The notes under the pieces are model-generated. The model was not told the origin of the DNA. It searched no databases and worked only from the letters and a program-made list of their open reading frames with translations. This document shows positions 1-64,000 of a stretch of 64,000 nt of DNA, piece by piece. The position numbers were made by a program, and so were the translations under genes. The stretch covers positions 1-64,000 of the IMG/VR virus record IMGVR_UViG_3300025133_000036; one strand, written 5' to 3'. The number at the start of each line of letters is the position of its first letter. Positions within the stretch are counted from its first letter, which is position 1. This stretch comes from a virus.

Positions 1-99
1 ACGACTTATATATTAGCATCATATGGTAACATAGCTGAATATAAAAAATTACAAAAAGCTTTTAAATTAGTTGATAAATGGTACAAGGATTGGAAATGA
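1..99 (+). CDS. C-terminal end of an unidentified protein (truncated by window start)
   Basis: Frame 1 is open from the first base and reads 32 residues to a TGA at 97-99, ending in a Lys/Trp/Tyr-rich helix-like stretch (KLVDKWYKDWK). Its stop overlaps the ATG of the next gene at 96 as ATGA, the coupling used by several other gene pairs here, which supports it as a real coding end. Too little remains to identify it. By position it may be another member of the small leader-bearing family that follows. Confidence 0.6.
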   Translation, partial: TTYILASYGNIAEYKKLQKAFKLVDKWYKDWK

Positions 100-182
100 T
101 TAAATTAAAAGATTTATTAAAAGAAAGTATTGGCGGTATAGTTTCTATCGGCGCATTAAACAACCCTTTTCCTATCCGGAAA
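96..182 (+). repeat. Direct repeat, leader block copy 1
   Basis: An 87-base block covering the first 29 codons of the gene at 96. It matches 392-478 with one difference (T at 117, C at 413, a silent leucine change). The sequences diverge immediately after the shared TCCGGAAA. Confidence 0.9.
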
Positions 183-377
183 CAAATAAAAGAGTATCGT
201 ATACAAAAAGCTGAAGATATTAAAGCTGACCCTAGAATTTGGAAAACTTTAAAATATGAATTACAAAAACAATTTTATGAATTAGAAAAGATTGGTCCAG
301 ATTTTGGTGTATTTCAAAGTGCTCAAGGTACTCACAAGATTTTAAAACAAATTAAAAAGTTAATACACAAACTATAA
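96..377 (+). CDS. Small putative internal head protein with capsid-targeting-like leader (copy A)
   Basis: Encodes 93 residues from the ATG at 96. An in-frame ATG at 78 adds six residues, but 96 is chosen because four other genes start with exactly MIKLK and because the ATGA overlap couples it to the upstream stop. Residues 1-10 are MIKLKDLLKE, ending in L-K-E at residue 10, the (L/I)-x-E pattern cut by T4 gp21-type prohead proteases and the same spacing as the T4 internal-protein leader. A segment SIGGIVSIGALNNPF follows and is shared with the next gene. The rest is a basic, helix-like body with no recognised domain. The internal-virion role is inferred from the leader. Confidence 0.7.
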   Translation: MIKLKDLLKESIGGIVSIGALNNPFPIRKQIKEYRIQKAEDIKADPRIWKTLKYELQKQFYELEKIGPDFGVFQSAQGTHKILKQIKKLIHKL

Positions 378-391
378 GGCGGATAATTAAA

Positions 392-478
392 ATGATTAAA
401 TTAAAAGATTTACTAAAAGAAAGTATTGGCGGTATAGTTTCTATCGGCGCATTAAACAACCCTTTTCCTATCCGGAAA
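392..478 (+). repeat. Direct repeat, leader block copy 2
   Basis: Second copy of the 87-base leader block found at 96-182. Near identity at DNA level, next to complete divergence of the bodies, points to recent duplication or recombination rather than slow paralogue drift. Confidence 0.9.
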
Positions 479-730
479 GAAAAAATCAATGAATATATTG
501 ATTTATCTGATCCAGTAAATGAGGTAAGAGATCACTTGGAAAAATTTTCTAAAGCATTAGATCAAAAAGCCGGCGGTTCATTCGATGGCGATGCAGGCGA
601 ATATCATGGTTTTGAGGGTGGAGATAATAAACTCTATGCAAAGCGACATAAACAATTATCTCATTGGGAAACTAAAGTAAATGCAACTTTGATTCGATTG
701 TTAAAAGATTATGAAAAGGCGTGGAAGTAA
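392..730 (+). CDS. Small putative internal head protein with capsid-targeting-like leader (copy B)
   Basis: Encodes 112 residues. The first 29 residues are identical to those of the upstream gene, including the predicted cleavage point after E10 (MIKLKDLLKE). From residue 30 the body is unrelated: acidic first, then a glycine-rich stretch with aromatic residues (around 66-80), then a C-terminal helix ending EKAWK. The pair therefore looks like one leader joined to two different cargo bodies. Its TAA (728-730) overlaps the next ATG at 730. If cut after E10 the mature protein would be 102 residues. The body's function is unknown. Confidence 0.7.
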   Translation: MIKLKDLLKESIGGIVSIGALNNPFPIRKEKINEYIDLSDPVNEVRDHLEKFSKALDQKAGGSFDGDAGEYHGFEGGDNKLYAKRHKQLSHWETKVNATLIRLLKDYEKAWK

Positions 731-966
731 TGATTAAATTGAAAAAGTTAATAACTGAACGGGTTGAAGGTGGAAACATTCATGCAATGACACAAAAGGA
801 ACTTGACAGAGGAATTAAAAAAGCTATGAAAATAATCATGACAGGAAAAGTTCCATCATTTGATATCATCAATGGCCACTCCGGTGAAATGATTTCTTGG
901 AAAGAAGGACAAGAGTATCACTGGCAACCGAGCGGTATCATGTATGCCCGTAGAGAGCTAAAGTAA
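730..966 (+). CDS. Small putative internal head protein with MIKLK leader
   Basis: Encodes 78 residues from the ATG at 730, which overlaps the previous stop as TAATG. A GTG at 721 would add three residues but breaks the leader pattern. The leader is MIKLKKLITE, with I-T-E at residues 8-10. The body has a basic helix (residues 24-38) followed by a short region with Trp and His. No family is recognised. The next gene starts immediately after its TAA, so the set is translated as a tightly packed operon. Confidence 0.7.
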   Translation: MIKLKKLITERVEGGNIHAMTQKELDRGIKKAMKIIMTGKVPSFDIINGHSGEMISWKEGQEYHWQPSGIMYARRELK

Positions 967-1365
967 ATGATTAAACTGAAAGCTTTATTATTTGAACAGC
1001 TAACTGACAATGATATTAAAGTTGGTGATGCTTATCATGTAACATCCCATGTTGGGCTTATGGTTCAATTCGTATATGAAAAGGAACGAAGAGGTGGAGC
1101 AATCATGATTGAATATCAATTTAAGCCACAGTATGGAGACCCAGGATTTATGTCAGTTGGTACAGGCCCTGCTGAAAGTGTTGATAACTGGGGAAGGGCT
1201 AAAAAGATTAAGGTTACTTCTAAGATGAAAAAGATAATGATAAAAACTTTAAAAGATGCTATTGATAGTAAATACAATGGCTCTGAAGAAACAGATGTTT
1301 TATTAAGAAATAAAGGCATGGTTGGCTCACTATACGCAGTATTAAGTTGGGCTAAGAGGCTTTAG
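967..1365 (+). CDS. Small putative internal head protein with MIKLK leader
   Basis: Encodes 132 residues and starts one base after the previous stop. The leader is MIKLKALLFE, with L-F-E at residues 8-10. The body looks like a compact beta-rich domain (DAYHVTSHVGLMVQFVY, then GGAIMIEYQFKPQYG) followed by a basic helix with several Lys-Met steps (residues 75-90) and a C-terminal Trp helix. No catalytic motif is recognised. With its neighbours it makes a run of four leader-bearing genes just upstream of the holin. Packaging with the DNA is inferred. Confidence 0.7.
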   Translation: MIKLKALLFEQLTDNDIKVGDAYHVTSHVGLMVQFVYEKERRGGAIMIEYQFKPQYGDPGFMSVGTGPAESVDNWGRAKKIKVTSKMKKIMIKTLKDAIDSKYNGSEETDVLLRNKGMVGSLYAVLSWAKRL

Positions 1366-1375
1366 GAGAATAGTT

Positions 1376-1801
1376 ATGAGTATATTAGCAGTCGCAGGAA
1401 AAGCAATAGGTGGTTTACTTGGAGGTGATACATTACCTGCAGTTGGCAAAATTATAGACAACCTACACACTTCAGGCGAAGAAAAATTAGCAGCTAAGCA
1501 AGCATTAGAAGAAGTATTAATTAAGGCTGAGCAAGCGGCTCAAGCTCAAGTATCCGCTCGTTGGGAAGCTGATATGAAACATGGTAGTTGGTTGAGTAAA
1601 AACATTCGTCCACTTACCTTAATTTTTTTAACTGCAGTATTTACTGTATTGAGTATTTTTGATGGCAATTTACAAATAGCCGGCGAGGACTTTACGATCG
1701 GTGCAGCATATGTACCCGTTTATCAAACACTATTGATGACAGTATATGCGGCTTATTTCGCTGGTAGATCAATTGAAAAAGTTAAGAAGGTAACCAAATA
1801 G
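1376..1801 (+). CDS. Holin of the 3TM (GTA-holin-like) family
   Basis: Encodes 141 residues. A hydrophobic Gly/Ala-rich N-terminus (AVAGKAIGGLLGG) is followed by an Ala/Glu-rich amphipathic helix (about 34-57), the motif HGSWLSKNIRPLTL (about 67-80), and two clear membrane helices (about 78-95 and 115-131) with a basic C-terminal tail. The W-L-S-x-N-I-R-P motif ahead of the first strong membrane segment is typical of the holin family first seen in gene transfer agents. The likely role is a pore in the inner membrane that releases the endolysin. The GH108 endolysin lies about 24 kb downstream, so the lysis genes are not adjacent. An SD-like TAGGAGAAT precedes the ATG. Confidence 0.8.
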   Translation: MSILAVAGKAIGGLLGGDTLPAVGKIIDNLHTSGEEKLAAKQALEEVLIKAEQAAQAQVSARWEADMKHGSWLSKNIRPLTLIFLTAVFTVLSIFDGNLQIAGEDFTIGAAYVPVYQTLLMTVYAAYFAGRSIEKVKKVTK

Positions 1802-1832
1802 AATATTGGTCCGAATAAAGCATTGGCACTTA

Positions 1833-1840
1833 ATATTTAT
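1833..1840 (+). promoter_or_regulatory. Candidate phage promoter element ATATTTAT (site 1)
   Basis: ATATTTATAC followed by AAAATA, ending 23 bases before the ATG at 1864 in a 62-base gap. The extended match ATATTTATAC-AAAATA recurs at 37123 upstream of the scaffold gene. The 8-mer is the reverse complement of ATAAATAT, so it resembles a reversed T4 late promoter box. A promoter role is inferred from recurrence only. Confidence 0.35.
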
Positions 1841-1863
1841 ACAAAATAAAATGGGATGTAAAC

Positions 1864-3720
1864 ATGGGATACTATAGCGAAGCAATCGTTAAACACATTG
1901 TAACACACCTTGCAAGTGAAGGCAAAGAAGAATACCAAAAATTCTTTAGAACGGCTTTAGATAAATTCGGTGTAGATTCACCCGCAGAATTAGACTCTGA
2001 CAAGAAAAGGGAATTTTTCAATTATATTGATAGCGGTTATACGGCTAAAAATGAATCGACTTCTAGTTATGAAAAGTCACTTAAAAAAATAGCACATGAT
2101 AAGACGCTAAAAATGCTTTCTAAAAAAGATAAGGAAACACTTGTTAAAATAGCTAAACTGATGAAAAGCGCTAACGAGCAAAAAATTGATATAACTCCAA
2201 CTTTAGAATCTAATAAGTTTGGAAAATGGTTAGAAGATTGTGCTAGTGGGTATCAAGATGAAGACGAAGAGACCGAAGTAGATACAGAAGGTTTAGATCC
2301 AGTTGGTAAAGAAGATGATGACGTTGATAATGATGGAGATAGTGATGAAAGTGATGAGTATTTGAAAAATCGTAGAGATGCTGTGACGAAAGCTATTGGC
2401 GAAGCATCTGGAGATTATGGATGGGATCAACAATTTGATGGATCAATGTCTCCACCGAACATTAGACAAGATATACACAGTGCACTATTAAAGGCGGATA
2501 TTAAAGTTAAAAAAATTGTACAAATGAAGCAAGATAAAATTGCTAAAGATGAAATCGGTTTTTTCTTTCATGTAAAAACTGCTAGTGGACGAACAGATGT
2601 AATGCCTTTTTATATTGATACAAAAGGTAAAGTTAATTTAGGTGTATCGTCTAAAGATTGGATTATTGGAAGTGTTAAAGGTAGTTCTTCAAAAATGATA
2701 AAAAATTTAATAGATTATAAAAAGAACGATTTGGCGAATGAAGGACTTGATGAAAACGGTATTCTTTATAAAGCCGGTGTAAAAAAATATGGCAAAGAAG
2801 GAATGGCTAAAATATTAAGTGCTGCTGGTAAGGATTTAGGACACGAAGAAATAGGTAAAATTAAGGACAAATATGAAAAAGATGAATCCGTAAGTGAGGG
2901 AAGACTAAGTTCTAAAATTAAAAAAGCAATAATGATAGCAATACAGATGAGTGGTAATATGACTGGTGCAGTTGATAAGATTGAAAAACTTGCCAAAGGA
3001 TTGTCTGATGATGATAAAGTTGCAGCTGCTTTAAAAATGGCAAATGAAGCTAAAATTAGTGTAGAGCCTAATTGGGAAGGAATGTGGAGATTTTTTAAGC
3101 ACATGGCAAAAACTAATGTAGGTGCTTGGTATAAAATACAGCGTGCTATGGGAAATGAGTGGACCAAACTGGACAAAATGGCATCTAAAAAAGGCTGGGT
3201 AGCAGAATCTGTGAATGAGGGTAAAAAGATTAAAGTTGGTCAACGGTTTAATGCAAATGGTATAACTTGGGAAGTTATTAAAGTTGGTCCTACATCATCT
3301 AGAGCAAAAGCAATTACAAAAAATAAACAATTTGATCCTCATAAAATTTTTGATAATAAAATTATTATAAAACAAATAGAATCCGTAAATGAAGACTCTG
3401 AGTTTACAATGAAAATTGATTCTTATCAAAATGCACTGAAAGCATTAGACAAATATGTTGATGTGTTAAAAAAATTAGGATTAAAGAAAAAATCTATGGC
3501 GGCTTTAAAACTATTAAAAAATTTACAAAAGATAATGTTTCAAAAAGAAGTAACAGAAGTATCTAGTCCATTAGTACATAAGTTAACACATGCTATTGGA
3601 GATGTAGAAGATCTACTTGATGCTACTGAATCGGAAGAAGCTAATGATGCATTTAGTAAACTCAAGCCTTCTAAAAAAGCATTGATAGCGTCTCTTAAAC
3701 TCTTAAACAAGGTGAAATAA
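1864..3720 (+). CDS. Modular 618-residue protein, putative virion/core protein with ESVxE linkers
   Basis: Lys/Glu-rich protein with no recognised enzyme motif. The N-terminal 60 residues form a helical unit containing SPAELDSDKKREFFNYIDSG. A strongly acidic linker follows (about 132-160, Asp/Glu runs). Next come a mixed segment (about 180-290), a helical unit with GKEGMAKILSAAGKDLG, and three units separated by near-identical linkers ESVSEG (base 2884), ESVNEG (3204) and ESVNED (3379). The C-terminal 100 residues are a Leu/Lys helical bundle. The organisation suggests small domains on flexible connectors, perhaps processed by the prohead protease (an I-G-E site precedes ASGDYGW). Virion location is inferred. 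Confidence 0.55.
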   Translation: MGYYSEAIVKHIVTHLASEGKEEYQKFFRTALDKFGVDSPAELDSDKKREFFNYIDSGYTAKNESTSSYEKSLKKIAHDKTLKMLSKKDKETLVKIAKLMKSANEQKIDITPTLESNKFGKWLEDCASGYQDEDEETEVDTEGLDPVGKEDDDVDNDGDSDESDEYLKNRRDAVTKAIGEASGDYGWDQQFDGSMSPPNIRQDIHSALLKADIKVKKIVQMKQDKIAKDEIGFFFHVKTASGRTDVMPFYIDTKGKVNLGVSSKDWIIGSVKGSSSKMIKNLIDYKKNDLANEGLDENGILYKAGVKKYGKEGMAKILSAAGKDLGHEEIGKIKDKYEKDESVSEGRLSSKIKKAIMIAIQMSGNMTGAVDKIEKLAKGLSDDDKVAAALKMANEAKISVEPNWEGMWRFFKHMAKTNVGAWYKIQRAMGNEWTKLDKMASKKGWVAESVNEGKKIKVGQRFNANGITWEVIKVGPTSSRAKAITKNKQFDPHKIFDNKIIIKQIESVNEDSEFTMKIDSYQNALKALDKYVDVLKKLGLKKKSMAALKLLKNLQKIMFQKEVTEVSSPLVHKLTHAIGDVEDLLDATESEEANDAFSKLKPSKKALIASLKLLNKVK

Positions 3721-3721
3721 C

Positions 3722-3916
3722 ATGAAAAACATATTAAAAATGATTTTGTCCAGTATAATTTTCTTTGGTGCTGTACCTACAGCTCGCGGCAATGACAGCA
3801 TGGCTAATGCTGGGATGGAAGAAATTAAGAAGAAAAAGAAAAAAGGAAAGAAGAAGATATCAAAAGGTAAAAAGAAGAAAAAAGGATTCTTTTCTAAATT
3901 TATTGGGAGTAAATAA
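3722..3916 (+). CDS. Small secreted Lys-rich protein
   Basis: Encodes 64 residues. Residues 1-23 look like a Sec signal peptide: two Lys, a hydrophobic core (ILKMILSSIIFFGAV) and a plausible A-R-G cleavage region. The mature part is dominated by lysine clusters (KKKKKKGKKK and KGKKKKKGFF) and ends in a short amphipathic tail. It starts two bases after the previous stop. A periplasmic, highly cationic peptide near a holin gene could bind the outer membrane surface or peptidoglycan during lysis, but that is inference; no spanin lipobox is present. Nucleic-acid binding is the alternative if it stays inside the cell. Confidence 0.6.
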   Translation: MKNILKMILSSIIFFGAVPTARGNDSMANAGMEEIKKKKKKGKKKISKGKKKKKGFFSKFIGSK

Positions 3917-3918
3917 TC

Positions 3919-4032
3919 ATGGTGTTCATAAAGAAACATCTTGATAAAATTTGGGGATTTGGAATTGGATTTGTGGTTGGATTTATGATCGCAGGCTGGG
4001 CATCAAGTGCTGGCGTATTAACAGGCTTCTAA
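3919..4032 (+). CDS. 37-residue single-pass membrane peptide
   Basis: ATG at 3919, TAA at 4030-4032. It reads a basic start (MVFIKKHLDKIWG), then one long hydrophobic Gly-rich segment (FGIGFVVGFMIAGWASSAG) and a short tail. It fills exactly the 117-base space between its neighbours, beginning two bases after one stop and ending one base before the next ATG, which supports it as a gene. The topology fits a small holin, antiholin or membrane modulator. No family is recognised. Confidence 0.55.
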   Translation: MVFIKKHLDKIWGFGIGFVVGFMIAGWASSAGVLTGF

Positions 4033-4033
4033 A

Positions 4034-4327
4034 ATGAATAACCCTATAGCAAAATTTGTACAATGGCAATTAAGTTCGGGACAATTAGACCATTGGACTT
4101 CCTATCACATAGCAGCCGGGTTATTTATAGCCAAGATTGCACAGTGGTTAGGATGTTCTGATTTGTGGGCTGTCTTATGGGTTGCAATAATTGGTGTTGC
4201 TTGGGAAATCTTTGAAGTCTACGTAGAAGGAACTGAAGAAACCTACGGAACGAAAAAGAAATGGGCTTATAACACTGGTGCTGACTTACTTGTAGAAATA
4301 GGAGCGGCCTGGTGGATGGTAGCTTAA
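4034..4327 (+). CDS. Small membrane protein with two predicted transmembrane helices
   Basis: Encodes 97 residues. Two hydrophobic helices (about 25-38 and 43-60) are joined by a short loop, followed by a conserved-looking acidic region (WEIFEVYVEGTEETYG), a basic patch (KKK) and a C-terminal hydrophobic helix with N-T-G-A-D and G-A-A-W-W. The W-E and N-T-x-x-D pattern resembles small bacterial integral membrane proteins of the VanZ/DUF2238 type, but similarity is too weak to name it. It is third in a run of membrane or secreted genes and overlaps the next gene by 16 bases. Confidence 0.6.
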   Translation: MNNPIAKFVQWQLSSGQLDHWTSYHIAAGLFIAKIAQWLGCSDLWAVLWVAIIGVAWEIFEVYVEGTEETYGTKKKWAYNTGADLLVEIGAAWWMVA

Positions 4328-5172
4328 AAACGTATAAGCATTTTAGAAAGTATACAGATAATGAAATTTCATCTGAGCAAGATGAGTATTTCGACAATGA
4401 TCACACAAAAAAAATTGTACCTGGACTTTTCAAAGATAAAGACGATTTAACTCGCTGGATTAAAGACTCTAAGTTAGAGCTGCTGGATGGTGAAGAGATC
4501 TCAAAAATGTACAATTCAGATGCTGGTGAAGTCTTATCACAGGAGACTCCGTCTCAGAAGCTTAAGACTGCCGCTAAGCTTGCGAAACATTACGGCAAAG
4601 ACTACCTAAGCCTATTGCAGGCTTTCAAAAATAATTGGAAACTTCCTCCACCTTTAATCATTCGAGATAAGAGTAATCAATTATATTTGATGGCAGGTAA
4701 TACAAGAATGATGATCGCGTTAGCATTAGGTTATAATATGCCAGTTAAAATAGTAAAATATGGTCAAGAATTAAAGACTGAAGGTATTGACACAGGTAAG
4801 GATGTACTTATCAATATCGCTAAGTGGATTGTAAAAAAGCATGGCTTGCGGTCAAAGGTAAGGTTCAGTCGGTCGACCGCCACCCGCGGGAATTATCTTT
4901 GGGTAGAGGATATTATAATGGTGGAGAACAATCCAAAGAATATGTTAGATTTTATTGAAACTGTATTGCATGAAGTTGATCATGCGTTGATGAGAAAAAA
5001 GATGGGTGCTGTGAAATATGAAGAGGTTTATACTATTGGAGGTCAACGAGCAGTTAATAAGGGTAAAGACTTTCACGATGATAACCCCTTAGAAATACAA
5101 GCAGAAAAATACGCAAAGAAGAACGCTAAAAATTGGCTAAAAAAAATAAAAATAACTGATTTTACAACATAA
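4312..5172 (+). CDS. ParB-like domain fused to an HExxH metallopeptidase-like domain
   Basis: Encodes 286 residues from a GTG at 4312, with GGAG at 4301-4304. Residues about 111-148 (LPPPLIIRDK, then LMAGNTRMMIALALGYNMPV) match the ParB/sulfiredoxin-like fold, where G-N-T-R corresponds to the GxxR signature. Residues 220-224 are H-E-V-D-H, a zincin-type HExxH, followed about 40 residues later by NPLEIQAEKYA, which supplies a candidate third zinc ligand (Glu261 or Glu265). The two domains are joined by a basic linker. ParB-like phage domains can be nucleases or nucleotide-dependent switches; the C-terminal half predicts a Zn peptidase. Substrate unknown; possibly a host-factor or antidefence protease. 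Confidence 0.6.
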   Translation: MDGSLKTYKHFRKYTDNEISSEQDEYFDNDHTKKIVPGLFKDKDDLTRWIKDSKLELLDGEEISKMYNSDAGEVLSQETPSQKLKTAAKLAKHYGKDYLSLLQAFKNNWKLPPPLIIRDKSNQLYLMAGNTRMMIALALGYNMPVKIVKYGQELKTEGIDTGKDVLINIAKWIVKKHGLRSKVRFSRSTATRGNYLWVEDIIMVENNPKNMLDFIETVLHEVDHALMRKKMGAVKYEEVYTIGGQRAVNKGKDFHDDNPLEIQAEKYAKKNAKNWLKKIKITDFTT

Positions 5173-5356
5173 GCCTTATATATATTAATAGAACCATGCA
5201 TGGAGTTTTAGTTCGATTGTTATAAAAAATCGTTAACACCTAATATTGTCACTGATATAAGTGTCTCTGATGGAAATTTATAACAAAGAAAGCTCAAAGC
5301 TAAAGAGCTTAGAAAACTTAAACTTAATCATATCAATCTTAAAAAGGTAAATTAAT
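5173..5356 (+). other. 184-base non-coding gap before the replication block
   Basis: No convincing reading frame (longest ATG frame is nine codons). It holds AT-rich promoter-like runs (TTATATATATTAAT near 5176) and a small hairpin with AAGCTC at 5290-5295 pairing with GAGCTT at 5305-5310 over a nine-base loop without a T-run. It separates two runs of tightly packed genes, so a transcription start for the replication genes is likely here, but no specific promoter can be assigned by eye. Confidence 0.4.
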
Positions 5357-5719
5357 TTGAAACCTAAAAGCAGTAAAGCAAAAGGTAGAAGATTACAAAA
5401 TAAAGTAGTTGAACTTCTAACAGAGAAATTCAATAAGGTTTTAGAAAATGGTGATTTTAAACCAGCTATTATGGGTGAATCCGGTATGGACGTTAAATTA
5501 TCTCCAGCCGCTAAGAAAATATTTCCCTGGGCTGTCGAATGTAAAAATCAAGAGTCAATATCCATATGGAAATGTTTAAAACAGGCAGAAGATGCTGCTG
5601 ATGATGAAAAGTTAAAACCTCTATTAATTTATAAACGTAATAGGTCTGATACCTATGTTTCATTAAAACTAAAGGATTTTTTAGAGTTACTGGATGGAGA
5701 AAAGAGAACGAATACTTGA
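5357..5719 (+). CDS. PD-(D/E)XK-like nuclease, possibly a Holliday-junction-resolvase-type enzyme
   Basis: Encodes 120 residues from a TTG at 5357, with AAAAGG at 5341-5346. A basic N-terminal helix (KAKGRRLQNKVVELL) leads to G-E-S-G-M-D-V (about 40-46) and then W-A-V-E-C-K-N-Q (about 58-65). The D...ExK spacing and the N-terminal helix that would carry the first acidic residue are the hallmark of the PD-(D/E)XK fold as in archaeal Hjc and related phage nucleases. It precedes and overlaps the primase by 26 bases, fitting a role in replication or recombination. Exact activity is not settled. Confidence 0.6.
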   Translation: MKPKSSKAKGRRLQNKVVELLTEKFNKVLENGDFKPAIMGESGMDVKLSPAAKKIFPWAVECKNQESISIWKCLKQAEDAADDEKLKPLLIYKRNRSDTYVSLKLKDFLELLDGEKRTNT

Positions 5720-6620
5720 TCTACTAAACTCTGTATTTGATAAGAGTGGGAGAGTCCACCGAGGACCGGAACTTACATTTTATTGTCCGTTCTGTTCGCA
5801 TCATAAACGCAAGTTAAGAGTTAACGTTGATACTCAGCAATGGCATTGTTGGGTTTGTGATGCAAAGGGTCGATACATTACTAATCTTGTAAAAAAGTTC
5901 AAGCCCAACCCGGGTATCTATTCAGAACTTAAATCAATATATAAGAATAATTTTGAATCATATACTGCTAAGTCACAAGATCAATTTGTAAAATTACCTT
6001 CAGAATTCCAACCTCTAATAAAGCACTCTGAGGGTATCACACACGGTCATGCGATGAAATATCTAGGCGCACGAAACATTTCAAGGAATGATATCATAAA
6101 ATATAATATCGGTTATTGCGTAGACGGTACCTATGCCGGCAGAATTATTGTACCGTCATATGATGCTACCGGTAAATTAAACTATTTTATTGCCAGATCA
6201 ATGTATCCAGGTAAAATGAAATACAAAAATCCACCTGTTTCTAAAAATGTGATTGTTTTTGAACTGTTTATAAATTGGGCTGAACCATTAATATTGTGCG
6301 AAGGTGTTTTTGATGCCATGGCCATCAAACGCAATGCAGTACCGTTATTAGGTAAAACTGTAACGGAAGATTTACTACGAAAGTTAATACACAATAAAGT
6401 GCCAGAAGTTAAGTTAGCACTAGATCCAGATGCTTTAGCAACATCCATCAAAATATCTCAAACACTAATGAATTATGGGATAAACGTTTCTAGGCTCATA
6501 CTCACAGATGGAGATCCATCAGAAATAGGTTTTGAAAAAATGCAAAATGAAATCAACAATGCAATACCAGTTAATTCATATGAACTAATATTGCAAAAAA
6601 TAACCTCAGGAAGTTTATGA
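5694..6620 (+). CDS. DNA primase (zinc finger + TOPRIM), T4 gp61-like
   Basis: Encodes 308 residues. The N-terminal zinc-binding domain has C-P-F-C near residue 31 and C-W-V-C near residue 52, the CHC2-type arrangement of primases. The TOPRIM domain shows LILCEGVFDAMAI (the E-G-x-x-D acidic motif, about 200-212) and ALDPDA (about 243-248), the D-x-D that binds catalytic metal. It synthesises RNA primers for lagging-strand replication, normally with a DnaB-type helicase not seen in this window. ATG at 5694; its TGA overlaps the gp47/46 start at 6617 as ATGA, so the two are probably translationally coupled. Confidence 0.85.
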   Translation: MEKRERILDLLNSVFDKSGRVHRGPELTFYCPFCSHHKRKLRVNVDTQQWHCWVCDAKGRYITNLVKKFKPNPGIYSELKSIYKNNFESYTAKSQDQFVKLPSEFQPLIKHSEGITHGHAMKYLGARNISRNDIIKYNIGYCVDGTYAGRIIVPSYDATGKLNYFIARSMYPGKMKYKNPPVSKNVIVFELFINWAEPLILCEGVFDAMAIKRNAVPLLGKTVTEDLLRKLIHNKVPEVKLALDPDALATSIKISQTLMNYGINVSRLILTDGDPSEIGFEKMQNEINNAIPVNSYELILQKITSGSL

Positions 6621-9600
6621 TAATTAATACTAAATTCGATACTCTGAAAAAAATATATCACATATCCGATATCCAAATAAGAAATCTTAAACGTCACAAA
6701 GAATATGAACAAGTCTTTGAAGGTTTATATAAATACATGAGACAGGACCCGGAAAACTCAATTTGCTACATCGGTGGAGATATCGCTCACAGTAAAACGG
6801 ATATGTCACCGGAACTTATAGATCAGCTATCTAGACTGTTCGTTAATTTGGCTGATATATGTCCAACACTAATTATTGCGGGTAATCATGACTGTAATTT
6901 AAATAATCGTTCTAGATTAGACGTATTAACACCAATTGTAAATAACTTAAACCATCCTGATTTGCATTATTTAAAGGATACTGGAATTTATTATGTAGGC
7001 GGTGTAGGTTTTGCAGTGTTAGATGTTTGGGACGATGATGTTAAAAGTATTCCTAACCCAAAAGATATTAAATCAGATACTAAAGTATTGTTATACCATG
7101 GAACAGTCGACAAAGCAGAAACAGATTTGGGTTTTGCTTTACCTTCAGAAGTAAAAACGAAACACTTCAACGGTTATGACATGGTATTACTTGGCGATAT
7201 ACACAAATTTCAAACGTTACAAGAATATAAACCTGGTAAGACAACAAAACCGATAATACGTTACTGCGGGTCATTAGTACAACAGAACCACGGAGAAACG
7301 TTATTAGGCCACGGGGTTTCAGTTTGGGATATCAAAACAAGATCTTTTAAACACGAAGAAATACCAAATGAATACGGTTATTACACGATTGATATTGAAA
7401 ACGGTTTAGTACCAAATGTGAATGATCTACCTAAAAAAGCCAGATTAAGGGTCAGAGTTAAAAACACTAGTAACACGGACTTAAAGAAAGCTTTAACGAT
7501 AATAAAACATCGGCATAATATTGCTGAAACGTCAATTATACGAATGGACAATCTTAAGGTTAAAAATGCAGGAACAGAATTAGAGTTTGGTGATATTGGT
7601 GATCCTGACGTGCAATATAAATTAATTGTTGACTATATAAGCGATATTAAAAGTGTTAAAGCGAAAACATTAGATGAAATAAAAACTATCCACAAAGAGT
7701 TGAGCTCAGGGATTACTACAAATAATATTGCTCTGAGAAATATAAATTGGAAACTTAAGCATTTTGAATTTTCGAATATGTTTGCTTATGGTGAAAATAA
7801 TTCAATTGATTTCGAAAGATGCAATGGCGTCGTAGGATTATTCAGCCCAAACACTAGCGGCAAATCTAGTGTATTAGACGCTTTATCGTTTTGCTTGTTT
7901 GACAAATCTTCTAGGGCATATCTTGCCAACCATATCATGAACCACTCTAAGAATAATTTTTATTGTAAAGCAACGTTTACTATTGCTAATGATGAATATA
8001 CTATTGAACGAACCGGTTATATTGGTAGGAAAGGTAATGTTAAAGTCGATGTTGATTTTTGTAAATTAAATGCTAGCGGTAAAAAAGTTTCACTTAATGG
8101 CGATCAAAGAAATACAACTAATAAAAATATTCGAGCCCTTATTGGAACATACGAGGATTTTATTCTTACAAGCTTTTCTTCACAAACAAACAATTCAGTG
8201 TTCTTGGATTGCAATCAAACTGAAAAGAAAGATATTCTAGCACGATTTTTAGGTCTTGGGGTTTTTGATCAATTATATGATCTTGCACAAAAAGAGTCAA
8301 GCGGTCTTCACTCAATGTTAAAAAACTTTATGGATGTAGATTATGATCAACAAATTGCGGATATAGAGGATGAACTTTCAACTATACAAAAAACTAGAAA
8401 TGAAATAGATACAAAGCATTCCAAAAAAGAAAATCAAGTAAATGCTTACGACGAAAAACTTATAAGCACTGTGAAGGAACTTAGGCCTATTGATTCTAGC
8501 ATTGAACCTATTGACGATTTACAATTGAAATTAAAAACAATTGATACTACAATAATGGTCCACCAGGAAAAGAAAAACACTCTAGAAACAACTTTGTTAG
8601 ATCAATCCGAAAAAGTTGATATATTGTCGAACAGGTTAAAGTCGTCAAAGTTTAAAAAAATTAGGACCAAAAAAGCGGAATATGATACACTATCAGAACA
8701 ACGTATAACTGCCAAGATTAATATCGACAAATTAAAAATAGAAGTTAGAAATAAACTTGATAAGATCGATAAACTCGGTAATTTAGAACATGATCCTGAT
8801 TGCGAGTATTGCATGTCAAATCCATTTACTTTAGACGCCATTCGTACAAAAGATCAATTGGAAGACGATAAACAAAAATCTTCTACAGTACTGAAACAAT
8901 TAAAAACAATTGAAAATGAACTTTTTATACACAAAGAAGTGCCGGAATTCTTCACAGATTTCAAAGCGTTAACAGATGAAGAACTAGTTTCAACTGGATG
9001 TGTTGCCAATACTAAAACTCTTATAAAAACCCGATCAGATGCAATCGATACTGCATTAATGGAAAAAAAGTATCTTCAAGAAAATATACGACGAAGTAGA
9101 AAGTACCAAAAAGACATTAAGCATAATGATAAAATTCAAGATATGCTTGATGACTTAAAGTCTAAGCAAAATATTGTTAAAGTAGAATTACGTGCACTTG
9201 GACAAGATTTACATCACTATACTGGAAAAAAAGTTGGACTTGAAGCAAAGAAACAAGAGATTGTAGATACGATTGAAAAAGTAAAAGAATTAGAAGCAAA
9301 ATATGAGGCATATAAACTTTATTTGCTTGCTACAAATAAAAATGGTGTTTCTTATAATTTAATTTCAAAAATACTATCTACTGTTGAAAGTGAAGTAAAC
9401 GAAATACTGACTCAAATTGTCGACTTTAGCCTTGTATTTGAAATGGACGGAAAAAGTATCAACGCGTATATTTGTTATGACGATGATAAATCATGGCCGC
9501 TTGATTTAGCTTCAGGTATGGAAAGGTTTATTGCATCCCTAGCTATCAGAATTGCATTAACCAATGTATCTAATTTACCTCGCACAAACTTTATAGCAAT

Positions 9601-9781
9601 CGATGAAGGATGGGGTACATTAGATAGTGATAATCTAAATAATACCCATCAATTATTTCAATACCTAAAAACTCGTTATCAATTTAGTTTAGTTATATCG
9701 CATATTGATGCGATGAGAGATTTTACTGACCAATTACTTGAAATTGAAGTCGAAAATGGATTTAGTAAAATTACGTTCTAG
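6617..9781 (+). CDS. Fused gp47-gp46 recombination nuclease/ATPase (SbcD-SbcC type)
   Basis: One frame of 1054 codons joins the two subunits that are separate genes in T4. N-terminal half: calcineurin-like nuclease with SDIQ (17-20), GGDIAH (53-58), AGNHD (88-92) and LGDIH (192-196). C-terminal half: Rad50-type ATPase with P-loop SPNTSGKSS (410-418), long coiled coils, a CEYC zinc hook (about 729-732), an ABC signature-like ASGMERF (about 965-971) and Walker B FIAIDEG (about 994-1000). It should resect DNA ends for recombination-dependent replication and host DNA breakdown. Oddities: the usual DxH of nuclease motif I reads D-I-Q, and the first Walker A residue is Ser rather than Gly. Its 3' end overlaps the convergent minus-strand gene. 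Confidence 0.9.
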   Translation: MIINTKFDTLKKIYHISDIQIRNLKRHKEYEQVFEGLYKYMRQDPENSICYIGGDIAHSKTDMSPELIDQLSRLFVNLADICPTLIIAGNHDCNLNNRSRLDVLTPIVNNLNHPDLHYLKDTGIYYVGGVGFAVLDVWDDDVKSIPNPKDIKSDTKVLLYHGTVDKAETDLGFALPSEVKTKHFNGYDMVLLGDIHKFQTLQEYKPGKTTKPIIRYCGSLVQQNHGETLLGHGVSVWDIKTRSFKHEEIPNEYGYYTIDIENGLVPNVNDLPKKARLRVRVKNTSNTDLKKALTIIKHRHNIAETSIIRMDNLKVKNAGTELEFGDIGDPDVQYKLIVDYISDIKSVKAKTLDEIKTIHKELSSGITTNNIALRNINWKLKHFEFSNMFAYGENNSIDFERCNGVVGLFSPNTSGKSSVLDALSFCLFDKSSRAYLANHIMNHSKNNFYCKATFTIANDEYTIERTGYIGRKGNVKVDVDFCKLNASGKKVSLNGDQRNTTNKNIRALIGTYEDFILTSFSSQTNNSVFLDCNQTEKKDILARFLGLGVFDQLYDLAQKESSGLHSMLKNFMDVDYDQQIADIEDELSTIQKTRNEIDTKHSKKENQVNAYDEKLISTVKELRPIDSSIEPIDDLQLKLKTIDTTIMVHQEKKNTLETTLLDQSEKVDILSNRLKSSKFKKIRTKKAEYDTLSEQRITAKINIDKLKIEVRNKLDKIDKLGNLEHDPDCEYCMSNPFTLDAIRTKDQLEDDKQKSSTVLKQLKTIENELFIHKEVPEFFTDFKALTDEELVSTGCVANTKTLIKTRSDAIDTALMEKKYLQENIRRSRKYQKDIKHNDKIQDMLDDLKSKQNIVKVELRALGQDLHHYTGKKVGLEAKKQEIVDTIEKVKELEAKYEAYKLYLLATNKNGVSYNLISKILSTVESEVNEILTQIVDFSLVFEMDGKSINAYICYDDDKSWPLDLASGMERFIASLAIRIALTNVSNLPRTNFIAIDEGWGTLDSDNLNNTHQLFQYLKTRYQFSLVISHIDAMRDFTDQLLEIEVENGFSKITF

Positions 9782-9968
9782 TTTCACTTTTTAAGACCCG
9801 TATATTATTTTTAATCGGTGTAGTATTTTCTACACTATCTTTGAATTCCTTCATAAGTTTGTTTAAAAACGAAGAAAAACTTCTGTATTCGTTTGCGCTG
9901 TGAGATTTGATCCACTGAGAAAGTTCAATATCCAGATACACGCAGTACTTTTTTTTATTTTTATCCAT
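9771..9968 (-). CDS. Ribbon-helix-helix-like regulator (only minus-strand gene)
   Basis: Encodes 65 residues from the ATG at 9968, preceded on this strand by AAGGA eight bases upstream; a longer TTG frame from 10019 has no such site. Residues 7-15 (KYCVYLDIE) form a predicted strand, followed by two helices (about 16-25 and 31-43), the size and order of Arc/MetJ-type DNA-binding proteins, then a polar basic tail. It overlaps the end of gp47/46 tail to tail and is divergent from the giant fibre gene at 10074. A role in repressing late transcription or its own promoter is inferred from position. Confidence 0.55.
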   Translation of the reverse strand: MDKNKKKYCVYLDIELSQWIKSHSANEYRSFSSFLNKLMKEFKDSVENTTPIKNNIRVLKSETRT

Positions 9969-9990
9969 GATATAATCCTTATATAGTTTA

Positions 9991-10019
9991 TATATAGTTG
10001 AACTGAATAAATCACTCAA
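9991..10019 (-). promoter_or_regulatory. Possible sigma70-type promoter for the minus-strand gene
   Basis: On the minus strand TTGAGT (10019-10014) is followed after exactly 17 bases by TATATA (9996-9991), 22 bases before the ATG at 9968. Each box matches four of six consensus bases. In such AT-rich sequence chance matches are common, so the call rests on spacing and on the gene needing its own promoter. Confidence 0.35.
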
Positions 10020-10035
10020 GCTTTATACTTTTACG

Positions 10036-10043
10036 ATATTTAT
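10036..10043 (+). promoter_or_regulatory. Candidate phage promoter element ATATTTAT (site 2)
   Basis: ATATTTAT ends 30 bases before the ATG of the giant fibre gene. The downstream context TTGATGAC resembles TTCTTGAAAA after site 5 (39974). It sits in the divergent region opposite the putative minus-strand promoter. Confidence 0.35.
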
Positions 10044-10073
10044 TGATGACATCTTTGTTCACATAGGAATACC

Positions 10074-13000
10074 ATGGCCGTAAAACAAAAATCAGTAAAA
10101 ATTCAAAATTTAAACCAGTTCAATGCTTTCATTGAAGAATCTGGGGCCGTTTCGGAGTATTTCAATATAACCGATGTACCAGATGAATTACCTTTAGGTA
10201 AATCTTCACTTTTATTGATGGGTTCTCAATATCTTAAAGAGAACGTCACATTAAAATTAGAACTTATTGATAATATCGGAAATCCGGTTTATTTGGAACC
10301 TGTATACAATTATAAAGAAACAGGTGGGATAAGAGTCGGTCTTGAGATATATAATTCTGTTGCAGCAGGAGCTGCAGAACTTGTAATATTAGGTGAAATA
10401 GATCCAGCCAAAGTTGACTTTGATATTCCATCAGAATTTCAAGGGGTATACAATGTAAAATATTCGCGTCCTCTTACGATTAATAAGGCTATTCCAAATA
10501 CTAGGCCTATAAAATTTTATAAACGACCCATACCCATAATAAGTGAAATAATCAAAGGTCAAATAACGCCTTCATCAACGACAACGGGTTCAAATGTACA
10601 AACAACGGGAACAATTGTTGGACTACCTGCTACCAATACTGAAGGTAATTCTTTTCAAATAGATTCGGCTCATTATGGCGAAATTCCAACATATACTGAT
10701 AATCAATACGGTTATTCGCCGATAGGCAATACACAAGAATATGTTTCTCCAAATGATACTTCTTATTTGTTTTCATTTCCTGATGGATCTACTACTGAAT
10801 TTTCATCTTCAATGGTTGGAGGAACATTAACTATATCGTCGCCTCAAGCGACCCCAACATTTGTCACAACAAGTCAAATGATTGTTCCGTCTTATTCCGC
10901 ACGAATAAGTAAGGTCGTCAACAAAAAGACAATAAGAGTTCAAAAACCCTTTGGATTATATGATTCAGGTTCTGGGCAATATTTAATTAGTCCAATCGAG
11001 GCTAGCAGCTACCAGATAAATTGGCCAAAACCGTCTGAATTTAATACAAGCAGTGTAAATTTTAAATCGTTTGCAAATGTCGTATTGTCTAATGTTCGAA
11101 CATTTTCTGGAGACGTTTATCGAATAGCGGCATACGTTAAAAATAACGGACCGTTTGGAAACTGGAATAAAGTTATTGATACACCTGTTGAAGCTCCAGA
11201 GCTCTTACAGGATACTCTTTCCCTTACAGGTACTGCTCGAATTGGGTATTTTGCTTCTGATACAATAGTTTCCAAATATTGGAATGAAACAGGAGGTGGA
11301 TCCGCTAATCCATTCGCTACATCAACCGTTTTTCAAACGTATTCAACCGATGAATATTTAGTTGATTCAGTTTTCATTTCTTCATCCGCCGCAAATATGC
11401 TTGATGGCGATACAGATCATCATGTTTTAGCGTTAAAACCGCAATATTCTATGAGTTTTGCAAAGAACACTTCTTATACGCTGACATTTGATACAATATG
11501 CGACAACAGAGGCGGTATTGGTTCGAAACCAAAGATGACCTTCTTTATGTCCGGATCTGCTTTTACTCTCGCTGAAAATACTACAAATCAAAATGCAGGT
11601 TTTGGACGAGCGATAGCACAAATAAAATTTCCTGATTCAGTTAACTCTTTAAGAGGGTTAGAACAAACTCGACACGAAGCTACTTTTGAGCCGGATTTTG
11701 ATGGAACTGCTATACTTCAAATAAAAACCACTCATGGACATTGGCACCTTGCAAATTTATCATTAAGAGCTGCAACTGATACAAATTTTTCACCGGATAT
11801 AATCCAGCTAACAGCTCCTGTTCCTGCACTCCAAACTCGACCGGATAATCTAGATTTCGCATTTGAATTCTATAATAGTAACAATGAAAAATCTGAAACA
11901 GTAATAACAACCTTACCTGATAATCCGGATGGCGTAGTTTTCCAAGGTGAAAATATGAATATCCTTGGAAATGACAATACAATTGAAGGATCTATTTTTA
12001 TTGGAGGAGAAACCACCGGAAGTGGTATTCAAATGGGAGGAATCTCATCGACATTACCTGAAACAGGAGGTGACGGTGCAACTGGATCTGGATTTATCAG
12101 ATCTGTACAATATAGAGGATTTAAAAGTTCAAGTTTAAATGATGAACATACCGGTTGGATGATTTATAGTGGTTCAGTATTACCGGATTCAGGAGATAAT
12201 TATGCAGGTGTCGGATTAGAGCTTGCCGGCAAATCGGGAAGTTTAAGATTTAGCACAATACCTTCTAGATTTGAAGTTGTAGCCGATGCATTTTTCGTAG
12301 GAAACACAAATACACAATTCATCTCTGGTTCAGGCGGAATAATTGAAATAAGTTCATCTGCATTCCATTTGTCTTCAAGCGGCGATGTAGTTGTCTCTGG
12401 ATCGATTACGGCCACATCAGGCGATATTGGTAATTGGAAAATAGTCGATGGAATGTTAAGCGGAAGTAACGCAACATTAGATGCAAACGGTTCTGCACTT
12501 TATAAATCGGATCAAGGCCCTGACACAAACCCTAACGATGGATATTACATTGATTTTACACCTGGAGGATATTATGTACGATTCGGTTCCGACTTTGCAG
12601 TATCATCTTCAGGTACATTAATTGCAAGTGGTGCAATAATTGAAGGGGTTCTTACGTCTTCTGCTGGGTATATCGGTAATTGGACTATAGGTTCGGATTC
12701 AATTCATAAATCAACAGGTGGAAAATACTCCGGCCTTTCGTCTATTGGTAATACTCGTTTCTTTGCGGGCGCGGACTCGTTATCAACAAGTGGAAGTGCT
12801 CCATTTAATGTAAAATCTTCTGGCGACGTAAGTGCATCTAATATTTTACTTGGAAATAAGTCGTCTGCAAATTATTTAGAGTACTTGAATGGAGCATTGA
12901 CCGTCCAAGGAACTATCACAGCAAATGCAATACGTACACCTGCTATAATTGGTGGATCGGTATCTACTGAACAGAATGCATCTGCGTCTATAAATGCACA

Positions 13001-16000
13001 AGGATTCGCTTCATTTAAGTCTGCATCTATAGCCGGCTTTGAAATCGCTCCTTCAACTATTACGTCAACCGACGATTCACTGATATTAAAATCAGGTGGA
13101 GAAATGACTGGATCTTCAATATTACTTGGAAATAAAGGAGCTGGCCAATTTCTTCAATATAAAGGAAGCACATTAACAGTACAAGGTGATATTACCGCAA
13201 ATAATATTAGAACTCCTGCCACAATTGGAGGTAGTCCGTCTACAGATAGCAATGCTTCATCATCTATTAATACACAAGGATTCGCAAGTTTTAAATCAGC
13301 GTCCATTGGCGGATTCGAAGTTTCTGCTACACAAATAAATTCTACAAACGATAATTTAATATTAAAATCAAATGGACAAATCACAGCTTCAGCAGCTAGA
13401 ATAGTTGGTAGTGATATTGATATAGATGTTGAGAATTTTGAATTAGACACTACTGGACTTGAATTATCTTCAACAGAAGCTTCAATGTCATTGGGAACTG
13501 GTAATGAGATTGTTATAAGAGGTAATAGTAATAGCCCATATATCAGTATACAACCAAGTTTAGCTCTCCCAGATAAAATTTATGGTGACACAGGAATAAT
13601 GCTTGCAGTTGCGGCCGGCTCAACACCATTATTTTCAGCCGTAGGAACCGGTGGACATATAAAATTTAACGGCACCAGTCTTGATATCAGTACAGATACT
13701 GCAGTTATAAGTGGAAGTTCAATTACATTGGAAACACCTAAATTCTTTTTAGGAAGTAAGGGTACACAATTTGTAAGTGGTTCAGGCGGAAGTATTGAAA
13801 TAAGTTCATCTGCTTTTCATTTAACGCGACAAGGTAATGTAACAGCATCACAGTTTCTATTAGAAGGCGGTAAAATTTCTGGATCAAATGTTGAAATAAT
13901 TGTACCGCAATTTAAATTAGACACAACACGATTTGACGTCGATTCAGAGGTAGGAACATTATCATTAGGTGCCGGTGTTAATATGACACAAGGATCAGGA
14001 GTTTTCTTTTCATCGTCAGGTGATTTTAAAATGGGCGATCCAAACGGAAATATAAAATTTAGTGAAGGTTCTTTTTCAATCACAGGATCTGACATTAATA
14101 TTGATGTTACACAATTAAACATTTCCGCATCAGGATTTACATTATCAAGTCCTCAGGCTTCAATGTCACTTGGAAACAATAAAGAATTATTATTACACGC
14201 AACTGGTGGAACTGGCGGAGTACCAATATTAAAAATGGATGGTGGTGAAATATCCTCATCTAATTTCTTTTTATCTACTACTGGTGAAATAACAGGTTCA
14301 GCTGGAAAAATTGGTGGATGGACAATTGGAAATTCCACATTGTCTGGAACGAATATAACATTAGATTCTTCAGGAACTATTCAAACTGCAGATTACTCTA
14401 GTGGAGTTAAAGGATGGAAAATTGATCAATCTGGCGAAGCTGAATTTGAAAACGCAACAATAAGAGGAACATTAGCAACTGTTACTTTTGAAAAAGAAAG
14501 TATTAATGCGGTAGGCGGACAATTATGGGTTGCAAATTCAACTGCAATATCCGGAAGTACAGTAGGTGTATCTGCAGCCACAATGAGCGTAGTAAATGCA
14601 TCAGGCTTTGTTGCGAATGAATATTTAATAATTAAAAAGGAAACAGGATCAGGCTTTAATCAGGAAGTTGTAAAAGTTGTAAGTTCTTCTATTACAGGAA
14701 ATGGAACGAATGACTTTGCTGGAAACATTATGGTAACAAGAGCCGTAAGTGGTTCAGCAACAACTTATGAAGAAGGACAAGTAATAGTTTCAACAGGTGT
14801 TAGCGAAAGCGGTTACATAAGAATAAACGCAAATCCTTCCGATGCTGCGACCCCTTATATCGATATTGTTGAAAGAACAGGAAGTGCATACCCAGATTTT
14901 GAATTAAAAGCTCGTCTAGGCGATTTAAGTGGAATCAGTTCTGCAAAAGTTGGTACAGATCCAGGTTTTGGTTTATTTAGTGAAAATGTATTTTTAACTG
15001 GTAAAATAACCGCAACCTCTGGTGAGATTGGTGGATACGCAATTACATCAAACGCCATATCAAGTTCTAATGATAAATTAATACTAAAATCAAACGGTCA
15101 GATTACTGGTTCAAACGTATTATTTACTGATGGTAAAATTGCAGGTTGGAATATTAGTTCAACAAATTTAACAAGTCCAGGTGCTGGAATTAGACTTAAT
15201 GGAAATGGAGATAATGCAGAAATATCCGTAAACACTCATGTTTTTGGAAGTGAAGGAATCCAACTGGGTTATAATAGTGGAAATCCAAGATTTTACGCTG
15301 GTGATGGTGCCCAAAACTTTTTAAGATATGATACGAGTAATGGCGTATCAGTTAAAACAACTCGATTTGAATTAGATACTACGAATTTAGTCCTTTCATC
15401 AACAGAATCAAGTATGAGCCTTGGTGAAGGAAAAATTAAATTAATTGGCCAAACTGTTCCAGTAATAAAAGTTGCAGGAGGAGAAATATCTGCTTCTAAT
15501 TTCTTTGTATCAAAAGATGGAAACCTTACAGCTAGCAATGCTCAGTTCCAAGGTGAACTAACTTCATCTGCAGCATTAATTGGCGGATGGACAGTTGATT
15601 CGAATTCTATTCAAAAAGGTCAAACGATATTAAGTGCTTCTGATGACCCAGGATTGTATATTCAAGATGCTTTTACTAATAATATGGTTACCGTTGCAAG
15701 TAGCAGCTTGCATGTTATTGGTTCAGATCCAGACGAAATGGAAAATGATAGTTTTGAAGTTGATCCATTAAGTAGTTTTTCTTCAGCTGGCTACCATGTT
15801 GGAACAACCGCTTCACCATTGTCTGTTGTTAGTTGGTCTATTGCTTCGACAGGTCCCGTTTCACACTCAATAACAAAAAGGTCAGGTGCACCATTTACAG
15901 ATTTTAATGAAGCAGTACTTGGCGATTTTACGCTTGATATTGTCCATCCAGGTACTTTAGCACCTGTTGCAGGATTAAGTAGAAGTTTAGCCGTCGCAAG

Positions 16001-19000
16001 CCAATCTTATTTAGCCGGCAACACATATGAAGTCTCGCAAATTGTAAGTGCAAGTTCCGCAGCAGGAACTGTTTGGAAAGCCGGCAATGTCGTTTCATTT
16101 GCTGGAGTTGGAAAATTTTCACATTCTCTTTCAGGAAAAGGATATGATAGAGGTTTACAATCCCAAAAATATAAAGTTGAATATTGGAATGGCTCAAGTT
16201 GGACAATGTTTATTCCAAAATCCGGATCAAGAAGTGACAGAGGTGGATATGCTCAATATAGACTTGGATCTCGATATGGTTCAATTTCTGCAGGAGCAGA
16301 ATTACCCGCAAACTCTTCAAAATTAAAAGTAACATTGTCAGGATCAATAAATCCGGATACCTCATATAAAAAGAAACGTGCGATTTATCAAGGACATGTC
16401 GTTGATCCAATGTCAGATGTTCTCCCGGGCAAAACTGCCGTTAAAGAAGTTGAAGAAGATATTAAGTTAAATGATGAATCATCCGCAAAATATCCATATA
16501 CCGAAATAACTTTTGATAATTTTAGATTAAGACAGTCTCAACCAAGAGTACAGTTGACACCTGAAGGATTTTTATTATACGCATCGGATTCTTCTTATCT
16601 TAAAATGACACCGGAAGGTATTGATTTTAGAGGCGGTCAAGGTTTTTCACAAACATCAACAATGTTAGCCGGAGATAGTAATTCAGACAATATAGACGTT
16701 TATGGTTCTTTTGCTGGACCATCGCTTCAAGCGTATGAAGCTGATACTGCCGATGTAGGTGCATCCGCTTTCCAAGGTAACGTTGGTGAATACGCAATGG
16801 GTAATCATCGACACAAATTAAATTTTAGTACAATCAATGACGTATTAAGTGGTGCAACAATAACAAATGGAATATGGAATTCAAATTTTGGTGCTATACC
16901 AGCAGCACTTATTTCTGGATCGTGGCAATCACAAGATTTTGCAAATCTAACTCCTGCTAAAATCTCTGGATCATGGCAATCGCAAGACTTTGCAAATCTA
17001 ACTCCTGCCAAAATCTCTGGATCATGGCAATCGCAAGACTTTGCAAATCTAACTCCTGCTAAAATCTCTGGATCATGGCAATCGCAAGACTTTGCAAATC
17101 TAACTCCTGCCAAAATCTCTGGATCTTGGGCCTCTTCTGGTGCGATTGCTAATTCTTATTTGGCAAATGACGGTATAACAATAGCAGGTAATGATATATC
17201 ACTTGGTGGCACAATAACATCTATAACAATTTTAAATGGAACAGGAGTAATTTCACAATCTGCGCAATTACCCGATGGATTAGTTTCATCTTCTGCATTC
17301 TCTTCACCAAGTCAAGGTACAATACGAGCAACACTAAATGGTTCAACGACTGATGTCGATTCAGGCCTTCAATCCGGCGATTCTCCACAGTTTACCGACT
17401 TAACATTAACTGGAAATTTAACTGTACAGGGAACTCAAACAATAATTGATTCAACCACATTAAATATTGGTGATAATATAATCGAACTTAATGCTGGAAC
17501 AAGTGACGGTGGATTATACATAAAAGAAACTCAAGGTGGAGCAGCAACAGGATCTTTATTATGGGATGTTAGTGCAAATAGATGGATCGGTGGATTAAAA
17601 GATAGTGAAGTTACTATACCGACAATTACATCTACTGATACTCTTACAAACAAAACAATTAATGCATCAAATAATACTCTTTCAAATATTCCCAACAGCG
17701 CATTAACAAATACTTCTGTTAGCTATGGTGGAATTTCAATTGCACTTGGCAGTTCTGATGCAACACCCGCGTTTGATTTATCTGATGCAACAAGTTTACC
17801 TATAGTTGCTGGAACAACTGGAACTTTAAGTGTTGCAAGAGGTGGTATAGGGGCTACATCATTAACTGATCTGATTACTTTAGGGTCACATACGACTGGA
17901 AATTACATGACGGATGTTTCAGTTGGAACTGGTTTAGATGTTTCACATACTCCTGCTGAAGGTTCGACGGCAACAGTAAGTTTAGATCTAACTGAAGTCG
18001 GTTTTGGTGGAGGAGCAAACAGAATTATTACTGACGATGCAGATGGAACAGTATCAACTGAAGCAAATCTTACATTCAGCAGTCCATTGTTAACGATTGG
18101 AGGCGGTTCAGCTGCGTCCGTAACATCGCAACTTAGATTGGCATACGGCGCAACCGATTATCACGACATAAAAACCATTTATAATGGCTCAACTAGTTCA
18201 GCAAATAAAATAATTTTTGCTTTAGAAAATTCAACAGCTGCCGCTACTGCCGAAGTCTTAACATTAAGAGGTGATGGTACCATTGGAATTAATCAAACAG
18301 CTCCATCGTATGGATTAGATGTTACTGGAACAGGAAGATTTACCGCGAATGTAGATTTCGGATCCGGAATCGATATAACAGGAGATATTACAGTCACCGG
18401 CACAGTTGATGGCAGAGATGTTGCAACTGATGGAACAAAATTAGACGGTATAGAATCAAGTGCTACTGCAGATCAGACAGCAAGCGAAATACTAACTGCA
18501 ATAAAAACTGTTGATGGAACTTCAAGCGGATTAGATGCAGATTTATTAGATGGACAAGAGGGAACTTACTACTTAGATTTTACAAATATCACGGTTACAT
18601 CAGGAGAAGTTTCAAATGCGATGTTAGCTAACAGTTCCGTTAGTCTTGGTGGCATTTCGGTTTCACTCGGAAGCAGTGATGCAACACCAGCATTTGATTT
18701 ATCTGATGCAACAAGCTTACCTTTGTCTACCGGAACCACCGGAACACTTGCCGTAGGACGAGGAGGTACTGGAACAACAACATTAACTGATGGTGGAATT
18801 TTACTTGGCAGTGGAACAGGGGCTATAACTGCAATGAGTGCTCTTGCTGATGGTCAAATGATTGTCGGTGATGGATCAACAGATCCTGTCGCAGAAAGTG
18901 GAGCAACATTAAGAACTTCAATCGGAGTTGGTCTAACGGATTCTCCTCAATTTACGAATTTAACATTAACTGGAAATTTAACAGTAGAAGGATCTCAAAC

Positions 19001-22000
19001 AATAATAGATTCGACTACATTGAATATTGGTGACAGAATAATCGAGTTAAATGCTGCAAAAGCGGCTGGAGATGGTGGACTTTACGTAAGAGATCAATCA
19101 ACCGCAGAAACCGGGTCATTATTATGGGATGTCGATCAAAATAGATGGATTGGAGGTTTAAAAGATTCGGAAGTTAATTTAGTAACAATAGATTCTTCAG
19201 ATACACTAACAAATAAAACTTTAACAACCCCAACAATTTCAGCAACCGGTTGGACAAATGCAAATCATACGCACGCAGGAAGCACAACGGGCGGTCAACT
19301 TGCAGCTACAGCTATTAGTGATTTTGATACTGAAGTAGCAAATAATACGGCGGTTGCGGCCAACACTCTTAAAGAAACAAACGTTACTACAAACCTTTCT
19401 GTAAGCAGAGACGGTACAAAAATAGACATAGTATCTTCTGATGGAACTAATGCAGTTCTACCACTAGCTGATACGGATAATTGGGGCGTAATGTCTGATG
19501 AGATGTTTGATAAATTAGACGGCATAGAAACTAGCGCAGACGTAACTGATGCAACAAATGTAGAAGCTGCTGGCGCGTTAATGGATAGTGAATTAACAAG
19601 TATCGCGGATGTCAAAGCACTAAACCAATCAGTAGTTAGTGGCGCAACACCTACATTTACAACTACTAATTTTACAGACGCATCAAACAAAAGATTAATG
19701 ACAGATGCTCAAGAAACTTTATTAGATTCTGTTGAAACTAATGCAGACGTAACTGATGCAACAAATGTAGAAGCTGCTGGCGCGTTAATGGATAGTGAAG
19801 TTGATGCGGACATTAAGACGCTCTCACTTCCTGCAAGTACAACAATCTCCACATTTGGTGCATCACTTATAGATGATGCAGCTGCAACAAATGCAAGAAC
19901 AACTTTAGGATTAATAATCGGCACAGATGTTCAAGCTTTTGACGATCAATTAGCTTCAGTTGCAGGTTGGACTGCCGCACAAACAACTACTATAGGAAAC
20001 ATAGGTACTATTACTACTGCAGCTGATAAGATGATTTACACGACCGCCGCAGATACATTTACAGAAACTGCAATTACATCCTTTGGTAGAAGCATATTAG
20101 ACGATGCCGATGAAGCAGCATTTAAAGCTACCGTTAATCTTGAAATAGGAACTGACGTTCAAGCACAGGATGCTGGATTAGCATCCATCTCAGGATTAAC
20201 CACTGCAGCTGATAAAATGATTTACACTACTGCCGCTGACACTTATGCTGTGACTGGTTTAACATCTTTTGGTAGAAGTATATTAGATGATGCTGATGAG
20301 GCAGCATTTAAAGCTACCGTCAATCTTGAAATAGGAACTGATGTTCAAGCCCAAGATGCGGGATTAGCATCCATTGCAGGATTAACCACTGCCGCAGATA
20401 AGATGGTTTACACTACTGCCGCTGACACTTATGCTGTGACCGGTTTAACATCTTTTGGTAGAAGTATATTGGATGATGCCAATGAGGCAACATTTAAAGC
20501 TACCGTCAATCTTGAGATAGGTACTGACGTTCAAGCATATCATGCCACTTTAGATACAGTTTCTGCAGGTACTTATGCTGGTGATGATAGTATAGTAACT
20601 GTTGGTACAATTGCAACCGGTGAATGGAATGCAAGCGACATAGCACTTGGAACATACACAAGTGGAAATTATGTTGGAACATTATCTGTTGGGGCTGGTA
20701 TGGCCGCGGTTAATGCCGATGGTGAAGGCTCGTCTAAGACGATAGCAGTAGATGGTGTATTAGAAGATTTAGATACATTGGGTGCAGCAGCATCTGACGG
20801 ACAATTTATAGTAGCTACGGGTGCAGGTACTTTTGGATACGAAAGTACTACGGTAGCTAGAACAAGTCTTGGAGTAGGAACAGGAGACAGTCCATCATTC
20901 GCTGGATTAACTAGCACCGATGACATCATATTAGATGGCTCCGGCGATTCTATTTACAATACATTTGTTACAGGAATGTTCGGTACAGGCTGGTCAATTG
21001 ACTATGGCGCAAATGGATCATCTCTAGAAATAGATAATATTGTTGTTCGTAATACGTTACGGACTCACATATTCCAGAAAGATACTGTGAAGGCTTCAAA
21101 TGGAGCTCTTTACATTAGTGATTCTGGAGTCATTAATAGTTTTACTGGAACTACAGGTACCGGTACAGTTTCGTTTAAAGATGATAAGTCGGCAACGTTT
21201 GTAAGTGGATCTACGTTATGGTATAAAGATGCTCATCCAGATACTGGTACTATTGCTAGTGTTAAGTTTGGAATTACCGATAATGGTACAGCTGATACCC
21301 CAGTGGCTGATGCAACACAGTATGCTGTTATTATTGATAAGTACGTCGGAGGCACCGGTGGAGATAATGATAGTCTTGCTGATTTGGTTGTAGGTGGAAC
21401 TGCAGTTAGAATCTCAGGAGGAAGCTTACTATTAGACGCATCTTCAACGGCCGCTCCATTTATGGATGTTATTGATGATGCAGGCAATACGAGAGTAAGA
21501 GTTGGTCAGGTAAAACAATCAGCTGATTATGATAAGTACGGAATACTGGGCATGGATGGTAGCGGTAATAGGGTATTCGAAATTTCAGAACAAGTAAACG
21601 AAATAGCTGGATGGTCATTAACTACCGATGCTATTTCTAAGTCTAACATATCTTTAAACGCTACAAATCCAAGTTTAAGAGTAACGGATGGAACAAGAGA
21701 ACGAGTTAGAGTAGGAGATTTAAACGGTGTAGGTGGTTATACTACTGCAAAGTACGGAGTAATAGGATTTGATGGGACTGGGGTACTCGCAGCAGATGCA
21801 ACCTTCGAACTTTCAAATGAACGAAATATGATTGCCGGATGGGATTTAATTCCAGGTAATATACAGAGTGATAATTCCGGTGGTAGTGTAAGATTAAGTT
21901 CAACTGCACAAGCATTAACTATATGGACTGGCAGTATCAATGAAGCTCAACCTAAATTAGTATTAGGTAAATTGCCATTACATGATGGAACTGTAGACAA

Positions 22001-25000
22001 TCCATACGGATTTGCTGTATTTAGTGGAAGTGGAACGGTTTCAGGAAGTGAAGCAAGCGCTTCAGTATTGATTACTGCGAATAAAGCAAGATTGGCTGGA
22101 TGGGAATTGGGACCAGGTCAATTGACAAGTGGAACAGTCGCAACAATAGACGGCAACCAGGCTAAGATAGCACTGGGAACAAACGCGACAACTCATACTG
22201 GAATGAGTCCATCTGCAAGTTTATTTTTCGTAAGTGCATCAGCAGACCCAATCTTTTTTGTTGGAGAAAACTTTAGTTATATAGGTGATGTATTAACTGC
22301 TGGTGGTTGGACAATAGGGTCAGGTGTAATAGAAAGTCTTGATACTGATGGCGGAATAAAAATAGATGCCAGCAACAAACAAATAAATATCTACACAGGT
22401 TCTGCAGCTACTACTACTCCTAGAATTGTAATTGGAGATGTCAATGGTAGTGATTCTTTTGGAATAAAAGGTGTAAAGTCAAACGGTAATACAGTTTTTG
22501 AAATATCTGAAACTCAAAATATAATAGCAGGCTGGACTATAAATGCAGGGTCAATATCAAAGAATAATGTCAAGTTAGATTCAACAGCAGCCGCAGAAGG
22601 ATTATATGTTAAAAAGTCAGGTTTTTCTGATGATACTGCTGGTGGGTTTTTAGGTCTTGATAGCGGTGTTGCAAAATTTAATGTAGGAAATGCTTCTAAA
22701 TTTATAAAATTTGATGGAAATCATTTAACAGTTGAAGCTGGTAATTTCTCATTAGACTCAAGCGGTAATGTAACTGCAGACGGATCAAGTCACCAGTTTG
22801 GTGGAACAATAACAGCAAATGTTATAAATGCTACAGGATCAGGAGTAATTGGTGGTTTTGGAATTACAGACTCTGAGATCTCCTCAAGTGGTGCTACTGG
22901 AAACACGGGATTACGATTAAAGTCATCAGGACAAATAACTGCTTCAGCTGCTAAGATCACAGGTGATATTACTGCAACAGGAGGTACTATTGGTGGATTT
23001 ACAATAGGCACAAACTTAACTGAAGGAAGCAAAGCTGCATATCTTGATGCCAATTCCGGCATTTTTATCGGAGCAGATGGTATCGGATTAGGTCCTTCAT
23101 CGACAGGATTTTATGTATCAGACGCTGGAGTTTTAGTTGCAAATTCTGCAACAATCGCAGGAACTGTTACCGCTACAAATTTAATCGCGACTAATACTGG
23201 TAGTATTGCTGGATGGGATTTGAGAGCTGGATCTATCGAAGCTGAAGACACTAGTGTTGGTGGACGGGTTCGAAAAACGTCTATTTCTTCTTCTAGCGAT
23301 CTAAGTGGCTTAGGAGTTCAAGAACGAGAAACTACTACGAACGGAAATAAACGTTGGCAGCAAAGAGTTAAAGTTGGATCATTTGCATTATCAAACCCAG
23401 GAAGTGTACCTGCTCAATTAGTCCAAAATAAGGATTTTGGACTCTCAATCCCAGGGTGGGATGAATCATTTAAAACTGCTATCTCTGGAATCGGTGGCCA
23501 AAAATATCTAGGAGCCGGATCTTATGGCGGAGCCACAAATAAGGACACTTATAATGCGACACACAGTATGGCATATGTTGGTCCTGGATCTTCCAATGAT
23601 CAACAACTTATTGATTCATCCGGATGGGATCGGTTTGTAACTTATGTAGATGCGAGTCAAGCCCCAGACATGACTACCGGCAACGGGTATTCTCCACACT
23701 GGTCTGGTTCATTAACTTCTTCAATAATAGATGATGGAGGATTAATTCATAACGAACACCAAGTTATGAGTACAGGTGGTGGTAAAGTATTATTTGTAGA
23801 ACCTGGAGTTGTTGTAATGTCATCTGCAAACTCCTTCAGCCCCAATTGGGGTACCGAGGACGCCGGTACTGCTGGGATGGTAGTCAACTGGTCACTTGAA
23901 CAAGATATAGGACACGTTTCTGCTGCAGAAGATTCACTTATCGACTTTAAAGCCGGCCTACAAGCTCCTCCAACTAATATAAATATCAAACGATTATTGC
24001 ATTTATATAGAATGAAAAGTGAAACAGGTTGTGCCAATAGTGTCATTGATTATACAACACAACTCCGCGTAATGTGTGATAGAGACGGCGGAACTTCATA
24101 TGATGAAACGCTTATCTCCACCACCGCTATTACTTTGTTCAAAGGCACTCCAGATCCTATAGATGGAGCTAAAACTTATTGGACACCTAATAAGGTACAA
24201 TCTGAAAAACAAGGGGTCTTATCTGGAAGCCTTTCTGGTGCGACACTCCAAGTGCAACTTTCGTGCATGGTTATCTTCGGCGGAGATTTTAAATCTAAAG
24301 ACATGTATGATGCAGTAGATGCTACTACGACTGGCATTTCAGCAAATGAACAGGGAGCTCACAAAGTACTTTACAATGATGGCAACATACCTAATGTCAA
24401 CGCAAAAGGTGTATGGCTGAGACTTCCAGGAATTATTTTCGACGAATGTTATCTTACAATTGGCGGAACGAGATTACTTGAAGCGTCTTCTGACGGTCTC
24501 CAAATGCAAACTACAGGAACTGAACGTTTAAGATTTGATGATTCCGGATTAGATTTAAAAACAAAAAAACCTTTTGAAGCATTAACAATGTTACCAAATC
24601 AAATTCTGTTTAATGTTTCTAAGTCTTTAGTCGGTGCTGATGGAACCGCAACCGGCTCTTCATATATTAACCCGACCATAGGCTTTAATTATCCTGCAGT
24701 TAATACGGGTACAGGATCAATAGAAGATTTATATATTCGTGGAATGAGACCATACGCTTCTACGTCCGCATATTCATGGCAATCCCCTGAACACGGGTAT
24801 TCAGCAGCGCCATGGAGTATGACTGGTACCGCCGGAGCAATTCATATTGCTGCAGCGGATGGTGCTAGTGCTGAATGGGCTGGGTCTAAAAACAGTGGAG
24901 ACGGTGGAAGCATATACTTATCCCCTGGAAAACCTGGTGCGGTCGACACCGGGACAATGGGTAACAGTGGAAGTATTTATTTACAAGGCGATGTAAATGC

Positions 25001-26006
25001 ATCAAATAATTCTATTACTGCATCCCATTTCGTTGGCGACGGATCAGGACTTACCGGATTATCGTCTGCAGCTATAACGACAGCAGCTTCAATGACCAAT
25101 AATTATGTTCTTACGGCAACAGGAGCTACGGCTGTTACTGGCGAATCCAAGTTACAATTTGACGGATCAAATCTTGGTATTGGAGGAGCTCCTACTTATA
25201 GATTAGACGTTGGAGGAACAACAGGATCAACAGGCAACACTCTTAGAATCGCGCAGACTAATAATGGAACTGCAATAAGAATTGGTGCTGATACTACTAG
25301 TGCTAAAGTTACATTGTTAAGAATTGACACACAAGATGGTAATACTGACAGTGCAGCATACGGTTGGAGTATGGTATATAGAGGAGATTTATCCGGAGTT
25401 AACAACAGATTAGACATTATGTCAGACAACCAATCTGGCACTGCGTTTGAAGCTCTTACAATTTTACAAGATGGAAAAGTCGGTATAAGTGATACGGCAC
25501 CTGGCAAATTATTAGATGTGGCTGGCGATATCAATATTACTGGCGAATATTACATGGACGATACAGAAATTATCGATAGTAATAAAATAGCCACCGGACT
25601 AGTAACACGCCAATTATTGCCATTCGGTCACAATTCCGGATTGAGTGTGGCCGGCACTTCTACAACTATTGAATTAACAGTAATCAATGGTGCAACAAAC
25701 GGTAAAGGCTATCGTATGATGCGAGCCGGTTCAATTACCGCCGCTAGTTTACAAATGGATTGCACTAATTCTCATGCATCTTCAACAGTTACTCTGCATG
25801 TATACAAAAATGGGTCGAGTGTCTTCTCCCCGACTATGACACCAGCCGGAAGTGGCGACGAAGGCCTGTATTCAGTACAGGCAGTTGGTGTTGATACATT
25901 CGTCGCCGGCGATCAAATAACGGCAAAACTTTATGCGGCCGGTAATGCCGGCACTGTAACACTAGATGATGTAGCAGTACTAGTAGAAATTTCAACAACA
26001 TCATAA
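10074..26006 (+). CDS. Giant 5310-residue fibre/adhesin-like structural protein
   Basis: A single uninterrupted frame with TAGGAA ahead of the ATG. The first 150 residues form a distinct domain (DVPDELPLGKSSLLLMG, then VYLEPVYNYKETGG). The remainder is a long beta-rich Ser/Thr/Gly-rich array. Many units read like I-G-G-W-T-I...L-S-G...L-D-S-S-G; others resemble phage fibre shaft repeats (GDGSGLTG, TLTGNLTVQG). Histidine clusters GNHRHK and ANHTHAG mark fibre trimer segments, and 17-, 62- and 79-residue repeats occur inside. Near the C-terminus is PGKLLDVAGDINITGEYY, typical of fibre tips; no peptidase S74 autochaperone was seen. It probably forms a very long tail or whisker fibre for host contact. 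It is about a quarter of the window. Confidence 0.8.
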   Translation: MAVKQKSVKIQNLNQFNAFIEESGAVSEYFNITDVPDELPLGKSSLLLMGSQYLKENVTLKLELIDNIGNPVYLEPVYNYKETGGIRVGLEIYNSVAAGAAELVILGEIDPAKVDFDIPSEFQGVYNVKYSRPLTINKAIPNTRPIKFYKRPIPIISEIIKGQITPSSTTTGSNVQTTGTIVGLPATNTEGNSFQIDSAHYGEIPTYTDNQYGYSPIGNTQEYVSPNDTSYLFSFPDGSTTEFSSSMVGGTLTISSPQATPTFVTTSQMIVPSYSARISKVVNKKTIRVQKPFGLYDSGSGQYLISPIEASSYQINWPKPSEFNTSSVNFKSFANVVLSNVRTFSGDVYRIAAYVKNNGPFGNWNKVIDTPVEAPELLQDTLSLTGTARIGYFASDTIVSKYWNETGGGSANPFATSTVFQTYSTDEYLVDSVFISSSAANMLDGDTDHHVLALKPQYSMSFAKNTSYTLTFDTICDNRGGIGSKPKMTFFMSGSAFTLAENTTNQNAGFGRAIAQIKFPDSVNSLRGLEQTRHEATFEPDFDGTAILQIKTTHGHWHLANLSLRAATDTNFSPDIIQLTAPVPALQTRPDNLDFAFEFYNSNNEKSETVITTLPDNPDGVVFQGENMNILGNDNTIEGSIFIGGETTGSGIQMGGISSTLPETGGDGATGSGFIRSVQYRGFKSSSLNDEHTGWMIYSGSVLPDSGDNYAGVGLELAGKSGSLRFSTIPSRFEVVADAFFVGNTNTQFISGSGGIIEISSSAFHLSSSGDVVVSGSITATSGDIGNWKIVDGMLSGSNATLDANGSALYKSDQGPDTNPNDGYYIDFTPGGYYVRFGSDFAVSSSGTLIASGAIIEGVLTSSAGYIGNWTIGSDSIHKSTGGKYSGLSSIGNTRFFAGADSLSTSGSAPFNVKSSGDVSASNILLGNKSSANYLEYLNGALTVQGTITANAIRTPAIIGGSVSTEQNASASINAQGFASFKSASIAGFEIAPSTITSTDDSLILKSGGEMTGSSILLGNKGAGQFLQYKGSTLTVQGDITANNIRTPATIGGSPSTDSNASSSINTQGFASFKSASIGGFEVSATQINSTNDNLILKSNGQITASAARIVGSDIDIDVENFELDTTGLELSSTEASMSLGTGNEIVIRGNSNSPYISIQPSLALPDKIYGDTGIMLAVAAGSTPLFSAVGTGGHIKFNGTSLDISTDTAVISGSSITLETPKFFLGSKGTQFVSGSGGSIEISSSAFHLTRQGNVTASQFLLEGGKISGSNVEIIVPQFKLDTTRFDVDSEVGTLSLGAGVNMTQGSGVFFSSSGDFKMGDPNGNIKFSEGSFSITGSDINIDVTQLNISASGFTLSSPQASMSLGNNKELLLHATGGTGGVPILKMDGGEISSSNFFLSTTGEITGSAGKIGGWTIGNSTLSGTNITLDSSGTIQTADYSSGVKGWKIDQSGEAEFENATIRGTLATVTFEKESINAVGGQLWVANSTAISGSTVGVSAATMSVVNASGFVANEYLIIKKETGSGFNQEVVKVVSSSITGNGTNDFAGNIMVTRAVSGSATTYEEGQVIVSTGVSESGYIRINANPSDAATPYIDIVERTGSAYPDFELKARLGDLSGISSAKVGTDPGFGLFSENVFLTGKITATSGEIGGYAITSNAISSSNDKLILKSNGQITGSNVLFTDGKIAGWNISSTNLTSPGAGIRLNGNGDNAEISVNTHVFGSEGIQLGYNSGNPRFYAGDGAQNFLRYDTSNGVSVKTTRFELDTTNLVLSSTESSMSLGEGKIKLIGQTVPVIKVAGGEISASNFFVSKDGNLTASNAQFQGELTSSAALIGGWTVDSNSIQKGQTILSASDDPGLYIQDAFTNNMVTVASSSLHVIGSDPDEMENDSFEVDPLSSFSSAGYHVGTTASPLSVVSWSIASTGPVSHSITKRSGAPFTDFNEAVLGDFTLDIVHPGTLAPVAGLSRSLAVASQSYLAGNTYEVSQIVSASSAAGTVWKAGNVVSFAGVGKFSHSLSGKGYDRGLQSQKYKVEYWNGSSWTMFIPKSGSRSDRGGYAQYRLGSRYGSISAGAELPANSSKLKVTLSGSINPDTSYKKKRAIYQGHVVDPMSDVLPGKTAVKEVEEDIKLNDESSAKYPYTEITFDNFRLRQSQPRVQLTPEGFLLYASDSSYLKMTPEGIDFRGGQGFSQTSTMLAGDSNSDNIDVYGSFAGPSLQAYEADTADVGASAFQGNVGEYAMGNHRHKLNFSTINDVLSGATITNGIWNSNFGAIPAALISGSWQSQDFANLTPAKISGSWQSQDFANLTPAKISGSWQSQDFANLTPAKISGSWQSQDFANLTPAKISGSWASSGAIANSYLANDGITIAGNDISLGGTITSITILNGTGVISQSAQLPDGLVSSSAFSSPSQGTIRATLNGSTTDVDSGLQSGDSPQFTDLTLTGNLTVQGTQTIIDSTTLNIGDNIIELNAGTSDGGLYIKETQGGAATGSLLWDVSANRWIGGLKDSEVTIPTITSTDTLTNKTINASNNTLSNIPNSALTNTSVSYGGISIALGSSDATPAFDLSDATSLPIVAGTTGTLSVARGGIGATSLTDLITLGSHTTGNYMTDVSVGTGLDVSHTPAEGSTATVSLDLTEVGFGGGANRIITDDADGTVSTEANLTFSSPLLTIGGGSAASVTSQLRLAYGATDYHDIKTIYNGSTSSANKIIFALENSTAAATAEVLTLRGDGTIGINQTAPSYGLDVTGTGRFTANVDFGSGIDITGDITVTGTVDGRDVATDGTKLDGIESSATADQTASEILTAIKTVDGTSSGLDADLLDGQEGTYYLDFTNITVTSGEVSNAMLANSSVSLGGISVSLGSSDATPAFDLSDATSLPLSTGTTGTLAVGRGGTGTTTLTDGGILLGSGTGAITAMSALADGQMIVGDGSTDPVAESGATLRTSIGVGLTDSPQFTNLTLTGNLTVEGSQTIIDSTTLNIGDRIIELNAAKAAGDGGLYVRDQSTAETGSLLWDVDQNRWIGGLKDSEVNLVTIDSSDTLTNKTLTTPTISATGWTNANHTHAGSTTGGQLAATAISDFDTEVANNTAVAANTLKETNVTTNLSVSRDGTKIDIVSSDGTNAVLPLADTDNWGVMSDEMFDKLDGIETSADVTDATNVEAAGALMDSELTSIADVKALNQSVVSGATPTFTTTNFTDASNKRLMTDAQETLLDSVETNADVTDATNVEAAGALMDSEVDADIKTLSLPASTTISTFGASLIDDAAATNARTTLGLIIGTDVQAFDDQLASVAGWTAAQTTTIGNIGTITTAADKMIYTTAADTFTETAITSFGRSILDDADEAAFKATVNLEIGTDVQAQDAGLASISGLTTAADKMIYTTAADTYAVTGLTSFGRSILDDADEAAFKATVNLEIGTDVQAQDAGLASIAGLTTAADKMVYTTAADTYAVTGLTSFGRSILDDANEATFKATVNLEIGTDVQAYHATLDTVSAGTYAGDDSIVTVGTIATGEWNASDIALGTYTSGNYVGTLSVGAGMAAVNADGEGSSKTIAVDGVLEDLDTLGAAASDGQFIVATGAGTFGYESTTVARTSLGVGTGDSPSFAGLTSTDDIILDGSGDSIYNTFVTGMFGTGWSIDYGANGSSLEIDNIVVRNTLRTHIFQKDTVKASNGALYISDSGVINSFTGTTGTGTVSFKDDKSATFVSGSTLWYKDAHPDTGTIASVKFGITDNGTADTPVADATQYAVIIDKYVGGTGGDNDSLADLVVGGTAVRISGGSLLLDASSTAAPFMDVIDDAGNTRVRVGQVKQSADYDKYGILGMDGSGNRVFEISEQVNEIAGWSLTTDAISKSNISLNATNPSLRVTDGTRERVRVGDLNGVGGYTTAKYGVIGFDGTGVLAADATFELSNERNMIAGWDLIPGNIQSDNSGGSVRLSSTAQALTIWTGSINEAQPKLVLGKLPLHDGTVDNPYGFAVFSGSGTVSGSEASASVLITANKARLAGWELGPGQLTSGTVATIDGNQAKIALGTNATTHTGMSPSASLFFVSASADPIFFVGENFSYIGDVLTAGGWTIGSGVIESLDTDGGIKIDASNKQINIYTGSAATTTPRIVIGDVNGSDSFGIKGVKSNGNTVFEISETQNIIAGWTINAGSISKNNVKLDSTAAAEGLYVKKSGFSDDTAGGFLGLDSGVAKFNVGNASKFIKFDGNHLTVEAGNFSLDSSGNVTADGSSHQFGGTITANVINATGSGVIGGFGITDSEISSSGATGNTGLRLKSSGQITASAAKITGDITATGGTIGGFTIGTNLTEGSKAAYLDANSGIFIGADGIGLGPSSTGFYVSDAGVLVANSATIAGTVTATNLIATNTGSIAGWDLRAGSIEAEDTSVGGRVRKTSISSSSDLSGLGVQERETTTNGNKRWQQRVKVGSFALSNPGSVPAQLVQNKDFGLSIPGWDESFKTAISGIGGQKYLGAGSYGGATNKDTYNATHSMAYVGPGSSNDQQLIDSSGWDRFVTYVDASQAPDMTTGNGYSPHWSGSLTSSIIDDGGLIHNEHQVMSTGGGKVLFVEPGVVVMSSANSFSPNWGTEDAGTAGMVVNWSLEQDIGHVSAAEDSLIDFKAGLQAPPTNINIKRLLHLYRMKSETGCANSVIDYTTQLRVMCDRDGGTSYDETLISTTAITLFKGTPDPIDGAKTYWTPNKVQSEKQGVLSGSLSGATLQVQLSCMVIFGGDFKSKDMYDAVDATTTGISANEQGAHKVLYNDGNIPNVNAKGVWLRLPGIIFDECYLTIGGTRLLEASSDGLQMQTTGTERLRFDDSGLDLKTKKPFEALTMLPNQILFNVSKSLVGADGTATGSSYINPTIGFNYPAVNTGTGSIEDLYIRGMRPYASTSAYSWQSPEHGYSAAPWSMTGTAGAIHIAAADGASAEWAGSKNSGDGGSIYLSPGKPGAVDTGTMGNSGSIYLQGDVNASNNSITASHFVGDGSGLTGLSSAAITTAASMTNNYVLTATGATAVTGESKLQFDGSNLGIGGAPTYRLDVGGTTGSTGNTLRIAQTNNGTAIRIGADTTSAKVTLLRIDTQDGNTDSAAYGWSMVYRGDLSGVNNRLDIMSDNQSGTAFEALTILQDGKVGISDTAPGKLLDVAGDINITGEYYMDDTEIIDSNKIATGLVTRQLLPFGHNSGLSVAGTSTTIELTVINGATNGKGYRMMRAGSITAASLQMDCTNSHASSTVTLHVYKNGSSVFSPTMTPAGSGDEGLYSVQAVGVDTFVAGDQITAKLYAAGNAGTVTLDDVAVLVEISTTS
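16911..17126 (+). repeat. Tandem 51-base repeat (17 residues x 4 plus partial)
   Basis: Four units coding ISGSWQSQDFANLTPAK begin at 16911, 16962, 17013 and 17064, with a partial fifth from 17115. Units differ at a few silent positions, and units 2 and 4 and units 1 and 3 share some of them, suggesting pairwise duplication. The protein unit resembles the 19-residue repeat at 44478-44762. Confidence 0.9.
17376..17612 (+). repeat. Fibre module copy 1 (about 79 residues)
   Basis: Codes a unit beginning DSPQFTDLTLTGNLTVQG and ending NRWIGGLKDSEV. The same unit recurs at 18936-19175 with about one residue in four changed, so it is an older duplication than the 17-residue array. Confidence 0.8.
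18936..19175 (+). repeat. Fibre module copy 2 (80 residues)
   Basis: Second copy of the unit at 17376-17612 (DSPQFTNLTLTGNLTVEG ... NRWIGGLKDSEV). The spacing between copies is 1560 bases and includes a second partly duplicated stretch (ISVSLGSSDATPAFDLSDA). Confidence 0.8.
20019..20576 (+). repeat. Tandem 186-base repeat (62 residues x 3)
   Basis: Three units begin with A-A-D-K-M at 20019, 20205 and 20391, each containing TSFGRSILDDA and FKATVNLEIGTDVQA. Copies 2 and 3 are closer to each other than to copy 1. The third drifts at its end into a unique sequence (YHATLDTVSAG). Confidence 0.85.
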
Positions 26007-26022
26007 TAAAAGGAGAGAAAAA

Positions 26023-26499
26023 ATGAAAATAACTTTTGACGAAATAATAGAAGTAGTTTTACACCATGAAGGCGGTTATGTAAATGATCCTAAAGATCCC
26101 GGCGGCGAAACTAACTTTGGAGTATCAAAAAGAGCATATCCAGATGTAGACATTAAAAATCTTACTAAAGATGGTGCCAAAGATATTTATAAGAAAGACT
26201 ATTGGATGCGCAACCGATGTGGGGAACTTCCTGAAGAGCTTAGGCACGTATATTTCGATATGTGTGTAAATATGGGCAGAAGCCGCGCAACAAAAATTCT
26301 ACAGGAAACAGCAAACGCTAAAGGAGCTGGTCTAAAAATAGACGGTGGAATTGGTCCAAAGACTGTTGGAGCAATGAAGAATGTTGAACTTCAAAGGGTC
26401 CGAGCATATAGGATAAAATATTATGCTACGTTAATTGAAAGAAAACCTGATTTGGCAAAATTTTATTATGGATGGTTTAAAAGAAGTTTAGAAGTATAG
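26023..26499 (+). CDS. Endolysin, glycoside hydrolase 108 family muramidase
   Basis: Encodes 158 residues with a strong AAAGGAG ahead of the ATG. The N-terminal half carries HHEGGYVNDPKDPGGETNFG (about 14-33), the GH108 signature in which the Glu of E-G-G-Y (Glu16) is the catalytic acid. The C-terminal half (IDGGIGPKTVGAM, about 107-119) matches the associated predicted peptidoglycan-binding domain. It cleaves the glycan backbone of peptidoglycan. There is no signal peptide, so release depends on a holin, probably the 3TM gene at 1376. Confidence 0.88.
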   Translation: MKITFDEIIEVVLHHEGGYVNDPKDPGGETNFGVSKRAYPDVDIKNLTKDGAKDIYKKDYWMRNRCGELPEELRHVYFDMCVNMGRSRATKILQETANAKGAGLKIDGGIGPKTVGAMKNVELQRVRAYRIKYYATLIERKPDLAKFYYGWFKRSLEV

Positions 26500-26509
26500 G
26501 AGATATAAA

Positions 26510-26827
26510 ATGGCATTAGAAGATTTACAATTACCAGAAATAAGTCCTTTAGGTAGTCCTGTGGGTAGATTTGATGAATCACCACTTGCAGATACTAAAA
26601 TGGGCGATATGACACAAGTAGATATATTTGCAGGTGAAGATATTGGTGGACTGGAAAATTTTCCAGATACCCCAGAGCCACAACAGATACCAACTGAAAT
26701 AGATGGAAAACCTGTTCATAGTCACGGGTTTCATAATGCAACCGAGGATCAGCACCAAAATACATATGGAACTGGACAGACAACATCATTAAGTCAAAAC
26801 GATGTATATGGAAACATTCCAGAATGA
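26510..26827 (+). CDS. Small acidic protein of unknown function
   Basis: Encodes 105 residues with AGGAG ahead of the ATG. It is Pro-, Asp- and Gln-rich, low in predicted secondary structure, and has one His-containing stretch (KPVHSHGFHNATEDQHQ, about 68-84). No domain is recognised. Its stop overlaps the next ATG as ATGA. A disordered virion-associated or linker protein is possible; nothing in the sequence fixes a role. Confidence 0.5.
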   Translation: MALEDLQLPEISPLGSPVGRFDESPLADTKMGDMTQVDIFAGEDIGGLENFPDTPEPQQIPTEIDGKPVHSHGFHNATEDQHQNTYGTGQTTSLSQNDVYGNIPE

Positions 26828-29289
26828 CAACATTAAGTGAACAAATAGCAAATGAAGTTTTATATGGTAAAGATCCAATTATCATAACGGATAGTTTGAT
26901 TGAAAATTTCCTAGCAGAATCTAGTAATGTTCAAGGTGTTTATTCTGATGAAGGATTATATGATTTCTTTTCAAGTTTTGATGCTTATAAAAAAATTACA
27001 AAATCTAAAGCTGCTAAGATTCTCGGATGGCCTATAGTTGATTACGTTTTAAACAAATACGCTAAAGATCCAGTATATGATGTTAGTATGATGGACGATC
27101 AACGCGTTGGAGTAAACAGAACTACACGTGCTGATATGGTTACATACGGTGGAGCAGTTGTAGCAGGAACTGAAAAATATAAAGTTGCGGACGCTAAATA
27201 TCAAGTAGAGATGGAACAAATTGCACAAGTACTCGGTTGGGAAATTGTTAAGTGGATGGGTATAGGACCAAATCGTAAAAGTCAAGTCGTAATAATTCCA
27301 TCATATAAGCAGACGACTATGAAAGCGAAAGTCAATGAAGATATTGCTATTGGTATAACGTTCAATGAAGATGTAGGTATTATCCCGTCTCCAAGTAGAA
27401 AAAATGTAAAAAAAGCTGCATCTAGAAAAGATAGAAGTATATATATACAAGAAGAAGAAAGTAGGATAGAAAAAGTGATAGCTGTTTATCCTGGAAGGTT
27501 TCAACCGTTTGGTCCACATCATAAAAAGTCATATGATTTTCTTAAACGAAGATTTGATGAAGTTTATATCGTAACTTCAAATAAAACTGGTGGAGCAAGA
27601 CATCCGATGTCCTTTTCAGAAAAGAAAAAACACATGCAAAAAATGGGTATACCATCATCTGCAATTCAAATGGAATCTCAACCATATATGCCTAAAAAAT
27701 TGTTAAACAGATATGATGAAAATACTACAGCTGTTGTATTTGGAGTTGGCGCTAAAGATGGTCAAAGACTTTCTGGTGGAAAATACTTTAAAGATTATAG
27801 AAAAAATTATATGAGACTTAAAGGTTATGGTGAACATGGATACAAAGTTGAATTACCACATACTAGTGTAAAAGTTGGCGGCCAAGAAATAAGTGGAACA
27901 ACAATGAGAAAACTTTTAGGTTCTGATGATTACGATTTAGTGTTAAGAAAGAAGTTTTTCAAAAAAATGTTTGGCTACTTTGATCAGAAAACATTCGATT
28001 TATTTATTTCAGTTTTTCAAGAACAAGTTATAAGAAAAAAGGAGTTACTGCTTATGGGGGGAGCCTATGGACATATGGCACATCCATTTGACGATTATGG
28101 ACTTACATTCGGAGATCTTAAACAGATCATTCGTTTAGGTCTTCAAGGTAAATTAGACAAAGAAGAAGGAATTACTGAAAAATTAGATGGGCAAAATTTA
28201 ATGGTTTCTGTTGTTGACGGAAAAGCTAAAGCCGCAAGAAATAAAGGCAATATAAAACAAGGTGGAATGTCACTTGACGATGTTAAAAACAAATTTAAAA
28301 ATCATATACCTGCTGTTAGAAATGCTTTTGTATATGCAATGACGGATTTGAAAAGTACACTTGAAAGAATGTCCAAAAAAGATCAAGATGTATTATTTGA
28401 TAATGGCAATAATTGGGCTAATTTGGAAATTATTTATTCACCAACAAAAAACGTTATTGATTATGATGGCCCTGCAACAATAATTTTTCACGGAATATTA
28501 AAATATGATACAGCAACCGCTGCAGCAAGAGGTGAAGTAAGATCAGGAGGATCAAAATTAGCGTCGATCATTAGTAAAATTAATTCCACAATTGAAACAA
28601 AATTCTCGTTTAAAGGTCCTAATGTGTTAAAAGTTGCAAAGGCAAAAGATTATTCGGCAAAACAATCAAAATTCTTGACTATGTTGACAAAATTACAAAA
28701 CAAATATAAGTTATCTGATTCAGACGAAGTTTCTCTTTATCACCAACACTTTTGGTTAGAATATATTTTGGCTGGTGCACATTCTACAGATTTTGCAAGT
28801 ATACCAGATAATGTTTTATACCCACTTATGAAAAGATGGGCCTTTGATAATAAGACCTATAAACTAACAGAGCTTAATAAATTAAAACCGGATCATCCGG
28901 ACTTTGTTGATTGGGCACGAACAACCGATAAAATAGATAAGCCAAAAATATTAAAAAATAATATGAAACCATTTGAAACTTTATTTTTTCAACTTGGAGC
29001 AGAGATACTTTCTAATGTTTCAAATTGGTTAGCGCCTAATCCAAGTAAAACTGCTCAAAGTTTACGCTCTGATTTAGATAAAGCTGTTAAACAAATAAAA
29101 AATTCAAAAGATTTATCTGCAATCGGTAAATTAAAGACCCAATTAAACAAGATAAAGGCTATGGGCGGTCTAGACACAATAGTACCATCTGAAGGTTTAG
29201 TTTTCAAATACAATGGCAAAATATTTAAGTTTACCGGTATATTTGCGCCTATTAATCAAATAACCGGTTTAATGAAATTTTCGAGGTAA
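26824..29289 (+). CDS. NMN-adenylyltransferase-like / ligase-type nucleotidyltransferase fusion
   Basis: Encodes 821 residues in three parts. Residues 1-215 are unrecognised, with two similar segments (AAKILGWPIVDYV and IAQVLGWEIVKWM). Residues about 216-365 match cytidylyltransferase-like enzymes of the NadM type: YPGRFQPFGPHH (222-233) for the nucleotide-binding motif and ISGTTMR (356-362). Residues about 405-821 show the covalent nucleotidyltransferase series: motif I K-L-D-G (453-456, Lys453 the expected adenylated residue), ARNKGN (about 471-476), NLEIIYSP (533-540), motif IV EGLVFK (790-795) and K-F-T-G (802-805). It may join nucleic acids and make or use NAD. It lies between endolysin and terminase genes, an unusual place for a metabolic or repair enzyme. 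Confidence 0.75.
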   Translation: MTTLSEQIANEVLYGKDPIIITDSLIENFLAESSNVQGVYSDEGLYDFFSSFDAYKKITKSKAAKILGWPIVDYVLNKYAKDPVYDVSMMDDQRVGVNRTTRADMVTYGGAVVAGTEKYKVADAKYQVEMEQIAQVLGWEIVKWMGIGPNRKSQVVIIPSYKQTTMKAKVNEDIAIGITFNEDVGIIPSPSRKNVKKAASRKDRSIYIQEEESRIEKVIAVYPGRFQPFGPHHKKSYDFLKRRFDEVYIVTSNKTGGARHPMSFSEKKKHMQKMGIPSSAIQMESQPYMPKKLLNRYDENTTAVVFGVGAKDGQRLSGGKYFKDYRKNYMRLKGYGEHGYKVELPHTSVKVGGQEISGTTMRKLLGSDDYDLVLRKKFFKKMFGYFDQKTFDLFISVFQEQVIRKKELLLMGGAYGHMAHPFDDYGLTFGDLKQIIRLGLQGKLDKEEGITEKLDGQNLMVSVVDGKAKAARNKGNIKQGGMSLDDVKNKFKNHIPAVRNAFVYAMTDLKSTLERMSKKDQDVLFDNGNNWANLEIIYSPTKNVIDYDGPATIIFHGILKYDTATAAARGEVRSGGSKLASIISKINSTIETKFSFKGPNVLKVAKAKDYSAKQSKFLTMLTKLQNKYKLSDSDEVSLYHQHFWLEYILAGAHSTDFASIPDNVLYPLMKRWAFDNKTYKLTELNKLKPDHPDFVDWARTTDKIDKPKILKNNMKPFETLFFQLGAEILSNVSNWLAPNPSKTAQSLRSDLDKAVKQIKNSKDLSAIGKLKTQLNKIKAMGGLDTIVPSEGLVFKYNGKIFKFTGIFAPINQITGLMKFSR

Positions 29290-29292
29290 GTT

Positions 29293-29823
29293 ATGAATAG
29301 TGAAGATAAAGCATTAAGCAGTATACTCGCAGGTCAAAAGTATGAAAAAAAAGTCATGGTTGGCTATGAAAAAAAGAAAAAGAAACATGGTGATATAGAA
29401 GGTCCTCTTACTGAAATAATGAAAGAGGCTAGAATGCCGTGGTTTTGTCCTAAATGTGACCATATAATGAAGGCTCGCTTAGACAGAAAAATGTGGATGT
29501 TATTTAATCATTGTTTTGAATGTCAAATTGAAGAAGAACATGAATTACGTGTTAATGGTACATTTGTTGACTATGAAAATAAGAAATATTTTGCTAATAG
29601 GCTTAGTGCGATAAAAGATCAAATTGTTTCTATCACTGAATGGTTAGATGCTTCACCTATGGAAGTCGTTGAGCCAGTCAATATTGATACTGGATTTGTT
29701 CATGTTGATAAATATGAAAAACCCGCTGGCTTAATTAATGAAGCGAAAGAAGCATTAGAACAATTAAAAGACACAGAAAAAGAAGTTATTGAAATATTGG
29801 ATAAATTAGATGCCAAAAAATAG
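29293..29823 (+). CDS. Zinc-ribbon protein upstream of the terminase
   Basis: Encodes 176 residues. A basic N-terminal region (EKKKKKHG) precedes a four-cysteine zinc site: C-P-K-C near residue 52 and C-F-E-C near residue 74. The C-terminal half is helical, with a Glu/Lys coiled-coil-like end. It overlaps the terminase gene by 14 bases. Position suggests the small terminase or a packaging accessory, but T4 gp16 is not a zinc protein and no gp16 feature was recognised, so this remains a positional guess. Confidence 0.6.
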   Translation: MNSEDKALSSILAGQKYEKKVMVGYEKKKKKHGDIEGPLTEIMKEARMPWFCPKCDHIMKARLDRKMWMLFNHCFECQIEEEHELRVNGTFVDYENKKYFANRLSAIKDQIVSITEWLDASPMEVVEPVNIDTGFVHVDKYEKPAGLINEAKEALEQLKDTEKEVIEILDKLDAKK

Positions 29824-31384
29824 CAAACAGATAAAAGATGCTATACGGGATGAGTACGTTAAATGCGCATTAGATCCTGTTTATTTTATGAAAGAGTATT
29901 GTTATATTCAACATCCTGTAAAGGGAAAAATAAAATTTGAGTTATATAATTTTCAAGAGAGAACATTAAAAGATTTTAATGAACATAACTATAACGTAAT
30001 CTTAAAAGCACGGCAGTTAGGACTTTCAACCCTTTCAGCGGGCTACTCATTATGGTTAATGAATTTCCATGCCGATAAAAATATACTTGTAATTGCGACA
30101 AAACAAGACGTTGCTAAAAATCTTGTAACAAAAGTTAGAGTCATGCATAAAGAATTACCTAATTGGTTAAAGCAGGGTTGCGTTGAAGACAACAAACTTT
30201 CATTGCGATATAAAAACGGTTCCCAGATAAAAGCAATATCTTCAACCGGTGATGCCGGCCGTTCTGAAGCACTATCATTGTTAATAATTGACGAAGCAGC
30301 ATTTATTGCAAATATTGATGAAATATGGGGTGCAGCTCAACAAACCTTAGCAACTGGAGGTAAATGTATTGCTTTATCAACGCCAAACGGGATGGGTAAT
30401 TGGTTCCATCAGACATGGGTCGGAGCAGAAGAAGGAACAAATAGTTTTAATTTTATAAAATTACATTGGACTGTACATCCAAATAGAGGCCAAGAATGGC
30501 GCGCCAAACAAGATAAGTTATTAGGACCTGACATGGCGGCACAAGAATGCGATTGCGATTTTATCAGTTCAGGTAATACTGTCATTCCTGGTCCAGTACT
30601 AAAAGAATATCAAGAAAATTATGAAACTGCCCCACTCGACAAAAGATATGCAGATGAAATGTGGATATGGGCTAACCCAGAAAAAGATTGTCGCTATTTA
30701 ATAAGTGCTGACGTTGCTCGTGGAGACGGCAGTGACTATTCAGCTTTTCATGTTATTGATATAGATAATTTAGAACAAGTAGCGGAATATAAGGGTAAAG
30801 TCGACACCACAAGATATGCGAATATTTTAATGTCTGTAGGTACAGAATATAATGATGCATTGGTAATTGTGGAAAACAATAATATCGGATGGGCGGTTTT
30901 ACAGTCATTAATAGACAGAGAATATCGAAATTTATTTTGGATGAAAAAAGATTTAAAATATACTGATTCAAAAACGCAGTTTACGAATAAATATAGAGGT
31001 GAAAATAAAATGATGGTCCCTGGATTTACTACATCAATGAAAAGTAGACCATTAATAATTGAAAAGCTTTCACAATTTGTACGCGAGAAAGAAATTAAAA
31101 TAAACTCAATACGAACTATTGACGAACTTTATGTATTTATTTATAACAATGGTAAAGCCGAAGCATTAAAGGGATATAATGACGATTTAGTAATGAGTTT
31201 AGCGATCGGTCTTTGGGTAAGAGAAACCGCACTCAGATTACTAGAACAAGGTATAGATATGACAAGACAAGCAATGTCTAAAATGGACTCCAACTCTGGT
31301 GTTTATAAAGTTGAAGATGAAAACGATTACGGTTGGAAACAGAGTGTTGGAGATACTAAAGAATCACTAACTTGGTTAATATAA
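29810..31384 (+). CDS. Terminase large subunit, T4 gp17-like
   Basis: Encodes 524 residues. The ATPase domain shows KARQLGLST (about 65-73), the deviant Walker A of T4-type terminases, and Walker B LLIIDEAAF (about 156-164). A coupling-type STPNG follows (about 190-194). The nuclease domain has the acidic residues expected of the RNase H fold: SADVARGDGSDYS (about 298-310), IVENNN (about 347-352) and GYNDDLVMS (about 457-465). It packages DNA into proheads through the portal. In the Walker A the usual G-K is G-L, with a Lys two residues before the R-Q, as in other phage terminases. Confidence 0.93.
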   Translation: MPKNSKQIKDAIRDEYVKCALDPVYFMKEYCYIQHPVKGKIKFELYNFQERTLKDFNEHNYNVILKARQLGLSTLSAGYSLWLMNFHADKNILVIATKQDVAKNLVTKVRVMHKELPNWLKQGCVEDNKLSLRYKNGSQIKAISSTGDAGRSEALSLLIIDEAAFIANIDEIWGAAQQTLATGGKCIALSTPNGMGNWFHQTWVGAEEGTNSFNFIKLHWTVHPNRGQEWRAKQDKLLGPDMAAQECDCDFISSGNTVIPGPVLKEYQENYETAPLDKRYADEMWIWANPEKDCRYLISADVARGDGSDYSAFHVIDIDNLEQVAEYKGKVDTTRYANILMSVGTEYNDALVIVENNNIGWAVLQSLIDREYRNLFWMKKDLKYTDSKTQFTNKYRGENKMMVPGFTTSMKSRPLIIEKLSQFVREKEIKINSIRTIDELYVFIYNNGKAEALKGYNDDLVMSLAIGLWVRETALRLLEQGIDMTRQAMSKMDSNSGVYKVEDENDYGWKQSVGDTKESLTWLI

Positions 31385-31385
31385 T

Positions 31386-33164
31386 ATGGCACAACAAGAC
31401 ACATTTTTTGATAGAATCCAACGATTATTTTCTACTAATGTAATAGTAAGAAATATCGGCGGAAAAAAACTAAAAGTAATTGATACCGATGAAATTCAAG
31501 CCGGATCAAAAACGTTACAGGATAGATACACAAAGCTTTTTGCTACGAATTATTCGGGTGGTGGCTATCATGGTTATTCGGGTGAATTGGCAAAAGCCCA
31601 ACGATTAGCGTTATTTAGGGATTATGAAGCAATGGATGATGATTCCATATTGTCTTCGGCTCTAGATGTATACGCAGATGAGTCAACAATGAAATCTGAA
31701 TACGGCAACGTTTTAGAAATAAAATCAAATAATAATCAGATAAAAGAAATCCTTCATAATTTGTTTTTTGACATTTTAAACGTAGAGTTTAATTTATGGC
31801 CATGGATTAGAAATATGTGCAAGTACGGTGACTTTTTTCTACATTTAGAGATAGAAGAAAAGTTTGGGGTAATAAATGTCATGCCAATGTCTGCATATGA
31901 TGTTTCTAGGATTGAAAACTGGAACCCAGAAAACCCGCAAGAAGTAAAATTCATAGTAGATGCAACAGATCCACGAAATTCTCCGGCAAATTCAAATAGA
32001 ACTGAATATCAAAACTATGAAGTAGCACATTTCAGACTACTTTCCGATTCTAATTATGCTCCATACGGTAAAGCAATGGTTGAAGGTGCTAGAAGAACTT
32101 GGAAACAATTAAGTCTTATGGAAGATGCTATGTTAATACATCGTATCATGAGAGCACCAGAAAAAAGAATTTTTAAAGTCGATATTGGTAATTTACCTCC
32201 AAATGAAGTAGATACATACATGAAAAGAATCATCGATAAGATGAAAAAAGCCCCAGTCGTCGATGAAAATACAGGCGAATATAATCTAAAATACAATATG
32301 CAAAACCTTACAGAAGATTTTTATCTACCAGTTCGAGGAGGCGATTCTGGAACATCAATTGAATCTCTTCCAGGATTAACATATGAAGCTGTTGAAGATA
32401 TTGAGTATCTACGAAACAGAATGCTTGCTTCATTAAAGATTCCTAAAGCATTTTTAGGGTATGAAGAAAATGTTGGATCAAAAGCTACTTTAGCCGCCGA
32501 AGATGTTAGATTTGCCCGCACAATTGAAAGAATTCAGCGAATTACAATTAGTGAATTAACAAAAATTGCCGTTGCGCACTTATATGCTCAAGGTTTTACT
32601 GATTCCGGTTTAGTTGATTTTGAATTAGAATTAACTAATCCATCTACAATATATGAACAAGAACGACTTGAACTATGGGATTCAAAACAACGTATTGCTA
32701 AAGATATGGCCGATGCAAATTTGGTTTCAAAACAGTGGCTTTATGATAACATCTTTAATTTCAGTGCTGAAGAAGTTTCTAAAGTTGAAGGTGAAATATT
32801 AGACGATAAAAAGACATTATTTAGATTAGGTTCTATAGAAAATGAGGGAAATGATCCAGCGAAGCCGGCGGAAGAAGGGCAAATGCAACAGCCGGAATCA
32901 AGTCCAAGAAACAATGAAGAAACTCACGAAAAAAGCAATAGGGACACAATGGACCGTGATACCTATGACGTTAAAGATGTCCTCGGTAAGCATGATTATA
33001 CTCACAGTATTGGACGTGACCCGTCTCCTGTTAAACATAATTATAGGAAGAGTCCATTAGCATTATCGCACATAGATCGTATGGCAAAGAGCTTTGGAAA
33101 TAAGGAAACCAAAATTATTCAAGAGATCGATAATCTAGACGACACACTAAAAGAAACCAAGTAA
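31386..33164 (+). CDS. Portal protein, T4 gp20-like
   Basis: Encodes 592 residues and starts one base after the terminase stop. Features of the family include an early RIQRLFSTNVIVRNIGGK, DDDSILSSALDVYADES (about 79-95), an HRIMRAPEKRIFKVDIG segment (about 250-266), the FYLPVRGG tunnel-loop region (about 311-318) and LKIPKAFLGYEE (about 350-361). A polar Glu/Pro/Asn-rich tail (from about 485) is likely flexible. It forms the twelve-fold ring through which DNA enters and leaves. In T4 the tail sheath and tube genes separate gp17 from gp20; here they do not. Confidence 0.93.
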   Translation: MAQQDTFFDRIQRLFSTNVIVRNIGGKKLKVIDTDEIQAGSKTLQDRYTKLFATNYSGGGYHGYSGELAKAQRLALFRDYEAMDDDSILSSALDVYADESTMKSEYGNVLEIKSNNNQIKEILHNLFFDILNVEFNLWPWIRNMCKYGDFFLHLEIEEKFGVINVMPMSAYDVSRIENWNPENPQEVKFIVDATDPRNSPANSNRTEYQNYEVAHFRLLSDSNYAPYGKAMVEGARRTWKQLSLMEDAMLIHRIMRAPEKRIFKVDIGNLPPNEVDTYMKRIIDKMKKAPVVDENTGEYNLKYNMQNLTEDFYLPVRGGDSGTSIESLPGLTYEAVEDIEYLRNRMLASLKIPKAFLGYEENVGSKATLAAEDVRFARTIERIQRITISELTKIAVAHLYAQGFTDSGLVDFELELTNPSTIYEQERLELWDSKQRIAKDMADANLVSKQWLYDNIFNFSAEEVSKVEGEILDDKKTLFRLGSIENEGNDPAKPAEEGQMQQPESSPRNNEETHEKSNRDTMDRDTYDVKDVLGKHDYTHSIGRDPSPVKHNYRKSPLALSHIDRMAKSFGNKETKIIQEIDNLDDTLKETK

Positions 33165-33180
33165 TTTATCTGTAATCCCA

Positions 33181-33188
33181 ATATTTAT
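33181..33188 (+). promoter_or_regulatory. Candidate phage promoter element ATATTTAT (site 3)
   Basis: ATATTTAT in the 62-base gap after the portal gene, ending 38 bases before the ATG at 33227. AAAGGAA sits between them as ribosome binding site. It overlaps TATAAATG, one mismatch from the T4 late box TATAAATA in sense orientation. Confidence 0.35.
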
Positions 33189-33226
33189 AAATGAACTACT
33201 TTAGCTAAAAGGAATTTTTTTCTAAA

Positions 33227-34069
33227 ATGAAACATTCAAAGTATAAAAACACAGGGCTTCTCTTTGAGTTGCTAGTAAGACAAATAACCGCAGACATCTT
33301 AAATAGCAATAAGACTGGAGTAGCCGAAACAATTTTGAAAACTAGTTTCAATAAAAACTCTGAATTATTTAAAGAGAATAAATATTTTAATGTGTTGATT
33401 GAAAACAAAGTTAAAACACCAGATCATGCTAAAGAGCTAATCGAAAATACTATTAAAGCATATACTAGGAACATTAATACTAGCAAGCTTAATAAAGAAA
33501 AATATTTGCTTATAAAACAAATGAAAGAAAATTTTCATTTAAATGATTTTTTAAAGTCAAAGGTTGCGAATTATAAATTACTAGCATCTATACACAATGT
33601 TTTATCTGAAAATATTGATAACCCAGTTTCATATACAAAATCAAAAACGACATTAATCGAACACATGACAGCTGTTGACAAAGAAGTGGATTCTTCAACA
33701 GTCGCAACATTAAGAAAAGAAAATAAAGATTTGCGAATTTTAGCATACAGAGTACTGGTTGAAAGGTTCAATAAGAAATATGATACATTATTGAGCAGTC
33801 AAAAAGACGTCTTGAGAGAATACATTAATAACATTAGTAATACAAATGGTTTACAAGAATATTTAACATCAAATTTTAATATGGTTTTACGTGAATTAAA
33901 AACGTCATTATCTAAAATTGAAAATAAAGTTATCAAGATAAAATTAAAAGAATGTATTACACTTATACGTGAAACAAAACCTTCAAATCGCTCGTATTCA
34001 AAAGATATTCTCAAGTTAATGAGATTCCATCAGCTTCTAGAAGATGTAAGAAATGCAATTAAAGCTTAA
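33227..34069 (+). CDS. Unidentified helical protein in the prohead core position
   Basis: Encodes 280 residues, almost wholly helical by composition, Lys/Leu/Asn-rich, with a short conserved-looking start (KNTGLLFELLVRQITADIL). A central region (about 139-185) carries TLIEHMTAVDKEV and a long basic helix. No enzyme motif was found. It lies between portal and prohead protease, where T4 has the small core proteins gp67 and gp68, so a role in prohead assembly is plausible; at 280 residues it is longer than either. It overlaps the next gene by 17 bases. Confidence 0.55.
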   Translation: MKHSKYKNTGLLFELLVRQITADILNSNKTGVAETILKTSFNKNSELFKENKYFNVLIENKVKTPDHAKELIENTIKAYTRNINTSKLNKEKYLLIKQMKENFHLNDFLKSKVANYKLLASIHNVLSENIDNPVSYTKSKTTLIEHMTAVDKEVDSSTVATLRKENKDLRILAYRVLVERFNKKYDTLLSSQKDVLREYINNISNTNGLQEYLTSNFNMVLRELKTSLSKIENKVIKIKLKECITLIRETKPSNRSYSKDILKLMRFHQLLEDVRNAIKA

Positions 34070-34457
34070 AGAACTTATACGCAATATGATTCGTAAAGAA
34101 TTGGCAGAAATGTCAACATCTGGAGCTGCGGCCCCATATGCAACGCCAAATGCCTTTACTGATAAGGAAAAAGATAAAGATGAGTTAAAACTTTCTGACG
34201 GTATGAGCGTTGTTGAAGAAGGTTACTATCATTGGAGAAACGATGATAGCTTATCTACAAAGCAAAAAATTGCTAAGTCTATGACCGAAATCCGGAATAA
34301 AATTTCTGAAATAGAAAAAATTGTTAAGCATAATGTAAAGCTTAAAAATGAAACAAAGTTTAAATCAGATCAATATTACAAAAGAACAAAGGGCGCTCTT
34401 CATAAAATCTCTGAAAAATTAATGAGATTATCAACAAGAATTAAGGATTTAGTATAA
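34053..34457 (+). CDS. Small protein with basic N-terminal helix, putative core/internal protein
   Basis: Encodes 134 residues. The N-terminus MQLKLKELIRNMIRKELAE is a variant of the short basic-hydrophobic leaders seen in this window and ends in L-A-E, a gp21-type cleavage motif, just before MSTSGAAAPYATPNAF. The C-terminal half is a Lys-rich helix pair. It starts inside the end of the preceding gene and ends one base into the protease gene. If cut after E19 the mature protein would start at the Ser/Ala/Pro-rich segment. Function unknown. Confidence 0.6.
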   Translation: MQLKLKELIRNMIRKELAEMSTSGAAAPYATPNAFTDKEKDKDELKLSDGMSVVEEGYYHWRNDDSLSTKQKIAKSMTEIRNKISEIEKIVKHNVKLKNETKFKSDQYYKRTKGALHKISEKLMRLSTRIKDLV

Positions 34458-35047
34458 TGGATAAGAGATTAATAGTAGACACAATACCATTTGATGTCAC
34501 ACCAGAAAAAATTAATGAATCAATGAGTTCCAATGGCGGCCGGCTTATTGTTAAGGGTGTATTGCAAAGAGCCGAATCTCAAAATCAGAATGGTCGGGTT
34601 TACCCAAGAGAAATTCTCATGAGAGAAGCCAAAAAATATACTGACGAGTTTATTAAAGAACGTAGAGCTATGGGAGAATTAGATCACCCAGATTCATCAG
34701 TAGTAAATTTACAAAATGTATCTCATAACATATTAGAAATGCATTGGCAAAATAATGATCTTGTTGGAACAGTCGAAGTATTAAGTACCCCAGCCGGAAA
34801 CATTTTAAAAGAATTATTTAAAGGTGGTATTAAATTAGGTATAAGTTCAAGGGGTTTAGGTTCAATTAAAAGTGAATCAAAGGGTGATGAAGTTCAAAGT
34901 GATTTTGAATTAATTGCGTTTGATTTTGTTTCTAATCCTTCTACTCACGGAGCATTTTTAAGCCCTGTGAATGAATCAAAAAATAATGTTCACAATAAGT
35001 GGGCAAAAGTTGAACGAGACATTATAAACATTTTATTAGGAAACTAA
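34457..35047 (+). CDS. Prohead protease, T4 gp21-like serine protease
   Basis: Encodes 196 residues. The herpesvirus-protease-like fold is marked by RVYPREILMREAKKY (about 47-61), the catalytic-His motif GELDHP (73-78, His77) and the Ser motif GISSRGLG (128-135), followed by FVSNPSTHGAF (about 156-168). It cleaves scaffold, capsid and internal proteins, typically after (L/I)-x-E. Candidate sites at that motif occur in gp23 here (after Glu63), in the gp22-like scaffold and in the leaders of the small proteins at 96, 392, 730, 967, 35049 and 36036. Gene order gp21-gp22-gp23 is T4-like but with five small genes and bS21 inserted. Confidence 0.92.
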   Translation: MDKRLIVDTIPFDVTPEKINESMSSNGGRLIVKGVLQRAESQNQNGRVYPREILMREAKKYTDEFIKERRAMGELDHPDSSVVNLQNVSHNILEMHWQNNDLVGTVEVLSTPAGNILKELFKGGIKLGISSRGLGSIKSESKGDEVQSDFELIAFDFVSNPSTHGAFLSPVNESKNNVHNKWAKVERDIINILLGN

Positions 35048-35048
35048 A

Positions 35049-35534
35049 ATGAAATTAAAAGATATATTAGAAGAATCTATAGGTGGAATAGTATTTCCAC
35101 AAGCACTTAATTCCCCATTTAGAGAATCACGTTCAAATTCAAGCTTAGTAAAAGTTGCTAAAGAAGTATTAAAACATAATTCTGAAGCTTCAATAATGGA
35201 AAAAGAAGAACTAGTATCATCAGTAAATAAATTTCAATCTTTAGGTAAAGATATTTATGGACCGAAAAACATTGCTGAAATAGGCCAGCAACTTGTTAAA
35301 ATGGCTGAAGCTTCTCAGCAACATGTTGTTGATGAGACTAAAGATTGGTTCGATGCAGTTACTGTAAAAAGAAACATGACTGAATTAAAAAACCACGCTA
35401 ATAAGTTTAATAAGTTAGCGTCAGAAGCAAAAGCTTTACAAGATAGAATGTCCGCATTATACGAAGATATGGGCATGATATATAATCGCTATTTTGAAAT
35501 ACAAGAAATTAAAGAGATAGAAGATGCTTCTTAA
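35049..35534 (+). CDS. Coiled-coil small protein with capsid-targeting-like leader
   Basis: Encodes 161 residues. The first 24 residues (MKLKDILEESIGGIVFPQAL, then NSPF) are homologous to the leader block of the genes at 96 and 392, 34 kb away, with predicted cleavage after Glu9 (L-E-E). The body is unrelated to theirs: long Ala/Lys/Glu helices, probably a coiled coil, ending EIKEIEDAS. It starts two bases after the protease stop and overlaps the next gene by 11 bases. Internal head protein by inference. Confidence 0.65.
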   Translation: MKLKDILEESIGGIVFPQALNSPFRESRSNSSLVKVAKEVLKHNSEASIMEKEELVSSVNKFQSLGKDIYGPKNIAEIGQQLVKMAEASQQHVVDETKDWFDAVTVKRNMTELKNHANKFNKLASEAKALQDRMSALYEDMGMIYNRYFEIQEIKEIEDAS

Positions 35535-36039
35535 AGAACATTATCAAGAAATGTATGGAAAGCTTCACGAAGCGAGTTATAGCTTATCAAAGGCCGCTGA
35601 ACTTATGGGAAGTGGCGATAAAGATGAACAATGGGATGCTGCAATTGCATTGACTGGTGGTAATATTCGTGCTACATCTTTAAAGAAAAATGAAATTTAT
35701 ATAATGCGCGAAAGAAATACCTCACATCATTTTAATTATTCAATGGACCGGTTTCCTGTTATATTTTTAGGATCTGGCAAAGGTACGTATGATCAAGATG
35801 CGAATAAAACAAAGTATGATTGGTTTGGTGCGAATAAGAAATTAAAAACCATGGATTACGGTGAATATTATTATTTTAAGGGTGCCGAGGTTAATCGATC
35901 AACAGGTAAATTTAAAAGAGCCTATATGTTTGGTGCATACGAATGGCGAGGAGCGTTAGCTATCGGATCCGGCGCCAATAAGGTTTCGTTATATAAATTT
36001 GATTCTTCAGAAGCTAAAAATTATGGAGTAGACCAATGA
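35524..36039 (+). CDS. Unidentified protein with a possible processed N-terminus
   Basis: Encodes 171 residues. The N-terminus MLLKEHYQEMYGKLHE ends in L-H-E followed by A, a plausible gp21-type site, although the start does not follow the MIKLK pattern. The body has an Ala-rich helix (SKAAELMG) and then a beta-rich domain with many Tyr and Gly (FPVIFLGSGKGTYDQD, DYGEYYYFKGAEV, AYMFGAYEWRGALAIG). No family is recognised. It overlaps both neighbours and sits in the cassette between gp21 and gp22. Confidence 0.55.
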   Translation: MLLKEHYQEMYGKLHEASYSLSKAAELMGSGDKDEQWDAAIALTGGNIRATSLKKNEIYIMRERNTSHHFNYSMDRFPVIFLGSGKGTYDQDANKTKYDWFGANKKLKTMDYGEYYYFKGAEVNRSTGKFKRAYMFGAYEWRGALAIGSGANKVSLYKFDSSEAKNYGVDQ

Positions 36040-36530
36040 TTAAACTTAAATCTTTATTAATCGAAAAACTTAAAGATACAGATTCAATATGGGATCCAAA
36101 TGGTCCTATGAATAGAGATATTATTTTAACTGCTCTAAAAAAAGATAGAAAAATTATGAAGCATGTTGGTAAAGCAGATGAAGATATGTATTGGGATGAC
36201 GTTGATCTTGTGGCCGGTGGAGATTCTGGAGAAACAATTGCTACTATGAAAAGAAATATGACATATGGTAAATTTAAAAACGCTATATTGAAAGCGAAGC
36301 CTAAAAAATGGCAAGAACAGGTTGAAAAACTTACAGAATCTACAGATGTTTTTGATTATAATGAAATGGTCATAGAAGAGATGCAAGATGAAGTTAATGG
36401 CTATACTAAGTCATGGTTAAAAAATAATCGTATAATGGAAGAATCGTATGCATACAAGGTATTAAAAAAGTATGATAAGTTATTGGCAGTATTGATGAAA
36501 AAATGCGATAAAGAACTACAACGATTTTAA
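36036..36530 (+). CDS. Small putative internal head protein with MIKLK leader
   Basis: Encodes 164 residues, starting within the previous stop (ATGA). The leader is MIKLKSLLIE, with L-I-E at residues 8-10, the same length and motif as the genes at 96-1365. The body combines an acidic segment around DEDMYWDDVDLVAGGDSGE (about 49-67) with Lys-rich helices. No enzyme motif was recognised. Its presence beside gp21 links the leader family directly to the head module. Confidence 0.65.
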   Translation: MIKLKSLLIEKLKDTDSIWDPNGPMNRDIILTALKKDRKIMKHVGKADEDMYWDDVDLVAGGDSGETIATMKRNMTYGKFKNAILKAKPKKWQEQVEKLTESTDVFDYNEMVIEEMQDEVNGYTKSWLKNNRIMEESYAYKVLKKYDKLLAVLMKKCDKELQRF

Positions 36531-36544
36531 ATTTGGACACATCT

Positions 36545-36904
36545 ATGAAAAACTCTAAAACTATGACTGAAAACTGGGCAAAGAAAATAGACATTCTTTC
36601 AAACCAAAAAGGACATATATCTAATCATCATCCTGCCAATGCATTTGTTCCTATAAAAGAAGCCGATGAGGATAGCGCAGCAAATGCAGATATGAAGGAA
36701 GCCGAAAAACTTAAAAAACCTCTAACAAATGCCATTGCAGGAATTGGAAGATCAATGGATAATATCAATAGAATGATGTCATCATTTAATGCTCCAGGTT
36801 TAAAGCATGCATTTATAGATGCAATTAAAGTAGGTGTTAAACGTCAAGGTAAGTTTGATGAACGAGCAGCATATAAACGTTTCGAAGAATATTTTAATCG
36901 ATAG
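36545..36904 (+). CDS. Small hypothetical head-module protein
   Basis: Encodes 119 residues from the ATG at 36545; a TTG at 36533 would add four. The N-terminal half is polar (TENWAKKIDILSNQKGH, then ANAFVPIKEADED). The C-terminal half is helical (PLTNAIAGIGRSMDNINRMM ... AYKRFEEYFNR). No recognised domain. Its TAG is followed at once by the strong ribosome binding site of bS21. Confidence 0.5.
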   Translation: MKNSKTMTENWAKKIDILSNQKGHISNHHPANAFVPIKEADEDSAANADMKEAEKLKKPLTNAIAGIGRSMDNINRMMSSFNAPGLKHAFIDAIKVGVKRQGKFDERAAYKRFEEYFNR

Positions 36905-36908
36905 GAGG
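36903..36908 (+). promoter_or_regulatory. Full-consensus Shine-Dalgarno AGGAGG for bS21
   Basis: AGGAGG lies four bases before the ATG at 36913 and overlaps the previous stop codon. Most genes here have only partial sites, so this is one of the strongest in the window. The site at 45341 shares the longer string AGGAGGCCG. Confidence 0.8.
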
Positions 36909-36912
36909 CCGC

Positions 36913-37110
36913 ATGGCAATATACGTTAAGGTTATGAATAATAAATTTGAATTTGCGCTAAAGAAATTCAAAAAGAAAGTTAAAGAGTCTGGTATTTTAC
37001 ATGAATTACAACAAAGACAGTTTTATGAAAAACCTTCAGCTATAAAACGCGATAAAAATGCTAAAGCCAGGTTACGCCAACAGATAAGATCAAAAAAAGC
37101 TGAACTTTAG
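36913..37110 (+). CDS. rpsU: Ribosomal protein bS21, phage-encoded
   Basis: Encodes 65 residues with the full bS21 pattern: NNKFEFALKKFKKKVKESG (9-27), ILHELQQRQFYEKPS (28-42) and a basic Arg/Lys tail. Cellular bS21 is about 70 residues and binds the 30S platform beside the anti-Shine-Dalgarno end of 16S rRNA. A viral copy could enter host ribosomes and favour phage messages. bS21 genes are known in marine phages, including pelagiphages. It sits between head genes, immediately before the gap leading to scaffold and capsid genes, so it is probably expressed late with them. Confidence 0.92.
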   Translation: MAIYVKVMNNKFEFALKKFKKKVKESGILHELQQRQFYEKPSAIKRDKNAKARLRQQIRSKKAEL

Positions 37111-37122
37111 TAATGTTATATC

Positions 37123-37130
37123 ATATTTAT
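37123..37130 (+). promoter_or_regulatory. Candidate phage promoter element ATATTTAT (site 4)
   Basis: ATATTTATACCAAAATATAATG; compare ATATTTATACAAAATAAAATG at site 1. It is 100 bases upstream of the scaffold gene, at the start of a 120-base gap, leaving room for an untranslated leader that carries the hairpin at 37144. Confidence 0.4.
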
Positions 37131-37143
37131 ACCAAAATATAAT

Positions 37144-37164
37144 GCACCTACGTTTGTTAGGTGT
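37144..37164 (+). promoter_or_regulatory. Hairpin in the untranslated region before the scaffold gene
   Basis: CACCTA (37145-37150) pairs perfectly with TAGGTG (37158-37163) around a seven-base loop, extended by a G-T closing pair. No T-run follows, so it is not a standard terminator. It may stabilise or regulate the gp22-gp23 message. Confidence 0.35.
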
Positions 37165-37230
37165 TCCAACATTAATCAATTCTGATTATAGTTCCAAATA
37201 ACTATACAAATCTCTAAAAGGGAAAATAAA

Positions 37231-38259
37231 ATGGAAGACATTTTAAAAGAAGCAATTGCTGATGCCAAAGCAGTACGCGAAACAGCACTAGCAAATGCAA
37301 AATTAGTCCTTGAAGAGGCATTCACACCACATCTAAAATCAATGCTTTCTAAAAAGCTTCAAAGTGAAGAAGAAGGAATGGAAGCAGAAGATGAGGAAAT
37401 GACCGATGAGGAATATTCGGATGAAGATGAAGAAATGGCTTCATCAGATATAGGTGATGCTGAAAATGAAGAACCTGCCGCTGCTGCTTCTGAAGCAGAT
37501 GCACAAGGTCCTGAAGAAGAAGGCGCACCTGTTGAACCCGGTATGGAAGATGAAGATGCTGAAGAAGCATCTGATCAACCTATGGGTGAAACTGAAGAAC
37601 CTGGTATGGAAGACGAAGACGAAGAAGGAATGGAAGCTGAAGATGAAGATCTAGCAGAAGTTCTACGTCAACTTGAACAAGAAATGGGAATGGAAGACGA
37701 AGACGAAGAAGAAATCGCTGAAGAAGGCGAACCCGGCATGGAAGATGAAGAAGATGAGCCAGTTGCCGAAGAAGAAGGTATGGAAGATGAAGACGACGAT
37801 GTAGATCTTGACGAAATCATTAAAGCTCTTTCTGAAGAAGAAGGAATGGAAGATGAAGACGAAGATGAAGCTGCACCCGCTGAAGAAGCCATGGTACCTG
37901 CTGCTGAACTCGAAGAGTACAAGCAAACAGTACATTATCTAAAAGATAAGCTTTCTGAAGTTAACCTTCTCAACGCTAAACTTCTTTATACGAATAAGCT
38001 TTTCAGAAGCAGAAACGTATCTGAAACACAGAAAATGAAAGTTATCGAACAATTTGACCGCGCTGCTAACGTACGCGAAGTTAAACTTGTTTATACTACA
38101 TTTGCTGAGTCAATGACACGTACAACTGTTAATGAGTCCGCCAAGCGTAAGAGTCAAGCTTCTAAGCCTGTTGCTTCAACTAAGTCCAAAAGACCAATCA
38201 TCGGCGAATCTGTTGACTTTGTCAGCAGAATGCAAAAACTAGCTAACATTAATAAATAA
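37231..38259 (+). CDS. Prohead core scaffold, gp22-like, extremely acidic
   Basis: Encodes 342 residues. The N-terminal helix MEDILKEAIADAKAVRETAL carries possible gp21 sites (L-K-E, and L-E-E before AFTPHL). The centre (about 45-225) is an Asp/Glu-dominated low-complexity stretch with repeated GMEDEDEE and GMEAEDE units. The C-terminal part (about 228-342) is a helical domain with YKQTVHYLKDKLSEVNLLN and a basic end. Position before gp23, acidity and helical ends fit the internal scaffold around which gp23 assembles and which is then degraded. SD AAGGGAAA precedes the ATG. Confidence 0.8.
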   Translation: MEDILKEAIADAKAVRETALANAKLVLEEAFTPHLKSMLSKKLQSEEEGMEAEDEEMTDEEYSDEDEEMASSDIGDAENEEPAAAASEADAQGPEEEGAPVEPGMEDEDAEEASDQPMGETEEPGMEDEDEEGMEAEDEDLAEVLRQLEQEMGMEDEDEEEIAEEGEPGMEDEEDEPVAEEEGMEDEDDDVDLDEIIKALSEEEGMEDEDEDEAAPAEEAMVPAAELEEYKQTVHYLKDKLSEVNLLNAKLLYTNKLFRSRNVSETQKMKVIEQFDRAANVREVKLVYTTFAESMTRTTVNESAKRKSQASKPVASTKSKRPIIGESVDFVSRMQKLANINK

Positions 38260-38269
38260 GGAGAATCTC

Positions 38270-39889
38270 ATGTCTTTTAACAAACAAATAAAAGATGTTA
38301 TGGGTGGATACAATCCTCATAATGAGTTGCTAGCTTCCTCTCGTAAATTGGTAAATAAGTGGGAACCCACTGGCCTCTTAGAAGGAATCAACAATGAGTC
38401 GGAAGTCGCTGGTATGGCTGTGCTCTTGGAAAACCAAGCAAAACAGCTTATCGACGAAGCTTCTCAAGTCGGAACTTCAGCTAATCAAGAACAATGGAGT
38501 GGCGTTGCCCTTCCTCTAGTTCGTAGGATTTTCGCTGAACTTTCTGCACAGGAATTTGTTTCTGTCCAACCAATGAATCTACCATCAGGTCTGATTTTCT
38601 ATCTTGATTTCAAGTATGGATCAACTCAGCAAGACGGTAAGCTTCATGCAAAAGACTCTGATCTTTATGGTAACACATCAAGTTCAGGGGACCCTAGCGG
38701 TGGCCTTTACGGCGCCGGCAAATGGGGCTATTCAATTAACGATACTCACTCAGATGTGACATATACGACTGCTTCTGCTACTATTGCGGATGTACGTTGG
38801 GATGCTAATCTATCTGCTTCACTAGCAGCTGGTAGTTTAGTAAAACTTATTGTCTCTTCATCTCAGTTGAGTGAACCGGACTTGGACGGTGTAAAAGCAT
38901 TTGCTATTACTGGTTCGGGTGTTGATGCACTTACTGCATTCTACCCAGCTTTTACTAGCTATGACGCTACAACTGGATTTATCAGCTTTATTGTTGATCC
39001 AACCGAAACCAACTTGTCTGGTTCTGGCAATTCGATTCACGTAGCTTATCACAAACAGCCAGTAGACACCTCTCGCGGTGACTTCGAAGCTGCATCAGCT
39101 GCTGAAGGATCTAATCCTGAAGAAACGAATGCTGGAATTCCTGAAGTTGACATTCAGATGAAGTCAATTCCAATTACTGCTAAAACTCGTAAGTTGAAAG
39201 CTGTTTGGACTCCTGAGCTTGCTCAAGATCTTAACGCTTATCATGCTGTCGATGCTGAAGCAGAATTGACTGCTCTTTTATCTGAGTATGTAACAATGGA
39301 AATCGATTTGGAAATAATCGATATGTTGAAGCAAAATGCTTCTGCTAAAACCGAAAACTGGTCAGCTAAAGTTGGCTATGAGTATAACAATAGTGTATAC
39401 AGTGAACTCACTGGTGCATCTAATGCATACACTAAAGGTGATTGGTATCAAACTCTTGGACATAAGATACAGTCAGTATCTAATGCAATTCACAAGAAAA
39501 CCTTAAGAGGTGGAGCTAACTTTATGGTCGTAAGTCCTGAAGTTGCTACTATTCTTGAAGTAATCCCTGGATTCGCTACAGATTCTGATGCTGATGTCAC
39601 GAAATCCTATGCGATGGGTGTTCAAAAGATTGGTAATTTAGCGAACCGTTTCAACGTATTTAAGAACCCTTACCTACAAGATGATCAAATTCTTATTGGA
39701 TTCAGGGGTGCTCAGTTCTTAGAAACTGGCGCTGTATATGCACCTTACGTGCCTATGATCTTAACACCGGTTGTTTACGATCCAACTAACTTCACTCCTC
39801 GTAGAGGCGTGATGACACGTTATGCTAAGAAAATGATTCGTTCTGAATTCTATGGCTTAGTTAACGTTGCCGATTCAGGTCTTGTTTAA
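38270..39889 (+). CDS. Major capsid protein, T4 gp23-like
   Basis: Encodes 539 residues with AAGGAG ahead of the ATG. The N-terminal propeptide ends in L-I-D-E (60-63) followed by ASQVG, matching the T4 cleavage pattern near residue 65. Typical segments follow: VALPLVRRIFAELSAQEFVSVQPMN (about 81-105) then GLIFYLDFKYG; KLKAVWTPELAQDLNAYH (about 307-324); LTALLSEYVTMEIDLEI; NFMVVSPEVATILE; and a C-terminal FTPRRGVMTRYAKKMIR. A beta-rich insertion (about 155-275) is longer than expected and may be an exposed decoration-like domain. It forms the capsid lattice. Confidence 0.95.
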   Translation: MSFNKQIKDVMGGYNPHNELLASSRKLVNKWEPTGLLEGINNESEVAGMAVLLENQAKQLIDEASQVGTSANQEQWSGVALPLVRRIFAELSAQEFVSVQPMNLPSGLIFYLDFKYGSTQQDGKLHAKDSDLYGNTSSSGDPSGGLYGAGKWGYSINDTHSDVTYTTASATIADVRWDANLSASLAAGSLVKLIVSSSQLSEPDLDGVKAFAITGSGVDALTAFYPAFTSYDATTGFISFIVDPTETNLSGSGNSIHVAYHKQPVDTSRGDFEAASAAEGSNPEETNAGIPEVDIQMKSIPITAKTRKLKAVWTPELAQDLNAYHAVDAEAELTALLSEYVTMEIDLEIIDMLKQNASAKTENWSAKVGYEYNNSVYSELTGASNAYTKGDWYQTLGHKIQSVSNAIHKKTLRGGANFMVVSPEVATILEVIPGFATDSDADVTKSYAMGVQKIGNLANRFNVFKNPYLQDDQILIGFRGAQFLETGAVYAPYVPMILTPVVYDPTNFTPRRGVMTRYAKKMIRSEFYGLVNVADSGLV

Positions 39890-39925
39890 TTAAATTAAAT
39901 TAAACTGATCTATTCAAATAAAAAA

Positions 39926-39949
39926 GGGGCTCTCTGAGCCCCTTTTTTT
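39926..39949 (+). terminator. Rho-independent terminator after the capsid gene
   Basis: GGGGCTC (39926-39932), loop TCT, GAGCCCC (39936-39942), then seven T; five or more A precede the stem. It is the clearest terminator in the window and ends the high-expression capsid unit before the neck genes. Confidence 0.93.
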
Positions 39950-39973
39950 ATGTACTACAACTCCTACTTCTTT

Positions 39974-39981
39974 ATATTTAT
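39974..39981 (+). promoter_or_regulatory. Candidate phage promoter element ATATTTAT (site 5)
   Basis: ATATTTAT directly downstream of a strong terminator and 33 bases before the ATG of the next gene. Because the terminator requires a new start for the neck genes, this instance is the best positional argument that the element is a promoter. Confidence 0.45.
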
Positions 39982-40014
39982 TCTTGAAAACGTTTTCAAT
40001 TGGAGAATAAAATT

Positions 40015-41169
40015 ATGGCTGTACCAATTTGGCAAGGTAGCAGTTCATTTTCTGCAGGAAATACTCCGTATGGTTTTTATGATGCAGAAAATAGCTTTAC
40101 ATCGTCCGCTGATCAATTTGCAGACTGGGCCGCAAGACGGCTTGGATACCCTATAGTCGATATAGAATTACAATCTGGTTCTTTTTATGCGTGCTTTGAA
40201 GAATCTGTTACAGAATATAGTGCACAAGTTAACCAATTCAACATAAGAGATAACATGTTGCACCTACAGGGCCAATCTACTGGTTCTAATTTAACGGGTA
40301 AAAAAATAACACCAACACTTGGACGTACTGTTTTTTTAAGTCAACAGTATGGAACAGAAGCAGGCGTTGGAGGATTTATTGATTGGAAAAAAGGAAGTAT
40401 TGACGTCGTAAGCGGAAGTCAAGATTATGATCTTAATGCATTGTGGTCTACTGTATCTGAATCCGGAAAAGCGATTGAAGTTAAAAAAGTTTATCACGAA
40501 GCGTTACCTGCAGCAAATAAATATTTCGATCCATATTCTACAACAGGATATGGAACAGCAAATTTTGTAGACAACTTCTTTGGCTCAGATAAATATTCGC
40601 CCGCGGTGTCATTTGTTTTAATGCCAATGTTTGAAGACTTATTACGAATGCAAGCAATAGAATTTAATGATCAATTTAGAAAATCTTCATATTCTTTTAC
40701 TCTGATAAATAATAAATTAAGAATATTCCCAATACCTGAGAACACAACAAAATTATGGTTCGATTACATCTTAACTGAGGAAAGAAATAATACTCTCATT
40801 ACGGCTAGCGGTGAAACTGCAAATGTAATTTCGGACTATTCTAATGTTCCATACAACAATATGCAATATTTACATATTAATGATGTTGGTAAACAATGGA
40901 TCCGGAAATATGGTTTAGCATTGTGTAAAGAATTATTAGGAACTATTAGAAGTAAATTCGCAACTGTACCGATTCCCAATTCGGAAATAACTTTAGACGG
41001 TGATACCTTAAGGGCTGAAGCTGCAACTGACAAGGAGGCTCTTTTAGCTGAATTAAGAGAAACTCTTGAACAGACTAGTCGAAAAATATTGATGGAAACG
41101 GATAGTGAAGAAAGTACACGACTACAAGAAAAACTTAATAAAGTTCCACTTAATATCTATATAGGATAA
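40015..41169 (+). CDS. Neck / head-completion protein (gp13-like by position)
   Basis: Encodes 384 residues from the ATG at 40015, with TTGGAG ten bases upstream; a TTG at 40000 overlaps that site and is rejected. It starts MAVPIWQGSSSFSAGNTPYG, has a structured N-terminal half with LGYPIVDIELQSGSFYACFEE and a helical C-terminal region (TDKEALLAELRETLEQTSRK). Position straight after gp23 and before a gp14-like gene suggests a neck protein that closes the head after packaging. In T4 the neck genes precede gp16/17, so the order here differs. Exact T4 equivalent uncertain. Confidence 0.65.
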   Translation: MAVPIWQGSSSFSAGNTPYGFYDAENSFTSSADQFADWAARRLGYPIVDIELQSGSFYACFEESVTEYSAQVNQFNIRDNMLHLQGQSTGSNLTGKKITPTLGRTVFLSQQYGTEAGVGGFIDWKKGSIDVVSGSQDYDLNALWSTVSESGKAIEVKKVYHEALPAANKYFDPYSTTGYGTANFVDNFFGSDKYSPAVSFVLMPMFEDLLRMQAIEFNDQFRKSSYSFTLINNKLRIFPIPENTTKLWFDYILTEERNNTLITASGETANVISDYSNVPYNNMQYLHINDVGKQWIRKYGLALCKELLGTIRSKFATVPIPNSEITLDGDTLRAEAATDKEALLAELRETLEQTSRKILMETDSEESTRLQEKLNKVPLNIYIG

Positions 41170-41173
41170 TCTT

Positions 41174-41656
41174 ATGGCTGGAAGATTTATACGATCAAGA
41201 GACGTAGAATTTTTTGATACCGTGAATAAAGAACTTGTAGGAGATCCTATAAAGTCAAAACCTGGGGTTATCAACCAAGAAGTTACAGCATTTAAAGTTT
41301 CTGTATACGAAACTAAAACAAATTTATATGGCGAATCGTCTTCAGGTAGAACATATCAAAAAGGTATATCGTTAAACTGTATAGTAGAAGCAGATGATTT
41401 CGATTATGAACTTACAGAATTTGGACCAGATGTAAACTTTAATGCTACTTTTTCATTTTTACGTCAATCATTAAAAGAAGCAAGTTATGTTCCCGATGTT
41501 GGGGATATTCTCAAATGGAACTATGCACATTGGGAAATTAATGCTATAAATGAGAATCAATTAATAGGCGGTATGCAAGATCAAAACCATTCTGTTGTAT
41601 GCACCGCCCATATTACAGAGATTTCTAGATTAAATATTGAAAGAGTGAGATCATAG
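41174..41656 (+). CDS. Neck protein, gp14-like
   Basis: Encodes 160 residues. A beta-rich protein with NQEVTAFKVSVYETKTNLYG (about 36-55) and VPDVGDILKWNYAHWEINAI (about 109-128), the pattern of gp14-type neck proteins in marine T4-like phages. It would link the portal vertex to the tail. Its stop overlaps the next start. Function is inferred from motif and position. Confidence 0.6.
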   Translation: MAGRFIRSRDVEFFDTVNKELVGDPIKSKPGVINQEVTAFKVSVYETKTNLYGESSSGRTYQKGISLNCIVEADDFDYELTEFGPDVNFNATFSFLRQSLKEASYVPDVGDILKWNYAHWEINAINENQLIGGMQDQNHSVVCTAHITEISRLNIERVRS

Positions 41657-44295
41657 TGGCAAATATAGAGTTAAGCGATCCAAGACCGGTAGAAGAAAAG
41701 AAAACCCTGCAAGAAAAACAAAATCGAGGCAGAGAATTATCTAGGTCTGATGATAATGTTAAATCATTATCTGTTGGGCTTATGGATATTGATTCTGCTA
41801 TTTTTTACTATTTTGAAAACGTAATAAAACCAGATATCCGCGAACATGGCGAACGCGTAAAAGTTCCAGTAATGTATGCTAACCCAGAAAGATGGGCTTC
41901 AATCCAACAGCAAGGTGCGATACGAGATAAAAAACGAAAAATTATAACACCTGCAATTGCTTTTAGAAGAACTTCTATGGCAAAAGATGATACAATTCCT
42001 GTTGATAAGATCGACCCACAAGATCCTAAACTGTTTCAAACGTATCAATCACAGTATACTCGTCAAAATCGATATGATAAATTAAGTGCAACAAAAGGAA
42101 TAACGCCCAAAAAAGAAATGTACGCCGTTTCAGTACCAGATTATATGGTACTAACGTATGAGTTTATTGTTTGGACAAGCTTCACGGACCAAATGAATAC
42201 AATTATTGAAAGAATTAATTGGGCTGAAGGTGCGTACTGGGGAGAACCTGGTAAATTCAAATTTAGAACTTCAATAGATTCATTTGAAGATGCTAGTGAA
42301 TTTGAAGGTCAAAAGAGAAATATAAAAACAAATTTTTCTGTAACATTAAGAGGCTACCTATTACCGGAATCATTTAATCCTGTCAACACAGAAAAATTTA
42401 TAACTCCAAAACAATTAGTAGTAACAAACGAAACGGATGTTGACGTTATGTCTATTACTGATGTAGATACGGAAGGTGTCAAGTCAGTACGAGTTGTAAC
42501 TCAAACTAGTTCTGGTGGATCTACTACAACTACTAGTGGTGGCAGCGGTATTTTTGCACTTACTGGTTCAATACAATCAACAACTAATGATTTACAAGTA
42601 ACAGGTAGTTTAGTTGCAACATCATTTGTAGGTAGTGGAGCAGGGTTAACTGGTGTACCAGCAAGTGGTATAGAAGGACAACTTGGCATATTCAATACAA
42701 CTGGTTCTTTTGAATCAACAACAAACAATTTACAAATTACTGGTTCTATAGATACAACGGGTGATATTACTGCAAGTAATCTTAATGTTGGCCAATATAT
42801 TTATCATACAGATGATGTTAATACTTATCTTAATTTTACAAATGATAGACTTAGATTTAATATTGGTGGTATATCATACATAGATTTAAACGATGCAGGT
42901 TCTGCTCCACACGATGTTACATTCAACGATGGTGGTAATAATGTAGATTTAGTCATTAAAGGTGATTCTAATAATCCTTTATTTAAAACTGATTCTTCTG
43001 CAAATAGAATAGGAACACATGGTAAAGGTACGCCAGAAGTTGCTTTCCATATAGGTGGTTCTGAATTAAGGGTTGATGGGAATATAAGTGGTTCATCAAC
43101 TGGGACTGGTTCGTTTGGTTTACTACAAGGTGATGGTAGAGAACTAACAGGAGTTACAGCTGAATGGGATGGTACTCATGCAGGAGATGCTCAAATAACT
43201 GGATCGCTTAACGTTAGTAGTTCATTTTCAATAAATGATATAGAAGTTGATACTTCTGGAAGTATAAGAGATCAAGTATTAAAGTTTAACGGTACAAAAT
43301 GGGTTTCTGCAGCAGAAGGAAGTACTTTTGTATTTTCTATAGCTAGCTTTTCTGATGGTGAATCAACTTCACAAGTGGCTGGCACAGCAGGAGCAACTTG
43401 GAAAGCCGCCGATGCAATAACTTTTACTGCCACTTACAATAATGGACCACCTACTATTGCGGCTATTTCTGAATCTCAAACTAGCACTGGCATTTCAGAT
43501 TGGACAACTCCATTCGCAACTGATGATAATACTGTAGCAATTACATATCCAAATCCAGGAAGCACCCGGAGATTTCAAGTAATTGCTGATGGTCTTACTA
43601 CTAATGAAAGTTCTATAACTTTTAAAAATTATATTTTCTATGGCGCATCCACACAAGCAAATTCGTATGATGAGTCTTTTATTGAAGGTTTAACTTCAAC
43701 TTTATCTGAGGATAAAACACAAAATAATTTAAGTATAAATGCAAGTGGAAATAAATATGTATTTTGGATATATCCAAATAGATTAGGGACAGTATCTAAT
43801 TATTTTACTTGGGGAACTTCAACAAGCAACCAAGTAGTTATGGCAACTTCAGTAATTGGCTCTGCTTACAGTGTAACTAATTCAGCAGGTTTAACAGAGA
43901 ATTATAAAATATATCGTTCTGATGTTACTGTTAACGAAAGTGGAAGATTAGATACGGGAGTGTCATTAATAAATTATATTTATTGGGGTGCATCAGGAGC
44001 CGCTAGCGGATGGGATTCAGACGATATTAAGGCACTAGCATTTAAAGATAATTCTAATGATCAAACTCAAGTATGGACAGAAGTAACGGGAATGACAAGT
44101 GAATACATACTAATATGTATTCCAAGTAGGTTAACAGATCCAGCATCATTTTGGGATAATTCAACAGGATTTGGCGCAGATTTTGAATCTTCAGTCACTG
44201 TTAGTGTAACAAACTATGTTGGATATACAGAAAATTATGATGTTTTTAGATCAACCAATACTGTAACAGGTGATTTTACATTGGAAACTAAATAA
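41656..44295 (+). CDS. Connector/tail-completion-like protein fused to a fibre-type region
   Basis: Encodes 879 residues in two parts. Residues about 1-275 are a structured domain with DIDSAIFYYFENVIKPDIRE, VPVMYANPERW, AIAFRRTSM and MYAVSVPDYMVLTYEFIVWT, resembling the tail completion/sheath-stabiliser group (gp15-like) of marine T4-like phages. After a Ser/Thr/Gly linker (about 276-298), the rest is fibre-like: LQVTGSLVATSFVGSGAGLTG units, then two or three beta domains with repeated NYIFYGAS / NYIYWGAS motifs. Start is a GTG at 41656 overlapping the previous stop. The C-terminal part probably projects from the neck as whisker or decoration. Confidence 0.6.
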   Translation: MANIELSDPRPVEEKKTLQEKQNRGRELSRSDDNVKSLSVGLMDIDSAIFYYFENVIKPDIREHGERVKVPVMYANPERWASIQQQGAIRDKKRKIITPAIAFRRTSMAKDDTIPVDKIDPQDPKLFQTYQSQYTRQNRYDKLSATKGITPKKEMYAVSVPDYMVLTYEFIVWTSFTDQMNTIIERINWAEGAYWGEPGKFKFRTSIDSFEDASEFEGQKRNIKTNFSVTLRGYLLPESFNPVNTEKFITPKQLVVTNETDVDVMSITDVDTEGVKSVRVVTQTSSGGSTTTTSGGSGIFALTGSIQSTTNDLQVTGSLVATSFVGSGAGLTGVPASGIEGQLGIFNTTGSFESTTNNLQITGSIDTTGDITASNLNVGQYIYHTDDVNTYLNFTNDRLRFNIGGISYIDLNDAGSAPHDVTFNDGGNNVDLVIKGDSNNPLFKTDSSANRIGTHGKGTPEVAFHIGGSELRVDGNISGSSTGTGSFGLLQGDGRELTGVTAEWDGTHAGDAQITGSLNVSSSFSINDIEVDTSGSIRDQVLKFNGTKWVSAAEGSTFVFSIASFSDGESTSQVAGTAGATWKAADAITFTATYNNGPPTIAAISESQTSTGISDWTTPFATDDNTVAITYPNPGSTRRFQVIADGLTTNESSITFKNYIFYGASTQANSYDESFIEGLTSTLSEDKTQNNLSINASGNKYVFWIYPNRLGTVSNYFTWGTSTSNQVVMATSVIGSAYSVTNSAGLTENYKIYRSDVTVNESGRLDTGVSLINYIYWGASGAASGWDSDDIKALAFKDNSNDQTQVWTEVTGMTSEYILICIPSRLTDPASFWDNSTGFGADFESSVTVSVTNYVGYTENYDVFRSTNTVTGDFTLETK

Positions 44296-45110
44296 TGCCA
44301 AAGATATTAGGAAAATTTACACCATATGACGCGTCAAATAAATTACTTGATGGACGATATGTCGACGGTAATATAACCGGCAGCCAAGTAAGTGCAAGTG
44401 GAGCAATAGTTGCTAGTTCATTTACTGGAGACGGTAGTGGATTAACTGGATTAGCCGCTTCATATACTCAAGCTGAAATCAGTGGCGCATTAGGCACAAA
44501 TGCAGATTTTATAAGAAACCAAACCGCTGATAAAGTTAGTGGTTCATTGGGCACAAATGCAACATTTTTACGAAATTTAACTCCAGATAAAGTAAGTCAA
44601 TCGTTAGGTTCTAATGCCACTTTTTTACGATCACACACTTCTGCAAATGTAAGTGGTGCTTTGGGTGCAAATGCACCATTTATACGATCATTAACTCAAG
44701 CCGACGTAAGTGGTTCATTAGGAACCAACGCTAATTTTATACGAAATCAAACTGCTGGGAAAGTCAGTGGTTCATGGCAAGGGGAATTATCTTCAAGTGA
44801 GCTTACTTTTGCAGGTGGTGGTATTAGCGGTTCAGTTACGTCTACAGGTTCATTTAGTAGAGTAGAAGTTAGCGCAGACGGATTTGCTATCGGCGGAACA
44901 GAGATTAACCAAACTGTGGCCCAAAATATTACAGCTTTAGATCAACAACTATATACCGCTTCTACACCAACTTTCGCAGGAGTTACATTAACAGGTGATA
45001 GTACATTTGGTAATGCTCTTACTGATACGTATAAAGCTACCGGTAGCTTGAAAATTACAGGCTCTTTAGAAGTCGATGGTGTATTTAATATAGATGGAGG
45101 AACATTTTAA
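44295..45110 (+). CDS. Short fibre-like structural protein with 19-residue repeats
   Basis: Encodes 271 residues. N-terminal ILGKFTPYDASNKLLDGRYV may be the attachment segment. FTGDGSGLTGL is a standard phage fibre shaft motif. Five 19-residue repeats follow (about 62-156), then SGSWQGELSSSEL and a C-terminal TLTGDSTFGNALTDTYKATG segment typical of fibre ends. Start and stop overlap both neighbours. Probably a neck or tail fibre component. Confidence 0.7.
   Translation: MPKILGKFTPYDASNKLLDGRYVDGNITGSQVSASGAIVASSFTGDGSGLTGLAASYTQAEISGALGTNADFIRNQTADKVSGSLGTNATFLRNLTPDKVSQSLGSNATFLRSHTSANVSGALGANAPFIRSLTQADVSGSLGTNANFIRNQTAGKVSGSWQGELSSSELTFAGGGISGSVTSTGSFSRVEVSADGFAIGGTEINQTVAQNITALDQQLYTASTPTFAGVTLTGDSTFGNALTDTYKATGSLKITGSLEVDGVFNIDGGTF
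44478..44762 (+). repeat. Tandem 57-base repeat (19 residues x 5)
   Basis: Units of the form VSGSLGTNATFLRNLTPDK. They align with the 17-residue ISGSWQSQDFANLTPAK units at 16911 (shared S-G-S, F, N-L-T-P-x-K), so the same fibre repeat occurs in two proteins 27 kb apart. Confidence 0.85.
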
Positions 45111-45301
45111 TGGATAAAGATATTGCAAAACGCGCAAAAGATATGATGGTCGAATTTAGTGCCTTAGGTCATAAACTTTCACGCTTAGCCCATGATGCGG
45201 CATTAACAGGGGATAAAACTCAAAACCGTCAGTTCGGGAAAGTCGCAAAAGAATACCAAAAGTTTTTTGGTGAATTAAAAAAATTACACAAACTATTATA
45301 G
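45110..45301 (+). CDS. Small helical protein of unknown function
   Basis: Encodes 63 residues starting within the previous TAA. It is all helical by composition with a Lys/His/Leu pattern (GHKLSRLAHDAAL, then KVAKEYQKFFGELKKLHKLL), possibly a coiled coil. A chaperone or assembly cofactor for the surrounding fibre proteins is possible from position; nothing in the sequence confirms this. Confidence 0.5.
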   Translation: MDKDIAKRAKDMMVEFSALGHKLSRLAHDAALTGDKTQNRQFGKVAKEYQKFFGELKKLHKLL

Positions 45302-45340
45302 TTTTAATCCTATTCATATGAGCAAATATATATTTGTATA

Positions 45341-45346
45341 AGGAGG
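45341..45346 (+). promoter_or_regulatory. Strong Shine-Dalgarno AGGAGG before the first collagen-like gene
   Basis: AGGAGG with a ten-base spacer to the ATG at 45357. A relaxed copy of the repeated element (ATATTTGT, 45330-45337) lies just upstream in the 55-base gap, so a transcription start may also fall here. Confidence 0.65.
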
Positions 45347-45356
45347 CCGTTATATA

Positions 45357-48300
45357 ATGGCAAAACAGCACACAGTAAAACTTAAAAGATCTGCAGTCGA
45401 AGGTCGAGCGCCTAATACTGGAAGTTTAGTTCTTGGTGAATTAGCTATCAATACTTATGATGGTAAAATTTATTTTGAAAAAAGTGGAAGCGTTGAAAGT
45501 ATACAGCAAATTGTTACATCCGATGCACATACGTCAGGTTCAATAGATATTTCTGGTGCAGTTACGGCTTCTTTTTTCAAAGGTGATGCTTCAGGACTAT
45601 CAAATATACCCACTGGTCCACAAGGTAATCAAGGAAATCAAGGTAACCAAGGTAACCAAGGAAACCAAGGAAACCAAGGTAATCAAGGTAACCAAGGAAA
45701 CCAAGGAAACCAAGGTAATCAAGGTAACCAAGGTAATCAAGGTCGTCAAGGACCATTAGGTCCACTCGGCCCTCAAGGTAACCAAGGAAACCAGGGTAAT
45801 CAAGGTAATCAAGGTTCTGAAGGTAACTTCGGTGGTGCAACATTTGAATATGATTTTAGTACAACAACAACGACTTCTGATCCAGGAACAGGAAAATTAA
45901 GATTTAATCAAGCGGATCAAAATACTGCTACAAATATTTATATTGATGAAACGGATGTAAATGGTACTGATATTTCGAATTATCTAGTTACGATAGATGA
46001 TTCTACTTCAACTATCAAAGGCCATGTTAAAATATCAAATAAATTAGATTCCGCACAATTTATATTAGGAACGATATCAAGCCAAACTGACAATACCGGA
46101 TGGCATACAATTATCATATCTGTTATCGATTCTTCTGCTACATCACCATTCAGTGATACAGAAGATATATTGGTTACTTTTGCCAGAACAGGTGATAAAG
46201 GCGATACAGGAAATCAAGGACCCCAAGGAAACCAAGGCCCATTAGGTCCACAAGGCAACCAAGGCAACCAAGGTAATCAAGGCAACCAAGGTGATACCGG
46301 CGCTCAGGGTAACCAAGGTAATCAAGGTCCTACAGGCCAAACAGGTAATCAAGGTAATCAAGGCAATACTGGTCCATTAGGCCCACTCGGTCCTCAAGGT
46401 AATCAAGGCAACCAAGGCAATCAAGGTAACCAAGGTCGTCAAGGACCACTCGGTCCTCAAGGTAATCAAGGCAACCAAGGTAATCAAGGAAATCAAGGTC
46501 GTCAAGGCCCACTCGGTCCGCAGGGCAATCAAGGAAACACCGGTCCACTCGGCCCTCAAGGTAACCAAGGAAACCAAGGCCCATTAGGTCCACTCGGCCC
46601 TCAAGGTAACCAAGGAAATACCGGCCCACTCGGTCCTCAAGGAAATCAAGGCAATCAAGGTCGTCAAGGACCACTTGGCCCACTCGGTCCTCAAGGTAAT
46701 CAAGGTAACCAAGGTCGTCAAGGTCCACTCGGTCCACAAGGCAACCAAGGTCGTCAAGGACCACTCGGTCCACAAGGCAACCAAGGTAATCAAGGAAACC
46801 AAGGAAACCAAGGTCCAATCGGTAACACCGGCCCTCTTGGTCCTCAAGGTAATCAAGGCAACCAAGGTAATCAAGGCAACCAAGGTCGTCAAGGTCCACT
46901 CGGTCCTCAAGGTAACCAAGGAAATACTGGATCAACTGGTGCTCAAGGTAACCAAGGCAACCAAGGTAACCAAGGCAGACAAGGACCACTCGGTCCTCAA
47001 GGTAACCAAGGCAACCAAGGCAACCAAGGCAGACAAGGACCACTCGGTCATCAAGGTGCAAATGGTCCTTTAGGTCCTCAAGGCAACCAAGGTAATACTG
47101 GCGCTCAGGGTAATCAAGGAAATCAAGGTACTGAAGGTAATTTCGGTGGAGCTTCATTCGAATATAATTTTGCTACAGCCACTACAATGCAAGACCCAGG
47201 AAGCGGTGCTTTAAGACTTAATGCCGCAGACCAAAATACCGCTACTAACATAGCTATTGATGAATTAGATGCCGATGGTACTGATATATCATCGTATCTC
47301 CAAACTATAGATGACAGTACATCTACGATTAAAGGTCATGTAAAGATTTCAAACAAAACTGATAGTAGTCAGTTTATATTAGGTACGATATCAAGTCAAA
47401 CCGACAATACAGGATGGCACACAATTGTTATATCTGTAGTTGATTCATCAGCTACATCACCATTTAGTAATGCAGAAGATATTATAGTTACCTTTGCCAG
47501 AACAGGTGATAAAGGCGATACTGGAGCTCAAGGTAATATAGGTGCTCAAGGTAACCAAGGTAACCAAGGCAATCAAGGAAGACAAGGACCAGCAGGTACT
47601 GGTGCTCAAGGTAACCAAGGTAATCAAGGTAACCAAGGTAACCAAGGCAATCAAGGAAGACAAGGACCAGCAGGTACTGGTGCTCAAGGTAACCAAGGTA
47701 ATCAAGGCCGTCAAGGACCAATAGGAAATACTGGTCCAATTGGAAATACTGGTGCTCAAGGTAACCAAGGAAATCAAGGAAATACTGGATCAACTGGTTC
47801 TCAAGGTAACCAAGGTCCAATTGGAAATACTGGTGCTCAAGGTAATCAAGGTAACCAAGGAAATCAAGGAAATACTGGATCAACTGGTTCTCAAGGTAAC
47901 CAAGGTAATCAAGGTCGTCAAGGACCATTAGGTCCACTCGGCCCTCAAGGCAACCAAGGTAATCAAGGCAACCAAGGTAATCAAGGAAATACTGGCCCAC
48001 TCGGTCCTCAAGGAAATCAAGGTAACCAAGGTCGTCAAGGTCCACTTGGACCACAAGGTAATCAGGGAAATCAAGGTAACCAAGGTAATCACGGCAACCA
48101 AGGTAACCAAGGTAATCAAGGGCCATTAGGTCCACAAGGAAATCAAGGAAATCAAGGTTCTGAAGGTAACTTTGGTGGAGCATCTTTTAAATATACTTTT
48201 GAAGCCGATACAGATGCAACAGACCCGGGAGCCGGAAAAGTAAAATTAAATCAGACCGATCAAAATACCGCTACAAATATATACATTAACGATGCAGATG

Positions 48301-51300
48301 TAGATGCTACAGATATATCAAGTTATTTAGTTACTATTGACGATTCTACTTCTACTATTAAAGGTCATGTTAAAATTTCAAATAGAATTGATGCATCCCA
48401 ATTTATATTAGGTACAATATCAAGCCAAACGGATAACTCTTCTTACCATACTATTGTTATATCTGTAATTGACTCATCTGCTACGTCACCATTTTCAGAT
48501 GATGAAGGAGTACTAATAACATTTGCCAGAACAGGTGATAAAGGTGATACTGGCGCTCAAGGACCAACCGGTCCATTGGGCCCTCAAGGCAACCAAGGCA
48601 ACCAAGGTAATCAAGGAAATCAAGGTCGTCAAGGCCCACTCGGTCCGCAAGGTAACCAAGGTAATCAAGGTAATCAAGGAAATCAAGGAAATCAAGGTCG
48701 TCAAGGCCCACTCGGTCCTCAAGGAAATCAAGGCAATCAAGGTCGTCAAGGCCCACTCGGTCCTCAAGGAAATCAAGGCAATCAAGGTCGTCAAGGACCA
48801 CTCGGTCCTCAAGGCAACCAAGGTAACCAAGGCAGACAAGGACCAATCGGTCCTCAAGGAAATCAAGGTAACCAGGGTAACCAAGGTAATCAAGGGCCAT
48901 TAGGTCCACAAGGAAATCAAGGAAATCAAGGTTCTGAAGGTAATTTCGGCGGTGCAACATTTGCCTATACTTTTGAGACAAATACTAATAACGCAAATCC
49001 AGGTGCTGGTGATATTAGACTTGATAATGCTACACAAAATGCAGCAACAGGAATTTACATATGTGATACTGATGAAGATGGTACAGATATAGCATCTTAT
49101 TTACAAACTATTGACGATTCTACAAGTACTATAAAAGGTCATGTAAAGATTTCAAATAAATTAGACTCAAGTCAGTTTATACTATGGACAATTTCAAGTT
49201 TAACGGATAACAGTGGTTACTTTGACATTACAGTAAGTCCTGTTGATTCATCAGCTGCAGCACCATTTAGTGCTGCAGAAGATATCATAGTTACTTTTGC
49301 TAGAACAGGTGATAAAGGTACAACTGGAGCTCAAGGTAACCAAGGTCGTCAAGGCCCACTCGGTCCTCAAGGAAATCAAGGTAATCAAGGCAGACAAGGA
49401 CCAATCGGTCCTCAAGGAAACCAAGGCAACCAAGGTAACCAAGGCAGACAAGGACCAATCGGTCCTCAAGGAAACCAAGGTAACCAAGGAAACCAAGGTA
49501 ACCAAGGAAATCAAGGCAGACAAGGACCAATCGGTCCTCAAGGAAATCAAGGTAACCAAGGTAATCAAGGTCGTCAAGGTCCACTTGGTCCACTCGGTCC
49601 TCAAGGTTTTCAAGGAAATCAAGGTAACCAAGGAAATCAAGGCAACCAAGGTAACCAAGGTAATACAGGCGCTCAGGGTGATACTGGTGCTCAGGGTAAC
49701 CAAGGCAACCAAGGTCGTCAAGGCCCACTCGGTCCGCAAGGTAACCAAGGTAACCAAGGCAACCAAGGTAATCAGGGTAACCAAGGTCGTCAAGGTCCAC
49801 TTGGTCCACAAGGTAACCAAGGTAACCAAGGAAACCAAGGTAACCAAGGAAACCAAGGTAACACTGGCCCTCTCGGTCCTCAAGGTAATCAGGGCAATCA
49901 GGGTAATCAAGGCGATGAAGGTAATTTTGGTGGCGCCTCTTTCGAATATGATTTTAACACAGCCACTTCTGGAGATCCAGGGGCTGGCAAACTATTATTA
50001 AATCAAACAGATGAAAATACTGCTACTATTCTTCACTTAGATGATGTTGATATAGATGCAACAGATATACAATCTTACTTAAGAACTATTGATGATTCTG
50101 ATTCGACTATTAAAGGTCACGTTAGAATTTCTAATAAAGTTGATAGTTCACAATTTTTATTATTTCAAATTACAGCCACATCTGAAGAGACAGGATATTT
50201 TACTGTTACAATAAGTAATATAGCTTCTTCAGCTACATCTCCTTTTACATTAAATGAAAGAGTTATTGCCACATTCGCTAGAACAGGTGATAAAGGTGAT
50301 ACAGGAACACAAGGATCAACGGGCTCTCAAGGAAATCAAGGTAACCAGGGTAACCAAGGCAACCAAGGTCGTCAAGGCCCACTCGGTCCGCAAGGTAACC
50401 AAGGCAACCAAGGCAACCAAGGTCGTCAAGGTCCACTTGGACCAACTGGCCCACAAGGCAATCAAGGTAACCAAGGTAATCAAGGAAATACTGGCCCACT
50501 CGGTCCTCAAGGAAATCAAGGTAACCAGGGAAGACAAGGACCATTAGGTCCTCAAGGTAACCAAGGTAATCAAGGCAACCAAGGTCGTCAAGGTCCACTT
50601 GGACCTCAAGGAAACCAAGGTAACACCGGCCCTCTCGGTCCTCAAGGTAATCAAGGCAACCAAGGTAATCAAGGCAACCAAGGTCGTCAAGGTCCACTTG
50701 GACCTCAAGGAAACCAAGGTAATACTGGCCCAACTGGGCCCCAAGGTAATCAAGGAAGACAAGGCCCACTTGGACCACAAGGTTTTCAAGGTAATCAAGG
50801 CAATCAAGGCAATACCGGTCCACTCGGTCCTCAAGGAAATCAAGGCAATCAAGGCAATCAAGGCAACCAAGGTCGTCAAGGACCACTTGGACCACTTGGA
50901 CCACAAGGCAACCAAGGTAATCAGGGTAACCAAGGTCGTCAAGGACCACTTGGACCACTTGGACCACAAGGCAATCAAGGTAACCAAGGTCGTCAAGGAC
51001 CACTCGGTCCTCAAGGCAACCAAGGTAATCAGGGCCCACTTGGCCCACAAGGTAATCAGGGTGATACCGGTTCAGCAGATATATCATCTGCAGCGAATAA
51101 TAGAGTAATAACGTCTACAGGTACATCTACTGGTTTAGTAGCAGAGGGTAATTTGACATTTGATGGTTCTACATTAAATCTGTCCGGTGATCAAGTAATT
51201 ACAGGAGATCTTAGAGCAGTTGGATCAATAACGGCTAATGAATTAATTGTAAGTTCTTCTGTAACACATATGACACAATCATTTAGTAGTGGTTCAACAA

Positions 51301-52679
51301 TATTCGGTGATACTTTAGATGATACTCATCAGTTTACAGGTTCACTATTAGTTACAGGCTCAGCAACTATAGGTGGTGCTGCAACATTTGCTAAGACTAT
51401 TACTTCGATAGGTCAACTTTCAGTTGAAAATGCTGCACCCCAAGTAGTCATAAAGAGTACAGATACAAGTAATGGTGATGCTACTCTATCACTTATTTCT
51501 GATAATGGTGCCACAAACGCAGATTATTGGAAAATAAAAGCAGTTGCACCAGGGGATGAATTACAGTTTCTAAATGGAAATGATGCATCTTGTTTTACAC
51601 TAAACTCTTCTGGCAACGCCACATTTGCTTCGAGTGTACAATTAAGTGATGGTCAGCAAGTCCAATGGGGAGGAGGCAATAATGCTATTTTTGGACACGA
51701 TGCAAGTGATTATGTTGCTATAAAAACCAATGGAACAGATAGATTAAAAATAGATGATACAGGATTTGCCTTTTATAATATGCCAATCAAACTATCGGCT
51801 ACTGAAAAATTATATTTAGATGGTGGTAGCAACACTTACATAGAAGAAGATTCAGCAGATACCATTATAATTGCGACGGGTGGCACTACTGCTTTAACGC
51901 TTGACTCGTCCCAAAACGCCACATTTGCTGGTACAATAGGTTCAGGAGTAATTACATCTACAGGTCATAGTACTTTTGGTACTGTTGGTACTACCAGTGT
52001 GTGGGTAACTAATTTATATGATGGGAATAGTGCAGATAATTCAAGCATTGTTTTTGGTGGTACGAGTGATTTTATAAAATTTTATACAGATGGTCAAACG
52101 AGTGCAGACTTGGCTCTAACTCTTGATTCATCTCATAATGCTACGTTTGGTGGAAACATAAGTGGTTCAGCAACCTCAACTGGTTCGTTTGGTTCATTAG
52201 TAGTTTCTGATAAAGTACAAGGTGCAATCACATTTGGTAGTACCGTATCAGCACAAGGAAATGTAGAAATTAGAAAATCATATCCTGATTTAAATCTAAG
52301 AGCTGGAGATGAACAAAGAATTAATTTTGTTGATGATGGTAATGGTACTCAAAGTGGAATAAAGAACAACGCTGGTACAATGAAGTTTTATGGTAATAGT
52401 AGTTCTACTAAAATAAGAATGACCATAGATGATGATAATGCAACGTTTACTACTGACATATTACCTTCAGCTGATGCAACCTATGATTTAGGTTCAGGTG
52501 CTGCAAGATGGGCTAACTTATTTACAGCAGATTTAAATTTATCTAATGAAGGTACTCAAGGAAATGATGTTGATGGAACAAATGGTAATTGGACCATCCA
52601 AGAAGGCGCAGAAGACTTATATTTATTGAATAATAAGAACGGTAAAAAATACAAATTTAAGCTTGAGGAGATCATATAA
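45357..52679 (+). CDS. Giant collagen-like fibre protein (2440 residues)
   Basis: Residues 1-83 form a globular head ([24 protein letters not shown] resembles the N-terminal fold of phage Mtd-type proteins). From residue 85 long Gly-X-Y collagen arms dominate, mostly G-N-Q with G-P-L, G-P-Q, G-R-Q and G-N-T. They are interrupted five times by a conserved 124-residue domain, each ending in ARTGDKG. The last 540 residues are a fibre-like beta region ([27 protein letters not shown]) ending [20 protein letters not shown], a terminus common in marine phage fibres. It should form a trimeric tail fibre with bead-on-string globules. Pro occupies only the X position; Lys and Thr occur at Y. Confidence 0.88.
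45819..46190 (+). repeat. Interspersed globular domain, copy 1 of 7
   Basis: About 124 residues from [13 protein letters not shown] to the A-R-T before GDKGDTG. Shared core motifs: [40 protein letters not shown] and an end FARTGDKG. The sequence looks like a compact beta domain. No known family is recognised. Confidence 0.85.
47133..47504 (+). repeat. Interspersed globular domain, copy 2
   Basis: Closest to copy 1; the [20 protein letters not shown] stretch is nearly unchanged. Confidence 0.85.
48162..48533 (+). repeat. Interspersed globular domain, copy 3
   Basis: Start varies to [15 protein letters not shown] while the [17 protein letters not shown] core is unchanged. Confidence 0.85.
48936..49307 (+). 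repeat. Interspersed globular domain, copy 4
   Basis: Differs by [20 protein letters not shown], a variant shared with copy 6 in the next gene, so copies have been exchanged between genes. Confidence 0.85.
49917..50285 (+). repeat. Interspersed globular domain, copy 5
   Basis: The most divergent in this gene: [34 protein letters not shown], one residue shorter near the start. Confidence 0.85.
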
Positions 52680-55600
52680 ATGCCTATACAATCAGAAGAT
52701 CTAGTACTAAGTGGATCGATTATATACAACCTCGATGAGGGTGGTGAGTTAACATTACCAAAAGTATCATCAGATCCCGCTACGTCAACGCTTGAAACCG
52801 GCTCTTTATTTTTTAATACAACAGATGATTTACCTAAATTTTTTACTGGTAATCAAATCTCTATATTTAGAGGTCCTCAAGGTTTTCAAGGTAATCAAGG
52901 TCGCCAAGGCCCGTTAGGACCATTAGGTCCACAAGGTAACCAAGGTAACCAAGGTAATCAAGGAAATACCGGCCCACTCGGTCCTCAAGGTAATCAAGGT
53001 CGCCAAGGCCCGTTAGGACCAACCGGACCACTCGGTCCTCAAGGAAATCAAGGCAATACAGGTCCACTCGGTCCTCAAGGTAATCAAGGCAATCAGGGCA
53101 ATCAAGGCAACCAAGGAAGACAAGGACCATTAGGTCCAACTGGTAATACAGGTCCACTCGGTCCTCAAGGTAACCAAGGCAATCAAGGAAGACAAGGACC
53201 ATTAGGTCCACTTGGACCATTAGGTCCACAAGGCAACCAAGGTCGTCAAGGTCCACTCGGCCCAACCGGTCCACTCGGTCCTCAAGGAAATCAAGGCAAT
53301 ACAGGTCCACTCGGTCCTCAAGGTTTTCAAGGTAATCAAGGTAACCAAGGAAATCAAGGCAGACAAGGACCACTCGGTCCTCAAGGTAACCAAGGTAATC
53401 AAGGCAGACAAGGACCACTCGGTCCTCAAGGTAACCAAGGTAATCAAGGAAGACAAGGCCCATTAGGTCCAACTGGTAATACAGGACCACTCGGTCCTCA
53501 AGGCAATCAAGGAAATCAAGGTGATGAAGGTAATTTTGGCGGAGCAGCTTTTTCATATGATTTTAGTACCTCAACAACTGATTCTGACCCTGGTTCCGGA
53601 ATTATTCGATTAAATAATATTCTTCAAGCCAATGCAACTATAATTTATATCGATGATGCTGATAAAGATGGCACCGATATACAAACTTATTTACGAACAA
53701 TAGATGACTCTACTTCAACCATTAAGGGTCACGTTAAAATTACAAATAAATTAGACTCAAGTCAGTTTATACTATGGACAATTTCTTCACTTGCTGAAGC
53801 ATCAGGATATTTTAAAATAACTGTTTCACCAGTTGATGATTCTAATGAAACACCTGGCCCATTTGATAACGGTGAAGATATTTTAATCACATTTGCCAGA
53901 ACAGGTGATAAAGGTGATACAGGAGCACAAGGCAATCAAGGTAGACAAGGTCCACTTGGACCACAGGGACCAACCGGTCCACTTGGACCACAAGGAAATC
54001 AAGGTAACCAAGGTAATCAAGGCAGACAAGGCCCACTCGGCCCTCAAGGTAACCAAGGAAGACAAGGACCATTAGGTCCACTCGGTCCTCAAGGTAATCA
54101 AGGAAATACTGGCCCACTCGGTCCTCAAGGAAATCAAGGTAACCAAGGTAATCAAGGTCGCCAAGGACCATTAGGTCCAACCGGACCATTAGGTCCAACC
54201 GGACCACTCGGACCCCAAGGCAATCAAGGAAGACAAGGCCCACTTGGACCACTCGGACCCCAAGGCAATCAAGGCAATACCGGCCCAACCGGTCCACTCG
54301 GCCCAACCGGTCCTCAAGGAAATCAAGGTAATCAAGGCAGACAAGGCCCATTAGGTCCTACAGGTAGTATTGGTCCTCAAGGCCCAACAGGCCTAACTGG
54401 ACCCCAAGGTAATCAAGGAAGACAAGGCCCACTTGGACCACAAGGTTTTCAAGGTAATCAAGGAAGACAAGGCCCACTTGGACCACAAGGTTTTCAAGGT
54501 AATCAAGGAAGACAAGGCCCACTTGGACCAGTCGGTCCAGACGGTCCTAGAGGCTATCAAGGTTTTCAAGGTAATCAAGGTCGTCAAGGCCCACTTGGAC
54601 CACAAGGTAATCAAGGTCGTCAAGGCCCACTTGGACCACAAGGTTTTCAAGGTAATCAAGGTCGTCAAGGCCCACTTGGACCACAAGGTTTTCAAGGTAA
54701 TCAAGGTCGTCAAGGCCCAATCGGTCCACAAGGTTTTCAAGGTAACCAAGGAAGACAAGGCCCACTTGGTCCAGTCGGTCCAGACGGTCCTAGAGGCTAT
54801 CAAGGTTTTCAAGGTAATCAAGGAAGACAAGGCCCACTCGGCCCTCAAGGTAACCAAGGAAGACAAGGCCCACTTGGACCAGTCGGTCCAGACGGTCCTA
54901 GAGGCTATCAAGGTTTTCAAGGTAATCAAGGAAGACAAGGCCCACTTGGACCACAAGGTAATCAAGGAAGACAAGGCCCACTTGGACCACAAGGTTTTCA
55001 AGGTAATCAAGGTCCACTTGGACCAGACGGTCCAGACGGTCCTAGAGGTTATCAAGGTTATCAAGGTAATCAAGGTCGTCAAGGCCCACTTGGACCACAA
55101 GGTAATCAAGGAAGACAAGGCCCACTTGGACCACAAGGTAATCAAGGAAGACAAGGCCCACTTGGACCACAAGGTTTTCAAGGTAATCAAGGTCCACTTG
55201 GACCAGACGGTCCAGACGGTCCTAGAGGTTATCAAGGTTATCAAGGTAATCAAGGTCGTCAAGGCCCACTTGGACCACAAGGTTTTCAAGGTAATCAAGG
55301 TCGTCAAGGACCACTTGGACCAGACGGTCCAGACGGTCCTAGAGGTTATCAAGGTTATCAAGGTAATCAAGGTCGTCAAGGACCACTCGGTCCTCAAGGC
55401 AGACAAGGCCCAATCGGTCCTCAAGGCAGACAAGGCCCAATCGGTCCACAAGGTTTTCAAGGTAATCAAGGTCGTCAAGGCCCAATCGGTCCACAAGGTT
55501 TTCAAGGTAATCAAGGTCGTCAAGGCCCAATCGGACCACAAGGACCTAGAGGTTATCAAGGTTATCAAGGTAATCAAGGTCGTCAAGGACCACAGGGTGA

Positions 55601-56060
55601 TAGAGGCTATCAAGGTTATCAAGGTAATCAAGGTCGTCAAGGCCCACTCGGACCAACAGGAAATACAGGACCAACAGGAAATACAGGACCAACAGGAAAT
55701 ACAGGCCCAACTGGAAATACAGGTCCAGCTGGTGCAGCAACTACAATATTTAGTTGGGATTTAGCAGGTGGATTTGCTGGAACATGGTATACTTTACCCA
55801 AGCATGCTAGTATGGGCGCATTCACTACAGTAAACCTTTATAGAGTTTGTTCAACAGGGACAGCAACAATAACTGTTCAATACAAAACCAGTATTGGTGG
55901 ATCTTGGTCCAGTGTTACTAATTTAACAAGTGAAACTTTTGATACTACAGAAAGATTAGAAACAGATGGTTCATTGTCTACTTCCGGAAATGTTTGGTTT
56001 AGAATCTATGCATCTGCATCATCTATGTCTAACGGAATTGTTTGTGTCTCTATCTCTTAG
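52680..56060 (+). CDS. Collagen-like fibre protein (1126 residues) with C-terminal beta domain
   Basis: Starts directly after the previous stop. Residues 1-62 are a short head ([18 protein letters not shown], then [16 protein letters not shown]). Collagen arms follow, broken by one copy of the 124-residue domain. The second arm (about 415-1015) is Pro-richer, with repeated blocks [16 protein letters not shown] and [16 protein letters not shown], and ends in [10 protein letters not shown] repeats. The C-terminal 100 residues ([18 protein letters not shown] ... [15 protein letters not shown]) form a beta-sandwich-like tip that may bind glycans. Tyr- and Phe-containing triplets (G-Y-Q, G-F-Q) distinguish it from the upstream fibre. 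Confidence 0.85.
53526..53903 (+). repeat. Interspersed globular domain, copy 6
   Basis: Single copy in this gene, two residues longer ([17 protein letters not shown] near its end), with the FILWTISSL variant of copy 4. Confidence 0.85.
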
Positions 56061-56400
56061 TACAACTTTATCTAATGGTAAAACTTTATCTCAATTTTAT
56101 GATGACTACTTTCAATGGACAGCGGATAATCTTTTTGACGACTTTACGAATGAAGAGCAATCCGCATTGAAAGATGTCTTTATTATTTCAGATAATACGA
56201 TTGTTGAAGCATATAAAAATGATAATTCTATAACCTGGGATTCTTCAATAACTACAGAAAACGGTACAGAGGTAATTTCCCAATACTATTTAAATGTCTT
56301 TATACCATATAGGAGTTATCATGATGATCTTGTAGCTATGGATTGCTACACTGAATATAAATATGAATCTTTAATGGAAGTAATAGGAGACCTAATTTAA
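56044..56400 (+). CDS. Small acidic protein between fibre genes
   Basis: 118 residues from a GTG at 56044; an upstream ATG at 55966 would place 26 extra, Cys/His/Leu-rich residues inside the previous gene and looks like a shadow. The body is acidic and aromatic ([39 protein letters not shown]). Its TAA overlaps the next ATG. Such small genes after fibre genes are often assembly chaperones, which is a positional guess; no family is recognised. Confidence 0.55.
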
Positions 56401-58595
56401 TGGCTTACGGATTTCAACTAATGGGCGGAAACCATGATATAGATGATGGATCAGCTATTAATCGAAAATATACTCATGGTTTTTGGTCGCATAAAAACCC
56501 ATTTGTGATTAAAGATACTAAAGCTGAAGATAATGGTGCCAATCCTTATTATGGTTATACTGCTATTCCATACATTAGTAAAGAAAGCAGTAGTACTTAT
56601 TATGATATAAGATTGGCTATGTTAGGTAATGATGATTCCAAAATAGAAGATAATTATTTAGTTACCTACTATACTAGTAAATATTCTTATTTCCCTATTG
56701 CTTATTGGGTTAAATGGGATGTTCTTTTAGTTATATGGTGTACGAGAAAGATTGGGATGAGAAGGGCCGTACTTAAATATAATGGGGGAACAAGCTTTAC
56801 TGTTATAGCATCGGCAGCTACTATTTTTTCTCATACAGGTAATTATGATTATAATGTATGGCCCCTTATAAAAAGGGATGCTTATGGAGCTTTGCATATT
56901 ATATACGGATATAGGGGTACTACTTGTAAATTGAGATATTATTATTTTAATAATGACGGAGGAGATGGCAATGAATATGATTCCACCTATTGGGCGACAG
57001 CCAATTTTTTATTGGGTAAGGAATGGACTAGTAGTTCTTCGCCCGCTTTCGGTGGGAATGCCACCTACCCTGAGGCTACTTTCTTAGACATTATAGATGA
57101 TACTCTTATAATAGGAGGTGTATCTCCAGAATCATCCAATGTAAATAAGATAAAGGTAACACATAAGAGTTTAGCTACGGCTTATAATAGTTGGCCCAGT
57201 TCTTGGACTTTAGATTCCGGCGAATTACCGGCGAACTCTGTATCCTACAGTAGTAAGTGGAGACATTATGGTCCGGGAAATACAACTGTAGTTAATGCTT
57301 CAGATGGGAGTACTTATGGGGGTGCTAGATATCTGATATTTTCTTTTAATAAAGTTTATTATAGCTCAACTTATTATTGCCCATTTGTATCAAAAATAAC
57401 ATTAGATTCATCTGGGGCACCCACGGCTATTACTGTATCTGGCGGGGATTTAGGTTTCATGTATCCCACTGCTGCTGCTGGCACTGGACCACTTATTAAT
57501 GATGGAAAATCTTGTAGGGGTATGGGAATATTTCCTGTTTATCCTGCTGGATTTACACAGCTTTACGTAGATAGAGCAAGTCAACAAACTACTGATGCAA
57601 GAACTCTACAAGCTGTAAGGTGGACCCTTGGAAGCTCCGCGGATGATAATTCTACTATTAATACAAATCCACAACGAGTACATTTTGATGCGGCCGGCCT
57701 AGGAGGTGGAACCGCAGATAACTCAATGCTCATGATTGAAGGCGGATCTTCAGGCATCCGGGAATTTGAGCACCTTCTTCAAGATGTTGCTAACTGGGGA
57801 CAATTTAATCAGCAACATTCTGAAATGCACGTTTCTACCCCGGGTACTTTTTTGTCCCAGTTTGCCACTCATCCTCGAGCTGGCGTATATTTTGCGGACC
57901 ATGGTCCAACAGCTGACGATAGTAAGGGTGTAACATATAACCTAGGTAAACAAAACAAAGCATGGAGATGGATCGCAAGAGAAAAAAGTGATACTACAGA
58001 TAAATATTTAAGAGTTAGTGATACTCATGCTGAATTTCATAATACTATTTCCCCTGGTGGTGGTACTGAAAAGCTGGATAGTGAAATATTTTGGTCTATG
58101 GATAGAGAATCGACTTATGCAGCCAGGGGTGCTTGTGTATTAAGTGCAATGGACAATGATCCTGGGTCCTTATCTTTTAGTAATGAAGGATCAGATGATA
58201 GTGAGATGGACTTTGAAATTTCTGATATTGATTCTTTACTAACCAGTACAGCCTCTCCTTCTTCCACTAATCATCAAATGCCGGCTTATATTAGGGTTGT
58301 AGCTTTTGTACAGGGGGATGAACCTTCAAATGCGGACTTTAATAAATCTCTAGATCCATTTGGAAGTACAAGTATTATAGGTGATGCTGCAGGGGAAACA
58401 GGAATGGTTCCTTTAGATTTTAATAACAATATTTTTACCGGGAATATACAATGGTCTGTACCTAGTCAGGAGCCAATGGTGATATTTTATGCTTTTTATG
58501 ATGGTAGAAGATTACCTTGTATGATGAATACAACAGTATCTACAAATGGTTATAGAAGCGGTCAATATTATGGAAAGGCAACAACGGCCGCTTAA
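56400..58595 (+). CDS. Putative receptor-binding protein, beta-rich (731 residues)
   Basis: No collagen repeats. Residues about 20-400 show repeating beta-strand segments with Trp, Tyr and Gly (YNVWPLIKRDAYGALHIIYGY; TYPEATFLDIIDDTLIIGG; ARYLIFSFNKVYYSS) and D/N-G-x turns, suggesting a beta-propeller or sialidase-like fold, without an identifiable Asp-box series. The remainder contains an Asn/Gly-rich part and a C-terminal beta domain (PAYIRVVAFVQGDEPSN ... MVIFYAFYDGRRLPCMM). Codon use looks different from neighbours, with more GGG, GGC, CCC and AGG. It is probably the host-contact protein carried with the fibres, perhaps acquired recently. Confidence 0.5.
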   Translation: MAYGFQLMGGNHDIDDGSAINRKYTHGFWSHKNPFVIKDTKAEDNGANPYYGYTAIPYISKESSSTYYDIRLAMLGNDDSKIEDNYLVTYYTSKYSYFPIAYWVKWDVLLVIWCTRKIGMRRAVLKYNGGTSFTVIASAATIFSHTGNYDYNVWPLIKRDAYGALHIIYGYRGTTCKLRYYYFNNDGGDGNEYDSTYWATANFLLGKEWTSSSSPAFGGNATYPEATFLDIIDDTLIIGGVSPESSNVNKIKVTHKSLATAYNSWPSSWTLDSGELPANSVSYSSKWRHYGPGNTTVVNASDGSTYGGARYLIFSFNKVYYSSTYYCPFVSKITLDSSGAPTAITVSGGDLGFMYPTAAAGTGPLINDGKSCRGMGIFPVYPAGFTQLYVDRASQQTTDARTLQAVRWTLGSSADDNSTINTNPQRVHFDAAGLGGGTADNSMLMIEGGSSGIREFEHLLQDVANWGQFNQQHSEMHVSTPGTFLSQFATHPRAGVYFADHGPTADDSKGVTYNLGKQNKAWRWIAREKSDTTDKYLRVSDTHAEFHNTISPGGGTEKLDSEIFWSMDRESTYAARGACVLSAMDNDPGSLSFSNEGSDDSEMDFEISDIDSLLTSTASPSSTNHQMPAYIRVVAFVQGDEPSNADFNKSLDPFGSTSIIGDAAGETGMVPLDFNNNIFTGNIQWSVPSQEPMVIFYAFYDGRRLPCMMNTTVSTNGYRSGQYYGKATTAA

Positions 58596-58600
58596 TAACA

Positions 58601-58608
58601 TTATTTAT
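58601..58608 (+). promoter_or_regulatory. Variant of the repeated promoter-like element (TTATTTAT)
   Basis: TTATTTATAATTC, one mismatch from ATATTTAT, in the 58-base gap before the third collagen-like gene and six bases after the previous stop. Confidence 0.25.
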
Positions 58609-58628
58609 AATTCAAAGGAAACCGAAAA

Positions 58629-58661
58629 ATGAATAAAATAAATGAGATAGTAAATGGCTAG
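58629..58661 (+). CDS. Possible ten-codon leader ORF overlapping the third collagen-like gene
   Basis: AAAGGAAA (58613-58620) is followed by ATG at 58629 and ten codons ([10 protein letters not shown]) to a TAG that overlaps the ATG of the main gene at 58654. The better ribosome site belongs to the mini-ORF, so the main gene may be translated by re-initiation. Confidence 0.35.
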
Positions 58662-61600
58662 CCCTCCTAGTTTAAAGTCATCTTTATCATTTAGGAAAAA
58701 ATTATTTGTTAAAGCTAGTACTTCAACACATAAATCTGCAATTTCGAGTTCTTCCGATGTTTCATTTGACAGATCTGGTGTAAGGGCTGATGCAGCCGTT
58801 CATACATATGTAAAAGCATCCGATGAGCATGTCGTTTCAGAACAGTTTTATGATCAAATATCTCAATCAAGAGATTCAGGGTCATATATTTTTGATCAGG
58901 GAGTAGCTTTTTATACTGCACCGTTAGCACTTTCCATAGAAGAAATGCGCGATGATGTAGAGAATATTCATACATATGTTGCAAATGCCGGCGTACAAGG
59001 TAACCAAGGCAACCAAGGTAACCAAGGAAGACAAGGAAGACAGGGTCCAACTGGCGCTGACGGTACAAGAGGCGCTACAGGAGCTACAGGAGCAAAAGGT
59101 TCTACAGGTACACAAGGAAATCAAGGCAACCAAGGTCGTCAAGGACCACAGGGTCCTCAAGGCAATCAAGGAAATCAAGGTCGTCAAGGACCACTCGGAC
59201 CTCAAGGCAATCAAGGAAATCAAGGTCGTCAAGGTCGTCAAGGACCACTCGGACCTCAAGGCAATCAAGGAAATCAAGGCAACCAAGGCAATCAAGGACC
59301 AATAGGAAATACCGGCACTACAGGTACAACAGGCGCTCAAGGCAGACAAGGACCAGAAGGTAATTTTGGAGGGTCCACATTCGAATATAAATTTAATACA
59401 TCAACTAGTACGGCAGACCCGGGCGCTGGATTTTTTTCATTAAATAATTCTACTCAAAATTCTTCAACTGTTATGTCTATAGATGATGCTGACGTCGGTG
59501 GAGAAGATATACAAACCTATTTGAGAACTATTGATGATTCTACGTCTACAATTAAGGGTCATTTTAAAATGTCAAATAAGACCGATAGTGATCAGTTTAT
59601 TCTTATGACGATCACCAGGGTGTCAGAGGGAACTGGATATTTTGAAGTTACTGGAGCAGTTGTAGCTTCATCTGATAGTTCGCCATTTAGTAGTGGTGAA
59701 GAATGTATAATTACATTTGCTAGAACTGGTGACAAAGGAGATACAGGCGCAAAAGGTAGTACAGGTGCAAAAGGTAGTACAGGCGATACCGGTCCTAGAG
59801 GTTATCAAGGTTTTCAAGGCAATCAAGGAAATCAAGGTCGTCAAGGACCACAGGGTCCTCAAGGCAATCAAGGCAACCAAGGTCGTCAAGGACCACTTGG
59901 ACCACTTGGACCACAAGGCAACCAAGGTAATCAAGGAAGACAAGGTCCACTTGGTCCTCAAGGCAATCAAGGCAATCAAGGTAGACAAGGACCATTAGGC
60001 CCAACTGGTGGCGACGGTGCAAAAGGCAGTACAGGTGCAAAAGGCGATACAGGTTCTAGAGGCTATCAGGGTTTTCAAGGCAATCAAGGTAATCAGGGCA
60101 ACCAAGGCCGACAAGGACCATTAGGCCCAACTGGAAATGTTGGACCAACTGGTGCTGCCGGTGCAAAAGGTAGTACTGGTACAACAGGTGCTCAAGGTGA
60201 CACTGGTGCAACAGGCGATACAGGCTCAACAGGCGGTACAGGCCCAACAGGTTCTAGAGGTTATCAGGGTTTTCAAGGTAATCAAGGTAATCAGGGTAGA
60301 CAAGGACCATTAGGCCCAACCGGACCATTAGGTAATAGGGGTGCTCAGGGAAATACAGGACCAACCGGACCAACCGGACCAATCGGTCCTAGAGGCTATC
60401 AGGGTTTTCAAGGTAATCAAGGAAGACAAGGACCATTAGGCCCAACCGGTACTACAGGTCCAACAGGCGGTACAGGTGCAAAAGGTAGTACAGGTGCAAA
60501 AGGTAGTACAGGTGGTACCGGTCCTAGAGGTTATCAAGGTTTTCAAGGAAATCAAGGAAATCAAGGTAATCAAGGTAGACAAGGACCACTAGGCCCAACT
60601 GGAAATACAGGTCCAACTGGTGCAAAAGGTGATACCGGTCCTAGAGGTTATCAAGGTTTTCAAGGTAATCAAGGAAGACAAGGCCCACTCGGACCTACAG
60701 GAAATATAGGACCTACAGGAAATATAGGACCTACAGGAAATATAGGACCTAGAGGTTATCAAGGTAATCAGGGCAACCAAGGCCGACAAGGACCATTAGG
60801 CCCAACTGGAAATGTTGGACCAACTGGTGCTGCCGGTGCAAAAGGTAGTACTGGTGATAGAGGTGCTCAAGGTAATACAGGTCCAACAGGCGGTACAGGT
60901 GCAAAAGGCGATACAGGCTCAACAGGCGGTACAGGTTCTAGAGGCTATCAGGGTTTTCAAGGTAATCAAGGAAGACAGGGACCATTAGGTCCAATTGGAA
61001 ATACGGGTCCCAGAGGTAACACAGGCGCAATAGGTACACAAGGCGCTACAGGAGCTACTGGTGCAAAGGGTAGTACAGGAGCTGCTGGTCCAACAGGCGG
61101 TACAGGTCCAACAGGCGGTACAGGTTCTAGAGGCTATCAGGGTTTTCAAGGCAATCAAGGAAGACAAGGACCATTAGGCCCAACAGGACCAACAGGAAAT
61201 ATAGGTCCACTCGGTCCTAGAGGCTATCAGGGTTTTCAAGGCAATCAAGGTAGACAAGGACCACTAGGCCCAACTGGAAATACAGGTCCAACTGGTGCAA
61301 AAGGTGATACCGGTGCAAAGGGTAGTACAGGCGCAAAAGGTAGTACAGGCCCAACAGGCGGTACAGGTACTCAAGGTCGTCAAGGACCAATCGGTCCAGG
61401 TTCGAATGTAGCCGGACCACAAGGCCTAACAGGCCCACTAGGCCCAACAGGAAATACTGGTCCAACTGGAACTACAGGACCAGCTGGTCCTAGAGGCTAT
61501 CAGGGTTTTCAAGGCAATCAAGGTAGACAAGGACCACTAGGCCCAACTGGAAATACAGGTCCAACAGGTGGTGCTGGAAGTACTGGCCCACAAGGAAGAC

Positions 61601-61704
61601 AAGGACCTGCAGGATCCGGCACTTATTCTACAACATGGAATTTAAACTCTAGAACTAGTTATACAGTTACCGTGACAAAAGGATTAATAACAAATATCAG
61701 ATAA
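58654..61704 (+). CDS. Collagen-like fibre protein rich in G-A-K and G-P-T triplets (1016 residues)
   Basis: Residues 1-108 form a Ser/Lys-rich head, then a helix ([16 protein letters not shown]). Collagen triplets start near residue 110, are interrupted once by the 124-residue domain, and continue to about residue 985. Unlike the two other fibres this one is rich in [13 protein letters not shown] and [10 protein letters not shown], placing Lys and Thr in the Y position. It ends in a short tip ([18 protein letters not shown]). X-Lys-Gly and G-P-T are the sites that are hydroxylated or glycosylated in other collagens, and oxygenase and glycosyltransferase genes follow at once. Confidence 0.85.
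59356..59727 (+). repeat. Interspersed globular domain, copy 7
   Basis: [13 protein letters not shown] start, then [20 protein letters not shown] and a changed middle ([19 protein letters not shown]). The same domain is thus present in all three collagen-like genes. Confidence 0.85.
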
Positions 61705-61759
61705 TTTTCTGTTTTTTACGTGTTAGATAAATATATATTATAAATAATAGAGGTTTTTT

Positions 61760-62356
61760 TTGAATACAGAATGGTGTTATTATAGTAATGCTTTTACAAG
61801 TGACGAGTGTGATGAAATAGTTAAATTGGGTAAAACTTACGATTTAACTACTGGTTTTTTAGGTGATGGTTCTTATGGAGTTGACTCTAGAAGAGATTTT
61901 ACATATAGAAATAGCAATCTAAGGTTCATTGATAAAGACGAACCTGGCAGTAATTGGATATTTGATAAAATGTGGAAACTTGCTATTCAGTGCAATGAAG
62001 AGTGGTTCAATTTTCATATATCTACATTGCCAGCATTCCAATTTACAGAATATATAGGCAATACTGAAAATCCACAGTTTTATACAGAACATATAGACGT
62101 GTTTTGGGTTACAGAAGCTCCTTTTCATAGAAAACTTTCAGCGGTAGTACAATTATCAGAAAATACTGAGTATACAGGTGGAACATTAGAGTTTACTTCT
62201 TCTAATCAACCGCTGCATGATCAACAAATATATGAAATGGCTCAAAAAGGTACAGTTATTTTTTTCCCATCATTTCTGCAACATGCAGTCTCACCAGTGA
62301 CAGAGGGGTTACGACATAGTTTAGTTGGATGGTTTGAAGGACCTAAATGGAGATAA
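61760..62356 (+). CDS. 2OG-Fe(II) oxygenase, prolyl-hydroxylase-like
   Basis: 198 residues from a TTG at 61760. The double-stranded beta-helix iron site is clear: H-x-D at His111/Asp113 (TEHIDVFW), the distal His175 (FLQHAVSPV) and Arg185 (GLRHSLVGWFEGPKWR) for 2-oxoglutarate. LSAVVQLSENTEYTGGTLEF (126-145) is the typical strand pair of PKHD/P4H-type hydroxylases. It should hydroxylate a protein side chain, probably Pro, Lys or Asn. Its place directly after three collagen-like genes and before a glycosyltransferase suggests that the fibres are its substrate; this is inference. Confidence 0.85.
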   Translation: MNTEWCYYSNAFTSDECDEIVKLGKTYDLTTGFLGDGSYGVDSRRDFTYRNSNLRFIDKDEPGSNWIFDKMWKLAIQCNEEWFNFHISTLPAFQFTEYIGNTENPQFYTEHIDVFWVTEAPFHRKLSAVVQLSENTEYTGGTLEFTSSNQPLHDQQIYEMAQKGTVIFFPSFLQHAVSPVTEGLRHSLVGWFEGPKWR

Positions 62357-62357
62357 C

Positions 62358-63422
62358 ATGAAAAAGTTTTGTATTAATACATTAGTACATAATGCTAAAG
62401 ATAGAAAAAGATTGCTTAAATCTACAATACAATATTTTATGACTAACACTGATTTAAATCAAGAATTAGATTGGTATGTACTTGTTAATGGATCTACAGA
62501 TAATTGGAAAACTTTTGCCACACAAATAACGTCAGAATTTTCAAATATTAATTGGCATTTTGAACATTCAGAAGTCAATTTAGGTGTTGGGGCAGGAATT
62601 AATAAATTAAATCAGATTTCAAGTGAATACGAGTATACATTATTTTTAGAGGGAGATTGGTTTTGTGTTCCTGAACATGTATCATTTATACCTAAAGATT
62701 GGCTATCAACATCTTTAAAATATCTCGATACCAATGTAGATATTTCACAAATAGTTTTACGAAAATATATAGATGATACTGATGATAGACAGTATGGTTA
62801 TGGGTATTGGATTCAGAATGAAAATGTGGACAAAGTAGATACTTTTAACGGTATTGAATTTATAAGACTTCTTAAACGTGAATATTCAAACAATCCACAT
62901 ATTCGACGAAATAGTGAGTATTTCACCACCGGAATATTTCCGTTAAAGGAATTTTATGATGAGAAAGGAGTACCTTCAGAACATAAAGATCATGTCGATT
63001 GGGGTCAAGCCGAAATACATGCTGAATCTAAAGGCTATAACATAAAATCTGTATTTCCAAAATTTGGAAAATTTATACACGGCGACGGATACTCGTACGA
63101 TTTACAATTACTTCAACCAACAGGCTGTGGATCTTGTAAATACGGATTAATGACTCCTATAAAAATGTGGTGCTATTCTTGTACTGATGATAATGATTTT
63201 GGGCAATTTTCACAACATCAACAATTTTTTGAACGCAATATACATCCTGTATTAAATGAGTCAATTGACAAAGCTAAACAAATTTGTAGAACATATCATA
63301 CGGCCGATCATGATGAAGTTTTTGTTAAAAGAAAAAACTCTTATAAATTATCAGAAGAAGAATTAAACGATGAAGAACGCTTCAATCCAGTCAGTCGTAT
63401 AACAAAAGAAGGAACAACGTAA
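62358..63422 (+). CDS. GT-A-type (family 2-like) glycosyltransferase
   Basis: 354 residues from the ATG at 62358 with GGAG at 62349-62352; an ATG at 62325 lies inside the oxygenase gene and is less likely. The GT-A pattern is visible: INTLVHNAKDRKRLLKST (6-23), VNGSTDN (43-49), NLGVGAGINKLNQIS (74-88) and the metal-site-like LFLEGDWF (95-102). Later HKDHVDWGQAEIHAESKGY (around 210-228) resembles the conserved acceptor-side region. The C-terminal 100 residues contain a Cys cluster (TGCGSCKYG, then WCYSC). It should add sugar to an acceptor, perhaps hydroxylated fibre residues. Its stop overlaps the next ATG. Confidence 0.75.
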   Translation: MKKFCINTLVHNAKDRKRLLKSTIQYFMTNTDLNQELDWYVLVNGSTDNWKTFATQITSEFSNINWHFEHSEVNLGVGAGINKLNQISSEYEYTLFLEGDWFCVPEHVSFIPKDWLSTSLKYLDTNVDISQIVLRKYIDDTDDRQYGYGYWIQNENVDKVDTFNGIEFIRLLKREYSNNPHIRRNSEYFTTGIFPLKEFYDEKGVPSEHKDHVDWGQAEIHAESKGYNIKSVFPKFGKFIHGDGYSYDLQLLQPTGCGSCKYGLMTPIKMWCYSCTDDNDFGQFSQHQQFFERNIHPVLNESIDKAKQICRTYHTADHDEVFVKRKNSYKLSEEELNDEERFNPVSRITKEGTT

Positions 63423-64000
63423 TGTTAAGACCTGAAAATATATTTTGCCATGAAACTTTTGATGATGGCGTTTTTATATTCATAGAAGATAATTTATTTA
63501 ATGGATGGATTGCATCAAAATATAAAATAAATGAGCTTTTACTTGGAACACAAAAAGTTGTAATAAGCGACAACCTTCGCCAAGACGTTATTGATGAATA
63601 TGCAACACAAGGTATAATCATACAAGAAGCGTGGGAAGTTCAATTTCCTATTTCTGATTCGAGTCAAGCATTTGATCCTTTATATGTCAAATATAATTCG
63701 GGCACCAGTGAAGTAACTTCAAAATTAGGTACACTTGAAAAGTTTTACGTATATGGTTCTGGATTCCATAATACTGATGCTAAAGAGATTATAGTTGTCG
63801 ATAATTTTTATGAAGATCCCATGGCGATCAGAAACTTTGCTATCAATAATTTACAGTTTGAAGAGAAAGAGTATCACAGAGGCCTTTCTACCGCACCATG
63901 GACTTTATTTGGAACACAAGAGAAATTCGAAAAAATATTGGGTACGAATATACTCGATTGGAATAATCCAAATTTAAGAAATGGTCAATTTCAATATGTA
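63422..64000 (+). CDS. Second oxygenase-like protein, truncated by the window end
   Basis: 193 codons are open from the ATG at 63422 to the last base. The first 120 residues are a separate domain with no recognised motif. Residues about 125-193 (IIVVDNFYEDPMAIRNFAIN, then EYHRGLSTAPW and EKFEKILG) match the start of a phage 2OG-Fe(II) oxygenase group in which V-D-N-F-Y-x-x-P opens the domain; the iron ligands would lie beyond the window. Coupled by a TAATG overlap to the glycosyltransferase. Confidence 0.6.
   Translation, partial: MLRPENIFCHETFDDGVFIFIEDNLFNGWIASKYKINELLLGTQKVVISDNLRQDVIDEYATQGIIIQEAWEVQFPISDSSQAFDPLYVKYNSGTSEVTSKLGTLEKFYVYGSGFHNTDAKEIIVVDNFYEDPMAIRNFAINNLQFEEKEYHRGLSTAPWTLFGTQEKFEKILGTNILDWNNPNLRNGQFQYV

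Follow-up and report, generated by a model that had tools for sequence, protein, structure and literature searches.

A ten-residue leader on diverse proteins of aquatic T4-like phages is a candidate capsid-targeting propeptide

Leader genes and a T4-type head module

The window, the whole 64,000-nucleotide stretch of DNA analyzed here, comes from an IMG/VR virus record of 132,165 b (G000) that we also scanned in full. Six window genes, named here by their first position, begin with variants of one short peptide, MIKLKxLLxE, which we call the leader. The original prediction that five of them start with MIKLK and reach L/I-x-E exactly at residues 8–10, and that a sixth does so at residue 9, holds on reading the starts (listed below). 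Two of the leaders lie at internal starts: the ORF enclosing gene 96 has its first ATG at 78, and the ORF enclosing gene 730, whose leader begins at the ATG at 730, opens with GTG at 721. Six leaders among 44 window genes compare with none in 2000 shuffles of the N-terminal residues. The main features of the window are as follows (a slash marks a site).

96–377, + strand: leader gene 1, 93 aa; leader 96–125 (MIKLKDLLKE), second module 126–194 (SIGGIV..NPF..IKE33), then body
392–730, + strand: leader gene 2, 112 aa; leader 392–421 (MIKLKDLLKE), second module 422–493 ending INE34, then body
730–966, + strand: leader gene 3, 78 aa; MIKLKKLITE, body GNIHA..FDIING
967–1365, + strand: leader gene 4, 132 aa; MIKLKALLFE
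1864–3720, + strand: 618-aa ORF adjoining the leader cluster; internal ESVSE/G, ESVNE/G and ESVNE/D
31386–33164, + strand: T4-type portal protein (gp20); PF07230, E=1.1e-71
34053–34457, + strand: gene of the head module; related start and predicted site MQLKLKELIRNMIRKELAE/MSTSG, found in relatives too
34457–35047, + strand: prohead protease of gp21 type (Peptidase_S77), proposed to carry out the processing; PF03420, E=6.2e-28
35049–35534, + strand: leader gene 5, 161 aa; MKLKDILEE; head-core candidate from a family that directly follows gp21 in nearly all relatives
36036–36530, + strand: leader gene 6, 164 aa; MIKLKSLLIE; between gp21 and the gp22-like scaffold gene
36533–36904, + strand: gene with a third recurring N-terminal module (NQKGHISNHHPANAF); relatives of its body have leader-type starts
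37231–38259, + strand: gp22-like scaffold gene with an acidic product, assigned from its position and relatives, with no PHROGs match
38270–39889, + strand: gp23-like major capsid protein; a relative in another record (G010) matches Gp23 PF07068

The head module of the record is of T4 type, running in the order terminase (29810), portal (31386), 33227, 34053, gp21 (34457), 35049, 35524, 36036, 36533, 36913, gp22-like (37231) and gp23-like (38270). The Peptidase_S77 gene thus sits between the portal and the scaffold and capsid genes, as expected for gp21, and immediately upstream of leader gene 35049. The gp23-like protein carries a predicted gp21 site, QLIDE63/ASQ, of the same L/I-x-E class as that of the leader. 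This site falls near the cut position of T4 gp23, whose propeptide is 65 residues long (PMC9026906).

Two large ORFs lie upstream of the head module. One encodes 5310 aa (10074–26006). The other, the 618-aa ORF, includes a DxDNDGDxDxSDxYLxNRR stretch (phrog_4359), and its pieces are separate ORFs in relatives; it is possibly a polyprotein of head-cargo modules.

A sequence element also recurs along the record. ATATTTAT is present at window positions 1833, 10036, 33181, 37123 and 39974 and at record positions 68864 and 71389, just upstream of 1864, the giant ORF at 10074, 33227, the gp22-like gene, 40000, the tail sheath and the tail tube. Leader genes have an excess of ATATTTA in their upstream sequence (23 versus 5.8 expected), TATATTTAT is strand-biased in leader loci (182:51), and the T4 late-promoter motif TATAAATA showed no clear enrichment upstream of leader genes. 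From these patterns, ATATTTAT/ATATTTA is a possible late promoter of the phage group.

The leader genes were originally described as having unrelated bodies. The leader is indeed mobile on unrelated bodies, but genes 96, 392 and 35049 share sequence after it and pass into unrelated bodies only later: genes 96 and 392 match exactly over 29 residues, and 35049 has the SIGGIV..ALN.PF part in common with both. Related bodies occur in other loci. The body of gene 96 is related to bodies in three of them (L164, L401 and L178), that of gene 730 recurs behind a different N-terminus (L409), and that of gene 967 is kept at 68–87% in three relatives, all with the leader. Scanning the whole record yielded one clear addition to the original set, a seventh leader gene outside the window (86968–87369) that reads MIKLKGILME, encodes a Pfam NUDIX domain and sits in a baseplate-like gene run.

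Searches for named relatives returned little. None of the six window bodies had a significant named match in Pfam or PHROGs. Against annotated phages, tblastn of genes 96 and 967 found nothing, and 35049 matched only Microcystis phage Mel-JY01 and an uncultured phage. The Mel-JY01 genome, which is complete, has leader genes at 60276, 60923 and 62733, with leaders that end in LQE, LKE or LNE. Literal leader strings retrieved no paper from the PMC literature. Fold models were weak for genes 967 (pLDDT 60; residues 1–12 below 50) and 392 (pLDDT 50), and the weak gene-967 model had no Foldseek match in the PDB at E<=0.001.

A conserved peptide tag across IMG/VR

A scan of IMG/VR for MIKLKxLLxE gave at least 120 matches, and a complete scan for a codon-permuted control, MIKKLxLxLE, gave 38. 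Among the leader matches listed, 85 of 92 lay at the start of an ORF, compared with 10 of 38 control matches. Fixing only MIKLK and leaving everything past residue 5 free, a second scan recovered all of the leader in 36 of 57 proteins at ORF starts versus 2 of 22 internal matches. The pooled loci hold at least 244 unique leader proteins in at least 126 body families, counts that are not independent events, the leader sequences being related by descent. A short N-terminal leader on unrelated bodies is also a feature of T4-type internal proteins.

The tag ends sharply. Aligned representatives of 126 families reach 90% conservation or more only at M1, I2, K3, L4, K5 and E10. Residue 10 still carries 2.8 bits of information, residue 11 carries 0.27 and residues from 12 onward about 0, a profile partly biased by loci picked with Glu10 in the pattern and for which the MIKLK-only scan provides the unbiased figure. 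Residue 11 is weakly enriched in A/G/S. Taken together, sequence comparison strongly supports a mobile N-terminal unit that is carried on unrelated bodies and ends in a predicted gp21-type site.

Could the repeated start be a feature of the DNA, such as a translation enhancer or a recombination hotspot that spreads genes, and not a protein signal? Genes 96 and 392, identical for 29 residues, attest that recent duplication or recombination occurs. Leader codons, however, vary freely (six Leu codons for L4 and both Glu codons for E10) while the residues do not, which argues that selection acts on the peptide. The variants MKLK- and MAKLK- likewise retain its pattern. We regard a DNA-level explanation as very improbable.

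N-terminal swaps at protease-type sites

One and the same body can follow N-termini of differing length, joined to them at an L/I/V-x-E site. For a GPDEQRPAD-type body, the N-terminus ends in LNE (10 residues), ITE (23), VEE (34) or VSE (51); for an HAD-like body, it ends in RLLQE or EQLIVE (LQE or IVE). The gene-392 body occurs in three architectures, its relatives carrying two other N-terminal cassettes, and always comes after E-x-[IL]-N-E. Across 43–44 groups of bodies, counted in pairs, the joint of swapped N-termini coincided with an aligned [LIVMF]xE at a rate of 0.18–0.22 versus 0.023–0.026 expected from random positions or from positions within the homologous body (p<=0.002), or about 7–10 times over chance; jitter in BLAST starts makes the observed value conservative.

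Such sites revise the predicted mature ends of two window genes. A mature N-terminus at residue 11 had been proposed for genes 96 and 392, but in both a further L/I-x-E site directly precedes the body (IKE33 and INE34). Because of these body-proximal sites, the earlier assignment is probably wrong, and the two proteins would probably mature at residues 34 and 35, respectively.

Three modules of about 20 aa recur between leader and body on unrelated proteins: IGGIV..ALNNPF, WxRKFGEPLPTL and NQKGHISxHHPAxAF. They occur in the window at 96–377, 392–730, 35049–35534 and 36533–36904, as well as in loci L408–L415, and are perhaps extra core-binding peptides. In one contig (L316, 686–3262), three leader genes follow one another in tandem and their bodies are related (LYRG..YYxxP), a pattern that points to cargo having been duplicated locally. 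Neighboring genes in three loci (L408, 2395–2999; L415, 2339–3001; L416, 2781–3863) have a different repeated start that reads MKITKxKLxxIIREE or MKIKKSDIAEMVKQE; it may be a second class of leader that these phages carry.

The leader travels with a gp21-type protease

The S77 protease domain (PF03420) was found in 24 of 40 leader records versus, above cut-off, 1 of 21 records with the permuted control pattern (Fisher p=2e-5); the absence of S77 cannot be judged in the remaining 16 leader records, as most contigs are fragments. The T4 portal is likewise missing from 15 of these 16; in the other one, it sits at the contig edge. The leader pattern itself is present in 40 of 40 leader records, which were selected for it, and in 0 of 21 control records. 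A leader common in phages without gp21 had been named in advance as telling against the prediction; as far as fragmentary records allow, no such pattern was seen.

Two records were considered as counterexamples and set aside. G010 has gp23 and no S77, but it is uninformative: the first position of its contig falls within the leader cluster that precedes the 35049-family gene, at the place where gp21 would lie. The 207-kb G028 is uninformative too, as it is without every head-module gene tested.

Gene order ties leader and protease more closely. In 22 of 23 members of the 35049 family, which bear MKLK or MIKLK leaders, gp21 lies upstream, within 350 b in 20 of them. Gene 35049 had originally been counted among the effector candidates; as a member of a conserved gp21-neighbor family, it is more likely a head-core component. 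Outside one record (G013), 55 of 56 leader genes are on the gp21 strand, a result of little weight given that most genes of these genomes lie on one strand.

These data also bear on whether the leader instead sorts proteins to the tail, the baseplate or an intracellular phage compartment, its Glu10 end being coincidental. In its favor, tail-type lysozymes or M23 peptidases are found among the bodies, and the baseplate-like run includes the NUDIX leader gene. Against this, the conserved stretch ends precisely with the gp21 consensus, swaps of N-termini occur at L/I/V-x-E sites, S77 accompanies the leader, and the gene beside gp21 itself carries one. Sorting to such destinations is unlikely.

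Bodies and their possible roles

Most leader bodies are without annotation, and the set of bodies differs from phage to phage. Pfam matches among them include NUDIX, ART-PolyVal, Zeta toxin/AAA_33 kinases, SprT-like, RimK, Mom, lysozymes and M23. One body (L202) matches ART-PolyVal at E=6e-10, and another (L295) matches 2_5_RNA_ligase2, a 2H phosphoesterase, above cut-off, with Acb1 just under its own. PADLOC gave scattered weak matches only. As injected cargo, the peptidoglycan hydrolases (L311, L175), RimK and Mom are odd. An early-effector role is plausible for only part of the set, as judged from these matches: several bodies fit it, and cell-wall hydrolases, Mom and RimK do not obviously do so.

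Alternatively, the leader could bind the head core or scaffold for assembly only, its bodies being helpers like gp67, gp68 or IPIII that are degraded or retained and not injected. The 35049 family, conserved beside gp21 across relatives, and gene 36036, placed between gp21 and gp22, fit this, and T4 IPIII does influence head assembly (PMC9026906). Yet many bodies are enzymes with no plausible part in assembly (NUDIX, ART-PolyVal, Zeta/AAA_33 kinases, 2H/Acb1-like, SprT), and bodies vary between phages. We hold an assembly-only role to be a real but doubtful option.

A model for capsid targeting and cargo loading

The tag, the modularity, the sharp end at residue 10, the gp21 link and the N-terminus swaps at gp21-type sites can be read directly from the sequences. 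On that evidence, MIKLKxLLxE is very probably a lineage-specific capsid-targeting propeptide of a large group of aquatic T4-like phages that is removed by gp21, a judgment that covers packaging and processing. During head assembly, hydrophobic residues 4, 7 and 8 of the leader would attach proteins with unrelated bodies to the prohead core. The gp21-type protease would then cut after Glu10, or after the second L/I/V-x-E site in proteins with an additional module, and the released body would stay in the head. Many of these bodies would probably reach the host together with the DNA, and injection of at least some is likely. Core binding, cleavage, packaging and injection, like antidefence roles for the bodies, are steps that we infer.

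A more far-reaching model, to which we give about even chances, is combinatorial cargo loading. Here swappable N-terminal cassettes (the leader alone, or the leader with an IGGIV-NPF, KFGEPLPTL or HHPAKAF module) would be joined to swappable bodies at prohead-protease sites, with some products fused as polyproteins. If so, these phages deliver with their genome a large, fast-changing set of enzymes that includes NUDIX, ADP-ribosyltransferase, kinase and 2H phosphoesterase bodies, among others.

Virion-delivered proteins are known in detail for few phages only. The leader offers a way of listing the proteins that these phages may deliver into bacteria: as a readable tag, it provides a candidate head-cargo list for widespread uncultured aquatic T4-like phages that takes in more than 100 protein families, mostly unannotated. 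It also predicts exact mature N-termini, which are testable by mass spectrometry.

Comparison with known systems

The T4 internal proteins are the closest parallel. The capsid-targeting sequence of T4 IPIII is MKTYQEFIAE, and MIKLKxLLxE shares its register (L4, L7, L8, E10) with other residues. In the ten-residue IPIII leader, residues 4 and 7 serve targeting and residues 8 and 10 processing (PMC9026906 sec. 2.6); MIKLKxLLxE likewise ends in L/I-x-E, with Glu10 and hydrophobic residues at 4, 7 and 8, and occurs in phages that encode a gp21-type protease. T4 IPI–IPIII, too, carry a ten-residue N-terminal leader on unrelated bodies, ending in a gp21 motif (PMC9026906). In T-even phages, different bodies are swapped behind one shared leader; at least 10 Ips have been reported, and the three of T4, Ip1–3, all inhibit GmrSD restriction enzymes (PMC12373910). 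The MIKLKxLLxE leader would be a functional analogue of the T4 leader, as its sequence suggests; ten residues are too short to decide descent.

Other phages offer partial likenesses. In the giant phages SPN3US (gp53/gp54) and phiKZ (gp93), diverged inner-head proteins share an N-terminal propeptide ending in x-x-E; these propeptides are cut by the prohead protease and contain extra sites (PMC5694885). Those proteins, however, are paralogues, belong to another family of phages and have A-x-E or S-x-E motifs, whereas MIKLKxLLxE bodies are non-homologous. T4 Alt, a packaged ADP-ribosyltransferase, has a candidate counterpart in the L202 body through its Pfam ART-PolyVal domain match. In the one genome examined of its kind, the gp21-bearing Flavobacterium phage immuto has its own repeated start, FDLKKFLVEN (L-K-x-F-L-x-E), on several genes, with residues that differ from MIKLKxLLxE.

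Unlike the T4 internal proteins, the MIKLKxLLxE proteins are known here from sequence alone. They also occur in a distant aquatic lineage, comprise far more body families (at least 126) and have extra modules with a second site. This suggests that combining a single leader with many exchangeable bodies, as T4 does, is a general strategy and that other phages have a more elaborate form of it.
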